The notes beneath the pieces are model-generated. The model was given only the letters and a program-made list of their open reading frames with translations. It had not been told where the DNA came from and searched no databases. DNA of 64,000 bases, taken from Sphingorhabdus lacus. GTDB lineage: Bacteria > Pseudomonadota > Alphaproteobacteria > Sphingomonadales > Sphingomonadaceae. Made by a program: the position numbers and the translations under genes. Location: contig NZ_CP035733.1 of NCBI RefSeq assembly GCF_009768975.1, positions 2,834,001 to 2,898,000 on the forward strand. Reading direction: 5' to 3'. Shown here piece after piece: positions 1-64,000 of the stretch (the stretch's first letter is position 1; each line of letters opens with the position of its first letter).

Positions 1-1435
1 TGATCTAGTGCGCGACAAGGGCTGGAAAGAAGGCGCGATTGATGACAGCACTTTCTTCCTCGCCTATTTCTTTCCGCGCGTCACCAACTACAGCGACGAC
101 AGCGGCTGGGACACGCGATTATTCACCATGGGACGGGAGTTTAACAACGACTTTGCCGATTTCGATGTCGAGGTTGTTTCGCCGCGCGACTATGTGGTGT
201 GGGCAACCGGCGAACTCCAAAACCCGGCCGACGTTCTGCAACCTGAGATCGTCGCCCGCCTGAAGGCCAGCGAGAAAAGCGATCAGGTTGCAACGATCGC
301 TGAAGCCGCCGACATCAAGGGCGGTAAGGTAACGGCCCGTGCGGCAATGCTGAGCTGGAAATGGCGGGCAAAGCATGTGCCTGATTTTGCACTGGCACTC
401 AGCAACCACTACCGATGGCAGGCATCGAGTGTAGTAGTGGCGCCTTCGACGGGCCGCCGCGTGGGTGTACAGGCGGCCTATGCCGACAGCGCGACCGACT
501 TCAAACCGATGGTCGAATATGGCCGACAGGCGTTGCAATTTGCCTCCACCAAATATCCGGGAGTTCCCTATCCGTACCCCAAAACGACAATCATATTGGG
601 CGGCGCGGATGAGGAATATCCGATGATGGTCAATGACGGATCAAATATCGGCAGCCCGGAAGCCGCAAGCCTGCCTGAAAATGCCTTCACCGGCTTTGTT
701 GCGACGCATGAAATCCTGCACAGCTGGTTCCCCTTTTACATGGGTATCAACGAGAAACGTTATCCCTTCATGGACGAAGGCTGGACAACCGCGTTCGAAT
801 ATCTCCGCAACCGCGAGGTGCTTGGCGTCGAAAAAGCGGATGCCCTGTTCAAGGATTTCCGGGTGGTCAAGGTCGGCTGGCCGGAAGCTGCTTCAGGTAA
901 TGAAATTCCGGTGATTACGCCGCATGATTCGCTGTTTGGCCAAGCGTCGGTATTTGCATTCAACCAATATGGGAAAGCCGCGCTCGGCTATCTGGCGCTC
1001 AAGGACCTGATGGGAGATGAGGCGTTCAAAAAGGGCCTGCACACCTTCATGGAGCGTTGGCACGGCAAGCGTCCCTTGCCTTGGGATATGTTCAACAGCT
1101 TCAATAATGCAGGCGTCGGCGATCATAGCTGGTTCTTCAAAAACTGGTTCTTTGGCTATAACTATATGGACCTTGCCGTCGGTGAGGTGCGTACGGACGG
1201 GGGATCGCATATTGTAAAGGTGCACAATCCAGGAGGCATGGCGATGCCGTTCGACCTCATCCTCAACTATGCCGACGGCACCAGCGAGCGTGTGCATCGC
1301 ACGCCTGCAGCATGGCAATCGGATGGCGGCGCAACCGACGTTACCGTTTCAAACGGCAAGACACTCAGCGCCGTTACACTCGACACCGGGATTTTTGTGG
1401 ACTTCAATCCGAAGGATAACAGCTGGAAACAGTGA
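1..1435 (+). CDS. M1-family zinc metallopeptidase, 5' partial
   Basis: The reading frame is open to the left window edge, so the true start lies outside; the GTG at 8 is only an internal Val codon. Counting from that codon, residues 234-238 read HEILH and a Glu follows 18 residues later (residue 257, in MDEGW). This is the HExxH-X18-E zinc site of M1 (gluzincin) aminopeptidase-like enzymes. The segment before it is beta-rich, as in the M1 N-terminal domain. The family usually removes N-terminal residues from peptides. No exopeptidase GxMEN motif could be placed confidently, so it may be a divergent member. A signal peptide, if present, would be outside the window. It ends with TGA at 1433-1435, 75 bases before the next gene on the same strand, which may be cotranscribed. 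Confidence 0.8.
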   Translation, partial: DLVRDKGWKEGAIDDSTFFLAYFFPRVTNYSDDSGWDTRLFTMGREFNNDFADFDVEVVSPRDYVVWATGELQNPADVLQPEIVARLKASEKSDQVATIAEAADIKGGKVTARAAMLSWKWRAKHVPDFALALSNHYRWQASSVVVAPSTGRRVGVQAAYADSATDFKPMVEYGRQALQFASTKYPGVPYPYPKTTIILGGADEEYPMMVNDGSNIGSPEAASLPENAFTGFVATHEILHSWFPFYMGINEKRYPFMDEGWTTAFEYLRNREVLGVEKADALFKDFRVVKVGWPEAASGNEIPVITPHDSLFGQASVFAFNQYGKAALGYLALKDLMGDEAFKKGLHTFMERWHGKRPLPWDMFNSFNNAGVGDHSWFFKNWFFGYNYMDLAVGEVRTDGGSHIVKVHNPGGMAMPFDLILNYADGTSERVHRTPAAWQSDGGATDVTVSNGKTLSAVTLDTGIFVDFNPKDNSWKQ

Positions 1436-1510
1436 AAAAGAAACTGACATTTGAAAACATCTCGTCGGTCCGAACCAACTCGGCGGGACAGCAATTAACG
1501 GGGAAGGGAA

Positions 1511-2383
1511 ATGAATATGAGTGAAGTAACATCGCCACCGCCAACATGGCTGCGAATATTGCAGTTCCCGCTTATCCGCTTGGTTCTGCTTGGCGTGCCG
1601 CTATTTGGGGGCATCGCCTTCAGCAATACATTCATGGAAGAAAACAAGGGCAACGCTGTTGCAGCTATCGTCGCGGCCACTGCGATGGTGTCATTGGCCA
1701 TGTGCATTTACGTCGGCTTTGTCCGCTGGATCGAGCGCCGCGAAGTCACCGAGTTTGAACTATCCGCTATGCCAAGGGAGTTGGGCATCGGGCTATTGAT
1801 AGGGGCCGGCCTCTATACCGGATGCATGATCATTTTGTACGTGCTGGGGATTTTCCGCATTGACGGATTTAACCCTGTGTCCATCATGCTGCCGGCGATT
1901 GCCCTGGCGATCAGCTCCGGCTTTCTTGAAGAATTGCTGTTTCGCGGCGCCCTGTTTCGCATCGTTGAAGAATGGTTGGGGAGCTGGGTTTCGATCATCG
2001 TATCGTCCGCCGTATTTGGCCTGACCCATCTCGCCAACCCCGATGCGACGATGACCGGCGCGTTGTTCATCAGCGTCGAGGCAGGCCTTCTGCTCGCCGC
2101 GGCCTATATGCTGACCCGCCGGTTATGGATGAGCATCGGCTTCCATATGGCATGGAATTACACGCAATCGGCCGTGTTTGGCGGGGTTGTGTCCGGCGGC
2201 GTTGCAGAGCCGGGACTCATCAAGCCGATCATTAACGGGTCCGATTTGCTGACCGGAGGAAAATTTGGACTGGAAGCTTCGCTGACCGCGTTCACTTTAT
2301 GCACGACCGCGGGCGTGATCCTGCTCGTCAAGGCGCATCGGCGCGGCCACATCGTGCCGCCATTCTGGAAGCAGAAGAACTAA
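1511..2383 (+). CDS. CPBP-family intramembrane metalloprotease
   Basis: This 290-residue protein is strongly hydrophobic, with about seven or eight membrane segments. It carries the three CPBP (Abi/Rce1-like) signatures: EExxxR at residues 140-145 (EELLFR), an FGLTH motif with His at 173, and a later HMAWN motif. These residues coordinate metal and activate water inside the membrane. Family members cleave prenylated proteins or act in bacteriocin immunity and stress; the substrate here is unknown. The start is supported by a purine-rich GGGGAAGGGAA just upstream of ATG at 1511. It follows the M1 peptidase on the same strand by 75 bases. No partner gene for a bacteriocin is visible, so an immunity role is not supported by context. 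Confidence 0.85.
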   Translation: MNMSEVTSPPPTWLRILQFPLIRLVLLGVPLFGGIAFSNTFMEENKGNAVAAIVAATAMVSLAMCIYVGFVRWIERREVTEFELSAMPRELGIGLLIGAGLYTGCMIILYVLGIFRIDGFNPVSIMLPAIALAISSGFLEELLFRGALFRIVEEWLGSWVSIIVSSAVFGLTHLANPDATMTGALFISVEAGLLLAAAYMLTRRLWMSIGFHMAWNYTQSAVFGGVVSGGVAEPGLIKPIINGSDLLTGGKFGLEASLTAFTLCTTAGVILLVKAHRRGHIVPPFWKQKN

Positions 2384-2576
2384 GCCACCTTCGACCCATA
2401 ACCGGAAAGACTGTTCGTTGTTCCGGCGAACGCAGGCTTTCATCGTGACACGCAGCAGCCTCGCCCGCCGGATCGGCAATTGCCACTGGGTCGGCGGCGA
2501 AGGGCTTTAGCTTCGACTATTTTTTGGGGGCGAGGGCGCCAAGCATTGCCCGGCCCCTTTGCACAGTCGAATCCGT

Positions 2577-2813
2577 TCAGATGGCATCTTCAAGCTTGTT
2601 GAGCGCCGCCTGCAACCGCACGATGCACGCGCCAATATCGGCATGTTCACTGCCGCTTTCGATACGCGGATGAAGCTCTTGCAGCTTGCGTAGGGCGACC
2701 GATGCGGATTTCTGCAAGCGTTCAATTGCGCCAGACTCCAACGCTTCGGAAGAGATGCCGTTACACGCGGCCACACAGGCGACAACACGGCGGTTAAGGG
2801 TCATATTGCTCAT
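2577..2813 (-). CDS. small hypothetical protein, coupled to upstream gene
   Basis: Unrecognised 78-residue protein without a signal peptide or membrane segment. It is predicted largely helical, with several Leu-rich amphipathic stretches and three Cys residues. Its ATG overlaps the stop of the upstream gene (2810-3043) in an ATGA arrangement, a good sign that both are real and translationally coupled. The size and helical character could fit a small regulator or binding partner, but no family is recognised. Confidence 0.5.
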   Translation of the reverse strand: MSNMTLNRRVVACVAACNGISSEALESGAIERLQKSASVALRKLQELHPRIESGSEHADIGACIVRLQAALNKLEDAI

Positions 2814-3043
2814 GCTGCTTCCTTTGCTACGTCGGAGTGGCGGTTAAAAAACGGGCGCTGCCAAAAACGCCGCTGTTCGATTTTGTCGGAGAGAAAAATG
2901 GACTCGGGCGCAGGATTGTTCCCGGCCTCGGGCACAGTTGATCGTGATTCTGGAACAGCTCCCCAAAGCGCCAACGCCGAATGGCGCAGCGATGCCGGAT
3001 AATTGTCCAGCTCCGATAGGTCTGTTGTGTTAATTTTAAACAT
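2810..3043 (-). CDS. small hypothetical protein
   Basis: Unrecognised 77-residue soluble protein with mixed composition and no signal peptide. It is the first gene of a two-gene unit; its TGA overlaps the ATG of the downstream gene by 4 bases. The unit is divergent from the giant adhesin gene at 3637, so the 593-base intergenic region holds both promoters. A functional link with the adhesin is possible but rests only on this head-to-head position. Confidence 0.45.
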   Translation of the reverse strand: MFKINTTDLSELDNYPASLRHSALALWGAVPESRSTVPEAGNNPAPESIFLSDKIEQRRFWQRPFFNRHSDVAKEAA

Positions 3044-3636
3044 GGAAGTCTCGTAAATTCCGTATTTAGTATGATGCCCGGTTCAGGGGCGGCTCTACGC
3101 GCGCAAGGCGCAGCGTATTCGATCGGGATCGGAAATTACAAATAATTGTTCATACGCATCGTCGTCACCTCATCGTTGGAAGAGAGGAACACGATAGTTG
3201 GCGAGGTCGCCTGAGCGTCGCGCGCTTTAGCTGTTGGTAACGCGGAAGCAAGCTGCATCCTGATCAAAAGCCGCGGTCCGAAATCTGGTATGGAGCGGTC
3301 CGTCCGGACTCGGTTGTCCGCTCTATGTATTCTCTACTCATTTGGTTGATTAATGATTCGTCAAGCGATTATTTGCGCGTCCTACCCCGATTCTGTCCAA
3401 ATGGTCCTCCTTTGCGGCAGAACGCCCGCCGCAACCGTTGATCCTGCACGGCGGCAGCGATGCCGATATGCGACGCCTTAGCCAAATATAAATAGTAACG
3501 CAATGTATACTTGACATAGCGACACGATGTTTGGCAGCTTCATTCTGAAAAAGCTGTGTTTCTGATTCACATCAGCTGCGCCGCTTTCGCACAAGGCCTC
3601 GTGGATGGGGCCGGGGCATGACAGGGAGTATTACCG
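3044..3636. other. 593-base divergent intergenic region upstream of the adhesin gene
   Basis: No convincing gene is seen on either strand. The region holds a GAGCGG/CCGCTC inverted repeat (3293-3298 with 3318-3323) enclosing the palindrome GTCCGGAC (3302-3309), which could form a stem-loop in a long leader. It also holds an AT-rich block at about 3485-3516 with a TATACT (3506-3511) and a TTGACA (3511-3516). The 14-mer ATAGTAACGCAATG in this block recurs upstream of a beta-helix gene at 43 kb. A GGGAG ribosome-binding site lies 8 bases before the adhesin ATG. Confidence 0.6.
3492..3505. promoter_or_regulatory. shared upstream motif ATAGTAACGCAATG, copy 1
   Basis: This 14-base sequence lies 132-145 bases before the adhesin start and overlaps a possible -10 element (TATACT at 3506-3511). 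The identical 14-mer occurs at 43154-43167, and a 12/14 variant at 43131-43144, both upstream of the beta-helix gene that starts at 43049. The repetition in front of two surface-protein genes suggests a common transcription factor site. The regulator is unknown. Confidence 0.4.
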
Positions 3637-6600
3637 ATGGGCACCTCTAAACATACGCTGTTGTTTCGCGCATCGACAATCGCGTTGGCCCTCGGAGGCG
3701 TAACCGGGGCCGCCTCTCCGCTGTGGGCGGATGCGACGCCGGAATGTAATGCCAGTACTGTTATTGGCGCTGTAAATGCGACAGAATGTGGCGCGGGGTC
3801 ATTGGCAAGCAAACCCAATTCCACTGCGGTAGGCAACTCGGTTCAGGCAACAGGGACCAGTTCGACCGCGATCGGCCAAGGGGCCGGCGCGACAGGCGAT
3901 AATTCGACAACAACAGGCGCCAGCTCCCGCGCTTCTGGTGCTGGATCGACGGCAAATGGCATGGGCGCTGCGGCAGATGGTTTGGAATCCTCGGCATTCG
4001 GTTTTCAAGCAGCGGCCCAGCAAGCCAATTCGGCCGCCTTCGGCGCGAAGGCCAAGGCGTTTTCGTCAGGCTCTTTGGCATTTGGTGCCGGTGCAGAGGC
4101 GGGCGGGGATGCAATCACGTTGGGTAATGATTTGCTCGCCTTAAATGCTGTGGCCTTGGGCTTTGGCGCAAAAGCGCGCGGTGCGGCTTCTTTGGCCTTG
4201 GGATCCAATGCAGAAACCCTCATCACCGTAACAAATGCCGTTGCATTGGGTTCGGGCTCAATCGCGGCGGAGAATGATGTTGTTTCGGTAGGTAACGCCA
4301 CCTTCCAACGACGCATTGTAAATGTAAAGGCGGGAACGCTCGACAATGACGCAGTCAATTTCAAACAGTTGTCGGATCTGGAATCTAGGGTCGACCTAGC
4401 TATTCTCAATGCGAACCCGCTTCTAAAAATTAGCGGTTTGGTGACGGCAACCAATAAACCTTTTGCATCAGGTGATAGTACCATCGCGCTTGGGGTTCTT
4501 AGCCAAGCGAACGGCGGAGGCAATGTCGCAATTGGCGGCGTCGCAACAGTTATCTCCGGTGACGACGGTCCGATAATAAATCCAGGCGTAGCGTTGGGTG
4601 CATCTGCAACATCGCGCGGAGGCGGAACGATTAGTATTGGCGGGTTCTCCAATGCTGGCGACCCATTGTTTGCCGGTGGTTCTAACCTCATCGGTGCCAC
4701 CGCAATCGGCTTTGACGCCGATGCGCTAGCCGCCGATTCCACCGCACTCGGCAAACTCGCCAAGGCCCCGACGTTGGGTAGCACCGCCTTGGGCGCGGGT
4801 GCCGTTGCCGGTATTGTTGTGAAAGATGCTGGTGGAAACGTGGTCCTTACCACAACAGGCGCAACGGCCGTTGGCGCGAGCGCCAAGGCAGAGGGTACCG
4901 CTTCGGTCGCCCTCGGTGCCACGGCGCATGCAGAAGCAATCAAGAGCATTGCCATTGGTTCGGGAACAACATCCACCGGCGAAAGCGCGATCGGCATCGG
5001 GGAAAAGACGGAGGCCAAGGGCAAAAATGCGGCCGCGTTCGGCGCGGTGGCTTCCGCTCTCGGCGCTTCGTCAACTGCGGTGGGTGAGGGCAGCCAGGCA
5101 AATGTCGACGGGGCGTCGGCATTTGGCGCCGATGCCGTTATTGATAGCATAAACGGCACCGCCTTGGGCATTAACGCCAAGGTTGGGCTCGGTTCCGCCG
5201 ATGCGATCGCACTTGGTAATGGCGCTGAAGTGTCCAAAGGACCGGCCCTCGGGGCTACTGCGACCAAGGGCGTGGCAATTGGTGCAGGTGCCAAGGTATT
5301 CAAGGATTCAGGCGTTGCTTTGGGCGACGGTGCGACGGTAACGGCCACTGGCACCAGTGGCCTTGCCTTGGGTAAAGGGGCCAATGTTGCGGGCGTGGAT
5401 GCGATTGCGCTGCGCGGGAACGCGGCTGGATCGAACGCTGTGGCCGTGGGGCTTGGCGCAATTGCGGCGGGTGCAGATGCCCTTGCCCTGCGCGGCAGTG
5501 CTGCCGCTGCTAGCTCGGTCGCAATTGGGGTCGGAACAAACGTCAATGCCACTGCAACCGATGGGGTTGCGCTCGGTAAAAACGCGGTGGTCAACGCGGG
5601 TATCACCAACAGCGTCGCCTTGGGCGCGGGATCGGTCGCAGACGCAAGCGACACCGTATCGGTCGGCAAGGCCGGGCCAGGCGGCCAGCGCAAGATCGTC
5701 AACCTCGCCGACGGGCAGGCACTTACCGATGCGGTGAATTTCGGGCAATTGACTGTGGTCGACGATGAGGTTGGCGCATTGCAAGAGGAATCCCGATTCC
5801 TTTCCGTAAACAGCGGCACCACCGCCCCCGCGGCGACCGCTACAGGTGCGGACGGGGTGGCCCTAGGTTCGAACGCAAATGTGAATGCAAATGCGACCAA
5901 TGGCGTCGCGCTTGGTAAAGATGCCACGATCAACGCCGATGTGACCAACAGCGTCGCGCTGGGCGCGGGGTCGGTGGCGAGTGATTCCAATACCGTATCG
6001 GTTGGCAAAGCCGGTAGTGAACGCAAGATCACCAACCTCGCCGCAGGCACTGTTGCGACAGATGCGGTCAACCTCGCGCAATTGGACGGTAAAACCAAAT
6101 ATCTCTCCGTCAACAGCACGCTTGGCGTCGCATCGGCCACCGGCACCAACGCCATCGCGCTTGGCCCCGTTTCGACGGCGGTCGGTACCAACACTGTTGC
6201 GATCGGTAATGGGTCGAATGTGATCGCCAATGGCGCTGTGGCGCTGGGATCGAACACATCAATTGACGAGACGGCAACCGGCGCGATCGCGCTGGGTCAA
6301 GGGGCAACAATTGCAGCTCGCGTCATTGGACCGCTTCCAACGGACATTACAACGCGCAAGCCAACTGATGCCATTGCCATTGGTCGTAATTCATTGGTGG
6401 AGGAACAAGACGCGATTGCGATAGGTCGTGAGGCTACGGCGAGCCGCAATGATACAATCGCTTTGGGGCGTCAGGCGTCCGCTACCGGAGCGGCTGCCAT
6501 CGCCATGGGCGAACGCACAGAATCAACCGGACTAGCATCACTTGCCTTTGGCATTGGCGCGCGGTCATTGGGGCAGCGCTCCCTTTCCATCGGCGCTGAC

Positions 6601-9600
6601 AGCTTTGCTAATGGGGTTAATTCGATAGCAATCGGTATCGGTTTTGGGGCGCGAAAGGTTCCCGGGATAGATCCAGTGACCGGTCTTCCTCTGCCGGACG
6701 ACGGCAACAGTTTAGGTGCCCATGGCGATGGGTCGGTGTCCATCGGTAATGCGTCAAGATCTCTTGGGCTTAGCTCGGTTGCTCTTGGCGAAAATTCTTC
6801 GGCTGACGTCGATTTCGCCACTGCAATCGGTAACGCTTCCGTCGCCACCGGCATTGGTTCAACTGCCCTCGGGGTATTCGCCAACGCCACTGGCAATGAC
6901 TCTGTCGCGGTGGGCGCGGCATTAGCCGATGGTGCGCTTTCAACCGCCCTGGGCGCAGGCGCGATCGCGCAAACCGACAATGGCGTCGCTCTTGGTTCCG
7001 GCTCGGTGGCCAATCGCGGTAATGCGGTGTCTTTCGGTAATGATGTCGTTGATATCGACGGAGACGGCGATCCTGCCACCAACCCTGTGTTCCAACGCCA
7101 GCTCATCAACGTTGCCGATGGTACGCAAGCCACGGATGCCGTGAACTTCAGGCAATTGACTGCGCTACGCGATGACCTCACCAACCCCTTCCTCGCCGTC
7201 AACAGCACGGTGGCTCTTGCAGGGGATGAGGCGATTGCAAGTGGCGTAAACGCCATTGCCTTGGGCTTTCAGGCCAAGGCCAATGCCAATAGCACACTCG
7301 CCTTGGGCGAAGGCGCGAATATCGACAACACCGCCACCGGAGCCATCGCCCTGGGCAAAGGCGCAAAGGTGGAGACGCGTATCAATGGCACCGGTCCAAC
7401 CGCTACGGTGACCACATTTTTGCCGACCGATGCGATAGCCATAGGCACCAGTGCACTTGCGCAAGAAACCGATGCTATCGCTATTGGGCGTGATGCAAAG
7501 GCAGAACGTGATGGTACGATTGCTTTTGGTGCCGGAGCAAAGGCAGAATCCACCAAGTCGATCGCCATCGGCAATTTGGCAAAAACCAATAGCTCTGCTG
7601 CGATCGCCCTAGGTGAAAATGCCCTAGCAGGTGCGATACAGTCTTTGGCCTTCGGCACCGCCAGTCAAACACTGGGTGCCCAATCTATTGCCATCGGCAC
7701 CCAAAGTTACAGTTCGGAAGATGGTGCGATTTCTATCGGGGGCACGACAGTGGCCGTAAATCTGGATGGCGGCATCGACGCCAATAATAATGGGGTAATC
7801 GATCCCGACGAAAGACGCTTTGGCGCGCGCGGAACGGGTGCAGTTGCGATTGGTCTGGAAACGCTTGCGGACGCATTTTCGTCAACGGCCTTGGGCGTGG
7901 GCGCTGCGGCTATGGATGCACAAGCAACGGCACTTGGAGCCTCTTCAACCGCACTAGGCCTCAATTCGCTCGCCGTTGGTGCACTCGCGAATACAGACGG
8001 CGACAATACCATTGCGTTGGGCTTTTTGGCTTCGGCCTTTTCCGAAGGTAGCATGGCCATCGGCACACAATCAGTTGCAGAGCTGAAAGGCGCTTTGGCG
8101 CTCGGGTATAACGCAAGAGCGAATACCGAAAATAGCGTGGCGATAGGCGCAGATTCATTTGTGGATCGCGGAAACGCCATATCGTTCGGCAATGCTGTGG
8201 ATGATGGTGACAATAATCCTGCAACCAACCCTGTATTCCAACGCCAGCTCATCAACGTTGCCGATGGTACGCAAGCCACGGATGCCGTGAACCTGCGGCA
8301 ATTGAATGAGGTCGCTGCAAATGCAAGCCCCTTCTTCGTGTCGCAAAGCAAGGATTTGACAGGCAGACCCACGGCGACGGGTAAGGATTCGCTGGCGCTC
8401 GGGGCTTTGGCGAGTGCGGAGGGTGGCAACAGCGTGGCGCTGGGTGCAGGCTCGATTGTGGCTACGACTGAAAGTAATGTAGTATCTGTGGGTTCAGCGA
8501 CATTGCAGCGCAAGATCATCAACGTTGCTGCAGGGACATTGGCCGACGGCAGCACGGATGCTGTGAATGCGGACCAGCTGTTTGACCTTGATACATCGGT
8601 GGACTCGCGCCTTGATATTGTCGAAGGCGATATCATCGGCATCACCACCGATATCACCAACATCGCGGCGGACACGAAGTTCTTGGCGGTTGGCAGCCTT
8701 GCTACAGCGACGGCGGCGAGTGCGACGGGCGCGGATGCGGTTGCACTGGGTGCAAACGCAAATGCGAGCGCGGCCAACAGCGTCGCGATTGGTGCAAACT
8801 CGGTCGCGGATCGAAATCTTGCTGGGCTGGGACTTCCTGCGACCGTGGTTGGCACGGTGTCGTTCGGTGCGAAAGATGCGGAGCGTCAGTTGGTCAATGT
8901 CGCCGCCGGTACGCAGGCAACCGACGCGGTGAACAAGGGCCAGTTGGATACTGAGATTGCCGATGTGCGGTCCGACATTGCCACTGACATCACCGAAATT
9001 CAGACGACAATCAACGACACCACCAACACCACGATCAACGAGAAGATCAAATATCTCGCGGTGAACAGCACGGGTGCAGACGCGGCGGCGACGGGTGTGG
9101 ACTCGATTGCGGTGGGCGGCGGATCGTCTGTGGCGGCGGGTGTGACCGGCGGTGTTGCGCTGGGCAATAATGCCAAGGTGAACGCCGCTGCGCTAAACAG
9201 CGTCGCGATCGGTGCAGGGTCGATTGCGGACCGCGTACCTGTGGCAGGGACGGTAGGAACGGTGTCCTTCGGGACGGCAGCAGCAGGAGGTCAGCGTCAG
9301 TTGGTCAATGTTGCCGCCGGTACGCAGGCAACCGACGCGGTGAACAAGGGGCAGTTGGATGCGGCAATTGCTGGAACGGCAAATCCGTTTCTTGCTGTTG
9401 ATAGCCGTGTTGCTTTGGCCCCCGATGGATCATTTGCCGCTGAAGGCGCATTTGCTGCCGGTGGTGACGCGGTCGCACTTGGCAAATTTGCCAGGGCCGA
9501 AGTAGGTCAAAGTTTGGCATTGGGCGTCAGCGCCAATGTTATAGGCAGCAAGGGAATCGCCTTGGGTGCAAGCGCATCTGCGGCGGGAACAGATAGTGTC

Positions 9601-11982
9601 GCACTCGGCGCAAATTCGGTCGCCAACCGGGGCAATGCGGTTTCGATCGGGTCAGATACGCTCAAACGCCAATTGATCAATGTTGCCGACGGGATCCAGG
9701 CGACCGATGCGGTCAACAGGGCGCAGCTCGATGATGTTGAGCGCAAGATTGTAAATTTTGACGGCAAAATTGGCGATCAGATCACCAACATCACGACGAC
9801 CGTCCAGGCAGCTGCCAAGGCAACGCCTTGGACCTCCATCAAGAGCGTCGAGGGGGATGACGGCGTTGCGGTCGCGTCTGGCGAAGATGCAATCGCTTTA
9901 GGCAAGGAGAGCCAGGCACGCGGAAATGATACGGTAGCGATCGGCAATGGCGCAATTGCCGAAGGCGATGCTTCTGTCTCCATCGGTAAAGGCAACAGGG
10001 CGACCGGCAAGGGCGCTGTGGCTATCGGTGACCCCAATGTCGCGAGCGGTACCGGCGCCTTTGCGGGCGGCGATGAAAACCAGGCCATTGGCGACGGAGC
10101 ATTGGCTCTAGGCAATCTGAACAAGGCCCTTGGCAAATCAGCCATCGCCCTAGGGGACCGTGCAACGGCGGGCGCTGTTGATGGGGCTGGGGTGCCCTTG
10201 GGCGCGGGTAACATTGCCATTGGCGACACTGCATCGGCGACTAACCTCGACAATATTGCCATCGGTTCCGGCGCCACCGTCAGCGTTGCGAATGCCATGG
10301 CTTTGGGCAAAGGTGCCACGGTCGGGGCTTTGGGTGCCAACAGCATTGCGCTGGGTAACGGGTCGGTCGCAAATGAAGCGAATGTCCTGTCGATCGGCGC
10401 GGTCGGTGCCGAGCGCAAGATCGTAAATGTGGCAACGGGTGTGAACGCAAATGACGCGGTCAATGTCGCCCAGCTAACCCAAACGGTCCAGAGCATTATC
10501 GCAGGCGTCAATCCGTTCTTCATCACCAGCAGTACGGCGGGTAAGGCCACGGTCAACGGCGTGGATTCGATCGCCGTGGGCAAAGATGCGACGACCAATG
10601 GGAACAACAGCGTTGCGCTCGGCACAGGATCGATTGCTGACGCGGATGGCGTGGTGTCGGTTGGTGCTGCAGGGGCCGAACGCAAGATCATCAACGTGGC
10701 CGATGGCCGTGTGGAACTGGGCAGCAAAGAAGCCGTCAATGGCTCACAATTGTTGGCCGAGGTGAACCGGGCGATTACGCAGTCGGTAAATCCCTTTGTC
10801 ACGGTAAACAGCACGGGCGGCGGATCGACCGCAACAGGTGCGGATGCCGTCGCCATTGGCAAGGACAGCTTTGCCACCGGTGAAAAGGCGGTTGCGCTGG
10901 GGCAAGGGGCGACGGTTGATGCAGCGGCCCAGAACAGTGTTGCACTGGGCGCAGGCTCGGTCGTGACGGCCACCCAGTCGAACAGCGTGTCGGTCGGCGC
11001 GGCGGGAGCGGAGCGCAAGATCGTCAATGTGGCCGATGGCCGCGTAGAACTGGGCAGCAAGGAAGCGGTCAATGGTGGGCAATTGGCTGCGGTGAAGACC
11101 GTGGCAGACAATGCCCTGACGGTCGCCAATCAGGCGATGACGACGATCTCGCAAGTGAGCGGTAATGTGACGCAAGTCACCACCACGGCGAACACCGCGC
11201 TGGCGCGTACGCAATATCTGGAGGTGAACAGCACGGGTGCGAAACCGAAGGCGACGGGTGAAGACGCAATCGCTTTGGGTGAAAATAGCAGTGCCAATTC
11301 CAAGGATGCATTGGCGGTCGGTGTGAACGCAAATGCCACAGGTGTTGCCGCACTCGCCATCGGTACAGGTGCAAAGTCTAATGGCGCAGGCGCGATTGCC
11401 ATGGGCAATGGGGCAAGCGCGGACGGGTCGCTCACCGTCGCGATCGGCAACGGTGCGACAGCAGCGAAGGCTGGCAGCGTGGCAATCGGTCAAGGCGCAA
11501 CAACCACCAGAGAAAACCAGGTTGTGCTCGGTTCAACCTCAACCACCTACACCATGGCGGGGCTGGGTTCGGCGGCAAGTACGGCGGCTCAGACAGGAAC
11601 GACAAGATTGGTGACAGGGGATTCCGTCGGCAATCTTGCTTATTCCACATTCACCACGGCTGATATCGCCAATCTTCAGAAGTCTGTTGGGGATCTGACA
11701 AGCGAGTTTTCGAACATAAACACAAAGATCGATGGGCTCGGTCAGCGGGCGCGGCAAGCCGATGGCGGGATAGCGGCGGCCATGGCGCTGGGGGGTACGA
11801 TGTTGCTTCCCGACACTTCGGTCTCGGTGTCGTTCAACCTTGCCACCTATCGGGGTGAACAGGGCTTCTCCGGTTCGGTTGTGGCCCGCGTTCGCGAAAA
11901 TGTGTGGATCAGTGGTGGCATCGGCGGGTCGACTGTAAAACGCTCGACCGGTGGCCGGGTGGGCGTCAGCTTCGGCTGGTAA
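3637..11982 (+). CDS. giant trimeric autotransporter adhesin (YadA/Hia type)
   Basis: A 2781-residue surface adhesin, expected to trimerise and be anchored in the outer membrane by its own C terminus (type Vc secretion). Residues 1 to about 32 form a Sec signal peptide. Most of the protein is made of the YadA-head (Hep_Hag) repeat, with recurrent cores such as AxALG and SVALGAGS every 14-16 residues. These are interrupted by about twelve neck motifs of the form RxIxNVxxGTxxTDAVNxxQL, the last near residue 2470. Coiled-coil stalk segments follow several necks, notably after the last one. The final 90 residues or so form the beta-barrel anchor and end in an aromatic residue (GVSFGW). GGGAG 8 bases before the ATG supports the start. 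There is no two-partner gene nearby. Likely roles are cell-cell or surface adhesion and biofilm, consistent with the adjacent EPS genes. Confidence 0.93.
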   Translation: MGTSKHTLLFRASTIALALGGVTGAASPLWADATPECNASTVIGAVNATECGAGSLASKPNSTAVGNSVQATGTSSTAIGQGAGATGDNSTTTGASSRASGAGSTANGMGAAADGLESSAFGFQAAAQQANSAAFGAKAKAFSSGSLAFGAGAEAGGDAITLGNDLLALNAVALGFGAKARGAASLALGSNAETLITVTNAVALGSGSIAAENDVVSVGNATFQRRIVNVKAGTLDNDAVNFKQLSDLESRVDLAILNANPLLKISGLVTATNKPFASGDSTIALGVLSQANGGGNVAIGGVATVISGDDGPIINPGVALGASATSRGGGTISIGGFSNAGDPLFAGGSNLIGATAIGFDADALAADSTALGKLAKAPTLGSTALGAGAVAGIVVKDAGGNVVLTTTGATAVGASAKAEGTASVALGATAHAEAIKSIAIGSGTTSTGESAIGIGEKTEAKGKNAAAFGAVASALGASSTAVGEGSQANVDGASAFGADAVIDSINGTALGINAKVGLGSADAIALGNGAEVSKGPALGATATKGVAIGAGAKVFKDSGVALGDGATVTATGTSGLALGKGANVAGVDAIALRGNAAGSNAVAVGLGAIAAGADALALRGSAAAASSVAIGVGTNVNATATDGVALGKNAVVNAGITNSVALGAGSVADASDTVSVGKAGPGGQRKIVNLADGQALTDAVNFGQLTVVDDEVGALQEESRFLSVNSGTTAPAATATGADGVALGSNANVNANATNGVALGKDATINADVTNSVALGAGSVASDSNTVSVGKAGSERKITNLAAGTVATDAVNLAQLDGKTKYLSVNSTLGVASATGTNAIALGPVSTAVGTNTVAIGNGSNVIANGAVALGSNTSIDETATGAIALGQGATIAARVIGPLPTDITTRKPTDAIAIGRNSLVEEQDAIAIGREATASRNDTIALGRQASATGAAAIAMGERTESTGLASLAFGIGARSLGQRSLSIGADSFANGVNSIAIGIGFGARKVPGIDPVTGLPLPDDGNSLGAHGDGSVSIGNASRSLGLSSVALGENSSADVDFATAIGNASVATGIGSTALGVFANATGNDSVAVGAALADGALSTALGAGAIAQTDNGVALGSGSVANRGNAVSFGNDVVDIDGDGDPATNPVFQRQLINVADGTQATDAVNFRQLTALRDDLTNPFLAVNSTVALAGDEAIASGVNAIALGFQAKANANSTLALGEGANIDNTATGAIALGKGAKVETRINGTGPTATVTTFLPTDAIAIGTSALAQETDAIAIGRDAKAERDGTIAFGAGAKAESTKSIAIGNLAKTNSSAAIALGENALAGAIQSLAFGTASQTLGAQSIAIGTQSYSSEDGAISIGGTTVAVNLDGGIDANNNGVIDPDERRFGARGTGAVAIGLETLADAFSSTALGVGAAAMDAQATALGASSTALGLNSLAVGALANTDGDNTIALGFLASAFSEGSMAIGTQSVAELKGALALGYNARANTENSVAIGADSFVDRGNAISFGNAVDDGDNNPATNPVFQRQLINVADGTQATDAVNLRQLNEVAANASPFFVSQSKDLTGRPTATGKDSLALGALASAEGGNSVALGAGSIVATTESNVVSVGSATLQRKIINVAAGTLADGSTDAVNADQLFDLDTSVDSRLDIVEGDIIGITTDITNIAADTKFLAVGSLATATAASATGADAVALGANANASAANSVAIGANSVADRNLAGLGLPATVVGTVSFGAKDAERQLVNVAAGTQATDAVNKGQLDTEIADVRSDIATDITEIQTTINDTTNTTINEKIKYLAVNSTGADAAATGVDSIAVGGGSSVAAGVTGGVALGNNAKVNAAALNSVAIGAGSIADRVPVAGTVGTVSFGTAAAGGQRQLVNVAAGTQATDAVNKGQLDAAIAGTANPFLAVDSRVALAPDGSFAAEGAFAAGGDAVALGKFARAEVGQSLALGVSANVIGSKGIALGASASAAGTDSVALGANSVANRGNAVSIGSDTLKRQLINVADGIQATDAVNRAQLDDVERKIVNFDGKIGDQITNITTTVQAAAKATPWTSIKSVEGDDGVAVASGEDAIALGKESQARGNDTVAIGNGAIAEGDASVSIGKGNRATGKGAVAIGDPNVASGTGAFAGGDENQAIGDGALALGNLNKALGKSAIALGDRATAGAVDGAGVPLGAGNIAIGDTASATNLDNIAIGSGATVSVANAMALGKGATVGALGANSIALGNGSVANEANVLSIGAVGAERKIVNVATGVNANDAVNVAQLTQTVQSIIAGVNPFFITSSTAGKATVNGVDSIAVGKDATTNGNNSVALGTGSIADADGVVSVGAAGAERKIINVADGRVELGSKEAVNGSQLLAEVNRAITQSVNPFVTVNSTGGGSTATGADAVAIGKDSFATGEKAVALGQGATVDAAAQNSVALGAGSVVTATQSNSVSVGAAGAERKIVNVADGRVELGSKEAVNGGQLAAVKTVADNALTVANQAMTTISQVSGNVTQVTTTANTALARTQYLEVNSTGAKPKATGEDAIALGENSSANSKDALAVGVNANATGVAALAIGTGAKSNGAGAIAMGNGASADGSLTVAIGNGATAAKAGSVAIGQGATTTRENQVVLGSTSTTYTMAGLGSAASTAAQTGTTRLVTGDSVGNLAYSTFTTADIANLQKSVGDLTSEFSNINTKIDGLGQRARQADGGIAAAMALGGTMLLPDTSVSVSFNLATYRGEQGFSGSVVARVRENVWISGGIGGSTVKRSTGGRVGVSFGW
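7081..7146 (+). repeat. near-identical DNA repeat in adhesin neck region (partner 8227-8292)
   Basis: These 66 bases match 8227-8292 at 65 positions (offset 1146 bases, in frame, 382 codons). Both encode the neck ending in DGTQATDAVN. Conservation at the DNA level, rather than only at the protein level, indicates recent duplication or gene conversion. It offers a site for in-frame deletion or expansion of the adhesin. Confidence 0.8.
8882..8949 (+). repeat. near-identical DNA repeat in adhesin neck region (partner 9293-9360)
   Basis: These 68 bases match 9293-9360 at an offset of 411 bases (137 codons, in frame) with two substitutions. Both encode a neck followed by NKGQLD. As with the 7081/8227 pair, recombination between the copies would remove or add whole head/neck modules without breaking the frame. 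Confidence 0.75.
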
Positions 11983-12037
11983 AGGGAGCGATGCCGGGCC
12001 TCTAAGTATCGGCGCGGGGTACCCCCGTCCCGTACAC

Positions 12038-12072
12038 AAAAAAGGGGGAGGGCGCCATAAGCGTCCTCCCCC
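12038..12072 (-). terminator. rho-independent terminator for the beta-helix gene
   Basis: GGGGGAGGGCGC (12044-12055) faces GCGTCCTCCCCC (12061-12072) around a five-base loop. Read on the minus strand, the stem is followed by six T residues (A-run at 12038-12043). It lies 27 bases past the stop of the minus-strand beta-helix gene and also separates it from the convergent adhesin gene. Confidence 0.8.
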
Positions 12073-12098
12073 CTTCGAACAAGGCGGTCGGAGTTGAC

Positions 12099-13574
12099 TT
12101 AAACGGTGATGCCGCAATTGGGCGCTGGGACGGCCCCTGTGCCGGCACCCACGCGGTTGATCAGATTGCCGAAGCTATCCTGATCACCCGCGAGCTCGTT
12201 CAGAAATTCTTCCAAATTGGTATAGCCATCGCCGTCCGCATCAGCGTTTCCGCTGGTGATATTCTGGCGCTGTTCCCAATTGTCATCCATGCCGTCACCG
12301 TCATTGTCGGTATAGGCAACGCCCGACTGCAAAGCGGGCCATCCGCCCACGTCTGCCGGACTGTTTATGATGCTACCGCTGCAGCTCAAAAATGTCTGCA
12401 ATACGCGGCGGTCCGATGCGTCGCGGGGGAAGGCGCCAGCAAAGGCGACAACGTCCCGCACACCTTGGTCGGCAGAACTGAACAACTGAACGCTGAGGTT
12501 GCCAATCGGCTGCTGACGCACATATTTCCAATCCATCGGGTCCATAAACAGTCGGTCATCCGAGGTGTAGGACCGGCGGCGACCATCTACATTCTGGTAA
12601 AGATAGAATTCGGCCATTCCGGGATTTGTCGAATATTGCTCGTCATAATTGCCACCAAAAATCGATGACCCACGAAGCGAACTTGGTCCCATCGAAACCC
12701 AGTTTCCAACGACATTGACTTGGCGCTTTAGTCCGCTTGTTGCCAGGCTTTGCTTTTGCTGCATCGAGAAATATTGATGCGCCTTTTCCCGCATATTGTA
12801 GGAAATCAGGTTCACGAAATCCGCGCGGGTACCAACACCTGCATTGGGCATGCGATCCGTCGCATGTGCCATGAACACATGATGCGCGGTGATATTGTGG
12901 CCCTCTAGGAACATGCCTTTGGAATGCTCGCCAGATTTGTGGGTCGACTTGCTCAGCCCTTCGTAAACCATCGACCATTGGATGGTGACATTGGATGCGT
13001 TCTTGGTCGTATTGAACGGCTCATCGGTTGCCCAAGAGAGCGACACGTGGTCCAATATGGTATTGATCGCGCGGCTATCGACCGTGATGCTGTCTGTCGT
13101 ATCCTGCTTAGTGCCTCCGGTTGGTCCCGGACGAACGCGCAAATGCCGAATGATGATATGGGGCGCGTTCAAATAGAGCGGCGATCCCGTCAGGTTGGAT
13201 GGATGATTCTTGATCGCTATGCCATCGCCCGGTGCAGTCTGCCCTGCGACGGTTAGATAACCCGATGTCGGTTTGATCTGGGTAAGCAATTCGATTGTGC
13301 CGCCGACGCGGAAAACGCATGTCCGTGGTCCTGTTGCCATCATGCATGCGCGCAGCGATCCGGCACCGGAGTCGGCTAGCGTCGTCACGGGTATGACGCG
13401 ACCGCCCCGACCGCCGACCGACGCAGCACCAAATCCTTCCGCGGTTGGGAACGACCGCTGCTGTCCGCCGGGCAGCTTTGACGTGTTATAGATGGACGAG
13501 GAAGTTGCGTGGTTAGCTGATGGCCATGCGACAAGCGATGCTGTCACAAGCAATGCCCCCAAATATCTTTTCAT
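12099..13574 (-). CDS. secreted pectate-lyase-like right-handed beta-helix protein (paralog 1)
   Basis: 491 residues with a Sec signal peptide of about 23 residues. The core is a right-handed parallel beta-helix of the pectate lyase superfamily. It shows the GGRGGRVIPVTTLADSGAGS entry motif, a TVAGQTAPG turn, and a DSITVD...ILDHVSLSWATDE stretch that parallels the VWIDH region of PL1 lyases. The C terminus carries Asp-rich calcium loops (DNDGDGMDD, DADGDGYTNLEEF) like thrombospondin type 3 or dockerin repeats. A GGAG site six bases before ATG supports the start. Closely related paralogs lie at 39678-41429 and 41478-43049. It may cleave a uronic-acid polysaccharide by beta-elimination, perhaps the cell's own EPS; the substrate is unknown. 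Confidence 0.85.
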   Translation of the reverse strand: MKRYLGALLVTASLVAWPSANHATSSSIYNTSKLPGGQQRSFPTAEGFGAASVGGRGGRVIPVTTLADSGAGSLRACMMATGPRTCVFRVGGTIELLTQIKPTSGYLTVAGQTAPGDGIAIKNHPSNLTGSPLYLNAPHIIIRHLRVRPGPTGGTKQDTTDSITVDSRAINTILDHVSLSWATDEPFNTTKNASNVTIQWSMVYEGLSKSTHKSGEHSKGMFLEGHNITAHHVFMAHATDRMPNAGVGTRADFVNLISYNMREKAHQYFSMQQKQSLATSGLKRQVNVVGNWVSMGPSSLRGSSIFGGNYDEQYSTNPGMAEFYLYQNVDGRRRSYTSDDRLFMDPMDWKYVRQQPIGNLSVQLFSSADQGVRDVVAFAGAFPRDASDRRVLQTFLSCSGSIINSPADVGGWPALQSGVAYTDNDGDGMDDNWEQRQNITSGNADADGDGYTNLEEFLNELAGDQDSFGNLINRVGAGTGAVPAPNCGITV

Positions 13575-13732
13575 CTTAATCTCCGATGCATTTGACGAAC
13601 CCGCACATACGAAATGTGTGAAATGCGAAATGAAGGAGATAAGTTAAGGGCGTGCCCAAAAAATGCAGTTAAGTCAGTGACTTGCGTGCAGTCTCAAATT
13701 TGGGTCAATGTGCTTTTTTTTCAGGGCTTTGA

Positions 13733-13740
13733 ATGGTTAA
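13733..13740. promoter_or_regulatory. CtrA-like half-site (TTAACCAT on the minus strand)
   Basis: ATGGTTAA here is the reverse complement of TTAACCAT, one of the two sequences reported for the alphaproteobacterial cell-cycle regulator CtrA. It lies 159 bases upstream of the beta-helix gene start (13574). Its significance comes from the set: five of the six exact copies noticed in the window are intergenic. Confidence 0.4.
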
Positions 13741-13781
13741 AATATGCTTTTCCATCTGCGGTGCCCAACATAATCTATGTA

Positions 13782-13799
13782 AAAAGATTTAGATCTTTT
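13782..13799. terminator. AT-rich inverted repeat after the glycosyltransferase gene
   Basis: AAAAGAT (13782-13788) and ATCTTTT (13793-13799) form a perfect 7-bp stem with a TTAG loop, just downstream of the minus-strand glycosyltransferase stop at 13815. The arms end in A/T runs, as in weak bidirectional terminators. The stem has little GC, so termination is uncertain. Confidence 0.35.
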
Positions 13800-13814
13800 A
13801 GGCTATTCCTGAAG

Positions 13815-14906
13815 TCAGGACGTGCTCAATCTTTGGAAAAGAGCGAGATGGTTTGCGCAGGTATTTTCAATCGAAAACGACTTTGACCGGGCTATCGCAG
13901 CCTCGGAACATTGCTGGTAGATCTCGCCATTCTCCAGCAGGTGCATGATCGCATCGGCCAGTGCATCGGCATCATCCAACGGGCGCAACAGGCCATTTTC
14001 TCCATCGGTTACCAGTTCGGTATTACCGGCCACATGCGTCGCTACGATTGGTAAGCCACAGGCCATTGCTTCCAACAGGGCGACCGGCATACCTTCATAA
14101 CGCGACGTGTTGAGATACAGATCGGATGTAGCCATCAAATCCGCAATGTCTGACCGCTCGCCAAGAAAATGGACATGGTCTGCAACGCCCTTTTCCCGGG
14201 CTAGGATACGCATTTTTTCGAGATCGACGCCATTTCCGGCGATCTGGAAAAGGGGCATCGCCGCCGGGCTCAATCTATTCTTCAGAACAAGAGCGACATC
14301 CACCAGAAGGTCATAATGCTTCTGCTCAGAAATCGTCCCCACGCTCAGAATCTTTCGGGCATCGCTTGCCCGAGCGCGAGGCGCCGAAGCGGAAAAACTC
14401 TTGCTCGCGGCGTTCGGGATATAGGCAATCGGCCGGTGGACATGCTGCGCGAACAGGACCTCCGTCTCTTTGCTGATCGCCACATAGGCAGCGGCGATGC
14501 GGTCGAACAATTTGAACATACCGGTAGGGAAGCTGAGCTTGCTATTGTGATGGGTCAAAACCACCGGTGCATTTCCCGGATGCGCCAACAGCATGAGCAA
14601 CGCCCGTGCCGTATGGGCATGGATGATATCGGGATTGAGCCGCCGGATAAGGGCCCGCATCTTGCGCCAACCGTTCAGCGGGTTGCGCGACGTGCCGAGC
14701 TGCAGCGAGATATATTCGCCGCCTTCATCGATAATCCGCTGCCGCAGTACCGATTCCATTTCAGCAGAGTTCCCGACACTATGCGCGTCAGCCAAGGTGA
14801 CAACCGTGCTGTGATGTCCGGCGGCCGCATATTCCTTGTTCAAATTGACAACAAGCATTTCAGCGCCGCCCGATGTCAGGCTGGTAAGGATGGAAACGAT
14901 ATGCAT
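13815..14906 (-). CDS. glycosyltransferase, GT4-like (GT-B fold)
   Basis: 363 residues. The N terminus has the glycine-rich SGGAE motif of GT4 enzymes and the C-terminal half has EGMPVALLEAMACGLPIVAT, the E-x7-E nucleotide-sugar signature. It is cytoplasmic and peripheral to the membrane, and likely adds one sugar to the undecaprenyl-linked EPS repeat. It is the last gene of the minus-strand block that runs from 22466. It is followed by an AT-rich inverted repeat that may end the transcript. Donor and acceptor cannot be read from the sequence. Confidence 0.85.
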   Translation of the reverse strand: MHIVSILTSLTSGGAEMLVVNLNKEYAAAGHHSTVVTLADAHSVGNSAEMESVLRQRIIDEGGEYISLQLGTSRNPLNGWRKMRALIRRLNPDIIHAHTARALLMLLAHPGNAPVVLTHHNSKLSFPTGMFKLFDRIAAAYVAISKETEVLFAQHVHRPIAYIPNAASKSFSASAPRARASDARKILSVGTISEQKHYDLLVDVALVLKNRLSPAAMPLFQIAGNGVDLEKMRILAREKGVADHVHFLGERSDIADLMATSDLYLNTSRYEGMPVALLEAMACGLPIVATHVAGNTELVTDGENGLLRPLDDADALADAIMHLLENGEIYQQCSEAAIARSKSFSIENTCANHLALFQRLSTS

Positions 14907-14923
14907 AGCTAGCGCGCCTGATT

Positions 14924-15781
14924 TTAATCGAGAGAAATACCGCTACGCTGCATGAGTGCCTTTGCCTCGGGTACCATGGTGTCGCGGCAAATCTGGATGA
15001 TGCGCTCGGCTTCCGCTTCGCTTAACGTGTCAGAGAAACCGCCGACCTTGCCTTTGCGGACGCGCAGGCTGTCTTCGTCCGAACGGTCATATTCATGGCC
15101 CGGGATGCCGGTTTTCTTTTCGGTTTTTTGCATCTTGCTGAACCGCGCCTGCTCGATCGCTTTTGTGAGAGCGGCGTCGTCGACAGGCTGGCCCAAAAAT
15201 TCAAGGATCTGGCGAACGGTCGTGTCGGTATTGCTGCTCATTTCTTCGTAGCTTATCACCAGCGAGCGGCTGCCCTCCATGCCTTTGGCCCAACCATTAT
15301 GGTACCGGACGATGGCCGGAATGCCGTAGGTGTCATCTTCGATGAATTCGGCGATGCTTCCCGAAAAACGGTGTTTGTGCTTCGTCTCGTGAAAATAGGC
15401 GGACACGCACACGTCGCGGGGGTCGCGGACCAGGATGATGACGGGCCGACCTGCGAAAAGCTGGCCTGTAAACTGGCGGTGGCTCACAGCGATCAGCGGT
15501 ACCGATACATTATCGGACCGCCCCACAAACACCGGCAAGCCGCGCTCGGCGTCGCGATCGAAATTGGGCAGGACACGAAAGGTCGTGCGCAGATCGGGTT
15601 CAAAGCCCAAATTGGAAACTTGCGCAAAATAGCAGGACAAAAGATAGCGTAGCCACGTCCGGCCGCTTTTCGGATAGGATACCAAAAAGGCGTCGACCGA
15701 AGGCGCTGCTTTTTCGAGCAGCATCAGGTTCCGCATCCGCCGGACCCGGCGATAGGCATTTTTCAGAAATTCAGGTGCCAT
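14924..15781 (-). CDS. PAPS-dependent carbohydrate sulfotransferase (1)
   Basis: About 285 residues, Sulfotransfer_1 family. The 5'-phosphosulfate loop is SYPKSGRTWLRYLL near the N terminus, and the 3'-phosphate-binding strand is RDPRDVCVSAYFH. Both are needed to bind PAPS. It would transfer sulfate to a hydroxyl or amino group, most likely on the glycan made by the surrounding genes. An AGGAG lies 8 bases before the ATG at 15781 and only 2 before an ATG at 15787; the first spacing is better, so 15781 is chosen. It sits between two glycosyltransferase genes. A second sulfotransferase gene is at 26197-27099. Confidence 0.85.
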   Translation of the reverse strand: MAPEFLKNAYRRVRRMRNLMLLEKAAPSVDAFLVSYPKSGRTWLRYLLSCYFAQVSNLGFEPDLRTTFRVLPNFDRDAERGLPVFVGRSDNVSVPLIAVSHRQFTGQLFAGRPVIILVRDPRDVCVSAYFHETKHKHRFSGSIAEFIEDDTYGIPAIVRYHNGWAKGMEGSRSLVISYEEMSSNTDTTVRQILEFLGQPVDDAALTKAIEQARFSKMQKTEKKTGIPGHEYDRSDEDSLRVRKGKVGGFSDTLSEAEAERIIQICRDTMVPEAKALMQRSGISLD

Positions 15782-15801
15782 GTTCATTACTCCTAGACCC
15801 T

Positions 15802-16929
15802 TCATTGTCCGCGCGCGGTTGCAAGTGCACCGCGAATGGTATTTTCCCAAATCGCGCCGATAGCTTCCGGCGCGAAGCGATCCGCTGCCGATTTTGCTTG
15901 GGCGCCCAAGCGATCGCGCAAGGCTGAATCCCCCATCAATCGCGACAGGGCATTCGCCATCGCATCGATATTGCCTTCTTCGATCAACAAACCATCATGA
16001 CCATGAGTAATCATATCGGCCGGGCCAAAGGGGCAATCGAAGGAAATGCAGGGTAGACCCGCGGCCATCGCTTCGCCCAGAACAAGGCCCCAACCTTCGA
16101 AACGCGAACTCAGGACAAAGGCATCGGCTTCTTCGATCCAGCGGCCGGGGGCGGAACTTACGCCGGGCATTTGGACGCTGTTGGCAACGCCCTGCTCTGC
16201 CGCCAAGGCTTCCAGCATCGCACGGTCGGGTCCTTCGCCCCAGATGCGCAGGCACCAGTCACTATGGCGGTCGGCAATCTTGGCCCATGCCTTTATGAGA
16301 AGATCAAAGCCCTTCTGGTCGACCAAACGTCCAACGGCGGTCATGACCTTGCGTTCATTTGTGAATTTGGGTTTGAAATCCTGATAGTCCGCCATGTTGG
16401 GGATGACCCAGCTGCGCGGACGCATGACGGGCGGAAAGCATTCAAGCGCGCCGCGCGTCATAGTGATCAGGCCAAAGGCACGGGCATATGTGTAACGGCG
16501 CAAGGCTTGCCAGACGATGCCCGGCTTTTGTCGAAGCGGATTGTTGCGTTCCGAAACGATCACCGGAATGTCGAGACCCGTTGCGGCCAATACCGCAATC
16601 ACATTGGACCGCGTTAGCAGGCTGACGACCATATCGGGCCGCTGTTCCTGATATATGGCGCGCAGCCGCTTCACGCGCCGCACGATATCCGAAATCACGC
16701 CCAGCGGTCCGCGCTTCCCGACGGGCACGTCCAGATAATCGATCCGGATCCGCTCGTCGGTTTTATAATAAGGTGTGCTGCCGCTCATTTCGAATGACAG
16801 GATGCTGACGTCAAAACCCGAGCGCGCCAGCCGGTTGGCCACGAAGCTGACGACATGTTCGGACCCGCCCGCGGAAAGACCGGGGAGAATGAATTTGATG
16901 CGGGCTGGATGGGATGTGTCGGCTGTCAT
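15802..16929 (-). CDS. glycosyltransferase, GT4-like
   Basis: 375 residues from an ATG at 16929 that overlaps the stop of the flippase gene (ATGA); a longer open frame upstream is not needed. The N terminus (FILPGLSAGGSEHVVSFVANRLA) is typical of GT4 donors-binding Rossmann domains. The C-terminal domain has VGRLVDQKGFD and SRFEGWGLVLGEAMAAGLP, the conserved E-x7-E region. It resembles N-acetylgalactosamine- or glucose-type transferases of O-antigen clusters. The coupling to the flippase supports a role in building the same lipid-linked repeat unit. Confidence 0.85.
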   Translation of the reverse strand: MTADTSHPARIKFILPGLSAGGSEHVVSFVANRLARSGFDVSILSFEMSGSTPYYKTDERIRIDYLDVPVGKRGPLGVISDIVRRVKRLRAIYQEQRPDMVVSLLTRSNVIAVLAATGLDIPVIVSERNNPLRQKPGIVWQALRRYTYARAFGLITMTRGALECFPPVMRPRSWVIPNMADYQDFKPKFTNERKVMTAVGRLVDQKGFDLLIKAWAKIADRHSDWCLRIWGEGPDRAMLEALAAEQGVANSVQMPGVSSAPGRWIEEADAFVLSSRFEGWGLVLGEAMAAGLPCISFDCPFGPADMITHGHDGLLIEEGNIDAMANALSRLMGDSALRDRLGAQAKSAADRFAPEAIGAIWENTIRGALATARGQ

Positions 16930-18293
16930 TCCTGCGTCTCTTTCACGGTCTGGCCGATCTGGCGCCACATCGCGATGTCCATGGCGATCGCGGTTAGAGC
17001 GGCAAATGCGATATGCGCAAAGTTTGCACCCAGCGCGCCATAGATGGGCATGGTGAGCCACGCGGTGAGAAAGAACAGCGCGGTTGAGGCTATGGCGACC
17101 CAGAGTACAAATCCCGGACGGTTCATCGCCAGCAAGGCAGAGCGCGACGGGGCGGCGTGCATGATGAGGACAACGGCCAGTAACTGCGCGACGAGCAAAG
17201 GATAAGCTTGCACAAATTCAGGGCCGAAAAGGGTATGCATGACCCAGTCGCCTACCAACCAGAATGCTGCAAGAAAGCTAACGCCGACCAGGCCGAGAAC
17301 AAGTTGTATGCGCTTGATCATCTTGCCAAAGATCCTGAAGTCTTTTTGCGCCCACATGCGTGCCATGTCTGGATAGACAACAGCTTGCATCATTGAGCCC
17401 ACCTGCTGGGCAACTTTCGCGATGCGCTTTGCGATGTGGTAAAAACCTGCCCAGGCAGTACCCGCGAATGCGCTGACCAATAATGTGTCGGCTTCCTGGG
17501 TTAATGTACGCAACGTACCGGACACATTGGTCGACCAGGCAAACGACATGAAGCCGGGAAAGCGGTCCTTCAAACCGAAAGGATTGGCGCGCAGGGGATT
17601 TGGAATTCCCTTCTTACGTATCACGCGCATTCCCAACCACAGGAACAGCAAGGCATCAAGTGCTTGGCAGACCGTCCAGATGATGACGAATTCAAGAAGG
17701 GAGAAGCCAAGATACAGACCAATGGCCGCGAGGATCAAACGCAAGATCGAAGACAGCATCTGAATATAGGCCAGCGTCCGGAACTTGCCATCGAAGCGCA
17801 ATGCAGCGGTAGGAACACCGCGAATGTTTACCGCAATCGCGATCGCATAAATGGCAATCAAAGGCATGTGCTCAGGCTTCAGGCCAATCACACTCATTAA
17901 CGCGTAGCCGACAATGATTGTGAGAACTGCCGCGAGTAACGCCGTGCCGATGTCGAGAAACAGGCCATAAAGATACAGCTCCGACATCCTCTTCTTGTCG
18001 TTGGCGACTTCTTCAGAGGCTGCAAAACGGATCAATGGTTGCCAGGATTCAAAGCGCAACAGGCGCTCGCTCAACCGGCCGACCGTGAGCACCAGCGCGA
18101 GAACACCATAAGCTGCGGGGCCGAGTGACCGCGCGGCAATGGTTGTGCTCACAAGCATCAACACGGCATTTCCGGAACTTCCCGAAACGAGGTGCAAAAT
18201 GCTTTTCAGCCAGCCTTTTTCAAAGCCCTTTTTATGCCAGGACGCCGTTGTATCGTCTTGAGGCGTTTCCACTTGAGGTGTGGCCTGCGTCAT
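16926..18293 (-). CDS. Wzx-type polysaccharide flippase
   Basis: 455 residues with about twelve membrane segments after a roughly 30-residue soluble N terminus. It begins its membrane domain with the LVSGSSGNAVLMLVSTTIAAR-type segment and a GPAAYGVLAL motif of the polysaccharide transport (PST/MATE-like) family. It would move the undecaprenyl-PP-linked repeat to the periplasmic face. Four-base overlaps join it to the polymerase gene upstream (18290) and the glycosyltransferase gene downstream (16929). The three genes thus form one translationally coupled unit. Confidence 0.87.
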   Translation of the reverse strand: MTQATPQVETPQDDTTASWHKKGFEKGWLKSILHLVSGSSGNAVLMLVSTTIAARSLGPAAYGVLALVLTVGRLSERLLRFESWQPLIRFAASEEVANDKKRMSELYLYGLFLDIGTALLAAVLTIIVGYALMSVIGLKPEHMPLIAIYAIAIAVNIRGVPTAALRFDGKFRTLAYIQMLSSILRLILAAIGLYLGFSLLEFVIIWTVCQALDALLFLWLGMRVIRKKGIPNPLRANPFGLKDRFPGFMSFAWSTNVSGTLRTLTQEADTLLVSAFAGTAWAGFYHIAKRIAKVAQQVGSMMQAVVYPDMARMWAQKDFRIFGKMIKRIQLVLGLVGVSFLAAFWLVGDWVMHTLFGPEFVQAYPLLVAQLLAVVLIMHAAPSRSALLAMNRPGFVLWVAIASTALFFLTAWLTMPIYGALGANFAHIAFAALTAIAMDIAMWRQIGQTVKETQE

Positions 18294-19660
18294 GGGTTTT
18301 GACCTTTCAGAGCCAACACGGTGGGGGTGCCATCAACTTCGAAAACATTATCGAATTCGTCGGCTTCCGGTTCTTCTTCCGGAATGAAATAGACCTGGGT
18401 CGTCCGCCCAAAAGTAGCGGCGAGTGCAAGCATCAACGGCGTGATCCACAAGCGGTTGTACATATGCGGGATCGACGTTGAAAAGATAAACAGGATGGCA
18501 AGGATGGCGAGCACCATCGCGCCGTCTTCGCGGTGTGACTGGATCGCGCGTAGACCCATCATCCCCAAGACGCCGAACATCAGAACTAATCCGGTGAAGG
18601 AAATCAGGCCGCCCTCGGTCAGCAAGAGCATCCAGAATTGGTGCACCGGCATCCCGTGGATACTCTCGACCCGGAAGCGATCAACGCCGAGGCCGACGAA
18701 GAGGGTATCTTTGCTCATCTCCCAAGCTTCGGCGATCAGCGCCGACCGGTGTGTGAAGGTACCCGCTTGCGACATATCTCCCGTTGTTACAGCACCCAGA
18801 ACCCGTTCGCTGAAAGCCTCGGGAAGTGGCCCGCCCAATACTATATAGGCGACCACAAATGCCATGAGGGGCAAACCGACTTTCAAAAAACGTCCAAGGT
18901 TGGACAAAGTGAAATAGATGCAGGTAGCAATTGCGGTGGATGCAAAGGCGGTAAAGCTTGCTGTGGACAGCAACGCCCAGAACAGGACCGCACCGACGCA
19001 AAGTGCAAAGAAGTGGCGGATCAAGCCGTGGTGATGCGCGTTGAACAGAGCAATAATCGAAAAGGCAATAACCGCACCGTTAAGGTTGGCGTCGGAGACC
19101 AAGCCACCAATACGACCGTTGCCCGCAACCACGCTGGGTCCAAGCAATTCCTTGGATTGTTCAAAGCTGAAAAAATTTGCCATCGACAAGGCGACGATCT
19201 GCGAAGCCGCCACGCCCAATACAAAGTAGAGCAAGCATTTTCGGATCCACATCCGATCCTCGCTCATCAGTACCATCGGGAGGAGCAAAAATCCGAACAG
19301 ATATTGGCTGGCAATATTGGCCCATCGCAATGGATCGCCATTGAAAACCGACCCGATCAAAAGACCGCCGAGCATCATAGCCAACGCCGTACACCAATGG
19401 GCCGTCATCGAGTTCAACGCCATCATGTTCAGATTCTGGCGCGCCAGGAAAATCAGGAAGCATATCAGGAACAGAAAATCGGACGCGGTGAAGTTGATGT
19501 CGCCGATCCGAAGAATATGCCAGGAAAGCAGAAAGCAACCCGCACCCAGCATCAGTTGCCGAATGCGGTCAATGCGCACCATCGGCTGCTCGAACGGCGT
19601 GCCATAAGGGTTGTAGGCCCCAAACATGTCGTCCTGTGGTAAACCCATGCCTCGTGTCAT
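18290..19660 (-). CDS. Wzy-type polysaccharide polymerase / O-antigen ligase-like protein
   Basis: 456 residues with about ten to twelve hydrophobic segments and a large periplasmic loop around residues 290-330 (TFTHRSALIAEAWEMSKDTLFVGLGVDRF), typical of the Wzy_C/O-antigen ligase family. It likely polymerises repeat units after flipping. Sequence alone does not separate polymerase from ligase. The absence of LPS-core genes and its overlap with wzx favour polymerase. The acidic C-terminal tail (EEEPEADEFDNVFEVD) is unusual and may be cytoplasmic. Confidence 0.8.
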   Translation of the reverse strand: MTRGMGLPQDDMFGAYNPYGTPFEQPMVRIDRIRQLMLGAGCFLLSWHILRIGDINFTASDFLFLICFLIFLARQNLNMMALNSMTAHWCTALAMMLGGLLIGSVFNGDPLRWANIASQYLFGFLLLPMVLMSEDRMWIRKCLLYFVLGVAASQIVALSMANFFSFEQSKELLGPSVVAGNGRIGGLVSDANLNGAVIAFSIIALFNAHHHGLIRHFFALCVGAVLFWALLSTASFTAFASTAIATCIYFTLSNLGRFLKVGLPLMAFVVAYIVLGGPLPEAFSERVLGAVTTGDMSQAGTFTHRSALIAEAWEMSKDTLFVGLGVDRFRVESIHGMPVHQFWMLLLTEGGLISFTGLVLMFGVLGMMGLRAIQSHREDGAMVLAILAILFIFSTSIPHMYNRLWITPLMLALAATFGRTTQVYFIPEEEPEADEFDNVFEVDGTPTVLALKGQNP

Positions 19661-19694
19661 GATCGTGGTTCCGATCCTGTGTTTGCTCTATACA

Positions 19695-20384
19695 TCATAG
19701 CCGGTCGATCTGCCGGATCAGCATGAAGGCCTCCGCAGCCCCGAGATACATGGACGCCCCCCGCATGGTGGCAAGAGCCCGGATCGCCTCAATGGAGCGC
19801 TCGTCGGGGAATTGCTTCACCTGGCTTTCGAAGCACCGAAAGGCGTCAAGTTTCAGTTCCAGTGTTTCGCTGATGTCGATGAACACATTGGGCACAAATG
19901 CCGGGGTGATTCCCGGCGCATACCAATTGGTTTCAGACAATGTCTCATAGGCATAAATGCGTTGGGGCGCATGCGTGTCGCGCGGACGTGCTGCAACCAT
20001 TGCGGCAAGAAATGTAAGTTGATGGTCCGTATGTATGTCGCCGACAAAGGGAACAAAGATTGTATCCGGCCGGACATCCTGCACCAGTTTCGCCAAAGTG
20101 CCGTTCAATTTTGTTGCGGGCACTGTTTCCAGGGCGGCGGCGGGAAGGTCGAGGTAGCGGGTTTCCGCAATGCCAACCATGTCGTGGGACGCCTTTGCCT
20201 CTGCACGAATGGCAGCGACAAATTCATCAGAAAACTGCGGAGCCATGCCGCGGGTCACGATCGCGACAACCACTTCGGCGCCGGCTTTTGCCAGCCGGGC
20301 AATCGTCCCGCCGCATCCGAGTATCTCGTCATCGGGGTGGGGGGCAATCACCAATATTTTGCCCATATAGCTCAAGTCACCCAT
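19695..20384 (-). CDS. PIG-L family N-deacetylase
   Basis: 229 residues of the PIG-L/LmbE zinc deacetylase family. The zinc-binding APHPDDE is near the N terminus and HTDH near residue 120. Members remove acetyl groups from N-acetyl-hexosamines. In this cluster it could free an amine that is then formylated by the neighbouring enzyme. Its ATG overlaps the end of the formyltransferase gene by 8 bases and has GGGGA seven bases upstream. An in-frame ATG at 20366 is a weaker alternative. Confidence 0.82.
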   Translation of the reverse strand: MGDLSYMGKILVIAPHPDDEILGCGGTIARLAKAGAEVVVAIVTRGMAPQFSDEFVAAIRAEAKASHDMVGIAETRYLDLPAAALETVPATKLNGTLAKLVQDVRPDTIFVPFVGDIHTDHQLTFLAAMVAARPRDTHAPQRIYAYETLSETNWYAPGITPAFVPNVFIDISETLELKLDAFRCFESQVKQFPDERSIEAIRALATMRGASMYLGAAEAFMLIRQIDRL

Positions 20385-21294
20385 TTTCGCGTCCCCAAAT
20401 TCCGTGCATGGGCGGCCGACCGTCCAATTCCCACGCCCAATCCGTTATGCGGAGCTGCCCCGAACCGGTTTGAACCAACAGGCCCTGGGCATCATCCGCA
20501 ACCAGCTGGCCGGGCATTGCATGATAGGGCAACTCAGGCTCTACAAGCTCCGATGCCCAAATAGTCAGTCGGGCACCTTTAACGAACGTGAACGCACCGG
20601 GATACGGCTTCCCAGCCGCACGCACCAAACGGTCTACAGCGCGCGCCGGCTGATTCCAATCAATTAGCCCATCGGCTGGCGTACGGCGTACCGCATAGGT
20701 CGCGCAGCTTTCATCCTGCATCTGAAACTCGGTATTCCCGCTTGCGAGGCGTTCAAGTGCGCGACGCGTCATCTTGTCGAGTGCGACCATATGCTTGGCA
20801 TAAAGAGACATCGCCGTTTCGCGCGGCGCGATATGGAAATAGGCCTGCTCCAGCAATGGGCCATCATCTACGCCGTCGGCCATTTGGAACAAGGAGCCTG
20901 CACTGATTTTCTCGTCGAGCAAGATCGTCCACGAAATGGCGGCCCGTCCACGCAGACGCGGCAGTGCCGCAGGATGGTAACCGATGACCTTACCCGGTGT
21001 CAGGTTCAAAAATTCGGGTCCGCATATCTGCGACCAGCCTACAACGAATATATAGTCGGGCCGCGCCTCGCGTATCGCTGCGATTGTAGCCGGATGGTTT
21101 GTTTGCGCTGTATGGAAAATGCGAGCGCCGACAGCCTCGGCATCGGATTGCAAATCCACATAGTCAGAATGGCGCGCCGATTTCTCCGGTGGCAATGTCA
21201 CCACCAGCGCCAGATCCCAGCCCGAACCTTCAAAGGCGCGGATGGCGACAGCCGTGCTTTCGACGGCACCCACGATGACGGCGCGCAACGTCAT
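20377..21294 (-). CDS. sugar N-formyltransferase (methionyl-tRNA formyltransferase-like)
   Basis: 305 residues: an N-terminal Rossmann-type formyl-transfer domain with GYHPAALPRLRGRAAISW around residues 105-122 and a DGVDDGPLL motif near residue 145, then a C-terminal Formyl_trans_C-like domain. Such enzymes use N10-formyl-tetrahydrofolate to formylate amino sugars (compare VioF, WbtJ, WlaRD). The canonical catalytic triad is Asn-x-His...Asp; His and Asp are present but the Asn position is Gly. It overlaps glycan genes on both sides (4 and 8 bases), so a role in tRNA charging is unlikely. The substrate could be the 4-amino sugar from the dehydratase and aminotransferase at 22891-26200, or an amine exposed by the deacetylase. 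Confidence 0.8.
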   Translation of the reverse strand: MTLRAVIVGAVESTAVAIRAFEGSGWDLALVVTLPPEKSARHSDYVDLQSDAEAVGARIFHTAQTNHPATIAAIREARPDYIFVVGWSQICGPEFLNLTPGKVIGYHPAALPRLRGRAAISWTILLDEKISAGSLFQMADGVDDGPLLEQAYFHIAPRETAMSLYAKHMVALDKMTRRALERLASGNTEFQMQDESCATYAVRRTPADGLIDWNQPARAVDRLVRAAGKPYPGAFTFVKGARLTIWASELVEPELPYHAMPGQLVADDAQGLLVQTGSGQLRITDWAWELDGRPPMHGIWGRENG

Positions 21295-22466
21295 ATTTGC
21301 TTTGCCATCATCTGTGGAGCGGGCGGCACCGATGCCGTCGCCGCCTGGTTCAAACCCATATGGCCGACTAGGATATCGTTCACTTTCGCGACGTCATACA
21401 CATCCACGGCAATGGCGCGGGCCTTCTCGCCCATCTGGCGGGCCTGATCCGGATTCTGCAGGAATGTCCGCATGGCGGTAGCAAGAGCAGCTGCATCTTG
21501 CGGTGGAACGATGATTCCGCTTTCCCCGTCCACTATCGGATCCCGGCATCCGGGTGTATCGGTCGTAATGACGGCCCGGCCCGTTGCCATGGCTTCCAAT
21601 ATCGTGCGGGGCAGACCTTCACGATAGAATGACGGAAGCACGAAGACCGACGATTCGGCGAGATAGGGGCGTACGTCTGTGGTTTCGGCGAGAAAGGTCA
21701 CCGGATAATCCGACTGAAGCTGGGGAATATCTTCCTTGCTGATACCGGTCGGGTTAAATTCCTCGGCCCGCCCTAATATGCTGAAGCGAGCCTCGGGAAA
21801 TTCGTCTTTCACAGCCTTGGCGGCTGCCAAAAACTCGTACACACCCTTGTCGCGCATCAAGCGACCTACCATCAGGAAATGGGGCGCGCCGGCGGGAAGC
21901 GGTTGCTGGATGAAACGGGTGGTATCTACGCCGGAACCCGGCACTTGGATTACATTTTGTTTGCTATCGACGATACCTGCATCAAGCATGTCTTTGTGAT
22001 CATCGCGGTTGAACACGAAAATCTTCACCGCCTTGCGTACGCCTTCGCGATACAGCCGCAAAAAAATTGTGCGTACCAGGCCCGGCTTTGCTCCATCCGG
22101 ACTGAAAAGATAGCCGAGTCCCGACATCAAAGCATAGAAAGGCGTGTTACCCGTAAGGCGCGCGGCGATGCCCCCATAGATGATCGGCTTTTGGGTATAG
22201 GCCAAAATCACACCAGGCCGTTCCTTCAGGATCAGCCGCATATACCCCAAAAGGGTACGTATATCTTCGAGCGGTTTCATGCCGGTCCGGTTCATCGAGA
22301 TGATTTTGAATCCGATGCCATGGTCTTTTAACCATTGTTCAACGGCCGGATCGTGATCGGGCGCAACAGCGACGATGTCGTGTCCTGCCTCTTTCATAAG
22401 GCACAGCAATGCGCCGCGAAAATTCACGAGAGAATAAGCAAGACTAGAAAAAACAAGGATTTTCAT
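21291..22466 (-). CDS. glycosyltransferase, GT4 family (PglA/WbpX-like)
   Basis: 391 residues, first gene of the minus-strand block. The N terminus (MKILVFSSLAYSLVNFRGALL) and the TQKPIIYGGIAAR stretch resemble PglA-type transferases. These add the second sugar to a lipid-PP-linked bacillosamine or QuiNAc. The C-terminal half has LPSFYREGLPRTILEAMATGRAVITTD with the E-x7-E signature. Matching a PglA-like enzyme to the PglC-, PglE- and PglF-like genes elsewhere in the window fits, but the donor is unproven. It is expressed from the divergent region 22467-22890. Confidence 0.83.
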   Translation of the reverse strand: MKILVFSSLAYSLVNFRGALLCLMKEAGHDIVAVAPDHDPAVEQWLKDHGIGFKIISMNRTGMKPLEDIRTLLGYMRLILKERPGVILAYTQKPIIYGGIAARLTGNTPFYALMSGLGYLFSPDGAKPGLVRTIFLRLYREGVRKAVKIFVFNRDDHKDMLDAGIVDSKQNVIQVPGSGVDTTRFIQQPLPAGAPHFLMVGRLMRDKGVYEFLAAAKAVKDEFPEARFSILGRAEEFNPTGISKEDIPQLQSDYPVTFLAETTDVRPYLAESSVFVLPSFYREGLPRTILEAMATGRAVITTDTPGCRDPIVDGESGIIVPPQDAAALATAMRTFLQNPDQARQMGEKARAIAVDVYDVAKVNDILVGHMGLNQAATASVPPAPQMMAKQI

Positions 22467-22557
22467 GCTTGCTCTGCCTCCAAAAAAATTTGCCGCGTTA
22501 TATCCAACGCGCTTGGTTGTGCCTTAAAACGAAACAGTATCAGTGACGTTAATGCGC

Positions 22558-22569
22558 GACCCAAATGGG
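22558..22569. promoter_or_regulatory. operator-like inverted repeat GACCCAAATGGG, left copy
   Basis: GACCCAAATGGG is repeated exactly in inverse orientation as CCCATTTGGGTC at 22675-22686, centre-to-centre 117 bases. Each copy is itself nearly palindromic (CCCA-AA-TGGG). The pair brackets the middle of the divergent promoter region and could bind a looping dimeric regulator. This copy lies 92 bases from the glycosyltransferase start. Confidence 0.45.
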
Positions 22570-22674
22570 CCAAACGCCGGTAAGACGCAATTTAGCATTA
22601 GGTATACATCCTTTTGTCCCCTCCGGGCGGGGGGCAAGGTCGTGCCCATGCAGCGATTTAGTAGAGTGCTATCC

Positions 22675-22686
22675 CCCATTTGGGTC
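22675..22686. promoter_or_regulatory. operator-like inverted repeat CCCATTTGGGTC, right copy
   Basis: Perfect reverse complement of 22558-22569. It lies about 205 bases before the dehydratase start and 110 bases before the folded leader, so it could control the plus-strand block. Confidence 0.45.
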
Positions 22687-22796
22687 GTTTTGTTGCCATT
22701 AGGCAAATCTTTGACCCTTTCGTCTAATGTCAGCAAGAGAATGCGACGCGCGAAGGTTTGTGTCGTACTTTGGATATGAAATGACGAAATCAGTTT

Positions 22797-22871
22797 TCTT
22801 CACAAGCCACGTCAGACGTGGAAACGAATGCAGGCTCTCGGCCTGTGGTGCGTTATCCGGGCTTGTGAAGG
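22797..22871 (+). promoter_or_regulatory. predicted structured 5' leader (three-way junction) of the dehydratase operon
   Basis: Outer stem: TCTTCACAAGCC (22797-22808) pairs with GGCTTGTGAAGG (22860-22871), 12 pairs with one G-U. Inside are hairpin A (ACGT 22809-22812 with ACGT 22816-22819, loop CAG) and hairpin B. Hairpin B pairs AACG 22823-22826 with CGTT 22851-22854 and CAGGC 22831-22835 with GCCTG 22841-22845, loop TCTCG. The outer stem ends a few bases before the GGGGAAG ribosome-binding site of the gene at 22891. This is the layout of a translation-controlling leader or riboswitch. It does not match any aptamer I can recall. The fold is drawn by hand without energy calculation. Confidence 0.5.
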
Positions 22872-22890
22872 TCGAAAGGGGAAGCAAGCA

Positions 22891-24960
22891 ATGATACAGA
22901 GCTTGGCGCAAAAAATAGACCTATTCATCCACAATCGGGGCAACCAGCGTGATCTTAACTCGCTGTGGCGCTTTCCCTATTGGAAACGGGTATTGCGGAC
23001 GGGCGCTGTGTGGACATTGGACACCCTCGCAATTTTCACATCCTTTGTGTTGCTGTTGGGACTCACGCGTGGCTGGGCCGAGTCGGCTACTTTGCTGACC
23101 TTGACCAATGGTGCAGTTATTGCCGGAGTCGCTTCGACCTTCTTCCTGCTGACCGGCATGTACAAGCGCAGCTGGCGGTTCGTGTCCTTTGCCGACAGCA
23201 TCTCCATGCTGATTACCAGCTTTATCGGCATGGGTATTGGCTGGGCGGCGATCGCTTATGTCTCGCCGCTTTCGAAATATCTCTTCAACTTCGTCACCTT
23301 TGCCTTTCTGCATTACAGCTTGGCAAGCATGGCCATGCAACTGATGCGGGCCGGCCGCCGTGCTGTGCGCTCCTATCGCCGTCGTCGTCAGAACGCGGCT
23401 TCGGTCTATTCGAACGACAATGTCGCCAAGACCGCACTTTTGATCGGTGATCCCGAGTGGGCCTTGTCGGTGCTGGACATGTTCGGCCCGCGCAATTCTT
23501 CCGCGATCAACGTCATCGGCCTGTTGCTGCCGTCGGACGACCGGACGATTTCGCAGCTTGGCGGTATACCGGTTCTGGGCGGTCTGGAATCCTTCAACCA
23601 AACGGTGTCCTTCTTGGCGGAACAAGATCAAAAGCCGAATTTGGCAATTGTCTGTGACGACGGGATCAGCATCAGCGTGCGTGACCTGTCCACATTGAAC
23701 AAAGCGGCAAAGCAGCACAATATCGACGTGTTGAAGCTGAGCGATCCTGCTAGCCAATTGTTGAACCGGCAGCCGATGCGCGACCCAAGCCATTTCCCGT
23801 TATCGGAACTGTTGGGCCGCAGCGAACGCACAATCGAGCGCAGCATCATCCAGCGCCAGGTGGCACAGCAATGCGTGCTGGTAACGGGTGCTGGCGGTAC
23901 CATCGGCGGCGAATTGGTTATGCAGCTTGCAAGCTATGGGCCTTCGCGGATTGTCTTGCTCGACCATGCCGAATTCCAGTTGTACAATATCGAAATGCGG
24001 ATGCGCGAAGCGTATCCCGATATCGAAATTTTTCCGGAACTTTGCAACATTCGCGACGAAGATGAAGTTCGCCGGGTATTTGCAAAGCACCTGCCTTCGG
24101 TTGTCTACCATGCCGCTGCATTGAAGCACGTGCCCATGGTCGAAGCGAACCCGCTGGGCGGGATTCACACCAACATCATTGGAACTCGCAATATTGCCAA
24201 CGCCGTTACCGAATACGCCGTTCGCGCAATGGTGCAGGTCTCGACCGATAAAGCCGTTAATCCGGTCGGCATGATGGGCGCCACCAAGCGCGTTGGTGAG
24301 CTTTATTGCCAGTCGCTTGATCTGTGCGGTGTCGACGACACCTCGGCTCCGCGCTTCATGACGGTGCGCTTTGGCAATGTCCTGGGCTCGAGCGGTTCAA
24401 TCGTTCCGTTGTTCAAGCGTCAATTGCTGGAAGGCCGCCCCTTGACGGTTACGCATCCGGATATCGAGCGCTTTTTCATGACCGTTGGCGAGGCCGTCCA
24501 GTTGATTCTGGAAAGCAGTGCGCGGTCACTGGAAGACAATTCGACTCGCGGGAATATCTTCGTTCTCGATATGGGTGACCCGGTCAAGATTGTTGATCTG
24601 GCTAAGCGCATGGCGAAAATGCACGGGCTTGAGCCTGATGTAGATGTGCCGATCCAGTTTGTCGGATTACGTCCAGGTGAAAAGCTCTACGAAGAATTGT
24701 TCGACACCTGCGAACGCCGGGTAGATTCCAAAATACCCAATTTGTTCGAAGCCTGCTCGCGCCCAATTCCGCTTCCGCTTATCGGTCGCGCAATTGACGA
24801 GCTCGATCTTGCAGTGAAGCAGGGCAAGCAGGAAGAAGCCTGCCGCCTGACCCACTCATTGGTTAAACTGCCAAGCAGCGACATCGATCTGTCGACGATG
24901 TTTCTTAACAATTCTCTGCCAAAACGCGGGCACCACCTGCAGCTTGTGCAGGGCGTGTAA
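22891..24960 (+). CDS. membrane-bound nucleotide-sugar 4,6-dehydratase (PglF/CapD family)
   Basis: 689 residues. Four or five N-terminal membrane segments lie within about residues 25-150. A CoA-binding-like domain follows, then a Rossmann SDR domain with VLVTGAGGTIGGEL near residue 330 and the catalytic region STDKAVNPVGMMGATKR. The latter matches UDP-GlcNAc 4,6-dehydratases of the PglF/WbpM type. The product would be UDP-2-acetamido-4-keto-2,6-dideoxyhexose, the precursor of bacillosamine and QuiNAc. ATG at 22891 is chosen because GGGGAAG precedes it at good spacing; an upstream ATG at 22828 would lie inside the folded leader. The aminotransferase follows 22 bases later. Confidence 0.9.
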   Translation: MIQSLAQKIDLFIHNRGNQRDLNSLWRFPYWKRVLRTGAVWTLDTLAIFTSFVLLLGLTRGWAESATLLTLTNGAVIAGVASTFFLLTGMYKRSWRFVSFADSISMLITSFIGMGIGWAAIAYVSPLSKYLFNFVTFAFLHYSLASMAMQLMRAGRRAVRSYRRRRQNAASVYSNDNVAKTALLIGDPEWALSVLDMFGPRNSSAINVIGLLLPSDDRTISQLGGIPVLGGLESFNQTVSFLAEQDQKPNLAIVCDDGISISVRDLSTLNKAAKQHNIDVLKLSDPASQLLNRQPMRDPSHFPLSELLGRSERTIERSIIQRQVAQQCVLVTGAGGTIGGELVMQLASYGPSRIVLLDHAEFQLYNIEMRMREAYPDIEIFPELCNIRDEDEVRRVFAKHLPSVVYHAAALKHVPMVEANPLGGIHTNIIGTRNIANAVTEYAVRAMVQVSTDKAVNPVGMMGATKRVGELYCQSLDLCGVDDTSAPRFMTVRFGNVLGSSGSIVPLFKRQLLEGRPLTVTHPDIERFFMTVGEAVQLILESSARSLEDNSTRGNIFVLDMGDPVKIVDLAKRMAKMHGLEPDVDVPIQFVGLRPGEKLYEELFDTCERRVDSKIPNLFEACSRPIPLPLIGRAIDELDLAVKQGKQEEACRLTHSLVKLPSSDIDLSTMFLNNSLPKRGHHLQLVQGV

Positions 24961-24982
24961 AACAACAAGAAAGTTGATGATC

Positions 24983-26200
24983 ATGAACAGTCAATCGACT
25001 CCGACCACTGCAGAAACGCGCGATTTTCCTGTGCCGATAACGTCTTCTTGGCCAACACATGGCCGTGACGAAATTCTGGCTGTGACCCAGGTGTTGCAAA
25101 GTGGTCGCGTAAATGCCCTTGTCCACGGTGAACAGAATCGCGCCTTTGAAAAGGAATTTGCGGCCTATATCGGAATGCCGCACGCTATTGCCGTCAGCAA
25201 TGGTACCGTTTCAATCGAAATGGCCTTGCGGGCGTTCGGAATAGGTGCGGGGGATGAAGTCATCATACCGGCGCGCAGCTTTTTTGCGACGGCCAGCGCG
25301 GTTGTTTCTGTCGGCGCCAACCCTGTATTTGCAGATGTCGTAATCGAGACGCAGAATATCGATCCTGAATCGGTTCGCCGTATGATCAACGAAAAAACAA
25401 AGGCCATCATTTGCGTGCATCTGGCCGGTCTTCCATGCGACATGCGGGCGTTGACGCAGATTTGCGAAGAACATGACCTGTTTCTGATCGAAGATTGCGC
25501 GCAGGCGCATGGTGCGGTTTATGACGGTAAAATGGTCGGGTCTTTTGGCGACGCATCATCCTTTTCCTTTTGCACGGACAAGATCATGTCGACCGGCGGC
25601 GAAGGCGGCATGATCCTATTTGCGGATAAGGCAGCATGGTCGAAGGCGTGGGCCATCAAGGATCATGGCAAAGTTCCACCCGAAGAAATGCCCCAGAATA
25701 TTGCACCAGCCGGCGAGTTCCGCTATGTGCATCAAAGTTTCGGTACCAACTTCCGCATGACCGAAATGCAGGCAGCCATTGGCCGCGTGCAGCTTAAAAA
25801 GCTGCCCAAATGGTTGGCGCAACGGCGTGCGAACGCGCAATGCCTGAGCGACGCTATCGCGGATATCCCCGGCGTCATCGTCGACAAAAGTGACGACCAT
25901 ATCCAGTCGGCCCGGTATAAATATTATATTCGCGTAGACGAAAATGCATTGCCCGGTAACAAATCGCGGAGCGATATCATTGCTGGCCTGCTTGCTTTGG
26001 GAATTCAGTGCGGAAGCGGATCTTGCCCTGATATGTCGCGCGAAATCGCCTTTCAGGGACGTGAGCCGCGGCGGGACGGAAACCTTGAGATTGCGCACAA
26101 ACTGGGTGCGAGCACCGTCATGTTCCCCGTTGATCATCTTTTCAGCGAAGATGACATGCTCGTCATTGCGGGCGCCTTGAAAAAGGTCGTTCTCGCATGA
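24983..26200 (+). CDS. DegT/DnrJ/EryC1/StrS-family sugar aminotransferase (PglE-like)
   Basis: 405 residues, PLP-dependent. The Schiff-base lysine is K200 in SFCTDK, followed by the STGGEGGM signature; D171 in LIEDCAQAHG pairs with the pyridine nitrogen. It would transaminate the 4-keto sugar made by the preceding dehydratase, giving a UDP-4-amino-4,6-dideoxy sugar. An AAGAAAG lies about 9 bases before the ATG at 24983; an ATG at 24977 is too close to it. Its stop overlaps the next gene by 4 bases. The substrate assignment rests on the gene order, which matches pglF-pglE pairs. Confidence 0.88.
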   Translation: MNSQSTPTTAETRDFPVPITSSWPTHGRDEILAVTQVLQSGRVNALVHGEQNRAFEKEFAAYIGMPHAIAVSNGTVSIEMALRAFGIGAGDEVIIPARSFFATASAVVSVGANPVFADVVIETQNIDPESVRRMINEKTKAIICVHLAGLPCDMRALTQICEEHDLFLIEDCAQAHGAVYDGKMVGSFGDASSFSFCTDKIMSTGGEGGMILFADKAAWSKAWAIKDHGKVPPEEMPQNIAPAGEFRYVHQSFGTNFRMTEMQAAIGRVQLKKLPKWLAQRRANAQCLSDAIADIPGVIVDKSDDHIQSARYKYYIRVDENALPGNKSRSDIIAGLLALGIQCGSGSCPDMSREIAFQGREPRRDGNLEIAHKLGASTVMFPVDHLFSEDDMLVIAGALKKVVLA

Positions 26201-27099
26201 GCCAGGCGTATCCAGGGCAAGCCGACTGGCATCCGTCCTTCATTATCATCGGTGCTGTGAAGGCGGCGACAACCTGGGCTCTCGAACAGCTGCAGGTTAA
26301 CCCCGCACTCTATATGCCGGATCCCGAGCCGCATTATTTCAGCAGCGAATTTGATCGCGGTGAAGACTATTACCGCGCTTATTTTGAAGCGCAGGTGGGT
26401 TCCGGGCGGATGCTGGGGGAGAAGTCGGCCGACTATCTCGCCCATCCCGATGCCCCGCAGCGTATCGCCAATATGCTGCCCCATGCCCGTCTTGTCGTGC
26501 AGTTCCGCAACCCTGTGGAGCGCGCCTATTCCGATTATAAAATGCTCTATCGTCGCGGGACGGTGAAGGAAGGACCGGAAGCCTACCTCGCCTCTTTGGA
26601 CAACCCGCAGCCCCGATTTTTGAACGATGGTCTCTATGCGCAGCATATGCGCCGTTGGCTGGATCATTTTCCGACCGACCAGATCCACGCATTCTTATAT
26701 GATGATGTAAAAGCGCAGCCAAAGGCGACAGTAGAGGCAATTTCACACCACATCGGCGTCGATCCGGTTTTTGATATTGGTCAGTCACGTAAAAAGGCAA
26801 ATAACGCGTCAGAGCGCTTTTTGCCCTTGCCGGTCCGGAAGGTTCTTGCGCCATTGAAAAGCACCATTGCTCCTCTGCGCGGCCATCCTCTGTTCGAATC
26901 GACGCGTGGCTTTTTTGCACGTGAAATTGCATATCCGCCATTATCGCCGCAATTGCGGTTGCGGTTGCGTGATTTTTATGCCGAAGATGTGGAGCAATTG
27001 GGTAAGCTGCTCGGCCGTGATCTATCAGCTTGGCTGAGAGATGAGCCGCGGGACGCGCAAAATAGTCGTGGAGAACGCGAGCATTCTAAAGTTGCGTGA
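26197..27099 (+). CDS. PAPS-dependent sulfotransferase (2)
   Basis: 300 residues. The PAPS 5'-binding loop is GAVKAATTWALEQL near residue 20 and the 3'-binding strand is RNPVERAYSDYKM near residue 110. It resembles heparan-type N/O-sulfotransferase-related bacterial proteins more than the gene at 14924-15781, so the two are probably not redundant. It is translationally coupled (ATGA) to the aminotransferase, which places sulfation in the same pathway as the amino-dideoxy sugar. PAPS synthesis genes are not in the window. Confidence 0.85.
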   Translation: MSQAYPGQADWHPSFIIIGAVKAATTWALEQLQVNPALYMPDPEPHYFSSEFDRGEDYYRAYFEAQVGSGRMLGEKSADYLAHPDAPQRIANMLPHARLVVQFRNPVERAYSDYKMLYRRGTVKEGPEAYLASLDNPQPRFLNDGLYAQHMRRWLDHFPTDQIHAFLYDDVKAQPKATVEAISHHIGVDPVFDIGQSRKKANNASERFLPLPVRKVLAPLKSTIAPLRGHPLFESTRGFFAREIAYPPLSPQLRLRLRDFYAEDVEQLGKLLGRDLSAWLRDEPRDAQNSRGEREHSKVA

Positions 27100-27161
27100 T
27101 CTGGGTCGCGAAACAAGACGCTTGTGAATTTCATAGCTGAATAAAAATGGGAGAAGCGAAA

Positions 27162-27737
27162 ATGCTGAAGATGCTCAAAAGTCTGCTGGTAGTTGCGGTT
27201 CTGGCAGGATCATCGCTCGTGTCTGGATGCGCATCGTCGACAAACGGACTTGCGGCCATTCCGGCCGGCGATTTATCCGTGCTCCGCTTGGAGCCGGGTG
27301 ATCGGATAAAGGTTCAAATTCCTGATCTGCAGGGTGCGGATGCTGAATATGCCGTCGACCAGACAGGCGTAATCGCGCTGCCTTTGGTGGAGGAAGTGAA
27401 AATTTCCGGACTAACATTGCGCGAAGCAGAAAAGGCCATCGAAAAGGCTTTGCTCGATAAGCGCATATTGGTCCGCCCTAACGTCACACTGCAGGCTGCA
27501 TCGCTACGCCCGATTTACATCTTGGGAGAAATCGGTAAGCCCGGCCAGTATGAATTCCGGGAGGGGCTGACGGTGTTTTCGATTATTTCGCTTGCCGGCG
27601 GCTATACCTATCGCGCCGACACAACCTCGATGGTCATTACGCGTACCGTAAATGGCCGTAAGGTTACCGGCCGGGCCTCGGAAAATACGGTAGTCATGCC
27701 AGGCGATCAAATTCGCATTGTTGAGAAGTGGTTTTAA
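27162..27737 (+). CDS. polysaccharide export lipoprotein (Wza/GumB-like, short form)
   Basis: 191 residues. A lipobox (VSGC) near residue 23 marks an outer-membrane lipoprotein. The mature part has a poly_export domain (LRLEPGDRIKVQIPD...VDQTGVIALPLV) followed by one SLBB domain (PIYILGEIGKPGQYEF). It would form the periplasmic and outer-membrane channel for EPS, together with the Wzc-type kinase encoded at 47911-50229. It lacks the long C-terminal region of E. coli Wza, so the outer-membrane pore may be supplied by the next gene. GGGAGAAG before the ATG at 27162 supports this start over the ATG at 27147. Confidence 0.87.
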   Translation: MLKMLKSLLVVAVLAGSSLVSGCASSTNGLAAIPAGDLSVLRLEPGDRIKVQIPDLQGADAEYAVDQTGVIALPLVEEVKISGLTLREAEKAIEKALLDKRILVRPNVTLQAASLRPIYILGEIGKPGQYEFREGLTVFSIISLAGGYTYRADTTSMVITRTVNGRKVTGRASENTVVMPGDQIRIVEKWF

Positions 27738-28963
27738 TGTTGTTGCGTCATACTCTTTGGGCGACCTGCACGGTTGCGGGCTTACTTTCATCAGGCGCGG
27801 CCTACGCTGACCCTGTCAGCAAAACCGCGCCATTGGTGTCGGATCAGCTTCCTGAATTCGAGTCCAAGGGGTTGGACATTGGCGGCTTCCGTCTCATGCC
27901 GGACGTTGAGTATATCATCTATGCAGATGATAATGTGTACGCTGCGCCGACCGGCACACAGGCCGACGCAGCCTTCATTATAACGGGTGGTTTGGAAGCC
28001 AAAGGTCGTGTTGGCAGCATCGATCTGACGGCGACGGCGAAGACCCGCATCCGGCGCTATGATAAACTAACCACAGAAAACTCCGAAGGCGGCGAGGTTT
28101 TAATTGGATTGGGCTGGCAACCAAAAGAGAGCCAAAAATTCGGCCTTTCGGGAGGTTGGCGTCGCGTCGTTGAAGAGCGTGGTGATCCTGAAGCCCTGCA
28201 ATTGACGACGACAGGCCCACGTCTGTTGAATATCTTCGAAGCCGAAGGGAAGTTTAGCCACCAAGGTGGCGTGATGTTGATTGCTTCCGACGTCGCCTGG
28301 CGGAAATATGACTTTCTTGGACCGGTAAACGATCGCCGTGATTTCACCTCGCAATTCGGCTCGGTCACGCTTGGCCGCAGCATTGGGAGCCGTTTTTACG
28401 GGACCGCAACCGCTTTCATAACCAATCGTGATTTCCGTCTGCCTACTCCTGCGGGATTAAGCCAAGATGAAACGACGGTTGGCGGCCGCTTGGGCATCGC
28501 GACAAAGGAACGCGGCATTATTGAAGGCCGCGCTTCAATCGGTTTGTTCAAGTTGAACCCAGCTGATCCTTTGCAGAAGAGCCGGACCGGCGTCTCGACG
28601 GACATTTCGATGACATATCGCCCGCAGCAGCGCACGGCGATCACCTTGAACGTGTTTTCGGGCGACGTTGCGACTTTCAGGCTTGGGGCTGTGGCACGTG
28701 CCGACACGACGGCCCAGCTCAGTGTTCAGCAGGAAATCCGCCACAATCTTTACGCGACTGCAGCGGTGTCTTATTTGAGAGCCGAATTCATAGGTTCGGG
28801 TGACCTTGAAAAAGCGATCAGCCCGCGCGTTGAGGTTGAGTGGCTTGCCAGCAAGCGGATCTCGATTGCTGGCTATGTCAGCTATACCGATCGCACTAGT
28901 AATATCGCGGAAGAAAATTTTGATCGTGCGCGCGGCGGCGTTTCGTTCCGGTTGCGCTTCTAA
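27737..28963 (+). CDS. outer-membrane beta-barrel protein of the EPS locus
   Basis: 408 residues. A signal peptide (about 22 residues, ending AYA) precedes alternating hydrophobic and polar strands with many aromatic residues, ending in SFRLRF as expected for a BamA-recognised barrel. It looks like the BBP2/GelF-type barrels that accompany short poly_export proteins in Sphingomonas EPS loci. It probably helps EPS cross the outer membrane. Its ATG shares one base with the TAA of the preceding gene, so the two are coupled. The earlier GTG at 27728 lacks a ribosome-binding site of its own. Confidence 0.72.
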   Translation: MLLRHTLWATCTVAGLLSSGAAYADPVSKTAPLVSDQLPEFESKGLDIGGFRLMPDVEYIIYADDNVYAAPTGTQADAAFIITGGLEAKGRVGSIDLTATAKTRIRRYDKLTTENSEGGEVLIGLGWQPKESQKFGLSGGWRRVVEERGDPEALQLTTTGPRLLNIFEAEGKFSHQGGVMLIASDVAWRKYDFLGPVNDRRDFTSQFGSVTLGRSIGSRFYGTATAFITNRDFRLPTPAGLSQDETTVGGRLGIATKERGIIEGRASIGLFKLNPADPLQKSRTGVSTDISMTYRPQQRTAITLNVFSGDVATFRLGAVARADTTAQLSVQQEIRHNLYATAAVSYLRAEFIGSGDLEKAISPRVEVEWLASKRISIAGYVSYTDRTSNIAEENFDRARGGVSFRLRF

Positions 28964-28980
28964 AACAAAAGCGCGCAGTT

Positions 28981-30126
28981 CTATCCCGCAGAAAGATTGC
29001 GGTAGATTTGCGTGATTTTGGCGATGTGGGTTTCTTCGGAAAAGCGCGCTTTGGCGCTTTCCTTTGCCCGCGATGTCATCTCGGCCAATGCGGCTTTATT
29101 GTTCAAAGTGTCTAATGCCGCGCGGGCCATCGCAGCGGCGTTGTCCGGTTCGACGAGCGCGCCCAATCCCGCAAGAATGGCTTCCGGATTGCCGCCCGAT
29201 CGTGTTGCAATGACGGGCGTTTCTATGAGCATCGCCTCGACCAGTGTTCGCCCTAAGGGCTCGCTGACAGCCGTTACCAAGAGCAGATCTACAGCTGCTA
29301 TCCAGTCAACCCCAGGTGACCGATAGCCCATGATATGAACCACGCCTGCAACGTCTGGCTCCTGCATCCGGGCACGCATAGCCGTTTCGAGTTCTGGATA
29401 GGTTGTTTCGCCAAACAGAACGCCCACGACCGGTCGATCCTGCATCGCGCGTAGCTCGGCGACGGCATTCATAAATTCCAAAGGGCGCTTACGATCAATG
29501 AAGCTACCAAAATAGCCACATATGATGGTGTCTTCACGCGCCCCTAATTCCGTCAAAAGACGCTGACGCATCGCGGTTCGGTCGGCTTTGACATCCACAT
29601 CGAACGGGCTAAAAACAACCTGCGCACCCTGCCGCGCCTTGGATGGACGCATTCCGGACAGCGAGAATTCCGATACCGCTACAATCTGGTCGGCAACGAA
29701 CGGGGCCAAATAGCGCAACCCCTTGGCATAGGGGTCAGCGCGATGGTGCCATAGCAATTGGCAACCCGCCCGCTTCGCCGCGAACGCCCATGTGGCGTGC
29801 GTGCGCCCGTCATTGCTATGAACGATCGTGCTGCCGATCTCCCGAAGCAATGCGGCCCGGCGCCCAATTCCTGTAAATGTGGATGCGAATTTCGAAACAC
29901 TGAACGCGCGCCCGACGGCAAAGCTTTTGCGCGGAGGTGCGGGGTCTGGGCGCTGCTCGAACCCGGCGAAATGCTCTGCCAGACGACCGTTCGGATTTTC
30001 CAATATGATCACTGGTCGGTAGACCTCGGGATCAAGACCCTTCAGCAATCCCAGCAAGGAATGATGGCTACCCCCAAGGCTATCGCCCGCCATCGGGTAG
30101 GCAATTGTAACGCTTCCAGATTTCAT
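28981..30126 (-). CDS. glycosyltransferase, GT4-like
   Basis: 381 residues. The N terminus (AYPMAGDSLGGSHHSLLGLLKGL) is a GT4 acceptor-side Rossmann domain with a GGS loop. The C-terminal domain has GYFGSFIDRKRPLEFMNA and EPLGRTLVEAMLIETPVIAT with the E-x7-E signature. It is convergent with the barrel gene (17-base gap). It stands 23 bases downstream of the beta-helix gene at 30150-31505, on the same strand, so the two may share a transcript. The sugar donor is unknown. Confidence 0.82.
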   Translation of the reverse strand: MKSGSVTIAYPMAGDSLGGSHHSLLGLLKGLDPEVYRPVIILENPNGRLAEHFAGFEQRPDPAPPRKSFAVGRAFSVSKFASTFTGIGRRAALLREIGSTIVHSNDGRTHATWAFAAKRAGCQLLWHHRADPYAKGLRYLAPFVADQIVAVSEFSLSGMRPSKARQGAQVVFSPFDVDVKADRTAMRQRLLTELGAREDTIICGYFGSFIDRKRPLEFMNAVAELRAMQDRPVVGVLFGETTYPELETAMRARMQEPDVAGVVHIMGYRSPGVDWIAAVDLLLVTAVSEPLGRTLVEAMLIETPVIATRSGGNPEAILAGLGALVEPDNAAAMARAALDTLNNKAALAEMTSRAKESAKARFSEETHIAKITQIYRNLSAG

Positions 30127-30149
30127 AGGGCGTGATGTACCGAGGATAT

Positions 30150-31505
30150 TCAGCGCACAAGCTGTTTATGGAGATAATCTAGAAAGGCATCCAAATTGGT
30201 TACGCCATCCCGATTGCCGTCAAGCCACGAGTCGGCGGCCCCGACCTTTGCACCATTTTTGACTTCCCAGCGGTCATCCATGCCGTCCCGGTCGGCGTCC
30301 GGATAAGGGGTCCCTGCAAATATCGCGGGTATGGATCCTGGAAGCATCACGATCTGTCCGGTTCTGTTGATGACATCATTGACGACCTCGGCATCAATGG
30401 CGTCCCGTGGCTTGGCGCCCGATTTCGCCAGAACAGATGAATAAGCTACTCCGGCGGCCATCGGCTTGACGGTCAAGGGGCAGGGCGGCGTATTCCGCCG
30501 AGCAACCGCGACGGAGGCATCAATATCGGTAAATGCGCCGAAAAACTGATTGTCATGAAGATAGATCGCCGAGTTTCCGGTACTTTCGACAGTTTGTCGG
30601 ATGATTCCTACAGCGCCATCGGTCGTGTCAATGCCGGCTTTGAAACTGTTGCCGACAATTGATACCGGCGTGCCTCCGTAGGTTTCCCACACTTCGGCAA
30701 ATTCGGACACGGCATTGTAGAACACATTGTTGACGACTTCGACGCAAGAAGACGGCTTGAAATTGATGTCCGGATTCCGGTCACCATTATGCGCGCAGAT
30801 GTTTCCGATAAAACTGAAATTCTGCGCATTTTTCGGATCACTTCCCAAAAGCGCGCATTTGTCATGCTTCGGGATGCCGTATGAAAAGATCGAATTGCTG
30901 ACGGTTATGAAGTCATTATTCCCATAGCCGTTGATGATTTCATCGCGGGCCCAGCTCGCGCTTACCTGGTCGATCACAACATATTTGCTGTTCTCTATCG
31001 TTATCGAATCTTCGGATTCCTTCTCCCCACCAATTCGATCATTGCGGATCCGGACATGGCGGACGATCACGTCATTGGTGTTCTTGATCAGCAGAGGCGT
31101 GCGGGACTCGGCGCTACCGTCATGGGCGATCGTAACGCCTCCGCCCGGTGCTGTTTGGCCAGCAATTGTGATGTACGGGTTTTTGATAACGGGTGGCGTG
31201 CCATCGAAACGGAATATACCGCCAACGCGAAATACGCAGGTGCGTGGCCCAACGGCTTCAACACATGCGCGCAAGGAACCGGCGACATTATCGGCTGTCG
31301 TGGTTACTTGGATAATCTTGCCCTTGAATCCGCCCAGAGCGGCAGCACCATAGCCTACAGCACCAGGAAACGCCTTTGATCTGGCGGCGGGTCCTGTCGT
31401 TCCTTTTGTCTGGCCGTCTACGGGCGAGCAAGACGAAAATGCGACAGTCGTTGAGAGCAGAAGACCAAAAAAGGTAATGGCGCCATTACGTGAAAGCGGG
31501 GACAT
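30150..31505 (-). CDS. secreted pectate-lyase-like beta-helix protein, divergent paralog (4)
   Basis: 451 residues from ATG 31505, preceded by AAGGATG; an ATG 39 bases further upstream has no such site. It has a signal peptide with a Cys near its end (FSSCSP), so it may be a lipoprotein, though the box is weak. The core repeats the family pattern: GFKGKIIQVTTTADNVAGSLRAC, TIAGQTAPGGG, and DSITIEN...VIDQVSASWARDE. It is much less similar to the other three. The C terminus keeps a calcium-loop pair (DADRDGMDD, DGNRDGVTNLDAF). It is divergent from virB1 across about 145 bases, so the two could be coregulated. Confidence 0.8.
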   Translation of the reverse strand: MSPLSRNGAITFFGLLLSTTVAFSSCSPVDGQTKGTTGPAARSKAFPGAVGYGAAALGGFKGKIIQVTTTADNVAGSLRACVEAVGPRTCVFRVGGIFRFDGTPPVIKNPYITIAGQTAPGGGVTIAHDGSAESRTPLLIKNTNDVIVRHVRIRNDRIGGEKESEDSITIENSKYVVIDQVSASWARDEIINGYGNNDFITVSNSIFSYGIPKHDKCALLGSDPKNAQNFSFIGNICAHNGDRNPDINFKPSSCVEVVNNVFYNAVSEFAEVWETYGGTPVSIVGNSFKAGIDTTDGAVGIIRQTVESTGNSAIYLHDNQFFGAFTDIDASVAVARRNTPPCPLTVKPMAAGVAYSSVLAKSGAKPRDAIDAEVVNDVINRTGQIVMLPGSIPAIFAGTPYPDADRDGMDDRWEVKNGAKVGAADSWLDGNRDGVTNLDAFLDYLHKQLVR

Positions 31506-31649
31506 GATTTCATCCTTGTAGAATCCGACACAGCGACCTTGCACTGCTTATGTTTCAATGTGAATTGGCCAAAGGGCTTACCCCTAATTACCACCCAAGA
31601 GATCGCCGTTCTAGCAGCCATGAAGCTTGCCAATTTTGTGGAAAGTTTT

Positions 31650-32282
31650 ATGCCGCCAAGGATGATTTTTCATTTTCGCACACTTCGGTATCCCTTTAGA
31701 TTCGTGATGTTTTCAGGCATTGCGCTCTGCGCGCACGCCGGTTTGTCGGCACAAGTGTATGAAATTGGGACAGATAGTACTCCTAGGTTGTTAACCACGT
31801 TAACGCAGCCCGACGCGGCGAATTTTGCGTCGCGAATCGCCCCCGAGAATCGCATCGCATACTCCGCGTCCGTGACGCGCAAGATCATGCCGCCGCAATG
31901 GAAAATTATTGTGACGACGATTTCGGAACAGCATGACATTGATCCGCTGCTGTTCGAAGCCCTGATTTGGCAGGAAAGCCGTTGGAACCCTTCGGCCCGG
32001 TCACCCAAAGGTGCCGTCGGCCTTACACAACTCATGCCTGGGACGGCCGCCAATCTTGGTGTGAACCCTTATGACGCGCTGGCCAATCTTGAGGGCGGCG
32101 CACGCTATCTGAAGGCTATGTTGACTCAGTTTAACGGCGATACCCGCCTAGCGCTGGCAGCCTATAATGCAGGGCCTGCGCGCGTGGCGCAATATCAAGG
32201 GGTACCGCCTTTTGCGGAAACACAAAATTATGTCGAAGCAATCCGGCAACGGGTTGCGTGGGGTGGCGCACTGGAGGAATGA
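31650..32282 (+). CDS. virB1: VirB1-like lytic transglycosylase
   Basis: About 210 residues. A signal peptide (FRFVMFSGIALCAHAGLSA) precedes a soluble lytic transglycosylase domain. The catalytic Glu is in LIWQESRWNP, followed by SPKGAVGLTQLMPGTA, GGARYL and LALAAYNAG, all SLT motifs. It would open peptidoglycan for assembly of the secretion channel. The start is uncertain: GGAAAG lies 4 bases before ATG 31650, while ATG 31662 and 31620 are alternatives. It is the first gene of the type IV secretion operon, followed 4 bases later by the pilin gene. Flagellar or general housekeeping use is less likely given the context. Confidence 0.83.
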   Translation: MPPRMIFHFRTLRYPFRFVMFSGIALCAHAGLSAQVYEIGTDSTPRLLTTLTQPDAANFASRIAPENRIAYSASVTRKIMPPQWKIIVTTISEQHDIDPLLFEALIWQESRWNPSARSPKGAVGLTQLMPGTAANLGVNPYDALANLEGGARYLKAMLTQFNGDTRLALAAYNAGPARVAQYQGVPPFAETQNYVEAIRQRVAWGGALEE

Positions 32283-32286
32283 ATAT

Positions 32287-32592
32287 ATGAGAAAGTTGAT
32301 TAAACGGATAGCAATCACCGGGCCGATGGCTCTGCTGTCCGCACCGGCCTTTGCCCAACAGGACCCCGCAGGTAGCGGTCCTATCGTCCGCGCTGCACAA
32401 TGGCTGCAGGGCACATTGATGGGCAATGTGGCGACGGCCGCTGCCGTCGTTGCGGTTGCTGCCGTTGGCTTCATGATGCTGACGGGCCGCATGAACTGGC
32501 GCTATGGTATGACTGTTGTGCTGGGATGCTTCATTTTGTTCGGCGCAGTCGCAATCGTGTCCGGCATCCAGTCTGCTGCAGGCGCAGGTTAA
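32287..32592 (+). CDS. virB2: VirB2-like type IV secretion pilin
   Basis: 101 residues with a signal peptide ending in AFA-QQ at about residue 23, then two hydrophobic segments (about 47-65 and 75-93) separated by a short basic loop (GRMNWRYG). This is the TrbC/VirB2 pilin layout. The pilin or channel subunit would be inserted in the inner membrane and used for the conduit. GGAGGA precedes the ATG. It lies between virB1 and virB3, as in the Agrobacterium order. Confidence 0.85.
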   Translation: MRKLIKRIAITGPMALLSAPAFAQQDPAGSGPIVRAAQWLQGTLMGNVATAAAVVAVAAVGFMMLTGRMNWRYGMTVVLGCFILFGAVAIVSGIQSAAGAG

Positions 32593-32595
32593 GCT

Positions 32596-32877
32596 GTGGC
32601 ATTAAGCAAGGCGCCCGTTTTTACATCGCTTACGCGGCCGCATATGTTTGCGGGCGTCACCTATAGTTTTTTTGTCATCAATGGCGTGATTTCAACCGAA
32701 GCATTCCTGATAACCCGTAGTTTTTGGGCATTGGGAGTCGCACTGATCGTCCACGTAATTGGATATCTGGCGTGTCTTCGGGAGCCCCGTTTTTTCGATT
32801 TGTGGATCACAAAAGTGTCCCGGACACCACGTGTGAAAAATTGGAAGCGCTGGGGATGCAACAGTTACGCACCGTGA
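32596..32877 (+). CDS. virB3: VirB3-like inner-membrane protein
   Basis: 93 residues, GTG start 3 bases after virB2. The SLTRPHMFAGVTY segment is the conserved VirB3/TrbD N-terminal motif. Two membrane segments follow (about residues 20-35 and 43-60), then a basic C terminus. VirB3 associates with the VirB4 ATPase, which is encoded next; in some systems the two are fused, but here they are separate. Confidence 0.85.
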   Translation: MALSKAPVFTSLTRPHMFAGVTYSFFVINGVISTEAFLITRSFWALGVALIVHVIGYLACLREPRFFDLWITKVSRTPRVKNWKRWGCNSYAP

Positions 32878-32887
32878 ATTGGAATAA

Positions 32888-35305
32888 ATGATGGCTTGGC
32901 GGGGACCCGCAGCATGGGGCAAATATGAGCAGCGCGCGGGCGAACGCCTGCCGTATCGACGGCATGTCGATGACGTGACGCTGCAGCTGCGTGATGGCAG
33001 CTTGATGCGCGTGCTCCATTTAAATGGCCTGCCATTTGAAACGGAAGATGCGGACCATCTCAACCATACGCAGGCCGTTCGCGAGACAATTTTGCGAAGC
33101 ACGCTGGATGCACGCTTCATTGTCTATCACCACGTCATACGACGTCGCGTGTCGGCGGAAATGCCTTCGCAATATACGGGCGCCTTTTCTGCGCATTTGC
33201 AAGAGAAGTGGTCGTCACGTCTCGCTAAGCGAACCTTGTTTGCCAATGAACTTTTCCTGACGGTTTTGCGCCGTCCGCCGCGTGGTAAAGTTGGCTTGCT
33301 CGAAAGAATGCGCCGCCGGTTTAACCGCAACCATTTTGACGCGGTTTTTCAGGAGGAGTTGCGTGACCTCGACAGCGCAGTGATTGGCCTGAGCGCAGCG
33401 TTGCAACAATATGGCGTCCGCGATCTTGGTTGTTATGAAGGCGACGGCGGAACCTGTTCGGAACTGCTCGAGTTTTTGGCCGCTCTGTACAATGGTGAAA
33501 TGCGCGCGGTTTTGAAACCTGACGACGATGTCGATTTGGGGAATCATATTCCTTACAAGCGTGTCAGTTTTGGCTTGGACACGATCGAATATCGCGGCGC
33601 TGGTGGTTCCGAATTTGCGGCGATGATTTCTGTCAAAGACTATCCCGGTGAAACACGCGTCGGTATCCTCGATGATGTTCTGCGCCTGCCGCACGAATTT
33701 GCACTGACCGAAAGCTTCGCACCCGTCGACCGTCAGGTTGCCAAGGAGAGGATCGATCTGTCGCTGCGCCGATTGAAGGCAACCGATGAAGACGTGGCAG
33801 GCGAACGACGCGAAATGCTTGCCGCAAAGGACCAACTGATCGGAGGGCAGATTGGTTTTGGGATGCACCATCTGTCGCTTTCGGTTCGTGCAGACGACAT
33901 AACATCCTTGGATAAGGCAGCGGCAAAGGCAGTTGCGGCACTTGCGGATTTCGGTTCCATCGGTGTTCGCGAAGATGTGAATCTGGAACCTGCCTTTTGG
34001 GCGCAGTTTCCCGGCAACGAAATGTATATTGCCCGCGGAGCGATGATCTCAACTATCAATGCGGCAAGCTTCATCTCAATGCATGGCTTTCCGATGGGGC
34101 AACCCAAGGGGAACCATTGGGGCGACGCAATTACCATTTTCGAAACCACCAGCGCGACACCCTATTTCTTCAATTTCCACGAAGGCGACTTGGGCCATTT
34201 CAGTATTATCGGGCCATCCGGATCCGGTAAAACGGTGGTGATGAATTTCCTCACCGCGCAGGCGCAGAAGCTTGAGCCGCGGACCATCCTGTTCGACAAG
34301 GATCGCGGTGCCGAGATTTTCTTGCGGTCACTGGGCGGGAACTATGTCGAATTGCGCCCAGGCATTTCGACCGGATTTAATCCGCTGCGTCTTCCTGACA
34401 GTCCGGTGAACCGTGCATTTTTGCGCGACTGGTTGGCATGTCTTCTGGCCCCGGAGCAGGGGGGCATGTCACCCGCCGATGAAACGCTCATCGCGTCGGC
34501 TGTCGACGCAAGTTTTGAACAGGGCGAACATCTGCGCACCTTGCGCCATCTCGGCGAATTGCTTGGCGGAACGAAACGGCCCGAAGAGGGTGATTTGCAA
34601 TCCCGGTTGCGTCCCTGGCTGGACCGCAGCGACAGAGGCTGGGTGTTCGACAATGATCAGGACGGCCTTGATCTTTCGAACCGCATCATAGGCTTTGATA
34701 TGACAGCCCTGCTTGATCAGCCTGCTATTCGTACAGCGGTCATGATGTACCTCTTCCACCGTGTCGATGAACGACTGGATGGAAGTCCCGCGATGATCAT
34801 GATCGATGAGGGCTGGAAAGTACTGGACGATCCGGTTTTTGCAGCACGGCTACGCGATTGGTTGAAGACATTGCGTAAACGCAATGCGATTGTCGGTTTC
34901 GGCACGCAGAGCGCGCGGGACGCCCTAGATAGCAAGGTATCATCGGCGATTGTCGAGCAAACCGCGACGCAGATATTCATGCCCAACAGCCGCGCAAAGC
35001 CCGAGGATTATTGCGGTGGTTTTGGTTTGAGCGACCATGAGTTGTCGCTCGTTCGAACTCTGCCTGTTCACAGCCGGTGCTTCTTGATCCGGAAACCCAA
35101 TCACAGCGTGGTTGTCCGTCTTGATTTGGGCCAGATGCCTGACATTCTGACTATACTGTCCGGCCGCGAGTCCAGCGTGCGGGCGCTGGACAGTTTACGC
35201 GAAAGCTACGGCGACAAGCCTGAAAAATGGTATGAGCATCTGACCAAGACGCCGTGGCCGGGTGATCCGAACATCTTGCTCGATTTGTCGGAATTCGCCC
35301 AATGA
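32888..35305 (+). CDS. virB4: VirB4-like secretion ATPase
   Basis: 805 residues, the usual VirB4 length. The Walker A loop is GPSGSGKT at about residues 441-448 and the Walker B is MIMIDEGWK at about 635-643. The CagE/TrbE N-terminal domain and a C-terminal RecA-like domain with TQSARDALDSK are recognisable. It powers pilus or channel assembly at the inner membrane. Its end overlaps the VirB6 gene by 4 bases (ATGA). Two consecutive ATG codons open the frame. Confidence 0.93.
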   Translation: MMAWRGPAAWGKYEQRAGERLPYRRHVDDVTLQLRDGSLMRVLHLNGLPFETEDADHLNHTQAVRETILRSTLDARFIVYHHVIRRRVSAEMPSQYTGAFSAHLQEKWSSRLAKRTLFANELFLTVLRRPPRGKVGLLERMRRRFNRNHFDAVFQEELRDLDSAVIGLSAALQQYGVRDLGCYEGDGGTCSELLEFLAALYNGEMRAVLKPDDDVDLGNHIPYKRVSFGLDTIEYRGAGGSEFAAMISVKDYPGETRVGILDDVLRLPHEFALTESFAPVDRQVAKERIDLSLRRLKATDEDVAGERREMLAAKDQLIGGQIGFGMHHLSLSVRADDITSLDKAAAKAVAALADFGSIGVREDVNLEPAFWAQFPGNEMYIARGAMISTINAASFISMHGFPMGQPKGNHWGDAITIFETTSATPYFFNFHEGDLGHFSIIGPSGSGKTVVMNFLTAQAQKLEPRTILFDKDRGAEIFLRSLGGNYVELRPGISTGFNPLRLPDSPVNRAFLRDWLACLLAPEQGGMSPADETLIASAVDASFEQGEHLRTLRHLGELLGGTKRPEEGDLQSRLRPWLDRSDRGWVFDNDQDGLDLSNRIIGFDMTALLDQPAIRTAVMMYLFHRVDERLDGSPAMIMIDEGWKVLDDPVFAARLRDWLKTLRKRNAIVGFGTQSARDALDSKVSSAIVEQTATQIFMPNSRAKPEDYCGGFGLSDHELSLVRTLPVHSRCFLIRKPNHSVVVRLDLGQMPDILTILSGRESSVRALDSLRESYGDKPEKWYEHLTKTPWPGDPNILLDLSEFAQ

Positions 35306-36516
35306 GCCAGTTCTGCCAACCGACTGGCTTGAAAGAGCAAGGGATAACCGCCGGGCTGCAGTATATTGACTGCAACAGCGAGCGTATCATTGAATATGCG
35401 TTCAACCGCTTTTTCGGCCCCGGCGGCGCGCTTGGTTGGGCGCTGACAACTATACTGACCATATATGTGGCGTTAATTGCGTTCCGCCTTCTCAGCGGTC
35501 GTGGTCGTCTTTCGGCCTTGCCTCCGCGCATTCTTGGCCTCGGGCTTATCCTGACATTTGCGACCAGTTGGATTGGATATCAAAGCTTCGTCCTCAATAT
35601 CGCGTTGGGCGCTCCGGAAGAACTGGCCAAGATACTTTTGAACACCAAAGGCAGCGCGACCTATATGTTCTCGCGGCAGTTGGACATCATGTTCCAGGCA
35701 ATTGCACAAGTTGCCTTGCAATCGCGCACCGCAGGCGTTGGACCGGAGGGTGCGGCCGGCGTCATGTCGGCAGAAGGCGACTTGCTCTGGCTCGGCGCTT
35801 TGATGCTTTTGCTGGGCACGGTTGGTGTCCTCATAGTCGCGCGCATGGCCTTGGCCCTGATGCTGGCATTGGGACCCATTTTCATCATATTGGCCTTGTT
35901 TTCTGGTACACGTGGGTTGTTTGTCGGCTGGATGAAAGCTGTCGTCATGCTCGCCGTGACGCCCTTGTTCGCGGTTCTGCTGGGTGGCGGAACGCTGGCG
36001 CTGATCCGACCCTTGGTGGTGGAATTGGCTAAGTTGAACGGTGAGATTGATATGCGCATCGCGGTGAACATATTTCTCGCGGCGTCCGTTCATGTTGCGC
36101 TGATGCTGATGGCCATCAAATTATCGACAACACTTGTCTCCGGCTGGCGCCTTCCCTGGGCAGAACCAGAGGCTGGCGCATCAAGTTCCGACAACGCAAA
36201 TGCTGCGAGTGCCGCTGCCGCCGTTGCGGCATCCTCCATGGCTGCATCGGCGCCCGCATCATCGGTAGAGTCCGGGCCAGATCAACGGACGCAATCGATC
36301 CTGCGTGCGGTCGATCAATCGGCTATGCCATCGCCGGCATCAGAGACATCGGAACGCGCGGGCTTCGCCCGAAACTTTTCCGTTAATACCGGCGACATGG
36401 TGAGCAGTGTAGGCACGGGTAAACGGGAATCGAATGATGTTACACAAGCACTGGGTCGCAAATTCCGACCCGCAACTATTGGCGCTGTGCGTTTAAAGCG
36501 GGAAAGTACGGTATGA
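35302..36516 (+). CDS. virB6: VirB6/TrbL-like polytopic membrane protein
   Basis: 404 residues. About six hydrophobic segments lie between residues 45 and 290, with the TrbL/VirB6 region VARMALALMLALGPIFIILALF near residue 190. The last 110 residues or so are an Ala/Ser-rich low-complexity tail with a basic end. VirB6 forms part of the inner-membrane channel. There is no room for virB5 between it and virB4. It overlaps virB9 by 4 bases, skipping the positions where virB7 and virB8 normally stand. Confidence 0.86.
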   Translation: MSQFCQPTGLKEQGITAGLQYIDCNSERIIEYAFNRFFGPGGALGWALTTILTIYVALIAFRLLSGRGRLSALPPRILGLGLILTFATSWIGYQSFVLNIALGAPEELAKILLNTKGSATYMFSRQLDIMFQAIAQVALQSRTAGVGPEGAAGVMSAEGDLLWLGALMLLLGTVGVLIVARMALALMLALGPIFIILALFSGTRGLFVGWMKAVVMLAVTPLFAVLLGGGTLALIRPLVVELAKLNGEIDMRIAVNIFLAASVHVALMLMAIKLSTTLVSGWRLPWAEPEAGASSSDNANAASAAAAVAASSMAASAPASSVESGPDQRTQSILRAVDQSAMPSPASETSERAGFARNFSVNTGDMVSSVGTGKRESNDVTQALGRKFRPATIGAVRLKRESTV

Positions 36517-37283
36517 GCAAGTTGCGACGCCCTGTTTTTCTGATGGCGCTACTCGTTTTTGTCGCCTTCGGCCTTCAGCCGTCCTTTGCAATGCAAAGCG
36601 CTGATAGTCGCGTCGTTGAACGCCATTACTCGCCAGAGACAGTCTATCCCATCGCAGGCGTTATGGGCATTCAGACCGCGATATTATTTGGGGAAGAAGA
36701 GCGGATTGAAAATATCGCCGTTGGCGATGGTTCCAATTGGCAGATTACGCCGAACAAACGTGCGAACATTCTGTTCATCAAGCCTATCGCAACAAAGAAG
36801 GTCACCAATCTGACCGTGGTCACGGACCGTCGAACCTATTTGTTCGAGCTGAATTCGACCAATCCGAAGGCAGTGCCCATTTACACGATGCGCTTCATCT
36901 ATCCGCCCGATCCGGTTGTATCGGAAGTTCCGGACCTGACCGGTATTCCACCTGAAGCGCTCAGTGAGACGGCGACCGACCCGTCACCTAAGATCAATTT
37001 AAGCTGGGCCAAGAGTGGGAAGGAAAGCCTATGGCCAAGTGAAATATTCGATGATGGCACTTTGACCTATCTGCGTTGGCCCAAAGCAGTTTCTCCGCCA
37101 GCGATCTATTCGATTAGCGCCGACGGCACGGAAAGCCTTGTGAATCAACTCGCGCAGAATGATTATTTTGTTATTGATTTCGTACCCAGCGCATTGATGC
37201 TTCGTTTGGGTAAGGCCAGAGCGCGGTTGGATAGGATAACCTTACCCGATCCTGTTCAGCCTAAAATGGAGAACGGGAATTGA
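36513..37283 (+). CDS. virB9: VirB9/CagX-like outer-membrane core protein
   Basis: 256 residues with a signal peptide of about 26 residues (ending SFA). The N-terminal domain shows the CagX pattern (VYPIAGVMGIQTAILF, ERIENIAVGDGSNWQI) and TNLTVVTDRRTYLFEL. The C-terminal domain has LRWPKAVSPPAIYSI and DYFVIDFVPSALMLRLG, the part that normally binds VirB7. No VirB7 lipoprotein gene is next to it, so the core complex may use another lipoprotein or none. Confidence 0.9.
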   Translation: MSKLRRPVFLMALLVFVAFGLQPSFAMQSADSRVVERHYSPETVYPIAGVMGIQTAILFGEEERIENIAVGDGSNWQITPNKRANILFIKPIATKKVTNLTVVTDRRTYLFELNSTNPKAVPIYTMRFIYPPDPVVSEVPDLTGIPPEALSETATDPSPKINLSWAKSGKESLWPSEIFDDGTLTYLRWPKAVSPPAIYSISADGTESLVNQLAQNDYFVIDFVPSALMLRLGKARARLDRITLPDPVQPKMENGN

Positions 37284-38428
37284 AAACGATCACGAAAGGC
37301 ATCCATGATGAGCGTGATCCAAGGACTACGCTTGATGATGAAAGCCTCGAAGAGGCATCGACCAACCGTTTTCCGGTAGTCGCAAACCAGAAGCGCGGCA
37401 AAGACGGCTTTGCGATTTGGGGCGGCATGTTTGGTGCCGTGGCGTTAGGCGCGCTGACTCTCTATTTAATGTCCGAGGCGCGACAGACCGCAAGCCCCCA
37501 ACCAAAACAGGACGAAGAAATGCCGGCAATTGCCGAGCTTCAGCCGCCAAATGTTCCGCAAAATGCAGTGACGCTGGTTGATCCATTGGGTAATTCGGTC
37601 ATGGGTGTGCAGCCAAGTACGGTGCCCGGTGGCCAGAGTGTGCCTCCAGTTACTCCGCCGCCAATGGCAACTGTTCTGCCGTCCCCTTCAACAAATTATG
37701 AACCTAGAACGACCGATCCGCGCTCCCCGGCGCTTATATTGGACGATTATGCCGACCGTTTGCAGCGACGCAATGCCAGCCGCCAGGCATCGGCCGGCGA
37801 CGTGCAAACCACGCCAATCGGTTTGAACAATGACGAACTTTTCGGAATGCGCGCTGGCGAAGGCGGAAGCAGCAGTGCGACGCCCATGGCGAACCCGGCT
37901 GCTACGATCGTTGCAGGGACTCTCATTCCGGCGGTTCTGGAAACAGCGATAAACTCCGACTTGCCTGGATATACCCGTGCTTTCGTCAGTCAGGATGTCC
38001 GAAGTTTTGACAACAAGACTGTCCTGTTACCGCGCGGGTCGCGCTTGATCGGGCAATATAAAAGCGGCGTCGCCGCCGGGCAGAAGCGTGCCTATGTCAT
38101 TTGGACGCGCGCGATACGCCCCGATGGAATATCCATCGACCTGGGTTCACCCGGAACGGACGGGGCCGGGCAAACCGGGCTGCCCGGTAAAGTGAACAGC
38201 CATTTCTTCCAGCGTTTTGGTGCTGCGATTCTGTTGTCAGTGGTGGGTGCGCTTGGCTCGCGATCAAATGATGGCGTGGTGATCGCATCCGGCACCAGCG
38301 CGGCGTCTGTGGCGGCGCAGAGTAGTGCCAACATACCACCTACTATCCGCGTGGTGCAGGGACAGGCTGTTAAGATCTTTGTGGCGCGGGATTTGGACTT
38401 TACTGACGCCCTGGGTGCCAATCTTTGA
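37280..38428 (+). CDS. virB10: VirB10/TrbI-like core protein, TTG start
   Basis: 382 residues. An N-terminal cytoplasmic part is followed by a single membrane segment at about residues 50-66, a Pro-rich periplasmic linker, and the TrbI beta-barrel domain. The latter includes GTLIPAVLETAINSD, LLPRGSRLIGQY and SHFFQRFGAAILLSVVG, the outer-membrane antenna helices. VirB10 spans both membranes and gates the channel. The start is a TTG overlapping the virB9 stop (TTGA), preceded by GGAGAACGGGA; no ATG closer to the stop fits. Confidence 0.9.
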   Translation: MKTITKGIHDERDPRTTLDDESLEEASTNRFPVVANQKRGKDGFAIWGGMFGAVALGALTLYLMSEARQTASPQPKQDEEMPAIAELQPPNVPQNAVTLVDPLGNSVMGVQPSTVPGGQSVPPVTPPPMATVLPSPSTNYEPRTTDPRSPALILDDYADRLQRRNASRQASAGDVQTTPIGLNNDELFGMRAGEGGSSSATPMANPAATIVAGTLIPAVLETAINSDLPGYTRAFVSQDVRSFDNKTVLLPRGSRLIGQYKSGVAAGQKRAYVIWTRAIRPDGISIDLGSPGTDGAGQTGLPGKVNSHFFQRFGAAILLSVVGALGSRSNDGVVIASGTSAASVAAQSSANIPPTIRVVQGQAVKIFVARDLDFTDALGANL

Positions 38429-39414
38429 GCGTTCGGCCGGTCACACCTGAGGACAGCGGCGAGAAGGTCGCGCAGTCTTATCTCGAGGCCTATTTTGCGC
38501 CACTTCAGCCGTGGCTGAACCAGGATGATGTAACCGAAATACTGATCAACCGCCCCGGCGAAATATGGGTGGAGCGCGCTGGCCCCGGCAAAATGGAATG
38601 CGCACTTGTGCCGCAAATTGATAGCCGATTGATTGAACGACTGGCCACACAAATTGCCCGTGTGAACAACCAGGGCGTGAACCGGGAGAACCCTCTGCTA
38701 TCCGCCGTGCTCGAAGACGGTGCCCGTGTGCAGGTTATCGCGCCGTCAGCAACGCGCGGCGACTGGGTCATCGCCATCCGCCGCCACAAGATCAAGGCGA
38801 TGCCGCTCTCGGCCTTTTCCACGAAGCTTGCCCCGGCCGCCGAGCCGGCGGTCATGCTGGCCAAAAGCGACCCGATCGCCTTTCTGCAGCAGGCTATCCA
38901 TGCCCGTAAAACCATCCTGATCAGCGGCGGTACATCGACGGGTAAAACAAGCTTCCTCAATGCGCTCCTCGCCGAAGTGCCCATGTCCGAGCGTATCGTT
39001 CTGGTGGAAGACACGCCGGAAATACGCTTGTCGCACCCCAACTCGGTTGGCTTGGTTGCGATGAAGGGCGATATGGGCGTCGCGCGCATCAACACAAATG
39101 ACCTGTTGCAGGCCGCGTTACGCCTGCGGCCCGACCGTATCGTGCTGGGTGAGTTGCGCGGCAGCGAATCCGTCAGCTTTCTGCGCGCAATCAACACCGG
39201 TCATCCCGGAAGCTTTTCTACTATCCACGCCAACTCACCACGTGGTGCCATCGAGCAGTTGGCGTTGATGGTGATGCAATCGGGAATCGGGCTGAGTCGT
39301 CAGGATGTGATCGAATATGCCCGCTTTGTGATCGATATTGTGGTCCAATTAGAGCGTCAGGAAGGCAAAAGGGGTATCAGTTCCATTGTGATGACGCGAG
39401 ACCTGGATTTGTAG
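38425..39414 (+). CDS. virB11: VirB11-like secretion ATPase, TTG start
   Basis: 329 residues. Walker A GGTSTGKTS at about residues 168-176; the Asp box (VLVEDTPEI) near 190; Walker B and the LRPDRIVLGELRG motif near 235; and the His box (TGHPGSFSTIHAN) near 260. It is a hexameric traffic ATPase of the GSPII_E family at the inner membrane. Start is TTG in a TTGA overlap with virB10, the same arrangement as the virB9/virB10 junction. It is the last gene of the operon; no virD4 follows. Confidence 0.92.
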   Translation: MSVRPVTPEDSGEKVAQSYLEAYFAPLQPWLNQDDVTEILINRPGEIWVERAGPGKMECALVPQIDSRLIERLATQIARVNNQGVNRENPLLSAVLEDGARVQVIAPSATRGDWVIAIRRHKIKAMPLSAFSTKLAPAAEPAVMLAKSDPIAFLQQAIHARKTILISGGTSTGKTSFLNALLAEVPMSERIVLVEDTPEIRLSHPNSVGLVAMKGDMGVARINTNDLLQAALRLRPDRIVLGELRGSESVSFLRAINTGHPGSFSTIHANSPRGAIEQLALMVMQSGIGLSRQDVIEYARFVIDIVVQLERQEGKRGISSIVMTRDLDL

Positions 39415-39574
39415 GTTCTGCTTGGCCGTTTGGGTTAAGTGGCGGAATGATACTGACTTTGTTGTAAGCGGCTCTCTATGCTCCAAAAATGGCGTTAATC
39501 TGCCATTCATGAGCATTTTCAACTGACCGATAATAAACAACGTGTGGCCGACGCGCTGTTTCTTTCACAGTTTG

Positions 39575-39582
39575 TTAACCAT
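39575..39582 (+). promoter_or_regulatory. CtrA-like half-site TTAACCAT
   Basis: Exact TTAACCAT in the 263-base gap between virB11 and the beta-helix lipoprotein gene, 96 bases before the chosen start at 39678. It is a member of the intergenic set listed in the findings. Confidence 0.42.
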
Positions 39583-39677
39583 AATCGCCTACTTCTAATT
39601 AGGTAACTTCGCATACTCGATGCTTACAAAGAAACAAAGGCACGGGTCCAATCCATATGGCCAGAGGTCGCAAACCA

Positions 39678-41429
39678 ATGCAACGTCGCGGACGCATCGT
39701 CGTCGGTTCTTCTACACTTGTCTTCGCTCTCGCTCTGTCGGGTTGCGGCGGCGGTGGTGCTGGTGGCGGTAGCGGTAGCGCACCACCATCGAGCTCGACA
39801 CCTCCCCCTCCTGTTGTAGTGGTCCCGCCCACGCCTTCTCCGCCACCAGCGGAGGTACCGCCTCCGTCGCCTCCGCCGACAACAACGCCGCCGCCGTCAC
39901 CACCTCCGACGCCGGCTCCGCCGCCCGCGCCTCCTCCACCACCACCACCACCACCACCTCCTCCTCCGGTGCCGGTACCACCGCCACCGCCACCGCCGGC
40001 ACCCCCACCTCCGCCTCCTCCAACGACGGCAGGCGTCTATAGCCCATCCAAGTTACCGGACGGACGGCAGCGTGCATTTCCGACCGCGCAAGGATTTGGT
40101 GCTGCCGCAACAGGTGGCCGTGGCGGACGTGTGATTCCCGTGACTACACTCGCCGATTCGGGCGCAGGTTCGCTGCGCGAATGCATGATGGCGACTGGTG
40201 CACGCACATGCGTTTTCCGCGTATCGGGCACTATTGTTCTCAATTCACAGATCAAGCCAACGTCCGGCAATTTGACCGTTGCCGGTCAGACTGCGCCGGG
40301 TGGCGGGATCGCGATCCGCAATGATCCGTCAAACCTGACCGGATCGCCCATTTATCTGTCGCAGCCAAATAACATTATCCGCCACATCCGGATCCGTCCC
40401 GGCGCAACCAGCGGGACAAAGCAGGACACTACCGACAGTATCACGGTTGATGCAGGTGCGGATTATACCATCATCGACCATGTCTCTCTATCTTGGGCGA
40501 CCGACGAGCCATTCAATTCGACCAAGGCTTCGGCAAATATCACCGTGCAATGGTCACTTGTCTATGAAGGTCTGAGCAAATCGACACATATTCAGGGCGA
40601 ACATGCCAAGGGAATGTTTGTCGAAGGCAGCAATATTACAGTGCATCATGTGCTGGTCGCGCATGCGACTGACCGCATGCCCAATGCGGGTGTCGGCAGC
40701 CGCGTCGATTTTGTGAATATTGTGAGCTACAATATGAAGGAAAAGGCGCACCAATATTTCTCGATGCTGCAAAAGCAGGGCAGCGCCACCAGCGGTTTGA
40801 CCCGTCAGGCGAATATTGTGGGCAACTGGGTATCCATGGGCCCCAATTCGATGCGCGGTACGTCGATTTACGGCGGGAATTACGACGAGCAATATTCGAC
40901 CAATCCGGGATTTGCCCAATTTTACCTGTCGGGCAATATTGACGGGCGTCGCCAGTCGACGAGTCTGGATGATCGCCTCTTCTTCGATCCGGCCGATTGG
41001 CGTTATATCCAAAGCAGCCCCATCGGGTTGTTGTCGGTCGAACTCTTCTCCTCTGCCGCACAAGGTGTGCGCGACGTCACCTCTTTCGCAGGCGCCTTTC
41101 CACGGGACATTTCCGACCAGCGCGTGCTGCTTGATTTCCTCAACTGCCGCGGTTCGATTATTGATGACCCGAGCCAAGTTGGCGGTTGGCCATCATTGGC
41201 TACAGGCACGCCCTATGCGGATGCGGACGGCGATGGCATGGACGATGTTTGGGAAGCTTCCCGCGGCGTGAGCAGTGGCACGGCGGATGCCGATGGCGAT
41301 GGTTACACCAATTTGGAAGAATTTCTGAACGAATTGGCGGGTGACCAAGACTCTGCGGGCAACCTGATCAATCGTGTAGGTGCAGGCTCAGGTGTTGTAC
41401 CTGCTCCGAACTGCGGTATCGCTGTCTGA
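39678..41429 (+). CDS. pectate-lyase-like beta-helix lipoprotein with long Pro-rich linker (paralog 2)
   Basis: 583 residues. A lipoprotein signal (LALSGCGGGG) puts the mature N terminus at a Cys near residue 20. A Gly/Ser patch and about 80 residues of Pro-rich sequence follow, then the beta-helix domain with the same signature residues as paralogs 1 and 3 (GGRGGRVIPVTTLADSGAGS, DHVSLSWATDE). The C terminus has calcium loops DADGDGMDD and DADGDGYTNLEEF. The linker would hold the domain away from the membrane, either through the periplasm or on the surface. AGAGG upstream supports ATG 39678; ATG 39657 is an alternative. It follows virB11 by 263 bases in the same direction. Confidence 0.83.
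   Translation: MQRRGRIVVGSSTLVFALALSGCGGGGAGGGSGSAPPSSSTPPPPVVVVPPTPSPPPAEVPPPSPPPTTTPPPSPPPTPAPPPAPPPPPPPPPPPPPVPVPPPPPPPAPPPPPPPTTAGVYSPSKLPDGRQRAFPTAQGFGAAATGGRGGRVIPVTTLADSGAGSLRECMMATGARTCVFRVSGTIVLNSQIKPTSGNLTVAGQTAPGGGIAIRNDPSNLTGSPIYLSQPNNIIRHIRIRPGATSGTKQDTTDSITVDAGADYTIIDHVSLSWATDEPFNSTKASANITVQWSLVYEGLSKSTHIQGEHAKGMFVEGSNITVHHVLVAHATDRMPNAGVGSRVDFVNIVSYNMKEKAHQYFSMLQKQGSATSGLTRQANIVGNWVSMGPNSMRGTSIYGGNYDEQYSTNPGFAQFYLSGNIDGRRQSTSLDDRLFFDPADWRYIQSSPIGLLSVELFSSAAQGVRDVTSFAGAFPRDISDQRVLLDFLNCRGSIIDDPSQVGGWPSLATGTPYADADGDGMDDVWEASRGVSSGTADADGDGYTNLEEFLNELAGDQDSAGNLINRVGAGSGVVPAPNCGIAV
39782..40023 (+). repeat. low-complexity CCN-repeat tract encoding the Pro-rich linker
   Basis: A run of CCA/CCT/CCG/CCC codons broken by Ser, Thr, Val and Ala codons. 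The longest uninterrupted poly-Pro stretch is 13 residues. Triplet-based slippage would change linker length in frame. The paralogs at 12099 and 41478 lack this tract. Confidence 0.85.
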
Positions 41430-41477
41430 CTAATTCCAGGGCGGGGACACGCATGTCTCTTCCAGCCACATCGAGCG

Positions 41478-43049
41478 TCATAAGGGTATGATGTTGCAAT
41501 TTACTGGCGGTATCGGACTGGTGCCTGCGCCGACACGGCTAATGAAATTGCCTGCGCTATCCTGATCCCCGGCCATCTCATTTAAAAACTCTTCAAGGTT
41601 GCTGTAGCCGTCGCCATCGGCGTCTGCAGTGCCATTGGTGATGTTGCGGCTCTTTTCCCAATTGTCGTCCATCCCGTCCGCGTCAGCATCCACATAGGGT
41701 ACCCCGCCCGCCAGAACGGGCCAGCCGCCAACCTGCGCCGGATGGTCGATTATGGCACCCATGCATGATGTAAAGCCTTGCAGGACACGTCTGTCTGCGC
41801 TGTCGCGGGGGAATGCCCCCGCAAAAGCCATAATGTCGCGGACAGCTTGATCTGCCGGACTGAAGATCTGAGCGCTCAATGCTCCTATGGGGTTTGTTTG
41901 AACATATTTCCAATCGGCGGGATCTAGAAACAGCTTCTCGTCGAGTGTCGGGCTTTTTCGGCGTCCGTCTATATTCTGGTAGAGATAGAATTTTGCAAAG
42001 CCCGGGTTTGTCGAAAACTGTTCGTCATAATTGCCGCCATAAATACGCAAACCCCGAAGCGAATTGGGCCCCATGGATACCCAGTTGCCGATGGCATTGA
42101 CTTGCCGGGTCAAGCCGCTTGTCGCTGCGCTCTGCTTCTGCTTCATGGAGAAGTATTGATGTGCTTTCTCGCGCATATTGTATGAAATCAGATTTACGAA
42201 GTCGACGCGGCTGCCGACACCTGCATTGGGCATACGGTCGGTGGCATGCGCCATGAAGACATGGTGTGCGGTAATATTATCGCCCTCCAGGAACATAGCT
42301 TTCGCATGTTCACCGGAAATATGGGTCGATTTGCTTAGCCCTTCATAAACCAGCGACCATTGGATGGTGACATTGGAAGCGGTCTTGGTTGTGTTGAATG
42401 GCTCGTCGGTGGCCCAAGACAGCGAGACATGGTCGATGATCGTGTGTGGTGCACCGGCATCGATAGTGATGCTGTCCGTGGTATCCTGCTTTGTACCGCT
42501 GGTGGGGCCGGGACGGATCCGGATGTGGCGGACAATATTATGGGGCTTATTGAAGTAGAAGGGCGATCCCGTCAGGTTGGACGGATGGTTCTTGATGGCG
42601 ATACCGCCGCCCGGGGCGGTTTGGCCAGCAATGGTCAGATTGCCGGAGGTGGGTTTGATCTGCCGCAACAGTTCAATCGTGCCAGCCACACGAAACACGC
42701 ACGTGCGCGGTCCGGTTGCCATCATGCATTCGCGTAAAGACCCCGCGCCGGAATCGGCAAGCGTCGTGACAGGGATCACCCGTCCGCCCCGCCCACCTAC
42801 AGATGCCGCGCCAAAACCTTCGGCACTTGGAAAGGCGCGTTGCGCCCCCGATGGTAGTTTGGACGGGTTATATGTTTGCCCGAAAACGTCGGCCGGAATT
42901 TGCGTGCAAATAATCGCGGTGATGGTGATCAATAACGTAAACAGTTTTTCGGAACGGCCGGGCCCGCGCACCGGTTGAGACGGCAACATCTCGGACGAGA
43001 CCAATGTGTGTTGAGTGCCGGCGGAACGACGGCAAGTGCGACGTGACAT
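41478..43049 (-). CDS. secreted pectate-lyase-like beta-helix protein (paralog 3)
   Basis: 523 residues. A basic N-terminal extension of about 35 residues precedes a hydrophobic signal core (LFTLLITITAIICTQIPADVFG). The mature part begins YNPSKLPSGAQRAF, and the core and calcium-loop C terminus closely match paralogs 1 and 2. GGAG lies 8 bases before ATG 43049, which supports this start. The ATG at 42989 would give a more ordinary signal length but has no good site. It is convergent with paralog 2 (48-base gap), so the pair probably arose by inverted duplication. Upstream are two copies of the ATAGTAAC motif. Activity is inferred only from fold family. Confidence 0.84.
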   Translation of the reverse strand: MSRRTCRRSAGTQHTLVSSEMLPSQPVRGPGRSEKLFTLLITITAIICTQIPADVFGQTYNPSKLPSGAQRAFPSAEGFGAASVGGRGGRVIPVTTLADSGAGSLRECMMATGPRTCVFRVAGTIELLRQIKPTSGNLTIAGQTAPGGGIAIKNHPSNLTGSPFYFNKPHNIVRHIRIRPGPTSGTKQDTTDSITIDAGAPHTIIDHVSLSWATDEPFNTTKTASNVTIQWSLVYEGLSKSTHISGEHAKAMFLEGDNITAHHVFMAHATDRMPNAGVGSRVDFVNLISYNMREKAHQYFSMKQKQSAATSGLTRQVNAIGNWVSMGPNSLRGLRIYGGNYDEQFSTNPGFAKFYLYQNIDGRRKSPTLDEKLFLDPADWKYVQTNPIGALSAQIFSPADQAVRDIMAFAGAFPRDSADRRVLQGFTSCMGAIIDHPAQVGGWPVLAGGVPYVDADADGMDDNWEKSRNITNGTADADGDGYSNLEEFLNEMAGDQDSAGNFISRVGAGTSPIPPVNCNIIPL

Positions 43050-43130
43050 GATAAAGGCTCCAAATCTCGATCCTCCGTTCGCCAGGTCAAATGAGGGCGA
43101 AAACGGGAAGAAGTTGAAAGTGCCTTTAAA

Positions 43131-43167
43131 ATAGTAACACTATGTTAGTAAAGATAGTAACGCAATG
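43131..43167. promoter_or_regulatory. tandem ATAGTAAC motifs, copies 2 and 3
   Basis: ATAGTAACACTATG (43131-43144) and ATAGTAACGCAATG (43154-43167) are direct repeats 23 bases apart, about two helical turns, with 12/14 identity. Both lie 82-118 bases upstream of the beta-helix gene start at 43049. The second is identical over 14 bases to 3492-3505 upstream of the adhesin. The first also contains TAACA-N3-TGTTA dyad symmetry. Confidence 0.5.
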
Positions 43168-43529
43168 ATTAATGAGCGGACTGGCTATCTGAATGAATTT
43201 AGCTGGATAAAATTTCGAAGAGATCTCTTAAATCCGGGCTCAATTCTGCATTTATATTTAGATTCAAAGGGATAGAAGGGTAAAATCTTCCACTTCATTG
43301 AATCTATTGGATTTTTTCCGATGCGGTGCCTTTTTCTGTCCCGAAATACTTTAAACTGAGAAAATTGAGCCCACTCACGAGCTGGGGCAGCATTAGATTA
43401 TCGGTATCCAGGCCACAAATTCGCTAATGCCTGAGGGTTGGAGTACCGCTTTTGCGCGTTTCCGGGATCGAAACGGGCAACATTTGTTACAATCCGTTGC
43501 AATGATGGCCGAAAAATGGGACGAGAAAG

Positions 43530-43537
43530 ATGGTTAA
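43530..43537. promoter_or_regulatory. CtrA-like half-site (ATGGTTAA)
   Basis: Reverse complement of TTAACCAT in the 801-base region, 314 bases before the response regulator start and about 480 bases upstream of the beta-helix gene. The distances are long, so its relevance depends on where the promoters lie. Confidence 0.35.
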
Positions 43538-43766
43538 CGTGCGAATCACCAAAACGAATCACTTATCCAAAATGGCTAGGCAGACGTCTTTTACGGCTAT
43601 TTACCTTTGGATAGATGGGTGTCCCACTATGGTACGACACTGACGAATTCATACAAAGAATTGAAATATTCTTTTAATTATCAGACATTTAAATGGTTAT
43701 CTCGCACCTGCAAAAAAATGCAAAATTGGCCCAAAAATGGCCCTTTGGGGGTCGACAGGTCTGCGG

Positions 43767-43780
43767 AAGTTATATAACTT
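43767..43780. promoter_or_regulatory. perfect palindrome AAGTTATATAACTT before the regulator gene
   Basis: A 14-base perfect palindrome ending 71 bases before the response regulator ATG. It contains a TATATAA element that could be part of the promoter. It is a candidate operator, possibly for autoregulation. Confidence 0.4.
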
Positions 43781-43850
43781 TAAGAAACTTACCAAAAAGT
43801 AAAGTTTACGTGGGTCGCAAACGTGAAATCTTCTGGACAAGGTACGTTTG

Positions 43851-44576
43851 ATGACCGATGCAATTTTATCCGCCGTAGTAGTAGGCAAGAATTCTCTTGC
43901 TCGTGAAGGCCTCCGCCGCATTCTAGCCGAAGAAAATTTTTCGGTACAGGCTTCCGTTGAAAGCGGGACATCGTTCCTGCTCGCGAATGCCGAGGATGAC
44001 TCTCCAAATCTGTTCATTCTGGACAACAGCACGACCGATCACCTTGAAAGTGAATTGGAAGCGCTGAACGCCAGCTTCCCGAAGTCGCGCAAAGTCGTGC
44101 TCTCGGACCAGTTTGACCTTGAAGAAGTTGTCGACGCCTTCAAATATGGCGTTGATGGCTATATCGTCAAGGAAATCAGCCTGGATGCCTTGATGAAGTC
44201 GCTCCGCCTCGTTGCCATGGGCGAAAAGGTAATGCCGAGCCAGTTGGCGCAGCATCTTTCCGGCATGGAAGAAAAAAGCCAGGTTCCCCAATTTGCGCGT
44301 AACCCCGATGTTACGCGTATCCTGTCGGAGCGTGAAATCACCACCTTGCGTTATCTGCTTGTTGGCCATGCCAACAAGGTTATCGCACGTCGCCTCGAAA
44401 TCAGCGAAGCGACTGTGAAGGTCTATGTCAAAGCGATCTTGCGTAAGCTGCGGGTCAGCAATCGCACGCAAGCTGCGATTTGGGCTTTCAACAATGGCGT
44501 TCAGGTTGTGGCCGACGACGTCAAGGAAATGGATGACGAAATGAACTACGACGACGTCCAGGTCGCTGCAGAATAA
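43851..44576 (+). CDS. LuxR/NarL-family response regulator with degenerate receiver
   Basis: 241 residues: an N-terminal receiver-like domain (about 1-120), a linker, and a C-terminal LuxR helix-turn-helix (about 160-220; LSEREITTLRYLL, NKVIARRLEISEATVKVYVKAILRKL). The phospho-acceptor position D58 (LFILDN), the Ser after beta-4 (VVLSD) and the Lys of GYIVKE are kept. The acidic pair at the end of beta-1, normally DD or DE, is replaced by GKN (residues 12-14). Without it Mg2+ binding and normal phosphorylation are unlikely, so it may act constitutively or bind a ligand. AAGG lies 8 bases before ATG 43851. There is no histidine kinase nearby. It is well placed to regulate the EPS and beta-helix genes. 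Confidence 0.88.
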   Translation: MTDAILSAVVVGKNSLAREGLRRILAEENFSVQASVESGTSFLLANAEDDSPNLFILDNSTTDHLESELEALNASFPKSRKVVLSDQFDLEEVVDAFKYGVDGYIVKEISLDALMKSLRLVAMGEKVMPSQLAQHLSGMEEKSQVPQFARNPDVTRILSEREITTLRYLLVGHANKVIARRLEISEATVKVYVKAILRKLRVSNRTQAAIWAFNNGVQVVADDVKEMDDEMNYDDVQVAAE

Positions 44577-44623
44577 TTGGTCAGTGCACTAGCCGGTTCG
44601 CGGCTGGTCAAAGCAAAAGATAG

Positions 44624-44657
44624 AAGCCGGGATATCCGAAAGGATATTCCGGCTTTT
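44624..44657. terminator. bidirectional terminator between regulator and EPS operon
   Basis: AAGCCGGGATATCC (44624-44637) pairs with GGATATTCCGGCTT (44642-44655) around a GAAA tetraloop, with a single G-U/T mismatch in the middle. T residues follow on the plus strand. It separates the convergent response regulator and phosphoglycosyl transferase genes. Confidence 0.8.
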
Positions 44658-44662
44658 CTGTG

Positions 44663-45232
44663 TCAGGATTGCAGACGCCGACGCTTTTCACCTGCAGCCA
44701 TCACCCCAAGGGTGGAGATCAATATCGACAGATCCGTCCGCCAATGGCCGTTGTCGATATACCAAAGGTCGAGCGCAATTTTCTCGTCGAGAGACAACAG
44801 TGTATTACCGTTGACCTGTGCCCAGCCGGTCAAGCCGGGAGGAACCGATCCGCGTTTTACACCCCGTTCGCCAAGACTGGCGATCGTTTCCGGTAACAAC
44901 GGGCGCGGACCGACAATGGCAATATCGCCGTTGACGACATTCCACAGACTGGGAAGCTCATCAAGACGGGTTTTCCGCAAAAATGTGCCAATGCCCGTGA
45001 CCCGGTCTTCATCGGGGAGCAAATGGCCTTCGGCATCGCGCAGGTCGCGCATCGTGCGAAACTTAACCAGCGTGAAGGGCTTGCTGCCCAAGCCGGAACG
45101 CGTTTGCCGGAACAGGACATTCTTCCCCTGCATGATCCGCAACAGTGCCGCGATGATCAAATTGACAGGAAGCAAAGCTACGAGCGCGACGGCTGCCAAT
45201 ATACGGCGCAAGGCACTTATTATGACGGTCAT
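44663..45232 (-). CDS. initiating phosphoglycosyl transferase (PglC-like, monotopic)
   Basis: 189 residues, the small Bacterial_sugar_transferase (PF02397) form. An N-terminal re-entrant hydrophobic helix (about 10-33) is followed by FRQTRSGLGSKPFTLVKFRTM, then TRLDELPSLWNV (the DE catalytic dyad) and GDIAIVGPRPLLPE. It transfers a phospho-sugar from a UDP-sugar to undecaprenyl phosphate, starting the repeat unit. The size matches PglC rather than WbaP/WcaJ. A PglC-type enzyme fits the PglF- and PglE-like genes at 22.9-26.2 kb. Its start overlaps the epimerase stop (ATGA). It is the last gene of a five-gene minus-strand cluster beginning with wzc. Confidence 0.88.
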   Translation of the reverse strand: MTVIISALRRILAAVALVALLPVNLIIAALLRIMQGKNVLFRQTRSGLGSKPFTLVKFRTMRDLRDAEGHLLPDEDRVTGIGTFLRKTRLDELPSLWNVVNGDIAIVGPRPLLPETIASLGERGVKRGSVPPGLTGWAQVNGNTLLSLDEKIALDLWYIDNGHWRTDLSILISTLGVMAAGEKRRRLQS

Positions 45233-46143
45233 GCGGTCTTCACCCTGCTGGTAGCGGACTCGGCTATGCGCTGCAGTACCGTGAACAAGGGCTTTGGTGC
45301 GAAACCGAAACTTTGCAGACGGTCGCTGTTAATGGCGGGGAAGCCTGTATCCGGAGCACGGTTGGCGTGCACCATCTGGATGGCGTCTGACGGTCGGCCT
45401 AGAATTTCAGCCAATTTAATCACAATGTCGATCAATTCAGTGCGCTTGCCCGAAGACAGGTTATAGACGCCGTTCAATTCGGTTTCGACGGCGAGCAGCA
45501 AGCCGGCGCACACATCTTCACAATCGATAAAATCGGCACCAAATGCGGCGCCGTCTTGAATGTGCACAGGGATGCCGCTGGCAAGGTCACACGCCAGCTT
45601 GTCTATGATGCTCCGGCCATCGCCGATGACCGAGGATATACGTAGGATAGCATGATCTATATCATGTTCGTTGCACATGCTGGCAGCGAGCCATTCTTGA
45701 GCTGCTTTAGATGCCAGATACAATACCCGCGACTGTGGTCCGAAGGGAGATTCTTCCGAAGCCTCGGCCTGGTCCGAGCGGTAGACATTGGCTGTGCCGG
45801 TCAGCACCAGACGCTTGACCTTTGCCAGCGCCATTGCTTCGACCAGCCTTTGTGTGCCGAGAACGTTGACGTTCCAGAGGGCAGCATCACCCTCGTCGCC
45901 CGGGACCTTGCCCGGAATGATTGCGGCCAAATGCACGAGTTGATCGACGTCGTGCAGATGTTCGGCCATGGTTTCGACGCTGTCGGCAAGCGTGAACGGG
46001 CGAATGTCGATGTCTTCGCCATGGGTAAAACCGGCATCGCGTTGCAGCGCAACGACCGAAAAACCGCGGCTCTTTAACAGAGCGATCAGGCGGCTGCCGA
46101 TCGCGCCACTTGCACCCGTGACGGCAATCCGCTGTCCGGTCAC
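45229..46143 (-). CDS. NAD-dependent epimerase/4-ketoreductase (extended SDR)
   Basis: 304 residues. The Rossmann motif TGASGAIG is at the N terminus, LVHLAAIIPG follows, and the catalytic YLASK is near residue 155. It resembles WbpV/WreQ-type reductases that turn 4-keto-6-deoxy-HexNAc into QuiNAc. Such genes often sit next to the initiating transferase, as here (4-base overlap on both sides). It may therefore act on the product of the dehydratase at 22891, in competition with or in sequence to the aminotransferase. An epimerase acting on UDP-GlcNAc is an alternative. Confidence 0.8.
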   Translation of the reverse strand: MTGQRIAVTGASGAIGSRLIALLKSRGFSVVALQRDAGFTHGEDIDIRPFTLADSVETMAEHLHDVDQLVHLAAIIPGKVPGDEGDAALWNVNVLGTQRLVEAMALAKVKRLVLTGTANVYRSDQAEASEESPFGPQSRVLYLASKAAQEWLAASMCNEHDIDHAILRISSVIGDGRSIIDKLACDLASGIPVHIQDGAAFGADFIDCEDVCAGLLLAVETELNGVYNLSSGKRTELIDIVIKLAEILGRPSDAIQMVHANRAPDTGFPAINSDRLQSFGFAPKPLFTVLQRIAESATSRVKTA

Positions 46144-47132
46144 GGCTGCCCCACTGCCGCGATTTGGCTGTGGTCGAGAAATTGTTCTTCCAAGAACCGG
46201 ATAACCGTTCCGTGCCGGATCGTTGGCGGCGCGATATCTTCACCCAGGATTAGCTTGCGCAGGCAAAGTTCGACCTCGTTAAATCCGAACAGCGCGCGCA
46301 TCGGCGTCGTTCCTGAAAAGCGCGCGTTGATTTCGAAGAGGCGTGGGACGCCATGTGCATCCACGCGGAACTGGAAATTGGTCGGGCCATAGGGTTTCAG
46401 TGCGTGGGCGAGATCATGGACATATTTCTCATAGTCCGGGAAGTCGCCGGAATAGGCGCGATAAGTATTCCCGTCCCGAAGATCGCGTCGTAGCACGATG
46501 GAGGCCTGCACCTTATCGTCGAAGAACAGCACGCCAGCGGTATATTCCTGATCGTCCTCGCCAGCCATTTGCTGGACAACAAGGTCCTGCCGCCCGCGCA
46601 GCGCTTCGTCGAGTTCGGTCCGGTTGTGCACCTTCGACACACCTACGGCGCGTGCGCCGCGGCGTGGTTTGACGATTAGGGGAAAGCCAATGCTTTCGAT
46701 CAGCTGCTCCAGCGCGGCGCTATCTTCGGCGCGCACCGATTGTGGATTGGACAGCCCGTGCGCTTCGAGGAACTGGGCGGTCTGGTATTTGTCGTCGGCA
46801 ATCTCGATCACATCGGCGGCGCTGACGAGAATATGCGTGTTGAACCGAGCCTCCCATTCCGCGCGTTTCTGCGCGAAGAGGGCGAGTTCAACATCGGTGC
46901 CGACCAGCACGGCATCGGGACGCACTTCGTCCAGAATTGCTTCAATCCGGGGAATATAGTCGGGATCGGTCGCCATCGGGATCAGGCGCGCATCATCGGT
47001 CCAGTGTAGCCCTGCCGACAACGCATTGGGGTCAAGCGCAATGATCTGGATGGGCAACGACGCTGACTTGAGCGACTTTATGATCCCCTGTCCCAGAACC
47101 GCGCCGGCGCCTGTAACTACAATCTTCATCAT
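46140..47132 (-). CDS. ATP-grasp ligase-like protein
   Basis: 330 residues. An N-terminal Rossmann-like part (VVTGAGAVLGQGIIKSLK) is followed by an ATP-grasp fold. The ATP site includes PLIVKPRRGARAVGVSKV (near residue 155) and the metal-binding FQFRVDAHGVPRLFEINARFSG (near 255). This is the carbamoyl-phosphate-synthase-like branch. ATP-grasp enzymes make amide or ester bonds through acyl phosphates, so it may attach an amino acid to a uronic acid or amino sugar. It is coupled to the SDR gene downstream and the phosphoesterase gene upstream by 4-base overlaps. Substrate unknown. Confidence 0.75.
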   Translation of the reverse strand: MMKIVVTGAGAVLGQGIIKSLKSASLPIQIIALDPNALSAGLHWTDDARLIPMATDPDYIPRIEAILDEVRPDAVLVGTDVELALFAQKRAEWEARFNTHILVSAADVIEIADDKYQTAQFLEAHGLSNPQSVRAEDSAALEQLIESIGFPLIVKPRRGARAVGVSKVHNRTELDEALRGRQDLVVQQMAGEDDQEYTAGVLFFDDKVQASIVLRRDLRDGNTYRAYSGDFPDYEKYVHDLAHALKPYGPTNFQFRVDAHGVPRLFEINARFSGTTPMRALFGFNEVELCLRKLILGEDIAPPTIRHGTVIRFLEEQFLDHSQIAAVGQP

Positions 47133-47851
47133 TCAAAAAATCCACATAATTTGTCTTTGGTGCTGGGCGAAAAAGCAGGATGCTGACGGATTTTGCGGCA
47201 ATGGGCCGCGGCGTCGAAGGCTATATTATGCCGGACAAGTGTCAATTTTTCGTTGTCCAGTTCAATCATGGCCCAATGCGGTGTGCGGTCGTCGACCGAA
47301 CGGGGTTGGCCAACGGCGCCTACGACATGGATTTCAGCGTTGGCATCGGCATAATGGCGGCTGCGGTGCAGATGCCCGAAGACGCCATAGCGATAGCCGC
47401 GCTGCGCACACACTTCCGCGGCGCGCGCCATTTCGGCATCGCCCGACATATAGGTCCAGTCGCCATAACCAAAGGGGTTGGCGTGCGCCATGAACAGCGG
47501 GCCACTATGCCATTCCTGCACGATGGGCAGCGTGTCGGGCCAATGCTTGCCCAGTTGCTGCCACGTCCAATCGGCTGATTGCTTGATCCATTCGGGCATC
47601 CGGTCGAAATAGTCGGTCCGACCATTCTCCATATCAATATAAAGCTGGTCATGGTTCCCACCCACCAGAAGCGCCCCGTCTTTGGTGATCGCCTCAGCCG
47701 CGAGTTCCGCACACGCTTTCGGGTCGATCCCGTAAGTGAAGATATCACCCAGCAGGATGAGTTGATCAAATCCGGCGGCCCGTGCATCCGACAAGGCCGT
47801 GGCAAAGGGGGCGTAGGCAGAATGGATATCGCTGATAACCGCTATGCGCAC
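47129..47851 (-). CDS. calcineurin-like metallophosphoesterase (YfcE/MJ0936-like)
   Basis: 240 residues with the full metal-site series: DIHS (8-11), GDIFTYG (about 35-41), GNHD (about 64-67), and GHLHRS (about 158-163). It hydrolyses a phosphomonoester or phosphodiester in the cytoplasm. Its 4-base overlap with the ATP-grasp gene suggests a joint step, for instance dephosphorylation of a sugar intermediate. The nearest wzc gene ends 59 bases upstream, so it is probably cotranscribed. Confidence 0.78.
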   Translation of the reverse strand: MRIAVISDIHSAYAPFATALSDARAAGFDQLILLGDIFTYGIDPKACAELAAEAITKDGALLVGGNHDQLYIDMENGRTDYFDRMPEWIKQSADWTWQQLGKHWPDTLPIVQEWHSGPLFMAHANPFGYGDWTYMSGDAEMARAAEVCAQRGYRYGVFGHLHRSRHYADANAEIHVVGAVGQPRSVDDRTPHWAMIELDNEKLTLVRHNIAFDAAAHCRKIRQHPAFSPSTKDKLCGFFE

Positions 47852-47910
47852 AAACCAAACCTTATTCTAATTGCCTGAGGCCGGGGAGGCCAGTTCGCAC
47901 TGGCCCCAAT

Positions 47911-50229
47911 TCAGTCGATATAGGATTTTTTGCCGAACATCCGGTTGAACCAGGCGGGCATTTTGGACTTGGTCCGACCGATGTCGGTATAATAGCTTGC
48001 CGATTCCCAATAATATTGGATGGCATCGCCATAGCGTCCACGCGCATGCTCTTCATAATTAACCTGGTCGAAGATAACGCCCGCGACGCGATTGATGCCC
48101 AGCATTTCCATCGTCGCATTCATTTGGTCAATGGTCGTCTTGCCCCAGCGTGCAACCACAACTGTATGGTCGGCAAAGCTGCACATGGTCCGCGCGTCCT
48201 TGACGGCGAGGGTTGCAGGAGCGTTGATGACAATGAAGTCGAATTTATTCCGGAGATCGGCGAGCAAAACCTGCAGCGCGCGCGACCCGAGCAGGCGGGC
48301 GGGTTCCGCCACCGGCTTGGTCGCACTGATCAGCGCAATCCGGCTGGTGTCGATGGCCGTTTCCGTGTCGATCTGGTCCAGGTCGCTGTCGTTGGGCAGC
48401 ATCGGCGGCGCGATTTTCGAAAAATCGACATGACCCTTCAAAATCTCGATCAGGTCGGGCGTTTCTGCCCGCTTCATTTGTTGGATAAGGCCCGTCTTGC
48501 GCAGATCGAGATCGATCACCGCGACGCGCTTGCCAACCGCCATTGCGGCGGCCGCCAGGGTAACGGATACCACCGACTTTCCGTCGCCGGGCAAAGGTGA
48601 GGTAATCAGCACGGTTTGGCACTGGTTCGGCGTGCTCAATGCGTTGACATCAAAATAGGCCGCACGTGCCACTTCCGAAAAGAGCGATTGTGGATCCCGC
48701 AGGACCGGGCTTTCTTCGATCTTGCTGCCAAAATTCGCTTCGATAAAGGGCAGCATGCCAAAGGTTGGCAAGCCGAACAGCTTCCGGATTTGCGCTGAGT
48801 TCCGCAGCTTGTTGTCAAACAAGTCGATGGCAAAGGCGACAAGAAAGGCGAGAACCGCCGATGCCAGAAGCGCCATTGTGGTAATCTTGAACGGCTGCGG
48901 CGATACGGGCTTTTCGTTCACCGATGCAGGTGACACGACGGTGGTGTTCACACCTTCAAGCGGGTTCTTGGCGCGAATTTCCGAAACACGCTCGGTAATC
49001 TGGTTATACGCCTTCACGGCCTGTTCGGCCTGACGCGACAATGTTTCCAGTTCCACCACATTGCGGATGTTGCTGTAAGCCTTGCCGGTGAGGGCATTGA
49101 GCTGCGCGCGCAATTGACCGGCGCGTGCCGCATCGCCCGACGCATCGCTGCGGGCCATTTGCGCCATACGGGCACCTTCGGCACCCGCAACCGCCGCTGC
49201 ATCCGATGCTGCGCGGCTACGTTCACGGGCCAGATCTTGCCGGACGCGTGACAGAGTTGCCGATAAGCTGATGATTTCGGGGTGGCTGTTGCCATAGGTT
49301 TCCGACTTGCTTGCAAGCTGCGTGGTCAAATCGGCTTCTTGGCGTTCCAGCGCTTGGGTCGAGGCATTGCTGGCCCCGGCAATGCTGCGTATCCCGGCTG
49401 CTGCTGCAACACCGGCGCTGCGTGACGAGGAACCTGCGCTCATTGCCGAAGCGGAAATGGCTTCGCTTTGGATGCGGTTGATCTGGCTGAGATCTTCGGT
49501 CCCGGCTGCACCGGCCAGCATGCCATTGGCAATACGGAAATCGGAAACTGCCTTTGCTGTTTCTTCGGCAATTTTTGCTGTCTCTTCCTGTTTCTTGGTC
49601 AGTGAGGCCAAAAGCTCTTTACTGCGTTCTTCGGCCTTCTTCGTGCGGATCGACTGCACCGACAGCGGATATTGGTTGGCAATCAATGTGGCCATTTCGG
49701 CAGACCGTGACTCTACCGTGATTTCCACAAGGTCCGAGCCTTCCTGCATGGTGATTTCGGACATTTCCAGCAAACGGGTCGCTGCCTTGCGGATTCTTTG
49801 CTTCTTTCCGCCGACAGGATCTTTGCCCATATCTTTCTTGAAATCTGCGCGATCGTAGAGCTCCAGGTCGCGCACAACCTTTTCGGCTGCGGCGCGTGAA
49901 CGGTGCAGTTTGACTTCGTTGGCAATACGCTGGTTGTTCTTCGCCATCACGTCGGCCTGGTTGACACCGACGGCATCGATCAGTTCGACCTGCATTGACA
50001 CAGTAGAGCTGTAGAGAGTGGGGCGGGTAATCTGCCAGATGAAGGCGCTCAAGGTAACGATGGCAATGATGCTGAGCACAAGCTTCTTATGGCGGAGCAA
50101 GACATTCGTGAATTCACCAATGCCAGAGCTATCTACGGTCGAGAAGTTTTGCGGGCCGGCTGTCGTAGGGCGACCTTGCGCAAAACCGACCTGTCCGGAA
50201 TGGTTCGAGCTTATGATAGCATTAGACAT
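47911..50229 (-). CDS. Wzc-type polysaccharide co-polymerase and BY-kinase
   Basis: 772 residues. A cytoplasmic N-terminal tail, then a first membrane helix (about 50-66), a large periplasmic coiled-coil region with Wzz and GNVR-like parts, and a second helix at about 450. The cytoplasmic kinase has Walker A SPLPGDGKS near 543, Walker A' VAVIDLDLRK near 570, and a Tyr-rich C terminus (RYGDAIQYYWESASYYTD and final KSYID). This is the PCP-2a family that controls EPS chain length and export by cyclic autophosphorylation. Partners would be the Wza-like protein at 27162 and the Wzy-like protein at 18290. It opens the minus-strand block; no separate Wzb phosphatase gene is in the window. Confidence 0.93.
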   Translation of the reverse strand: MSNAIISSNHSGQVGFAQGRPTTAGPQNFSTVDSSGIGEFTNVLLRHKKLVLSIIAIVTLSAFIWQITRPTLYSSTVSMQVELIDAVGVNQADVMAKNNQRIANEVKLHRSRAAAEKVVRDLELYDRADFKKDMGKDPVGGKKQRIRKAATRLLEMSEITMQEGSDLVEITVESRSAEMATLIANQYPLSVQSIRTKKAEERSKELLASLTKKQEETAKIAEETAKAVSDFRIANGMLAGAAGTEDLSQINRIQSEAISASAMSAGSSSRSAGVAAAAGIRSIAGASNASTQALERQEADLTTQLASKSETYGNSHPEIISLSATLSRVRQDLARERSRAASDAAAVAGAEGARMAQMARSDASGDAARAGQLRAQLNALTGKAYSNIRNVVELETLSRQAEQAVKAYNQITERVSEIRAKNPLEGVNTTVVSPASVNEKPVSPQPFKITTMALLASAVLAFLVAFAIDLFDNKLRNSAQIRKLFGLPTFGMLPFIEANFGSKIEESPVLRDPQSLFSEVARAAYFDVNALSTPNQCQTVLITSPLPGDGKSVVSVTLAAAAMAVGKRVAVIDLDLRKTGLIQQMKRAETPDLIEILKGHVDFSKIAPPMLPNDSDLDQIDTETAIDTSRIALISATKPVAEPARLLGSRALQVLLADLRNKFDFIVINAPATLAVKDARTMCSFADHTVVVARWGKTTIDQMNATMEMLGINRVAGVIFDQVNYEEHARGRYGDAIQYYWESASYYTDIGRTKSKMPAWFNRMFGKKSYID

Positions 50230-50406
50230 CAGATTACCTTCTTTTTCAACATTTTATGTACCGCAGCCTGAGAATATTGCCGTTTCTCGACCGAGCAGTT
50301 CGCCCCGATGATATAGCGTGCCTCTATTATCGGGGGCGATTGATATTGGGGGGATGGCGCGTCTTTATTGGACTACCCCCTTTGAGCAATGGCTTTGCCA
50401 CGCCAA

Positions 50407-50421
50407 GGTTAACAATTAACC
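50407..50421. promoter_or_regulatory. palindrome GGTTAACAATTAACC
   Basis: Perfect 6-base arms around CAA, 178 bases upstream of the wzc start and 273 before the subtilase start. It contains two TTAA cores three bases apart, not the seven-base spacing of a full CtrA box. It may bind a dimeric regulator. Confidence 0.4.
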
Positions 50422-50533
50422 GGCGGTTCGAAAGCAGAGCCGAAAAGACTCCTTTTTCTTGATAATTTCGGCTTTTACGCAGTGCGTGCTTCGAACTTGA
50501 CGGTCACCGCTATTCATCTGGCAGCAATAACTA

Positions 50534-50541
50534 ATGGTTAA
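50534..50541. promoter_or_regulatory. CtrA-like half-site (ATGGTTAA) before the subtilase gene
   Basis: Reverse complement of TTAACCAT, 153 bases before the subtilase ATG. It is embedded in a TAAC...GTTA dyad at 50528-50540. Confidence 0.4.
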
Positions 50542-50693
50542 TGGAATATTGTCGTTGAGTGCCGCGCAAATGTGTTCAATTATGGGGCGTCAAACGTCCT
50601 GACCTTAATATGTGTTGCATTAGGTTTGACGAGATACTGTAAGATTTGCTGTGCGTCGCTCGGGCGGCAAATCCAAACTGGGAGGTTTCAGTA

Positions 50694-51908
50694 ATGAAGA
50701 GTTTGTATCTGGGAACGGCACTAGCTGCCTTTTCCGTTATCGCCATCAGTCCGGCTTCGGCCGAACGGAACGGCGATCCGATTGCAGATAGCTATATCTG
50801 CGTGTTCAAAAACAATGTCGTTGCAAAAGCTGATGTTGGCGTAAAGGCCGACCGCGCCGTGCGTGATGGCGGTGGCCAGTTGAAGCAGGTATATCGCGAT
50901 GCTGTTCGTGGGTTTGCTGCCAAGATGACCAAGACGGGTGTCGATGGCTTGAAAACGCGCAACAGCGATATTGCCTTTTGTGAACAGGACCGCGTGGTCT
51001 CGGTTACTCCGCTCGATGCAAGTGGCACGGTTGTTTATGCTTTGGGTGAAGTGAACGCGAGCAAGGGCCAGGACGGCGTGAAGCCGCCACCACCTCCTCC
51101 GCCTCCAGGGCCGACCCCTCCGCCTCCGCCCCCTCCACCGCCTACATCGGGCGTTCAGCAGACCCCTTGGGGTATTACACGCGTTGGCGGTGGTATTAAC
51201 GGCACCTTTGCTACGGCTTGGGTCATTGATTCCGGCATCCAGCTGAACCATCCCGATCTGAACGTCGATGTCCCACGCAGCCGCAGCTTCATTACCGGTC
51301 TGACGCCTGACGACCAAAATGGTCACGGCACCCATGTTGCTGGCACCATTGCGGCCATCAACAACAATATCGGTGTGGTCGGCGTCGCGCCGGGTGCAAA
51401 GGTTGTTGCCGTACGTGTTCTCAACAAAAAGGGTAGCGGCTCAACCTCGGGCGTTATTGCCGGTGTCGACTATGTATCGCAAAATGGCGCCGCAGGTGAT
51501 GTCGCCAATATGAGCTTGGGTGGCGGGATCAGTCAGGCATTGGACAATGCCGTAGTTGCCGCAGCAGCCAAAGGTATCCGCTTTGCACTCGCAGCCGGAA
51601 ACGAAGCGACCAACGCCACAAGCAGCTCGCCCGGTCGAGCCAATGGGCCGAATATCTATACGGTGTCGGCCTTTGGCACGGGAGATGTATTTGCGTCATT
51701 CTCGAACTTCGGCAACCCGCCGGTCGATTTTGCGGAACCAGGTGTTGGCATCCGGTCCACATGGCTGGCCGGTGGCTATAATACCATCAGCGGTACGTCG
51801 ATGGCGACACCACATCTTGCCGGGCTCCTGCTCGTTGGTCCCATCCGCAATGGCGGCACTGTGATAGGCGATCGTGATGGCAATCCGGACGTCATCGGCG
51901 TCCGTTAA
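50694..51908 (+). CDS. secreted S8 subtilisin-like serine protease
   Basis: 404 residues. Signal peptide about 1-24 (ending ASA), then an inhibitor-I9-like prodomain (YICVFKNNVVAKADV...). A Pro-rich linker of some 27 residues leads into the catalytic domain. The triad is Asp in AWVIDSGI, His in NGHGTHVAGT, and Ser in GTSMATPH; the oxyanion Asn is in AAGNEAT. GGGAGG precedes ATG 50694. The domain ends soon after the Ser motif, with a short Asp/Gly-rich tail (DRDGNPD). It is probably extracellular or periplasmic and may process the adhesin or other surface proteins; this role is inferred from location only. Confidence 0.9.
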   Translation: MKSLYLGTALAAFSVIAISPASAERNGDPIADSYICVFKNNVVAKADVGVKADRAVRDGGGQLKQVYRDAVRGFAAKMTKTGVDGLKTRNSDIAFCEQDRVVSVTPLDASGTVVYALGEVNASKGQDGVKPPPPPPPPGPTPPPPPPPPPTSGVQQTPWGITRVGGGINGTFATAWVIDSGIQLNHPDLNVDVPRSRSFITGLTPDDQNGHGTHVAGTIAAINNNIGVVGVAPGAKVVAVRVLNKKGSGSTSGVIAGVDYVSQNGAAGDVANMSLGGGISQALDNAVVAAAAKGIRFALAAGNEATNATSSSPGRANGPNIYTVSAFGTGDVFASFSNFGNPPVDFAEPGVGIRSTWLAGGYNTISGTSMATPHLAGLLLVGPIRNGGTVIGDRDGNPDVIGVR

Positions 51909-51942
51909 ATAATTGGATGGTGTAGGGGCCGGACAATGTCCG

Positions 51943-52011
51943 CCCCGAACCAGCCAGATATACATTCAAGAAAGGGCTCCGTGCGCGTTACTGCGTTCGG
52001 GGTCTTTTTTT
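51943..52011 (+). terminator. terminator-like inverted repeat after the subtilase gene
   Basis: CCCCGAAC (51943-51950) pairs exactly with GTTCGGGG (51995-52002), followed by TC and seven T residues (52005-52011). The 44-base loop is long for an intrinsic terminator but the T tract is strong. It lies between the subtilase stop and ugd. Confidence 0.5.
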
Positions 52012-52017
52012 AACCAT
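52010..52017 (+). promoter_or_regulatory. CtrA-like half-site TTAACCAT upstream of ugd
   Basis: Exact TTAACCAT, 129 bases before the ugd start. It abuts the T tract of the preceding terminator, which supplies its first T residues, so chance is a greater concern here than for the other copies. Confidence 0.32.
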
Positions 52018-52145
52018 GAAGCAAGCCATTTGGTGTGCCGAATACCCTTTTGGTCACCGGGCCATTATCCCTTTTAGTGGCTTGCCGTTTGTGTCCCCGC
52101 CAAATATTGAGGCGGCGAACGAAACGCTATTCCCAGGAAATTTGT

Positions 52146-53447
52146 ATGAAAATCGCGATGATAGGATCAGGTTATGTCGGCCTTGTGTCGGGCGCATGCT
52201 TCGCCGACTTTGGTCATGACGTTGTCTGCGTCGACAAGGACGCACGCAAGATCGACCAACTCAACGCCAATATCATGCCGATTTTCGAGCCGGGTCTCGA
52301 TATGCTGGTAAAGACCAACGTTGATGCGAAGCGTCTTTCTTTCTCGACCGATCTGAAGGCATCGCTGAAGGGCTGTGACGCGGTCTTTATCGCCGTAGGC
52401 ACGCCTTCGCGTCGCGGCGACGGCCATGCCGATCTCAGCTATGTTTATGCAGCTTCGGAAGAACTGGCCGCAGCGATTGATCCCAAGACGGTCGTGGTGA
52501 CCAAATCGACCGTGCCCGTTGGCACCGGAGACGAAGTGGAGCGGATCATCCGCGAAGCCAATCCCACGCTGGAATTTGCCGTCGTTTCCAACCCTGAATT
52601 TTTGCGCGAAGGCGCCGCCATTGGCGACTTCAAGCGTCCCGACCGGATTGTTGTCGGTACCGATGTTGAATGGGCCCGCGAAACAATGCGCGCCATCTAT
52701 CGTCCACTGTTCCTCAATGAATCGCCTATTCTTTTTACAAGCCGCCGTTCTTCGGAGCTTATCAAATATGCCGCCAACGCGTTTTTGGCGACCAAAATCA
52801 CCTTTATCAATGAAATGGCCGACCTTTGCGAAAAGCTTGGCGCCAATGTTCAGGACGTGTCGCGCGGAATTGGACTCGACAATCGTATCGGGTCAAAATT
52901 TCTGCACGCAGGTCCGGGCTATGGCGGCAGCTGCTTCCCGAAGGATACGCTTGCTCTGCTCAAAACCGCTCAGGATAACGATAGTCCGGTCCGCATTGTT
53001 GAAGCCGTCGTTCAAGCAAACGATCTTCGCAAGCGGGCCATGGGTCGCAAGATTATCGCTGCCCTGGGCGGGGATGCGCGGGGCAAGAAAGTCGCGCTGC
53101 TTGGCCTGACTTTCAAACCCAATACCGACGACATGCGTGATGCGCCGTCGATCGCGATTGTTCAGACCTTGCTGGATGCAGGCGCGCAAGTGCATGCCCA
53201 TGATCCCGAAGGCATGGAAGAGGCATCGAAAATTCTCCCCGAAGTCGTCATGACAGACAGCGCCTATGCTGCTGCCGAAGGCGCAGATGCGGTTGCGTTG
53301 GTAACCGAATGGGATGCGTACCGCGCGCTCGACCTTGCCAAACTGCGTTCGGCAATGAACGGTGACGCGATGGTTGATCTGCGGAATATTTACCGCAGCA
53401 ACGAAATTGAGGCCGCCGGCTTCCGTTACAGCAGCATCGGTCGCTAA
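52146..53447 (+). CDS. ugd: UDP-glucose 6-dehydrogenase
   Basis: 433 residues. NAD-binding GSGYVG at residues 8-13; the catalytic Cys at about residue 263 in GYGGSCFPKD; and the C-terminal UDP-binding region GLTFKPNTDDMRDAPS. It oxidises UDP-glucose twice to UDP-glucuronate, a precursor of acidic EPS residues. AGGAA six bases before ATG 52146 decides the start; the frame is open further upstream but the GSGYVG fold begins here. Its stop overlaps the hemN stop by 4 bases, tail to tail. The product would give the uronic acids on which pectate-lyase-like enzymes act. Confidence 0.95.
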   Translation: MKIAMIGSGYVGLVSGACFADFGHDVVCVDKDARKIDQLNANIMPIFEPGLDMLVKTNVDAKRLSFSTDLKASLKGCDAVFIAVGTPSRRGDGHADLSYVYAASEELAAAIDPKTVVVTKSTVPVGTGDEVERIIREANPTLEFAVVSNPEFLREGAAIGDFKRPDRIVVGTDVEWARETMRAIYRPLFLNESPILFTSRRSSELIKYAANAFLATKITFINEMADLCEKLGANVQDVSRGIGLDNRIGSKFLHAGPGYGGSCFPKDTLALLKTAQDNDSPVRIVEAVVQANDLRKRAMGRKIIAALGGDARGKKVALLGLTFKPNTDDMRDAPSIAIVQTLLDAGAQVHAHDPEGMEEASKILPEVVMTDSAYAAAEGADAVALVTEWDAYRALDLAKLRSAMNGDAMVDLRNIYRSNEIEAAGFRYSSIGR

Positions 53448-54760
53448 ACCGCCTGCGACGCCGCCAATATTTTGTCCGATTGGCGAAATCGGTCAAAGGC
53501 GGCGGCGATGCAGCGGGCGTAGGGACGGCCGCTGTCTTCTATCACAAGCTGATCCCCGTGCCATTTGGCAAGGCCGCGTTCTTCAAAGGGCTGCAATGCT
53601 CCTGTGGGATGGGCATCGGCGCGCACTTCGACATGGCCGTCGCATAACAACCGCTCGATCCAGCGGCTATGCTCCATGTCCTCGGCATCGGGTACAAAAC
53701 CCCGCGAAGCGGCGAGCGCACCAGCATTTACCCGGTCGCGATAGGCGCCAATATTCTTCTCATTCTGGACGAGCAATCCGGGCAGCATGCTGATCGAACT
53801 CGCCCCAAAGCCCAGCAGCGTTTCGTTGCTGTCCTCGGTAAATCCCTGAAAATTGCGCCGTACCTTCCCGGCTTTCGCGGCGATGGCCAGCGGATCTTCA
53901 GGGAGAGCGAAATGGTCGAAGCCGATCGGCGCATAGCCCGCTTCAACAAGCATATCGAAACCTAAAGCGGATTGCTGGAACCTTAGATTTGCGTCTGGCA
54001 GGGCATCGGTGTCGATCCGCCGTTGTCGCGGGATCATCGACGGCAGATGGGCATATCCGAACAGCGCTATTCGTGTGGGACGCAGTGCGATGGCCTGCTT
54101 CAGGCTGTCGCGCACATCTTCCAGCGACTGATGCGGCAAGCCGTACATCATGTCGAAATTGATCGCCTTGATCCCGCGTGACCGCAGGGATGAAACGCAG
54201 GTTTCGATCAGCGCAAGGGGCTGCACCCGGCCAATGGCTTCCTGAACATGGGGGGTGAAGGTTTGGACGCCCATGCTCACGCGGCTGACATTCGATGCGG
54301 CCATAACCAGCGCCCATTCGGACGTAAATCCGCGCGGGTCTATCTCTACCGAGATTTCCGGCTGGCCAGCGGCAAAGACAGTGATGATGCGGTCCAGCAA
54401 GCGCACGAATTCGACCGTTGAAAGGGCATTCGGACTTCCGCCGCCAAAGGCGATTCGCTGCACAAAACCCCGTCCGCCGATATATTTGGCAACCAATGCC
54501 AGCTCAGCCTCCAGCGCATCAAGATAGGCCGCAAGACGTTGCGCTTTGGACGCTGCTCCGGTGTTGCAGCCGCAATACCAGCAGATCTGCTCACAAAAGG
54601 GGATGTGCAAATATAAGGAGAGCGGTGTTCCCGGGGCGACATTGCGCAATGCCCTCGCATAGTCATCCGGACCGACGCCCTCATGGAATTCCGCAGCGGT
54701 TGGGTAGCTGGTGTAGCGGGGCACGGGTCTGCTGAGCAGTTCGGGATAATATGGCCACAT
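53444..54760 (-). CDS. hemN: oxygen-independent coproporphyrinogen III oxidase
   Basis: 438 residues, radical-SAM. The iron-sulfur motif is C56-x3-C60-x2-C63 with a further C65 (CEQICWYCGC), as in E. coli HemN. GGGSPN, SRVSMGVQTF and MMYGLPHQ are also conserved. The C-terminal HemN domain is present, which distinguishes it from HemW. It decarboxylates coproporphyrinogen III under low oxygen, supplying heme for the cbb3 oxidase encoded nearby. An FNR-type box (54794-54807) lies 34 bases upstream of its start. Confidence 0.95.
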   Translation of the reverse strand: MWPYYPELLSRPVPRYTSYPTAAEFHEGVGPDDYARALRNVAPGTPLSLYLHIPFCEQICWYCGCNTGAASKAQRLAAYLDALEAELALVAKYIGGRGFVQRIAFGGGSPNALSTVEFVRLLDRIITVFAAGQPEISVEIDPRGFTSEWALVMAASNVSRVSMGVQTFTPHVQEAIGRVQPLALIETCVSSLRSRGIKAINFDMMYGLPHQSLEDVRDSLKQAIALRPTRIALFGYAHLPSMIPRQRRIDTDALPDANLRFQQSALGFDMLVEAGYAPIGFDHFALPEDPLAIAAKAGKVRRNFQGFTEDSNETLLGFGASSISMLPGLLVQNEKNIGAYRDRVNAGALAASRGFVPDAEDMEHSRWIERLLCDGHVEVRADAHPTGALQPFEERGLAKWHGDQLVIEDSGRPYARCIAAAFDRFRQSDKILAASQAV

Positions 54761-54793
54761 GCCACCTTCATAATTCCCGTCCGCGGCAAGACC

Positions 54794-54807
54794 TTGATCT
54801 GCGTCAA
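54794..54807. promoter_or_regulatory. FNR/FixK-type anaerobox, hemN-ompW
   Basis: TTGAT-CTGC-GTCAA fits TTGA[CT]-N4-[AG]TCAA. It stands in the 112-base gap between divergent hemN and ompW, about 34 bases from the first ATG and 66 from the second, and could activate both. The Fnr-type gene at the right edge is the obvious candidate regulator. Confidence 0.82.
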
Positions 54808-54872
54808 AGACTTTAAATTTGGACGCAGCAATATGACCCTACTGACAACAAGGTCAGCATAAGGAAATTGAC

Positions 54873-55538
54873 ATGAAATCTCTCTCCCTGAAAACAAGCA
54901 TGCTGGTGGTGGCCATGGCCTTGGGGACCAGCGCAGCCCATGCCGAGGCAGGCGACACCTTCATCCGTATACGCGGTATCATGGTTGCGCCGACCGAAAG
55001 TTCGGGCCCCATATTGCCGGCCTTTCCCACCGAAGAGGTAAAGGTCAACAACAGCGTAATGCCCGAAGTCGACATCACCCATATGGTCAGCGACAATGTG
55101 GGGCTGGAGCTCATTGCTGCGACCACCAAGCATAATGCTTCGGGTACAAGCGGCACGACAGGCGGTATCGGCAAACTTGCATCCACCTGGGTGCTGCCGC
55201 CCACATTGACCGTGCAATATCATTTTGCCCCGGAAGCCAAAGTGCGCCCCTATGTTGGCGCGGGCGTGAACTACACGATCTTCTATTCCGAAAAGCCGTC
55301 GGCCGGTCTCGAAACGGCTGTGGGCCAGACCGACGTCAATTTGAAAGACAGCTTCGGCTGGGCCGCGCAGGCGGGGATCGATATCGATCTGAACGAGAAG
55401 ATGTTCCTGAACTTTGACGTGAAATATATCGACATCGATACGACGGCGCGCTTGGCGACAACCGCCATCGGCACGCAGCGCGTGAAGATCAGCCTTGATC
55501 CAATCGTGGTCGGTGTAGGGGTGGGCTTCCGCATTTAA
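54873..55538 (+). CDS. ompW: OmpW-family outer-membrane protein
   Basis: 221 residues with a signal peptide of about 24 (ending AHA). The mature part has the OmpW features IRIRGIMVAPTES, an LTVQYHF strand, KVRPYVGAGVNYTIFY, and a terminal VGVGVGFRI barrel signature. It is an eight-stranded barrel thought to pass small hydrophobic molecules. ompW genes are commonly FNR-controlled, which agrees with the anaerobox upstream. GGAAATTGAC lies just before the ATG. A strong terminator follows at 55582-55615. Confidence 0.92.
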   Translation: MKSLSLKTSMLVVAMALGTSAAHAEAGDTFIRIRGIMVAPTESSGPILPAFPTEEVKVNNSVMPEVDITHMVSDNVGLELIAATTKHNASGTSGTTGGIGKLASTWVLPPTLTVQYHFAPEAKVRPYVGAGVNYTIFYSEKPSAGLETAVGQTDVNLKDSFGWAAQAGIDIDLNEKMFLNFDVKYIDIDTTARLATTAIGTQRVKISLDPIVVGVGVGFRI

Positions 55539-55581
55539 GAGACGCGCAGGGCGGCCAAGGGTCATTGGCCGCCCCGCGTAA

Positions 55582-55615
55582 GGCGGCGCTTCCGGGGGGA
55601 GGCGCCGCCTTTTTT
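55582..55615 (+). terminator. rho-independent terminator of ompW
   Basis: GGCGGCGC (55582-55589) and GCGCCGCC (55602-55609) form a perfect 8-bp GC stem with a 12-base loop, followed by six T residues on the plus strand. It also separates ompW from the convergent end of the cco operon. Confidence 0.88.
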
Positions 55616-55620
55616 AATGC

Positions 55621-55857
55621 TCAGCAGCAGTCTTCCGGGTCGCTGTCGTTCAGCTTTTTCCGCCGGTCGTTGGCCGCATGGCAGCCTTTTTTGCAGCAAC
55701 CATGATCATCGCCTTCACCGGGGTGAGGTTGCTTTACAGGAATCGACACCCGCACGCCGGGCTGTCCGCACACGCCGACGGTCAGCGTCTTGCCTTGCGC
55801 CGGAAGGGGCGGGATGACCAATATGGCAATCGCCAAAAGAGCAGCCATACGCTTCAC
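55621..55857 (-). CDS. small Cys-rich exported protein at the end of the cco operon
   Basis: 78 residues with a signal peptide (about 1-22). The mature part carries HGCCKKGCH and a terminal DCC: six Cys and several His, suggesting metal binding. The GTG start overlaps the ccoS stop (GTGA), so it belongs to the ccoNOQPGHIS operon. I do not recognise the family. Because cbb3 oxidase assembly needs periplasmic copper delivery, a copper-carrying role is plausible, but unproven. Its stop is 5 bases from the ompW terminator. Confidence 0.68.
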   Translation of the reverse strand: MKRMAALLAIAILVIPPLPAQGKTLTVGVCGQPGVRVSIPVKQPHPGEGDDHGCCKKGCHAANDRRKKLNDSDPEDCC

Positions 55858-56003
55858 AGCGGGTCTTCCTCATCAATCAATATCCGTAAAGCTGCCCCGT
55901 CGGCATCGTCAAACTGTCCATTTTTCAACGACCAGAAAAAGGAGCCAAGGCCCAGAAGGCCAAGCCCCAGCGCCACCGGGATCAGCAAGGCAAGACCGGT
56001 CAT
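55854..56003 (-). CDS. ccoS: cbb3 oxidase assembly protein CcoS
   Basis: 49 residues: one membrane helix (about 4-24, rich in Gly/Leu), then SLKNGQFDDADGAALRILID, which is the typical CcoS tail. The gene is too short for most gene finders. It starts with ATG in an ATGA overlap with ccoI and ends overlapping the GTG of the Cys-rich gene. CcoS is needed to place cofactors in CcoN. Confidence 0.92.
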   Translation of the reverse strand: MTGLALLIPVALGLGLLGLGSFFWSLKNGQFDDADGAALRILIDEEDPL

Positions 56004-58129
56004 TGGACCACCGCCCGCAGGCGCAGCGCGTTCGCAACGACAATCAGCGACGATCCGGACATTGCTGCCGCCGCGATCAATGGCGTGACATGGCCGGAAA
56101 TAGCCAGCGGCACAGCGATGACATTATAGCCAATGGCAAGACCGAAGTTCTGCCGCACAATCTGCTGCGTCCGGCGCGCGGCACGCACAGCGGTCGCGAC
56201 AGGGGTCAGGGCGTCGCCCAGGAAAACAACATCCGCGGCATTTTGCCCGACATCACTCGCCGATGCGGGTGCGATAGAGGCGTGACCTGCCGCCAGCGCC
56301 GGTCCGTCGTTAAGGCCGTCCCCGACCATCAGGACATGATGCCCCGCCCTTTTCTGCCGGGCAATGGCGTCCAGCTTGTCTTCGGGCAGCATGCCCGTCT
56401 GTGCCGTCAGCCCCAGCATCCGCGCCACTGGCGCAACGGCGCTTGCGCGGTCGCCCGATAAAATGGCTGATTCAATCCCCAATTGCGCAAGCTCGGTGAT
56501 CGTCTCGGCGGCGGCGCTGCGCACCTGATCGGTGAAGTGGACGGTGAAGGGGGGCTGACCTGCAACCAACAATTGAGCAGCCATGCCCGCACTCGCCATA
56601 TCAAAGTCGGGCCGGCCCAAGGACACTTCGCATGTTCCCGCCATGGCGTAGACACCTGACCCTGCAATTTCCCGGATGTTAGTGAGCGACGCGGCACTCG
56701 TCCCGGCACCTTCCAGTGTGCGGCGTATCGCCTCGGACAATGGATGGCGGCTGGCGCGTGCGAGTGCGAGTAATATGGACCTCTGTTCGCCATTCGCATC
56801 GTCAAGATTGACCGGTTCGGGACGTCCCAGGGTGAGTGTCCCCGTTTTGTCAAACATGGCGCGGTCTATCTCGGCAAGCCGTTCGAGCGCGCTGCCGTCT
56901 TTGACCAATATGCCTGCGCGCATTAACGCGCCGGCGACCACAATCTGCGCCGCCGGAACAGCGAGCCCCAGTGCGCAGGGGCAGGTAATGATCAATACAG
57001 CGACCGCCACTAGCAAGCTTTCATGCCAGCCAGCACCGGCCAACATCCAACCCAGAAAACTGACCGCTGCCAATGTATGTACAGCGGGAGCGTAGAGGCG
57101 TGCCGCCCGGTCGGCGACACGTACATAGAGTGATTTGCTCTGCCCCGCCTGTTCCATCAGCCGGGCGATGTCGGCGATGGCGGTATCGGGTCCGGTGGCG
57201 GTGACGGATATGGTCACGGGACTGTCGATGTTAAGCGTCCCTGCATGAATGCTGTCGCCCTCGTGCGCCATCTGCGGTGCAGACTCTCCCGTCAGTAAGG
57301 AGAGATCGAAACTGCTATTTCCTTTGACAATGATCCCGTCGGCAGCAACGCGTTCGCCCGCAGCCACGATCATGTTCATCCCGATGGAAAGCGCCCTGGC
57401 TTCTACCCAGCGGGTCTTTCCATCCTTATCCAAAACCATCGCGCCGGACGCCGTTTGCTTTAGCAAGGCGCTGACCCCGTCGCGCGCACGGCTGCGCATC
57501 ACCACATCAAGCCAGCGGCCCGTGAGGAGGAAGAAAAGCAGCATGACAACGCCGTCAAAATAGGCGTGCGGGCCATGGGTGAAGGTTTCGAACAGGCTGA
57601 GCGCAGTCGTAATCAGGACGCCTATCGATATAGGCACATCCATATTGGTGCGCCCTTTGCGCAAGGCAGCCCAGGCCGAGCGAAAAAAGGGGCGACCGGC
57701 ATAAGCCACTGTCGGCAACGCGATCAGAGCCGAAATCCAGTGGAACAGGTCCCGCGTGAACCCTTGCGCCCCTGACCATACCGATACCGACAGAAGCATG
57801 ATGTTCATCATGGCAAATCCGGCAACCGCCATTGCCTGCAACATCTGCCGCGATTCCTGCTGCGTCCCGTCTATAACATCCCCTGTTATGGGAACGGCTT
57901 CAAATCCAATGTCGCCCAGGATTTTGACAAGCTGCGGCAAAGTCATATCGGGCAGATGGGTGATCGACACCCGTTTAGCGGTAAAGTTGACCCGGGCAGC
58001 AGCGATGCCAGGATTAAGCGCCAGACCATTTTCCAATTTGGATATGCATCCGGCACAGCGCACACCCGGTACAGCAAACTCCGTCTGGGGAAGCAGAACA
58101 GGATCGCGGTTTGGCGTAGTGGCGGTCAC
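56000..58129 (-). CDS. ccoI: copper P1B-type ATPase of cbb3 assembly (CcoI/FixI)
   Basis: 709 residues from a GTG at 58129 that overlaps the ccoH stop (GTGA). An earlier ATG at 58192 would lie deep inside ccoH. An HMA domain has RCAGC (C25, C28). Eight membrane segments are expected. The ion-binding TCPCALGLA is near residue 381, the phosphorylated DKTGT near 427, and GDGLNDGPAL near 620. The TGES-like LLTGESAP is also present. It moves copper outward for the CuB centre of CcoN. It lies in the usual ccoGHIS order. Confidence 0.94.
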   Translation of the reverse strand: MTATTPNRDPVLLPQTEFAVPGVRCAGCISKLENGLALNPGIAAARVNFTAKRVSITHLPDMTLPQLVKILGDIGFEAVPITGDVIDGTQQESRQMLQAMAVAGFAMMNIMLLSVSVWSGAQGFTRDLFHWISALIALPTVAYAGRPFFRSAWAALRKGRTNMDVPISIGVLITTALSLFETFTHGPHAYFDGVVMLLFFLLTGRWLDVVMRSRARDGVSALLKQTASGAMVLDKDGKTRWVEARALSIGMNMIVAAGERVAADGIIVKGNSSFDLSLLTGESAPQMAHEGDSIHAGTLNIDSPVTISVTATGPDTAIADIARLMEQAGQSKSLYVRVADRAARLYAPAVHTLAAVSFLGWMLAGAGWHESLLVAVAVLIITCPCALGLAVPAAQIVVAGALMRAGILVKDGSALERLAEIDRAMFDKTGTLTLGRPEPVNLDDANGEQRSILLALARASRHPLSEAIRRTLEGAGTSAASLTNIREIAGSGVYAMAGTCEVSLGRPDFDMASAGMAAQLLVAGQPPFTVHFTDQVRSAAAETITELAQLGIESAILSGDRASAVAPVARMLGLTAQTGMLPEDKLDAIARQKRAGHHVLMVGDGLNDGPALAAGHASIAPASASDVGQNAADVVFLGDALTPVATAVRAARRTQQIVRQNFGLAIGYNVIAVPLAISGHVTPLIAAAAMSGSSLIVVANALRLRAVVQ

Positions 58130-58593
58130 TGCAATGGCTCCCGCACATGGAAGATGTCGGCGTTTTTGCGCAGCGCGAGCTGCACATTCCATCGTCCTTG
58201 CGGCAAAGCTTCTTTCGATCGCAATTCGCCGTCACCAACGGTGACGAAAGTAAGGGCTTGGTCTTCCTTGCGTCCCAAGGGATGCAAGGCATCCCCGCTT
58301 GCCCGGACACCGTCCAGAGCGGCGCCATTTTTCTCGACAGACACGCGGATGTGCCTTTCGCTGTCCAAACGCGCCACAACTTGCCAGCCAAGCCGTTCCT
58401 GCCGGTCGGCGGCGTTCAGCCATATGTTGTAATTCTGGCTGGCAACATAGCTGTTATCGACGACGGTTCCGCCAAAGGTGCTGATGGCCATACGGGCCAT
58501 GGTGAAATTGACGGCCATGACAACGGCAAAAAAGCTGACCAATATTGTTGTCATGTGCCAGCCGGTAAAGATGCGTGGTTTAGCAATACTCAT
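58126..58593 (-). CDS. ccoH: cbb3 assembly protein CcoH/FixH
   Basis: 155 residues. One membrane helix (about 13-32, GWHMTTILVSFFAVVMAVNF) with the FixH-specific FTGWHM motif, then NSYVASQNYN and a beta-rich periplasmic domain. CcoH stabilises the CcoN-containing assembly intermediate. It overlaps ccoG and ccoI by 4 bases each. Confidence 0.92.
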   Translation of the reverse strand: MSIAKPRIFTGWHMTTILVSFFAVVMAVNFTMARMAISTFGGTVVDNSYVASQNYNIWLNAADRQERLGWQVVARLDSERHIRVSVEKNGAALDGVRASGDALHPLGRKEDQALTFVTVGDGELRSKEALPQGRWNVQLALRKNADIFHVREPLQ

Positions 58594-60047
58594 TGGTCAT
58601 CCTTCGGGCGTTCGAATATCAGGGTGTCGCTGTCGCCCCGTTCATCGCCTGTGCGGGCGCGGGCGCTTATCTGGAATTCCGTGCGGGCGGGACCTTTGGC
58701 GGGCGCCGCGATGAACAGCCGCACTTTGTGGACCGCATCGGGGTCGACGGCGAAATTGACATTTTGCCGGGCTGAAGCGCGATCGCCTTCGTCCGTCCAG
58801 ACTTGCGCACCGGGGAGACCTTCGATGTAGATATCGACGATACGCGGCCGGGCCTGCATGTTGCGGATTTTGAGCGTGTAATTGTTCCGGATCGTCCCGT
58901 CCGACAATTGTACATAAACGGGATTGCGATCATGCTGCACGGCAAGATCGAGCCGTGTGCGCTGCCCCAGGGTAAACAGCATAGCGAGGCCAATGGCCGA
59001 CCAGATGCCGAAATAGATGATCGTGCGCGGACGGAACAAGGTCTTGAGAACCGGCTTTCCGGTGCCCCCTTTCTTTTCGATGTCGGCATCGTCCAGCGTG
59101 CAATAATCGATCAGGCCGCGCGGTTTTCCAACCTGTGCCATCACCTTGTCACAGGCATCGATGCACAGTGCGCAGGTGATGCACCCGATCTGTGGTCCTT
59201 CACGGATATCGATACCCGTCGGGCACACCGCCACACATTGGTTGCAGTCGATGCAGTCGCCAAACGCGGCTGGATCGGCTTGCGCGGCTTTCAGGCTACC
59301 GCGCTTTTCCCCGCGCCAATCCTTATAGGTAACCAGCAGGGACTTTTCGTCCATCATGGCGGTCTGGATGCGTGGCCACGGGCACATGTAAATGCAGACC
59401 TGTTCCCGCATGAATCCGCCAAAGATAAAGGTCGTTGCGGTCAGGATGCCCACTGTGGCGTAGGCAACAGGTGCTGCGTTACCCGACCAGAAGTCGCGGA
59501 CGAGTGTCGGCGCATCGGCGAAGTACATGATCCAGGCGCCGCCGGTCCAGAAAGCAATGAAGAGCCAGACTGACCATTTGCTCAGCCGCTTTGCAATTTT
59601 TTCGGCTCCCCAAGATGCCTTTTCCAGACGCAACTGGGCATTGCGATCACCATCGATAAACCGTTCGACATGCTGGAACAGATCGGTCCAGACCGTCTGC
59701 GGACAGCTATAGCCGCACCAGGCGCGCCCCACAGCACTCGTGACCAGAAACAGGCCAATTCCGGCCATAACCAGCAGGCCCACCACATAGTAAAATTCAT
59801 GTGGCCAGATTTCGATCTGGAACATGTAGAAACGCCGGTTGGCCAGATCGACGAGGACCGCCTGATCCGGGGCGTAGGCGCCCCTGTCCCAGCGTATCCA
59901 CGGCGTGATGTAGTAGATCGCCAGCGTAACCGCCATGATCGCCCATTTCAGGCGACGGTAAAATCCATCGACCGCCTTGGGATAAACGCCTTTGCGCGCT
60001 TGGTAGAGCGGTTGTTTGGGGCCGGTCAGGTCTTCAGGGCTGGACAT
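58590..60047 (-). CDS. ccoG: cbb3 assembly ferredoxin-like protein CcoG/FixG
   Basis: 485 residues from ATG 60047, which has AAGG nine bases upstream and overlaps the ccoP end by 14 bases. About five membrane helices. Two 4Fe-4S clusters: CIDCNQCVAVCP near residue 262 and CITCALCIDAC near 286. The GYSCPQTVW and YMCPWPRIQ motifs are typical of CcoG. The C terminus is an Ig-like domain. CcoG is reported to reduce copper for delivery to cbb3. Confidence 0.94.
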   Translation of the reverse strand: MSSPEDLTGPKQPLYQARKGVYPKAVDGFYRRLKWAIMAVTLAIYYITPWIRWDRGAYAPDQAVLVDLANRRFYMFQIEIWPHEFYYVVGLLVMAGIGLFLVTSAVGRAWCGYSCPQTVWTDLFQHVERFIDGDRNAQLRLEKASWGAEKIAKRLSKWSVWLFIAFWTGGAWIMYFADAPTLVRDFWSGNAAPVAYATVGILTATTFIFGGFMREQVCIYMCPWPRIQTAMMDEKSLLVTYKDWRGEKRGSLKAAQADPAAFGDCIDCNQCVAVCPTGIDIREGPQIGCITCALCIDACDKVMAQVGKPRGLIDYCTLDDADIEKKGGTGKPVLKTLFRPRTIIYFGIWSAIGLAMLFTLGQRTRLDLAVQHDRNPVYVQLSDGTIRNNYTLKIRNMQARPRIVDIYIEGLPGAQVWTDEGDRASARQNVNFAVDPDAVHKVRLFIAAPAKGPARTEFQISARARTGDERGDSDTLIFERPKDDQ

Positions 60048-60966
60048 TGGCGGCGACCTTTTCCGGGTCGGGGACCGCTGCCGGTGCAGATGCCGCATTA
60101 GCTTCACCACCGCCCAGCGAATGGACATATGCCGCCAGCATCTTGATCGTTACAGGATCCAAACGGTTGTTCCAGCGCGGCATTACGCCATAACGTGCTT
60201 TGGCAACCGTGGTCTTGATGCTCGCAATGTCGCCGCCATAGAGCCAGATGCCATCTGTCAGGTTCGGAGCGCCAAATTCGCGCATGCCTTTGCCATCGGT
60301 TCCGTGGCAAGATGAGCAGTTATTTGCGAACAAGGTTGCACCAGCCGCAGATTGCGCGCTGGGCTTGGCTTTGCCCGACAATGTCTGGACATAGGTCGCG
60401 ACGGCGTCGATTTCGCCACCGCTCAAGACTCCGCCAAAGGCAGGCATTTGCGAAAAGCGTGTTTCTTCATGGTCCGGCTGACGGATGCCATGGGTCAGGG
60501 TGTAATGGATAGCAGGCAAATCGCCGCCCCACAGCCAGTCATCATCGTTGAGATTGGGATAGCCTTGGGACCCGGCAGCACCAGAGCCATGGCACTGCAC
60601 ACAATGCACCTTGAATGCAGCCCGGCCACCTTCGATCGCAGCCTGATACAGTTTTTCATTTCCGGCGAGCTGTTCAACAGGAATGGCCGCAAGCGCGTTG
60701 GTAATGGGGGCGCGCCGCAGTGTTTCGGCCTTCATCTGTTGTTCCAATTCCCCCCGGCTTGACCAGTTCCAAAGGCCAGGCGTCGATCCGTTGAGCAACG
60801 GGATGGCGGGGAAAAGGACGATATAGCCGATCCCCCACAGGATACAGGCCCAGAAGGTAAAGACCCACCAGCGCGGCATGGGGGTATCGAGTTCCTCAAT
60901 GCCATCCCATTCATGTCCGACGGTTTGCGTTCCGGTTGGTGCATCGATGCGTTTATTCTCAGCCAT
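60034..60966 (-). CDS. ccoP: cbb3 oxidase subunit III, diheme cytochrome c (CcoP)
   Basis: 310 residues. One membrane helix (about 33-55, WWVFTFWACILWGIGYIVLF), then two cytochrome c domains with CVQCH (122-126) and CSSCH (217-221). Met ligands are likely in SQMPAFGG and GVMPRW. It passes electrons to CcoO. The ATG at 60966 has AGGGA at 8 bases and overlaps the ccoQ end; ATG 60972 is too close to that site. Confidence 0.95.
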   Translation of the reverse strand: MAENKRIDAPTGTQTVGHEWDGIEELDTPMPRWWVFTFWACILWGIGYIVLFPAIPLLNGSTPGLWNWSSRGELEQQMKAETLRRAPITNALAAIPVEQLAGNEKLYQAAIEGGRAAFKVHCVQCHGSGAAGSQGYPNLNDDDWLWGGDLPAIHYTLTHGIRQPDHEETRFSQMPAFGGVLSGGEIDAVATYVQTLSGKAKPSAQSAAGATLFANNCSSCHGTDGKGMREFGAPNLTDGIWLYGGDIASIKTTVAKARYGVMPRWNNRLDPVTIKMLAAYVHSLGGGEANAASAPAAVPDPEKVAANVQP

Positions 60967-61117
60967 TGTCATCGTCCCTGAAAATCATGGTGGCAGCGTC
61001 TTCGTTTCGTTGCCGGTTCGCTTTGCGAAAGGGCCAGGCGATAAGGATGAGGAAGATCACCCCCATCACCACCAGACCCCAACTGTCTGCAAAGTGGCGA
61101 AGATCGTTGTAATTCAT
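60959..61117 (-). CDS. ccoQ: cbb3 oxidase small subunit CcoQ
   Basis: 52 residues: [14 protein letters not shown], then one membrane helix (about 15-28) and a basic region ([11 protein letters not shown]). This matches CcoQ. The start overlaps the ccoO stop (ATGA) and the end overlaps ccoP. It stabilises CcoP in the complex. Confidence 0.9.
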
Positions 61118-61860
61118 CGTGGTTGCTCAAAGGGTTTGGCCTTTTGGTGATCGACCAGCGTTCCCAGCATTTGCAAATAGGCCACCACAGCGTCCATTTC
61201 GGTCACTTTGGCAGGGTTTCCGTCATAATCGCGAACCTGCGCCTTGGGGTAACGCGCCTGAAAAGCTGCGACGTCGGCATTGGGGTCTGCCTGCGCCATC
61301 AGATCGGTATCGGCCTCTTTGATGGCTTCCTTGCTATAGGGTACGCCTACCCGTGAAAGGGCGGTGAGATGGCCAGACATCTGGCCTGCGCGCACCGGCC
61401 GCTCGGCCAGAAAGGCGTAGGGCGGCATGATGGATTCGGGCACTACACTGCGTGGGTCTTTCAAATGGGCGCGGTGCCATTCGTCAGAATAACGGCCACC
61501 GACCCGAGCCAGATCAGGCCCTGTCCGTTTCGATCCCCATTGGAAGGGGTGGTCGTACATGCTCTCTGCCGCCAAGCTATAGGGGCCATAGCGTTCTACC
61601 TCGTCACGGAATGGGCGGACCATCTGGCTGTGGCAGACATAGCAACCTTCGCGGATGTAGATGTTGCGGCCGGTCAGTTCGAGCGGGGTATAGGGGCGCA
61701 CGCCCTCCACCTTTTCCACGGTGGAATCGATCCAGAAAAGCGGGGCGATCTCCACGATGCCGCCAATCGCCACAGCGCCCAGTGCGCACAGGCCGAGTAG
61801 GCTTACGTTACGCTCCAGATTCTTGTGGCTGAAGGTTCCGGTTTTGGATGAGCTTGTCAT
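61114..61860 (-). CDS. ccoO: cbb3 oxidase subunit II, monoheme cytochrome c (CcoO)
   Basis: 248 residues. An N-terminal membrane anchor (about 19-45) precedes the heme motif CYVCH (73-77) in [11 protein letters not shown]. Conserved [22 protein letters not shown] follows, and the Met ligand is likely in MPPYAF. It lies 12 bases downstream of ccoN. Confidence 0.96.
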
Positions 61861-61872
61861 TAGGGGTGCTCC

Positions 61873-63531
61873 TTATTCAGCCGGAACGGCGACATAGGGC
61901 CGGTCAGCTTCAGGATTATGGGGCGTTTCGGTCATCGGCTTTTCGACACGGATTTTGCCAGCGACCGTCATCCACACGTTGAAGACCATGACGAGCGCAC
62001 CCGAGAGATAGAGCAGTCCACCAAAGGCCCGGATGAGGTACATGGGGAACATCGCGGCGACCGTCTCGGCAAAGGAGTAGACGAGATAGCCGTCGGCTCC
62101 ATATTCGCGCCACATCAGGCCTTGCATGATGCCCGATACCCACATGGCAGAGGCGTAGAAAACGATGCCGAGCGTGGAGAGCCAGAAATGCCAGTTGATC
62201 ATCCGCAGCGAGTACATCCGTTCACGGTTCCACAGACGTGGGAACAGATAGTAGAGGCAGGCAAAGGTGATCATACCATTCCAGCCGAGCGCGCCGCTAT
62301 GCACATGGCCGATGGTCCAGTCGGTATAATGCGACAGGCTATTCACGGCCTTGATGGACAGCATTGGTCCTTCAAAGGTGCTCATGCCGTAGAAGGCGAG
62401 GGCCATGACCATCATGCGGATGATGGGGTCGGTGCGGATCTTGTCCCAGGCACCGTTGAGCGTCATCAGGCCGTTGATCATCCCGCCCCAGCTGGGCATC
62501 CAGAGCACGACCGAGAACACCATGCCAAGCGTCTGCGCCCAGTCAGGGAGCGCGGTGTAATGCAGATGATGCGGTCCTGCCCAGATGTAGAGGAAGATCA
62601 GCGACCAGAAATGGACGATCGACAGGCGATAGGAATAGACTGGGCGTTCTGCTTGCTTGGGTACAAAATAGTACATCATCGCAAGGAAGCCGGCGGTCAG
62701 GAAGAAGCCGACGGCGTTGTGGCCGTACCACCATTGGGTCAGAGCATCCTGCACCCCTGCAAAGGCGCTGTAGCTTTTCGAGCCGAAGATGCTGACCGGC
62801 ATGGACAGATTGTTGACCAGATGCAGCATGGCCACGGTGATGATGAAGCTCAGATAGAACCAGTTGGCGACATAGATGTGCGGCTCTTTGCGCTTCACGA
62901 TCGTGCCGACAAAAACCGCCAGATAGCTGACCCAGACGACCGTCAGCCACAGGTCAACATACCATTCGGGCTCGGCATATTCCTTACCCTCGGTCACACC
63001 CATCAGATAGCCTGTGGCCGCCAGCACGATGAACAGCTGATAGCCCCAGAAAACAAAACGGGCGAGACCGGGGAAGGCGAGTCTCGCCCGGCAAGTGCGC
63101 TGGACGACGTAGAAACTCGTCGCGATCAGCGCATTGCCTCCAAATGCGAAAATCACCGCAGAGGTGTGCAGCGGCCTTAAACGGCCGAATGTCGTAAACT
63201 CCAGATTGAAGTTCAGGACAGGGAAAGCGAGCTGCAGCGCGATGATCAGCCCGACCAGAAAACCCGCAATACCCCAGAACAGGGTCGCAATGGCTCCCCA
63301 CCGGATCGGGTCATCATCATAATGCGATGCAACGGCGGCGCCGCTTAATGTCGGAAATTTTTGCGTCAGAAAATCAAAGCGGTTCATCGATGCCGCCATC
63401 GCAATCAACGCGGCAAGGCAGATAATGCCCATATGGACCGAATAAGCCTGGTCAGCCCCCAGCGCCATGGCGGCAAAGGCCATGACCGCGACAAAAAACC
63501 ACACTCCAACGCGTGTTAAAAGAATATCCAT
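61873..63531 (-). CDS. ccoN: cbb3 oxidase catalytic subunit I (CcoN)
   Basis: 552 residues with about twelve to fourteen membrane helices. Heme and CuB histidines are visible in [48 protein letters not shown] and [13 protein letters not shown]. This is the C-type heme-copper oxidase active site, used at low oxygen. GGGGAAC precedes ATG 63531. An FNR box (63600-63613) is centred about 75 bases upstream, so the operon should be induced at low oxygen. Confidence 0.97.
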
Positions 63532-63599
63532 AATCGTTCCCCGACCGCAGAACTATGTGCGGCTCGGGTTTGCGATGGTCTATTTGGGAAGTCCGATCA

Positions 63600-63613
63600 T
63601 TGACCTAGGTCAA
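63600..63613. promoter_or_regulatory. FNR/FixK-type anaerobox of the cco operon
   Basis: TTGACCTAGGTCAA is a perfect 14-base palindrome and fits TTGA[CT]-N4-[AG]TCAA. It lies 69 bases before ccoN and 19 bases after the stop of the Fnr-type gene, so it serves ccoN rather than the regulator itself. Confidence 0.88.
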
Positions 63614-63631
63614 GAAAGGCAAAGATAGGAT

Positions 63632-64000
63632 TTATGCGGCTTCCGCGAGATCCAGCAACGCCTGGCGGTCATGGATCACGACTCGCCGCCGGTCGGGGAG
63701 CGCTATTACGCCGCTGGACTTGATACGCGTCAACTGGCGGCTGACCGTTTCGATGGTAAGACCGAGTATGTCGGCCATTTGCTGGCGGTCCATTGGCAGC
63801 TCAAATTCGTCCAGATTGAGCAACGGTCCGGTGCATCCGTCCGCACTCAGCCGTTCGGATATGCGGAGGAGCAATGTGGCGATGCGTTCTTCGGCGGTTT
63901 TCTTACCCAGCAGCATCATCCATTGCCGCGCATCGTCCAATTCGATCAGCGTGCGCTGGAGTAGCTTATGCTGCAATTCGGGATGCTCGCGCGCGAACTG
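63632..64000 (-). CDS. Crp/Fnr-family transcription regulator, N-terminus outside window
   Basis: Only the C-terminal 122 residues or so are present; the frame is open to the right edge. The dimerisation helix (ARQWMMLLGKKTAEERIATLLLRISERL) and the winged helix-turn-helix (MDRQQMADILGLTIETVSRQLTRI) are clear. The recognition helix has E-x-x-SR, as in FNR-type proteins that bind TTGAT-N4-ATCAA. The N-terminal Cys cluster, which would tell FnrL/FnrN from FixK, is not in view. It is the probable activator of ccoN, hemN and ompW. Confidence 0.9.
   Translation of the reverse strand, partial: QFAREHPELQHKLLQRTLIELDDARQWMMLLGKKTAEERIATLLLRISERLSADGCTGPLLNLDEFELPMDRQQMADILGLTIETVSRQLTRIKSSGVIALPDRRRVVIHDRQALLDLAEAA

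Follow-up and report, generated by a model that had tools for sequence, protein, structure and literature searches.

A compact virB cluster of Sphingorhabdus lacus, a genome with no match to VirB8 or VirB5, and related clusters in Sphingomonadales

The virB locus and its surroundings

The stretch of Sphingorhabdus lacus DNA analysed here (the window, 64,000 nucleotides) carries a virB cluster at about 31.6-39.4 kb, in the order virB1-2-3-4-6-9-10-11, with no intergenic space for more genes. All eight genes lie on the forward strand. The lytic transglycosylase gene virB1 (longest frame 31539..32282; SLT, PF01464, 1.8e-24) probably starts about 100 bases inside its longest frame, judged by eye and from relatives of 220 aa. 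It is followed by the pilin gene virB2 (32287..32592; TrbC, PF04956, 3.2e-19, scored on the longer frame 32167-32592), virB3 (32596..32877; PF05101, 3.4e-26) and the ATPase gene virB4 (32888..35305; CagE_TrbE_VirB, PF03135, 7.4e-43; TIGR00929, 722 bits against a cut-off of 643). Further downstream lie virB6 (35302..36516; TrbL, PF04610, 1.5e-28), virB9 (36513..37283; CagX, PF03524, 6.7e-48), virB10 (37280..38428; TrbI, PF03743, 1.7e-51) and a second ATPase gene, virB11 (38425..39414; T2SSE, 3.2e-34; TIGR02788 over cut-off). The signature ATPase of VirB-type (MPF-T) type IV secretion, VirB4, is present, as are the outer-membrane core proteins VirB9 and VirB10, with PF03524 and PF03743 far over cut-off, and the Walker A motifs of VirB4 (GPSGSGKT) and VirB11 (GGTSTGKT) are intact. 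NCBIfam backs VirB3, VirB4, VirB6, VirB9, VirB10 and VirB11, the family cut-off being reached only by VirB3, VirB4 and VirB11.

From coordinates and translations, gaps of 4, 3 and 10 bp separate virB1/virB2, virB2/virB3 and virB3/virB4 respectively, and 4-bp overlaps are found at virB4/virB6, virB6/virB9, virB9/virB10 and virB10/virB11. The original prediction of a run that leaves no space for virB5, virB7 or virB8 is upheld by these spacings together with the Pfam and NCBIfam identities. The locus is under purifying selection: dN/dS against locus L033 was 0.017-0.10 for the six virB genes with finite dS (virB1 excluded), values that are approximate as dS exceeds 1.6 in five of the six. The virB4 gene is 96% identical to its L033 counterpart. 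A plasmid search with VirB10 found no close relative, all 1009 records falling below 60% identity. A scan of 39.35-43.3 kb for promoters and terminators was uninformative (4 and 7 sites, vs 2.9 and 4.1 in shuffles). A second compact virB cluster is present in the same genome.

Beta-helix (BH) genes adjoin the cluster on both sides; signal peptides and lipoboxes were called by rule and by eye. BH1 (30150..31505, reverse strand), divergent from virB1, encodes a pectate-lyase-like lipoprotein (PF00544; PelZ-like, 3.7e-37; lipobox by eye). BH2 (39678..41429, forward strand) starts 263 bp after virB11 and encodes a lipoprotein of the same family with a Gly/Ser/Pro linker (lipobox by rule; no Pfam match), 37% identical to BH1 in the family profile, A3. 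BH3 (41478..43049, reverse strand) has a Sec-type N-terminus and is PelZ-like (8.6e-39). Profile A3 also revealed a fourth copy, BH4 (12099-13574, reverse strand), which shares 76% identity with each of BH3 and BH2 and lies inside a polysaccharide cluster, some 17 kb away and not adjoining virB; the three flanking genes are therefore not the only members of the family. The beta-helix genes with export signals that had been predicted to border the operon agree with the starts at 31505 and 39678, the lipoboxes of BH1 and BH2 and the N-terminus of BH3, with the qualification that this fourth copy exists.

The polysaccharide cluster surrounds the virB locus. By Pfam, its left part (13815..30126) contains glycosyltransferases, two sulfotransferases, Polysacc_synt_3, Polysacc_synt_2, DegT, polysaccharide export (SLBB) and BBP2 genes. 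The right part (43848..53447) contains a LuxR-type regulator, an epimerase, an ATP-grasp protein, a phosphoesterase, a Wzz-type kinase, a subtilase and a UDP-sugar dehydrogenase.

Absent components and distribution of the compact gene set

The genome-wide check proposed with the original prediction returned no match to VirB8 (PF04335) or VirB5 (PF07996) in the complete host genome. Both controls were positive in other genomes: PF04335 in 18 of 61, so the VirB8 search works, and PF07996 in 7 of 61 (6 over cut-off). A scan of small ORFs by lipobox gave no convincing VirB7 between the virB genes. Two proteins of the host genome partially match VirD4 (PF02534): a TraC of the F type and one resembling TraD. 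Both lie ~0.9 Mb from the window, in a distinct F-type conjugation region that also holds a TrwC relaxase. As predicted, no VirD4 coupling protein is linked to the compact virB cluster, the PF02534 matches being confined to the F-type region.

A VirB4 profile from the cluster matched 202 of 397 Sphingomonadales genomes at E<=1e-100, a count that includes VirB8-bearing relatives such as G001. Among the best matches listed (all at least 1229 bits), 52 loci were checked for VirB8, one of which (L096) ends after virB4, and none held a convincing candidate (one 249-bp ORF at 0.0078). Pairing of virB6 and virB9 succeeded in 32 of these 52. Across all 57 loci with a pairable virB6 and virB9, the distance between the two was -215 to +5 bp in 53, leaving no room for VirB8; in the other four it was 655-781 bp, and VirB8 is present. 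At L110, from another order, the start of VirB9 coincides with the end of VirB6. The compact VirB machine without VirB8 and VirB5, and with no linked VirD4, is common across Sphingomonadales, where it is maintained; VirB7 also seems to be missing from it. It is no peculiarity of this one locus.

It is very unlikely that VirB8 is present but unrecognised, or that an unrelated protein from elsewhere in the genome, or part of VirB6, takes its place. In favour of such a protein, the host genome was probed with PF04335 alone, and in those VirB systems that have been studied VirB8 is described as an inner-membrane complex component (PMC12857230, PMC8402538). However, a VirB8 HMM built without L044, L046 and L051 recovered these three loci at 3.4e-36 to 8.5e-32, and its best match in any compact locus was 0.012. 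Nor do the 53 measured compact loci have an extra gene between virB6 and virB9. VirB6 as a substitute was judged by length and rejected, because it falls in the same length class in VirB8-bearing relatives (frames 401-403 in L044, L046 and L051).

Genes beside the compact clusters

The linkage of beta-helix genes to virB, which the original prediction would have had recur in relatives, is limited to one orthologous locus among 61 genomes. Profile A3 matched 12 of the 61 at 1e-20 and reached <=1e-200 only in four orthologous Sphingorhabdus loci, from four species; only there do strong matches to BH1-3 flank virB. None of the weaker matches, which come from 8 further genomes, lies near a VirB4 found in the same 61 genomes. 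A BH1 homologue in G009 (locus L142) directly follows a run of sulfotransferase, polysaccharide export and BBP2 genes with no virB in view, on a contig that ends inside the homologue. The sole exception seen was L108, from another order, where a gene distantly homologous to BH3 (37% over 259 residues; truncated by the edge of the retrieved sequence) lies ~6 kb left of a compact cluster and adjoins a GH43 gene. Beta-helix linkage as a general conserved trait was rejected on this survey with A3.

Judging by homology and arrangement, the BH proteins most probably serve the surrounding sulfated-polysaccharide cluster as polysaccharide lyases. BH1 and BH3 resemble PL1-type lyases: both match PelZ, and BH3 matches the pectate lyase 9buj in PDB (2.3e-21) and VexL (6fi2, 1.5e-10). 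However, their PelZ scores are far under the family cut-off (128-134 bits vs 840, for BH1 and BH3 only). With PF00544 (cut-off 24), BH1 scored 24.6 bits and BH3 17 bits; BH2 and BH4 had no match.

Exported proteins are also encoded beside compact clusters elsewhere. Within 2.2 kb of virB, 29 of 241 ORFs passed the lipoprotein rule, vs 2 of 176 beyond 4 kb; 25 of the 74 loci have at least one such ORF nearby. These counts are drawn from loci that are not phylogenetically independent. Long-form DUF1800 genes lie within 7 kb of VirB4 at 16 of 18 places in 61 relatives, and short forms at 0 of 17 (the split is by frame length and leaves 2 fragments unassigned). Where DUF1800, usually accompanied by DUF1501, is linked to compact clusters, its placement varies: divergent on the left (L038 type, L110), on the left on the same strand (L040) and on the right (L036, L101, L058). 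DUF1800 and DUF1501 also adjoin the second compact cluster of the host genome. Outside the genus, long-form DUF1800 is mostly away from virB: across 66 genomes it was beside VirB4 only in G000, G006, G014 and G324, among the VirB4 matches listed. The order-wide co-occurrence of long DUF1800 and compact virB probably reflects clades that commonly carry both, and is not taken as proof.

In the tree, 35 of its 74 compact rows have a neighbour from a TonB-linked lipoprotein family, c30. It occurs in 292 of 397 genomes, including some with no match to virB of this kind, and in the host genome is ~0.25 Mb or more from both compact clusters. By eye c30 looked repetitive and beta-rich. As beta-helix cargo it was rejected, since searches gave no backing and c30 occurs widely in the absence of virB: none of 26 members had a Pfam match over cut-off, there was no PDB sequence match, the match to the BH family profile was limited to 9 columns of signal peptide, and an AlphaFold model from two sequences had a pLDDT of 28. 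A further 17 of the 74 rows are without any labelled neighbour type, and some of these (e.g. L083/L125, L105) have only cytoplasmic-looking neighbours. The exported-neighbour signal is largely inherited synteny.

Possible functions and comparison with known systems

We lean, weakly and short of calling it probable, towards a VirD4-less two-step exporter of periplasmic, often lipid-anchored proteins. Sec or Tat would carry substrates, often lipid-anchored ones, across the inner membrane, and the outer-membrane channel of VirB9/VirB10 would pick them up in the periplasm. Cycles of a VirB2/VirB6 stalk, driven by VirB4 and VirB11, would push substrates to the cell surface; we infer this export step. 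Candidate cargo would be the exported proteins encoded beside many copies, such as DUF1800/DUF1501 at the second cluster of the host, with BH1 or BH2 possible at the window cluster. The secretion machine of the original prediction is supported in this general form by the lack of VirB8, VirB5 and a linked VirD4, by Walker A motifs that are intact in the ATPases, and by the exported proteins found next to many related machines; its beta-helix specificity is not supported. A bolder formulation, which we regard as doubtful, is a type IV secretion (T4SS) clade that works without VirB8: an eight-protein, VirD4-independent pump lifting Sec- or Tat-delivered, often lipid-anchored enzymes to the surface, its substrate gene having been swapped several times between lineages (DUF1800/DUF1501, ferritin-like, phosphoesterase, YHYH, beta-helix).

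Narrowing the cargo to BH1-3, as dedicated substrates that surface through this VirB machine, appears improbable. The adjacency is kept in four species, BH1 and BH2 have lipoprotein signals, and L108 offers a distant homologue near a compact cluster; against this, the linkage is a single orthologous locus, BH4 lies well away from virB, the locus is rich in polysaccharide genes, the G009 homologue follows export genes, and other exit routes are open to lyases. DNA uptake or exchange, by two-step import like that of Helicobacter ComB and with no need for VirD4, is unlikely, although such a role was put forward in Citromicrobium for a seven-gene subset (PMC3338782), is cited for Erythrobacter as a predicted role of the alphaproteobacterial T4SS (PMC4919336), and as a housekeeping role would suit chromosomal presence across many genera. 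ComB as described has VirB8 and is without VirB11 (PMC12857230), the reverse of the compact cluster. We would give similarly little weight to an adhesive or short pilus machine that translocates nothing, like Bartonella Trw. Retention of VirB2, VirB4, VirB6 and VirB11 with VirD4 unlinked fits it, and the Trw precedent is discussed in PMC12857230, but the genome is without the VirB5 tip protein, and the cluster has a single virB2 where Trw is described with several virB2 and virB5 copies. If the machines of the favoured exporter kind work, they would offer a natural minimal set for probing the need for VirB8, VirB5 and VirB7, and a non-pathogen model of two-step secretion, a mode discussed in review for pertussis and Brucella.

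None of the open-access titles and abstracts listed dealt with a sphingomonad VirB family that lacks VirB8, or with a link between DUF1800/DUF1501 and a T4SS. The 'incomplete virB operons' of Citromicrobium, virB2B3B4-virB6-virB9B10B11, have a gene set identical to the compact cluster except for virB1 (PMC3338782). In Erythrobacter, a chromosomal T4SS copy that follows the genome tree was reported in all 14 compared strains, and a TonB-dependent transporter adjoins it in five (PMC4919336), as in the c30 loci. The sections cited from these two accounts treat an incomplete system or a DNA-exchange route, and in them a VirB8-less family, exported neighbours and cargo do not figure (PMC3338782, PMC4919336). 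Helicobacter pylori ComB is like the cluster in being without VirD4 and VirB5, but it is described with VirB6-10 homologues, including VirB7 and VirB8, and no VirB11 (PMC12857230), whereas the cluster has VirB11. The parallel with Bordetella pertussis Ptl drawn in the original prediction holds in part. Ptl is likewise without VirD4 and VirB5, and its substrate gets to the periplasm via the general secretory pathway (PMC12857230). However, Ptl is described as having homologues of all VirB proteins except VirB1 and VirB5 (PMC8402538) and therefore keeps VirB7 and VirB8, the opposite of a cluster that has VirB1 and is without VirB8. Ptl is thus an imperfect model for the compact machine.

Composition of the virB cluster and the missing components

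The window covers positions 2834001-2898000 of a complete chromosome of 3.46 Mb, and the named organisms most closely related to it at this locus are Sphingorhabdus contaminans, S. profundilacus and a MAG carrying the label Sphingopyxis. The genes virB1-2-3-4-6-9-10-11 occupy 31.5-39.4 kb, each well over its Pfam cut-off, and gene coordinates, translations and Pfam confirmed the order and spacing originally predicted. The Walker A motifs of the VirB4 and VirB11 ATPases are intact in the translations. Relative to their orthologues at the related locus L033, six of the virB genes had dN/dS values of 0.017-0.10, with dS above 1.6 in five of the six, and virB4 was 96% identical. Judged from these sequences, the window virB genes are maintained.

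The original prediction also held that VirB5, VirB7, VirB8 and VirD4 were missing from the operon, and for VirB5 and VirB8 this extends to the whole genome. No match to VirB8 (PF04335) or VirB5 (PF07996) was found across it; the same searches were positive in 18/61 and 7/61 genomes respectively, six of the latter over the cut-off. VirD4 (PF02534) gave two partial matches, near 1.93 and 1.97 Mb, both confined to an F-type region encoding TraC, TraN, a TraW-like protein, a TraD-like coupling protein (PF10412, 1e-156) and a TrwC relaxase. Conjugation is therefore probably served by its own separate machine in this genome. The F-type region spans two fetched loci (L066 and L067, 1.922-1.980 Mb). 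An ORF scan between the window virB genes revealed no convincing small VirB7-like ORF.

Distribution of compact clusters

The genome carries another cluster with this gene content at approximately 1.613-1.621 Mb (L038). A profile of the compact VirB4 matched 202/397 Sphingomonadales genomes from 43/81 genera (E<=1e-100), a figure that mixes compact and VirB8-bearing clusters. In 387 genomes drawn from the class it matched 17 (1e-150), of which five are Sphingomonadales of the window's own family. Eight of the other 12 were fetched: L108-L110 are compact, L111 carries VirB8 and L112-L115 are different. The latter four have no VirB9, VirB10 or VirB11 labelled beside VirB4; L113 and L114 each contain two VirB6-like genes, of up to 941 aa, and L112 has a row of long unlabelled ORFs. 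Altogether 60 regions were fetched from the order and class searches, picked non-randomly for genus spread among the matches listed, and loci from the genus and seven loci of nearest relatives were also examined.

A VirB8 HMM found no convincing VirB8 in the 52 loci from the order-wide search, all scoring at least 1229 bits among the matches listed; VirB8-bearing relatives (e.g. genome G001) score below these, so this result covers the higher-scoring matches among the 202. VirB6 and VirB9 were unpaired by ORF labels in 20 of the 52, for which the HMM result stands alone, and one of these (L096) ends after virB4. Where both genes were paired, the virB6-virB9 spacing was -215 to +5 bp in 53/57 loci; the remaining four (L044, L046, L051 and L111) have 655-781 bp between the two, with VirB8 located there (by Pfam for L044 and L051). 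The sole HMM match outside these four, a 249-bp ORF in L123 (0.0078), was taken as chance. In L044 and L046 the cluster is also flanked on either side by RHS-repeat proteins, which may be substrates of these machines, and virB11 is followed by a second virB2-like gene.

In the VirB4 tree, built by a quick method with long branches flagged, a branch of support 96 has 73 compact rows to one side. L110, from another order, in which the end of VirB6 is the start of VirB9, groups instead with three VirB8-bearing rows (support 96), and VirB8 may therefore have been lost more than once.

Neighbours of the compact clusters

The window cluster is flanked by three beta-helix genes, BH1 (30150..31505, -), BH2 (39678..41429, +) and BH3 (41478..43049, -), and the family has a fourth member, BH4, at 12099-13574. 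BH1 is narrowly over the Pectate_lyase_4 cut-off, BH1 and BH3 resemble PelZ, and BH3 is also similar to a pectate lyase of solved structure and to the Vi-polysaccharide lyase VexL. A polysaccharide cluster (approximately 13.8-53.4 kb) contains genes for several glycosyltransferases and two sulfotransferases, for export and chain length, and for a UDP-sugar dehydrogenase and a subtilase (Peptidase_S8, 50646-51908, +). Adjoining it is a YadA-type trimeric autotransporter adhesin of 2781 aa with head and stalk repeats (3637-11982, +). The simplest reading is that BH1-4 would cut or trim the polysaccharide made at this locus.

The predicted beta-helix/virB linkage does not recur generally. Strong matches occurred in 4/61 genomes, each time with both a window-type virB and the polysaccharide cluster; weaker matches in eight further genomes were never close to a detected VirB4. 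A neighbouring gene, BBP2, was found in 5/37 genomes, strongly in the same four and weakly in G009. There the order is sulfotransferase, export, BBP2 and a BH1 homologue (55% identical, 236 residues), and no virB is visible before the contig ends inside that gene; the single type IV system detected in G009 is on a different contig and has VirB8 (L051). Counting against a picture of no linkage, L108, from another order, has a distant BH3 homologue (19004-19801; 37% identity across 259 residues, truncated where the stretch ends) adjoining a GH43 gene, approximately 6 kb from its compact cluster.

Neighbours were tallied for the 74 compact rows of the VirB4 tree, leaving out the distant L112-L115. 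The c30 lipoprotein, adjoining a TonB receptor, was present in 35, DUF1800 (mostly with DUF1501) in 14, window-type BH genes in four, ferritin-like proteins with Tat-type N-termini in two, and a YHYH pair and a phosphoesterase in one each. The other 17 had none of these types. Near virB in two of them, from different orders, is an intradiol-dioxygenase-like protein whose N-terminus is an RR-type lipoprotein signal (L108, 14027-14971; L117, 4805-5857); some of the remainder had solely cytoplasmic-looking neighbours. A lipoprotein rule, which misses signals visible by eye, was passed by 29/241 ORFs within 2.2 kb compared to 2/176 beyond 4 kb, in an ORF set possibly including spurious frames. Rule-passing neighbours occurred in 25/74 loci, a set that differs slightly from that of the tree, 10 loci having been dropped beforehand and L036 being part of it. 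The excess is suggestive only, as most of the matches are orthologues of two families.

The c30 family is present in 292/397 genomes, including some without a VirB4-profile match (e.g. G061), and in the S. lacus genome lies at 1.365 Mb, far from both compact clusters. Its association with virB seems to reflect old synteny. In the Erythrobacter genome study, T4SS are reported adjoining a TonB-dependent transporter, and a copy is found in 14/14 strains and tracks the genome tree (PMC4919336).

DUF1800 occurred at 37 places in the 61 genomes: 18 were of the long form, including one truncated by the end of its contig, 17 were of the short form and two were unclassified fragments. Within 7 kb of VirB4 were 16/18 of the long form, the exceptions being those of G013 and of G015, the latter with the two genes on separate contigs, compared to 0/17 of the short form. 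DUF1800 and the virB beside it are thus a single unit within the genus. Across the order, DUF1800 was found in 66/397 genomes; among the matches listed, most long-form genes were away from VirB4 and, outside the genus, only G324 could be placed with one beside it. Linkage beyond the genus is seen in L036, L058, L101 (G324) and L110, in differing arrangements, and the L110 protein has a clear lipoprotein signal and a Gly/Ser linker.

A possible route for periplasmic proteins

In the R388-type machine, the inner-membrane arches and the pilus tip are tied to VirB8 and VirB5. With both proteins missing, arches and tip should therefore be absent, and lack of VirD4 leaves no known entry for cytoplasmic substrates. 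The retained parts would be a channel through the outer membrane (B9/B10), a stalk (B2/B6) and a pair of motors (B4/B11), in principle enough to move periplasmic proteins outward. We tentatively suggest that compact VirB could be a two-step exporter of periplasmic proteins, a possibility given more weight than either DNA uptake or a function as a pilus. The compact gene set is already known in print; its wide spread, consistent absence of VirB8 and exported neighbours were not found described in the literature searched, as far as its available text extends. A VirB4-VirB8 contact is described in PMC12857230. Outward movement of periplasmic proteins has been proposed for the Ptl system of Bordetella pertussis (PMC12857230), and the same idea is applied here to compact VirB.
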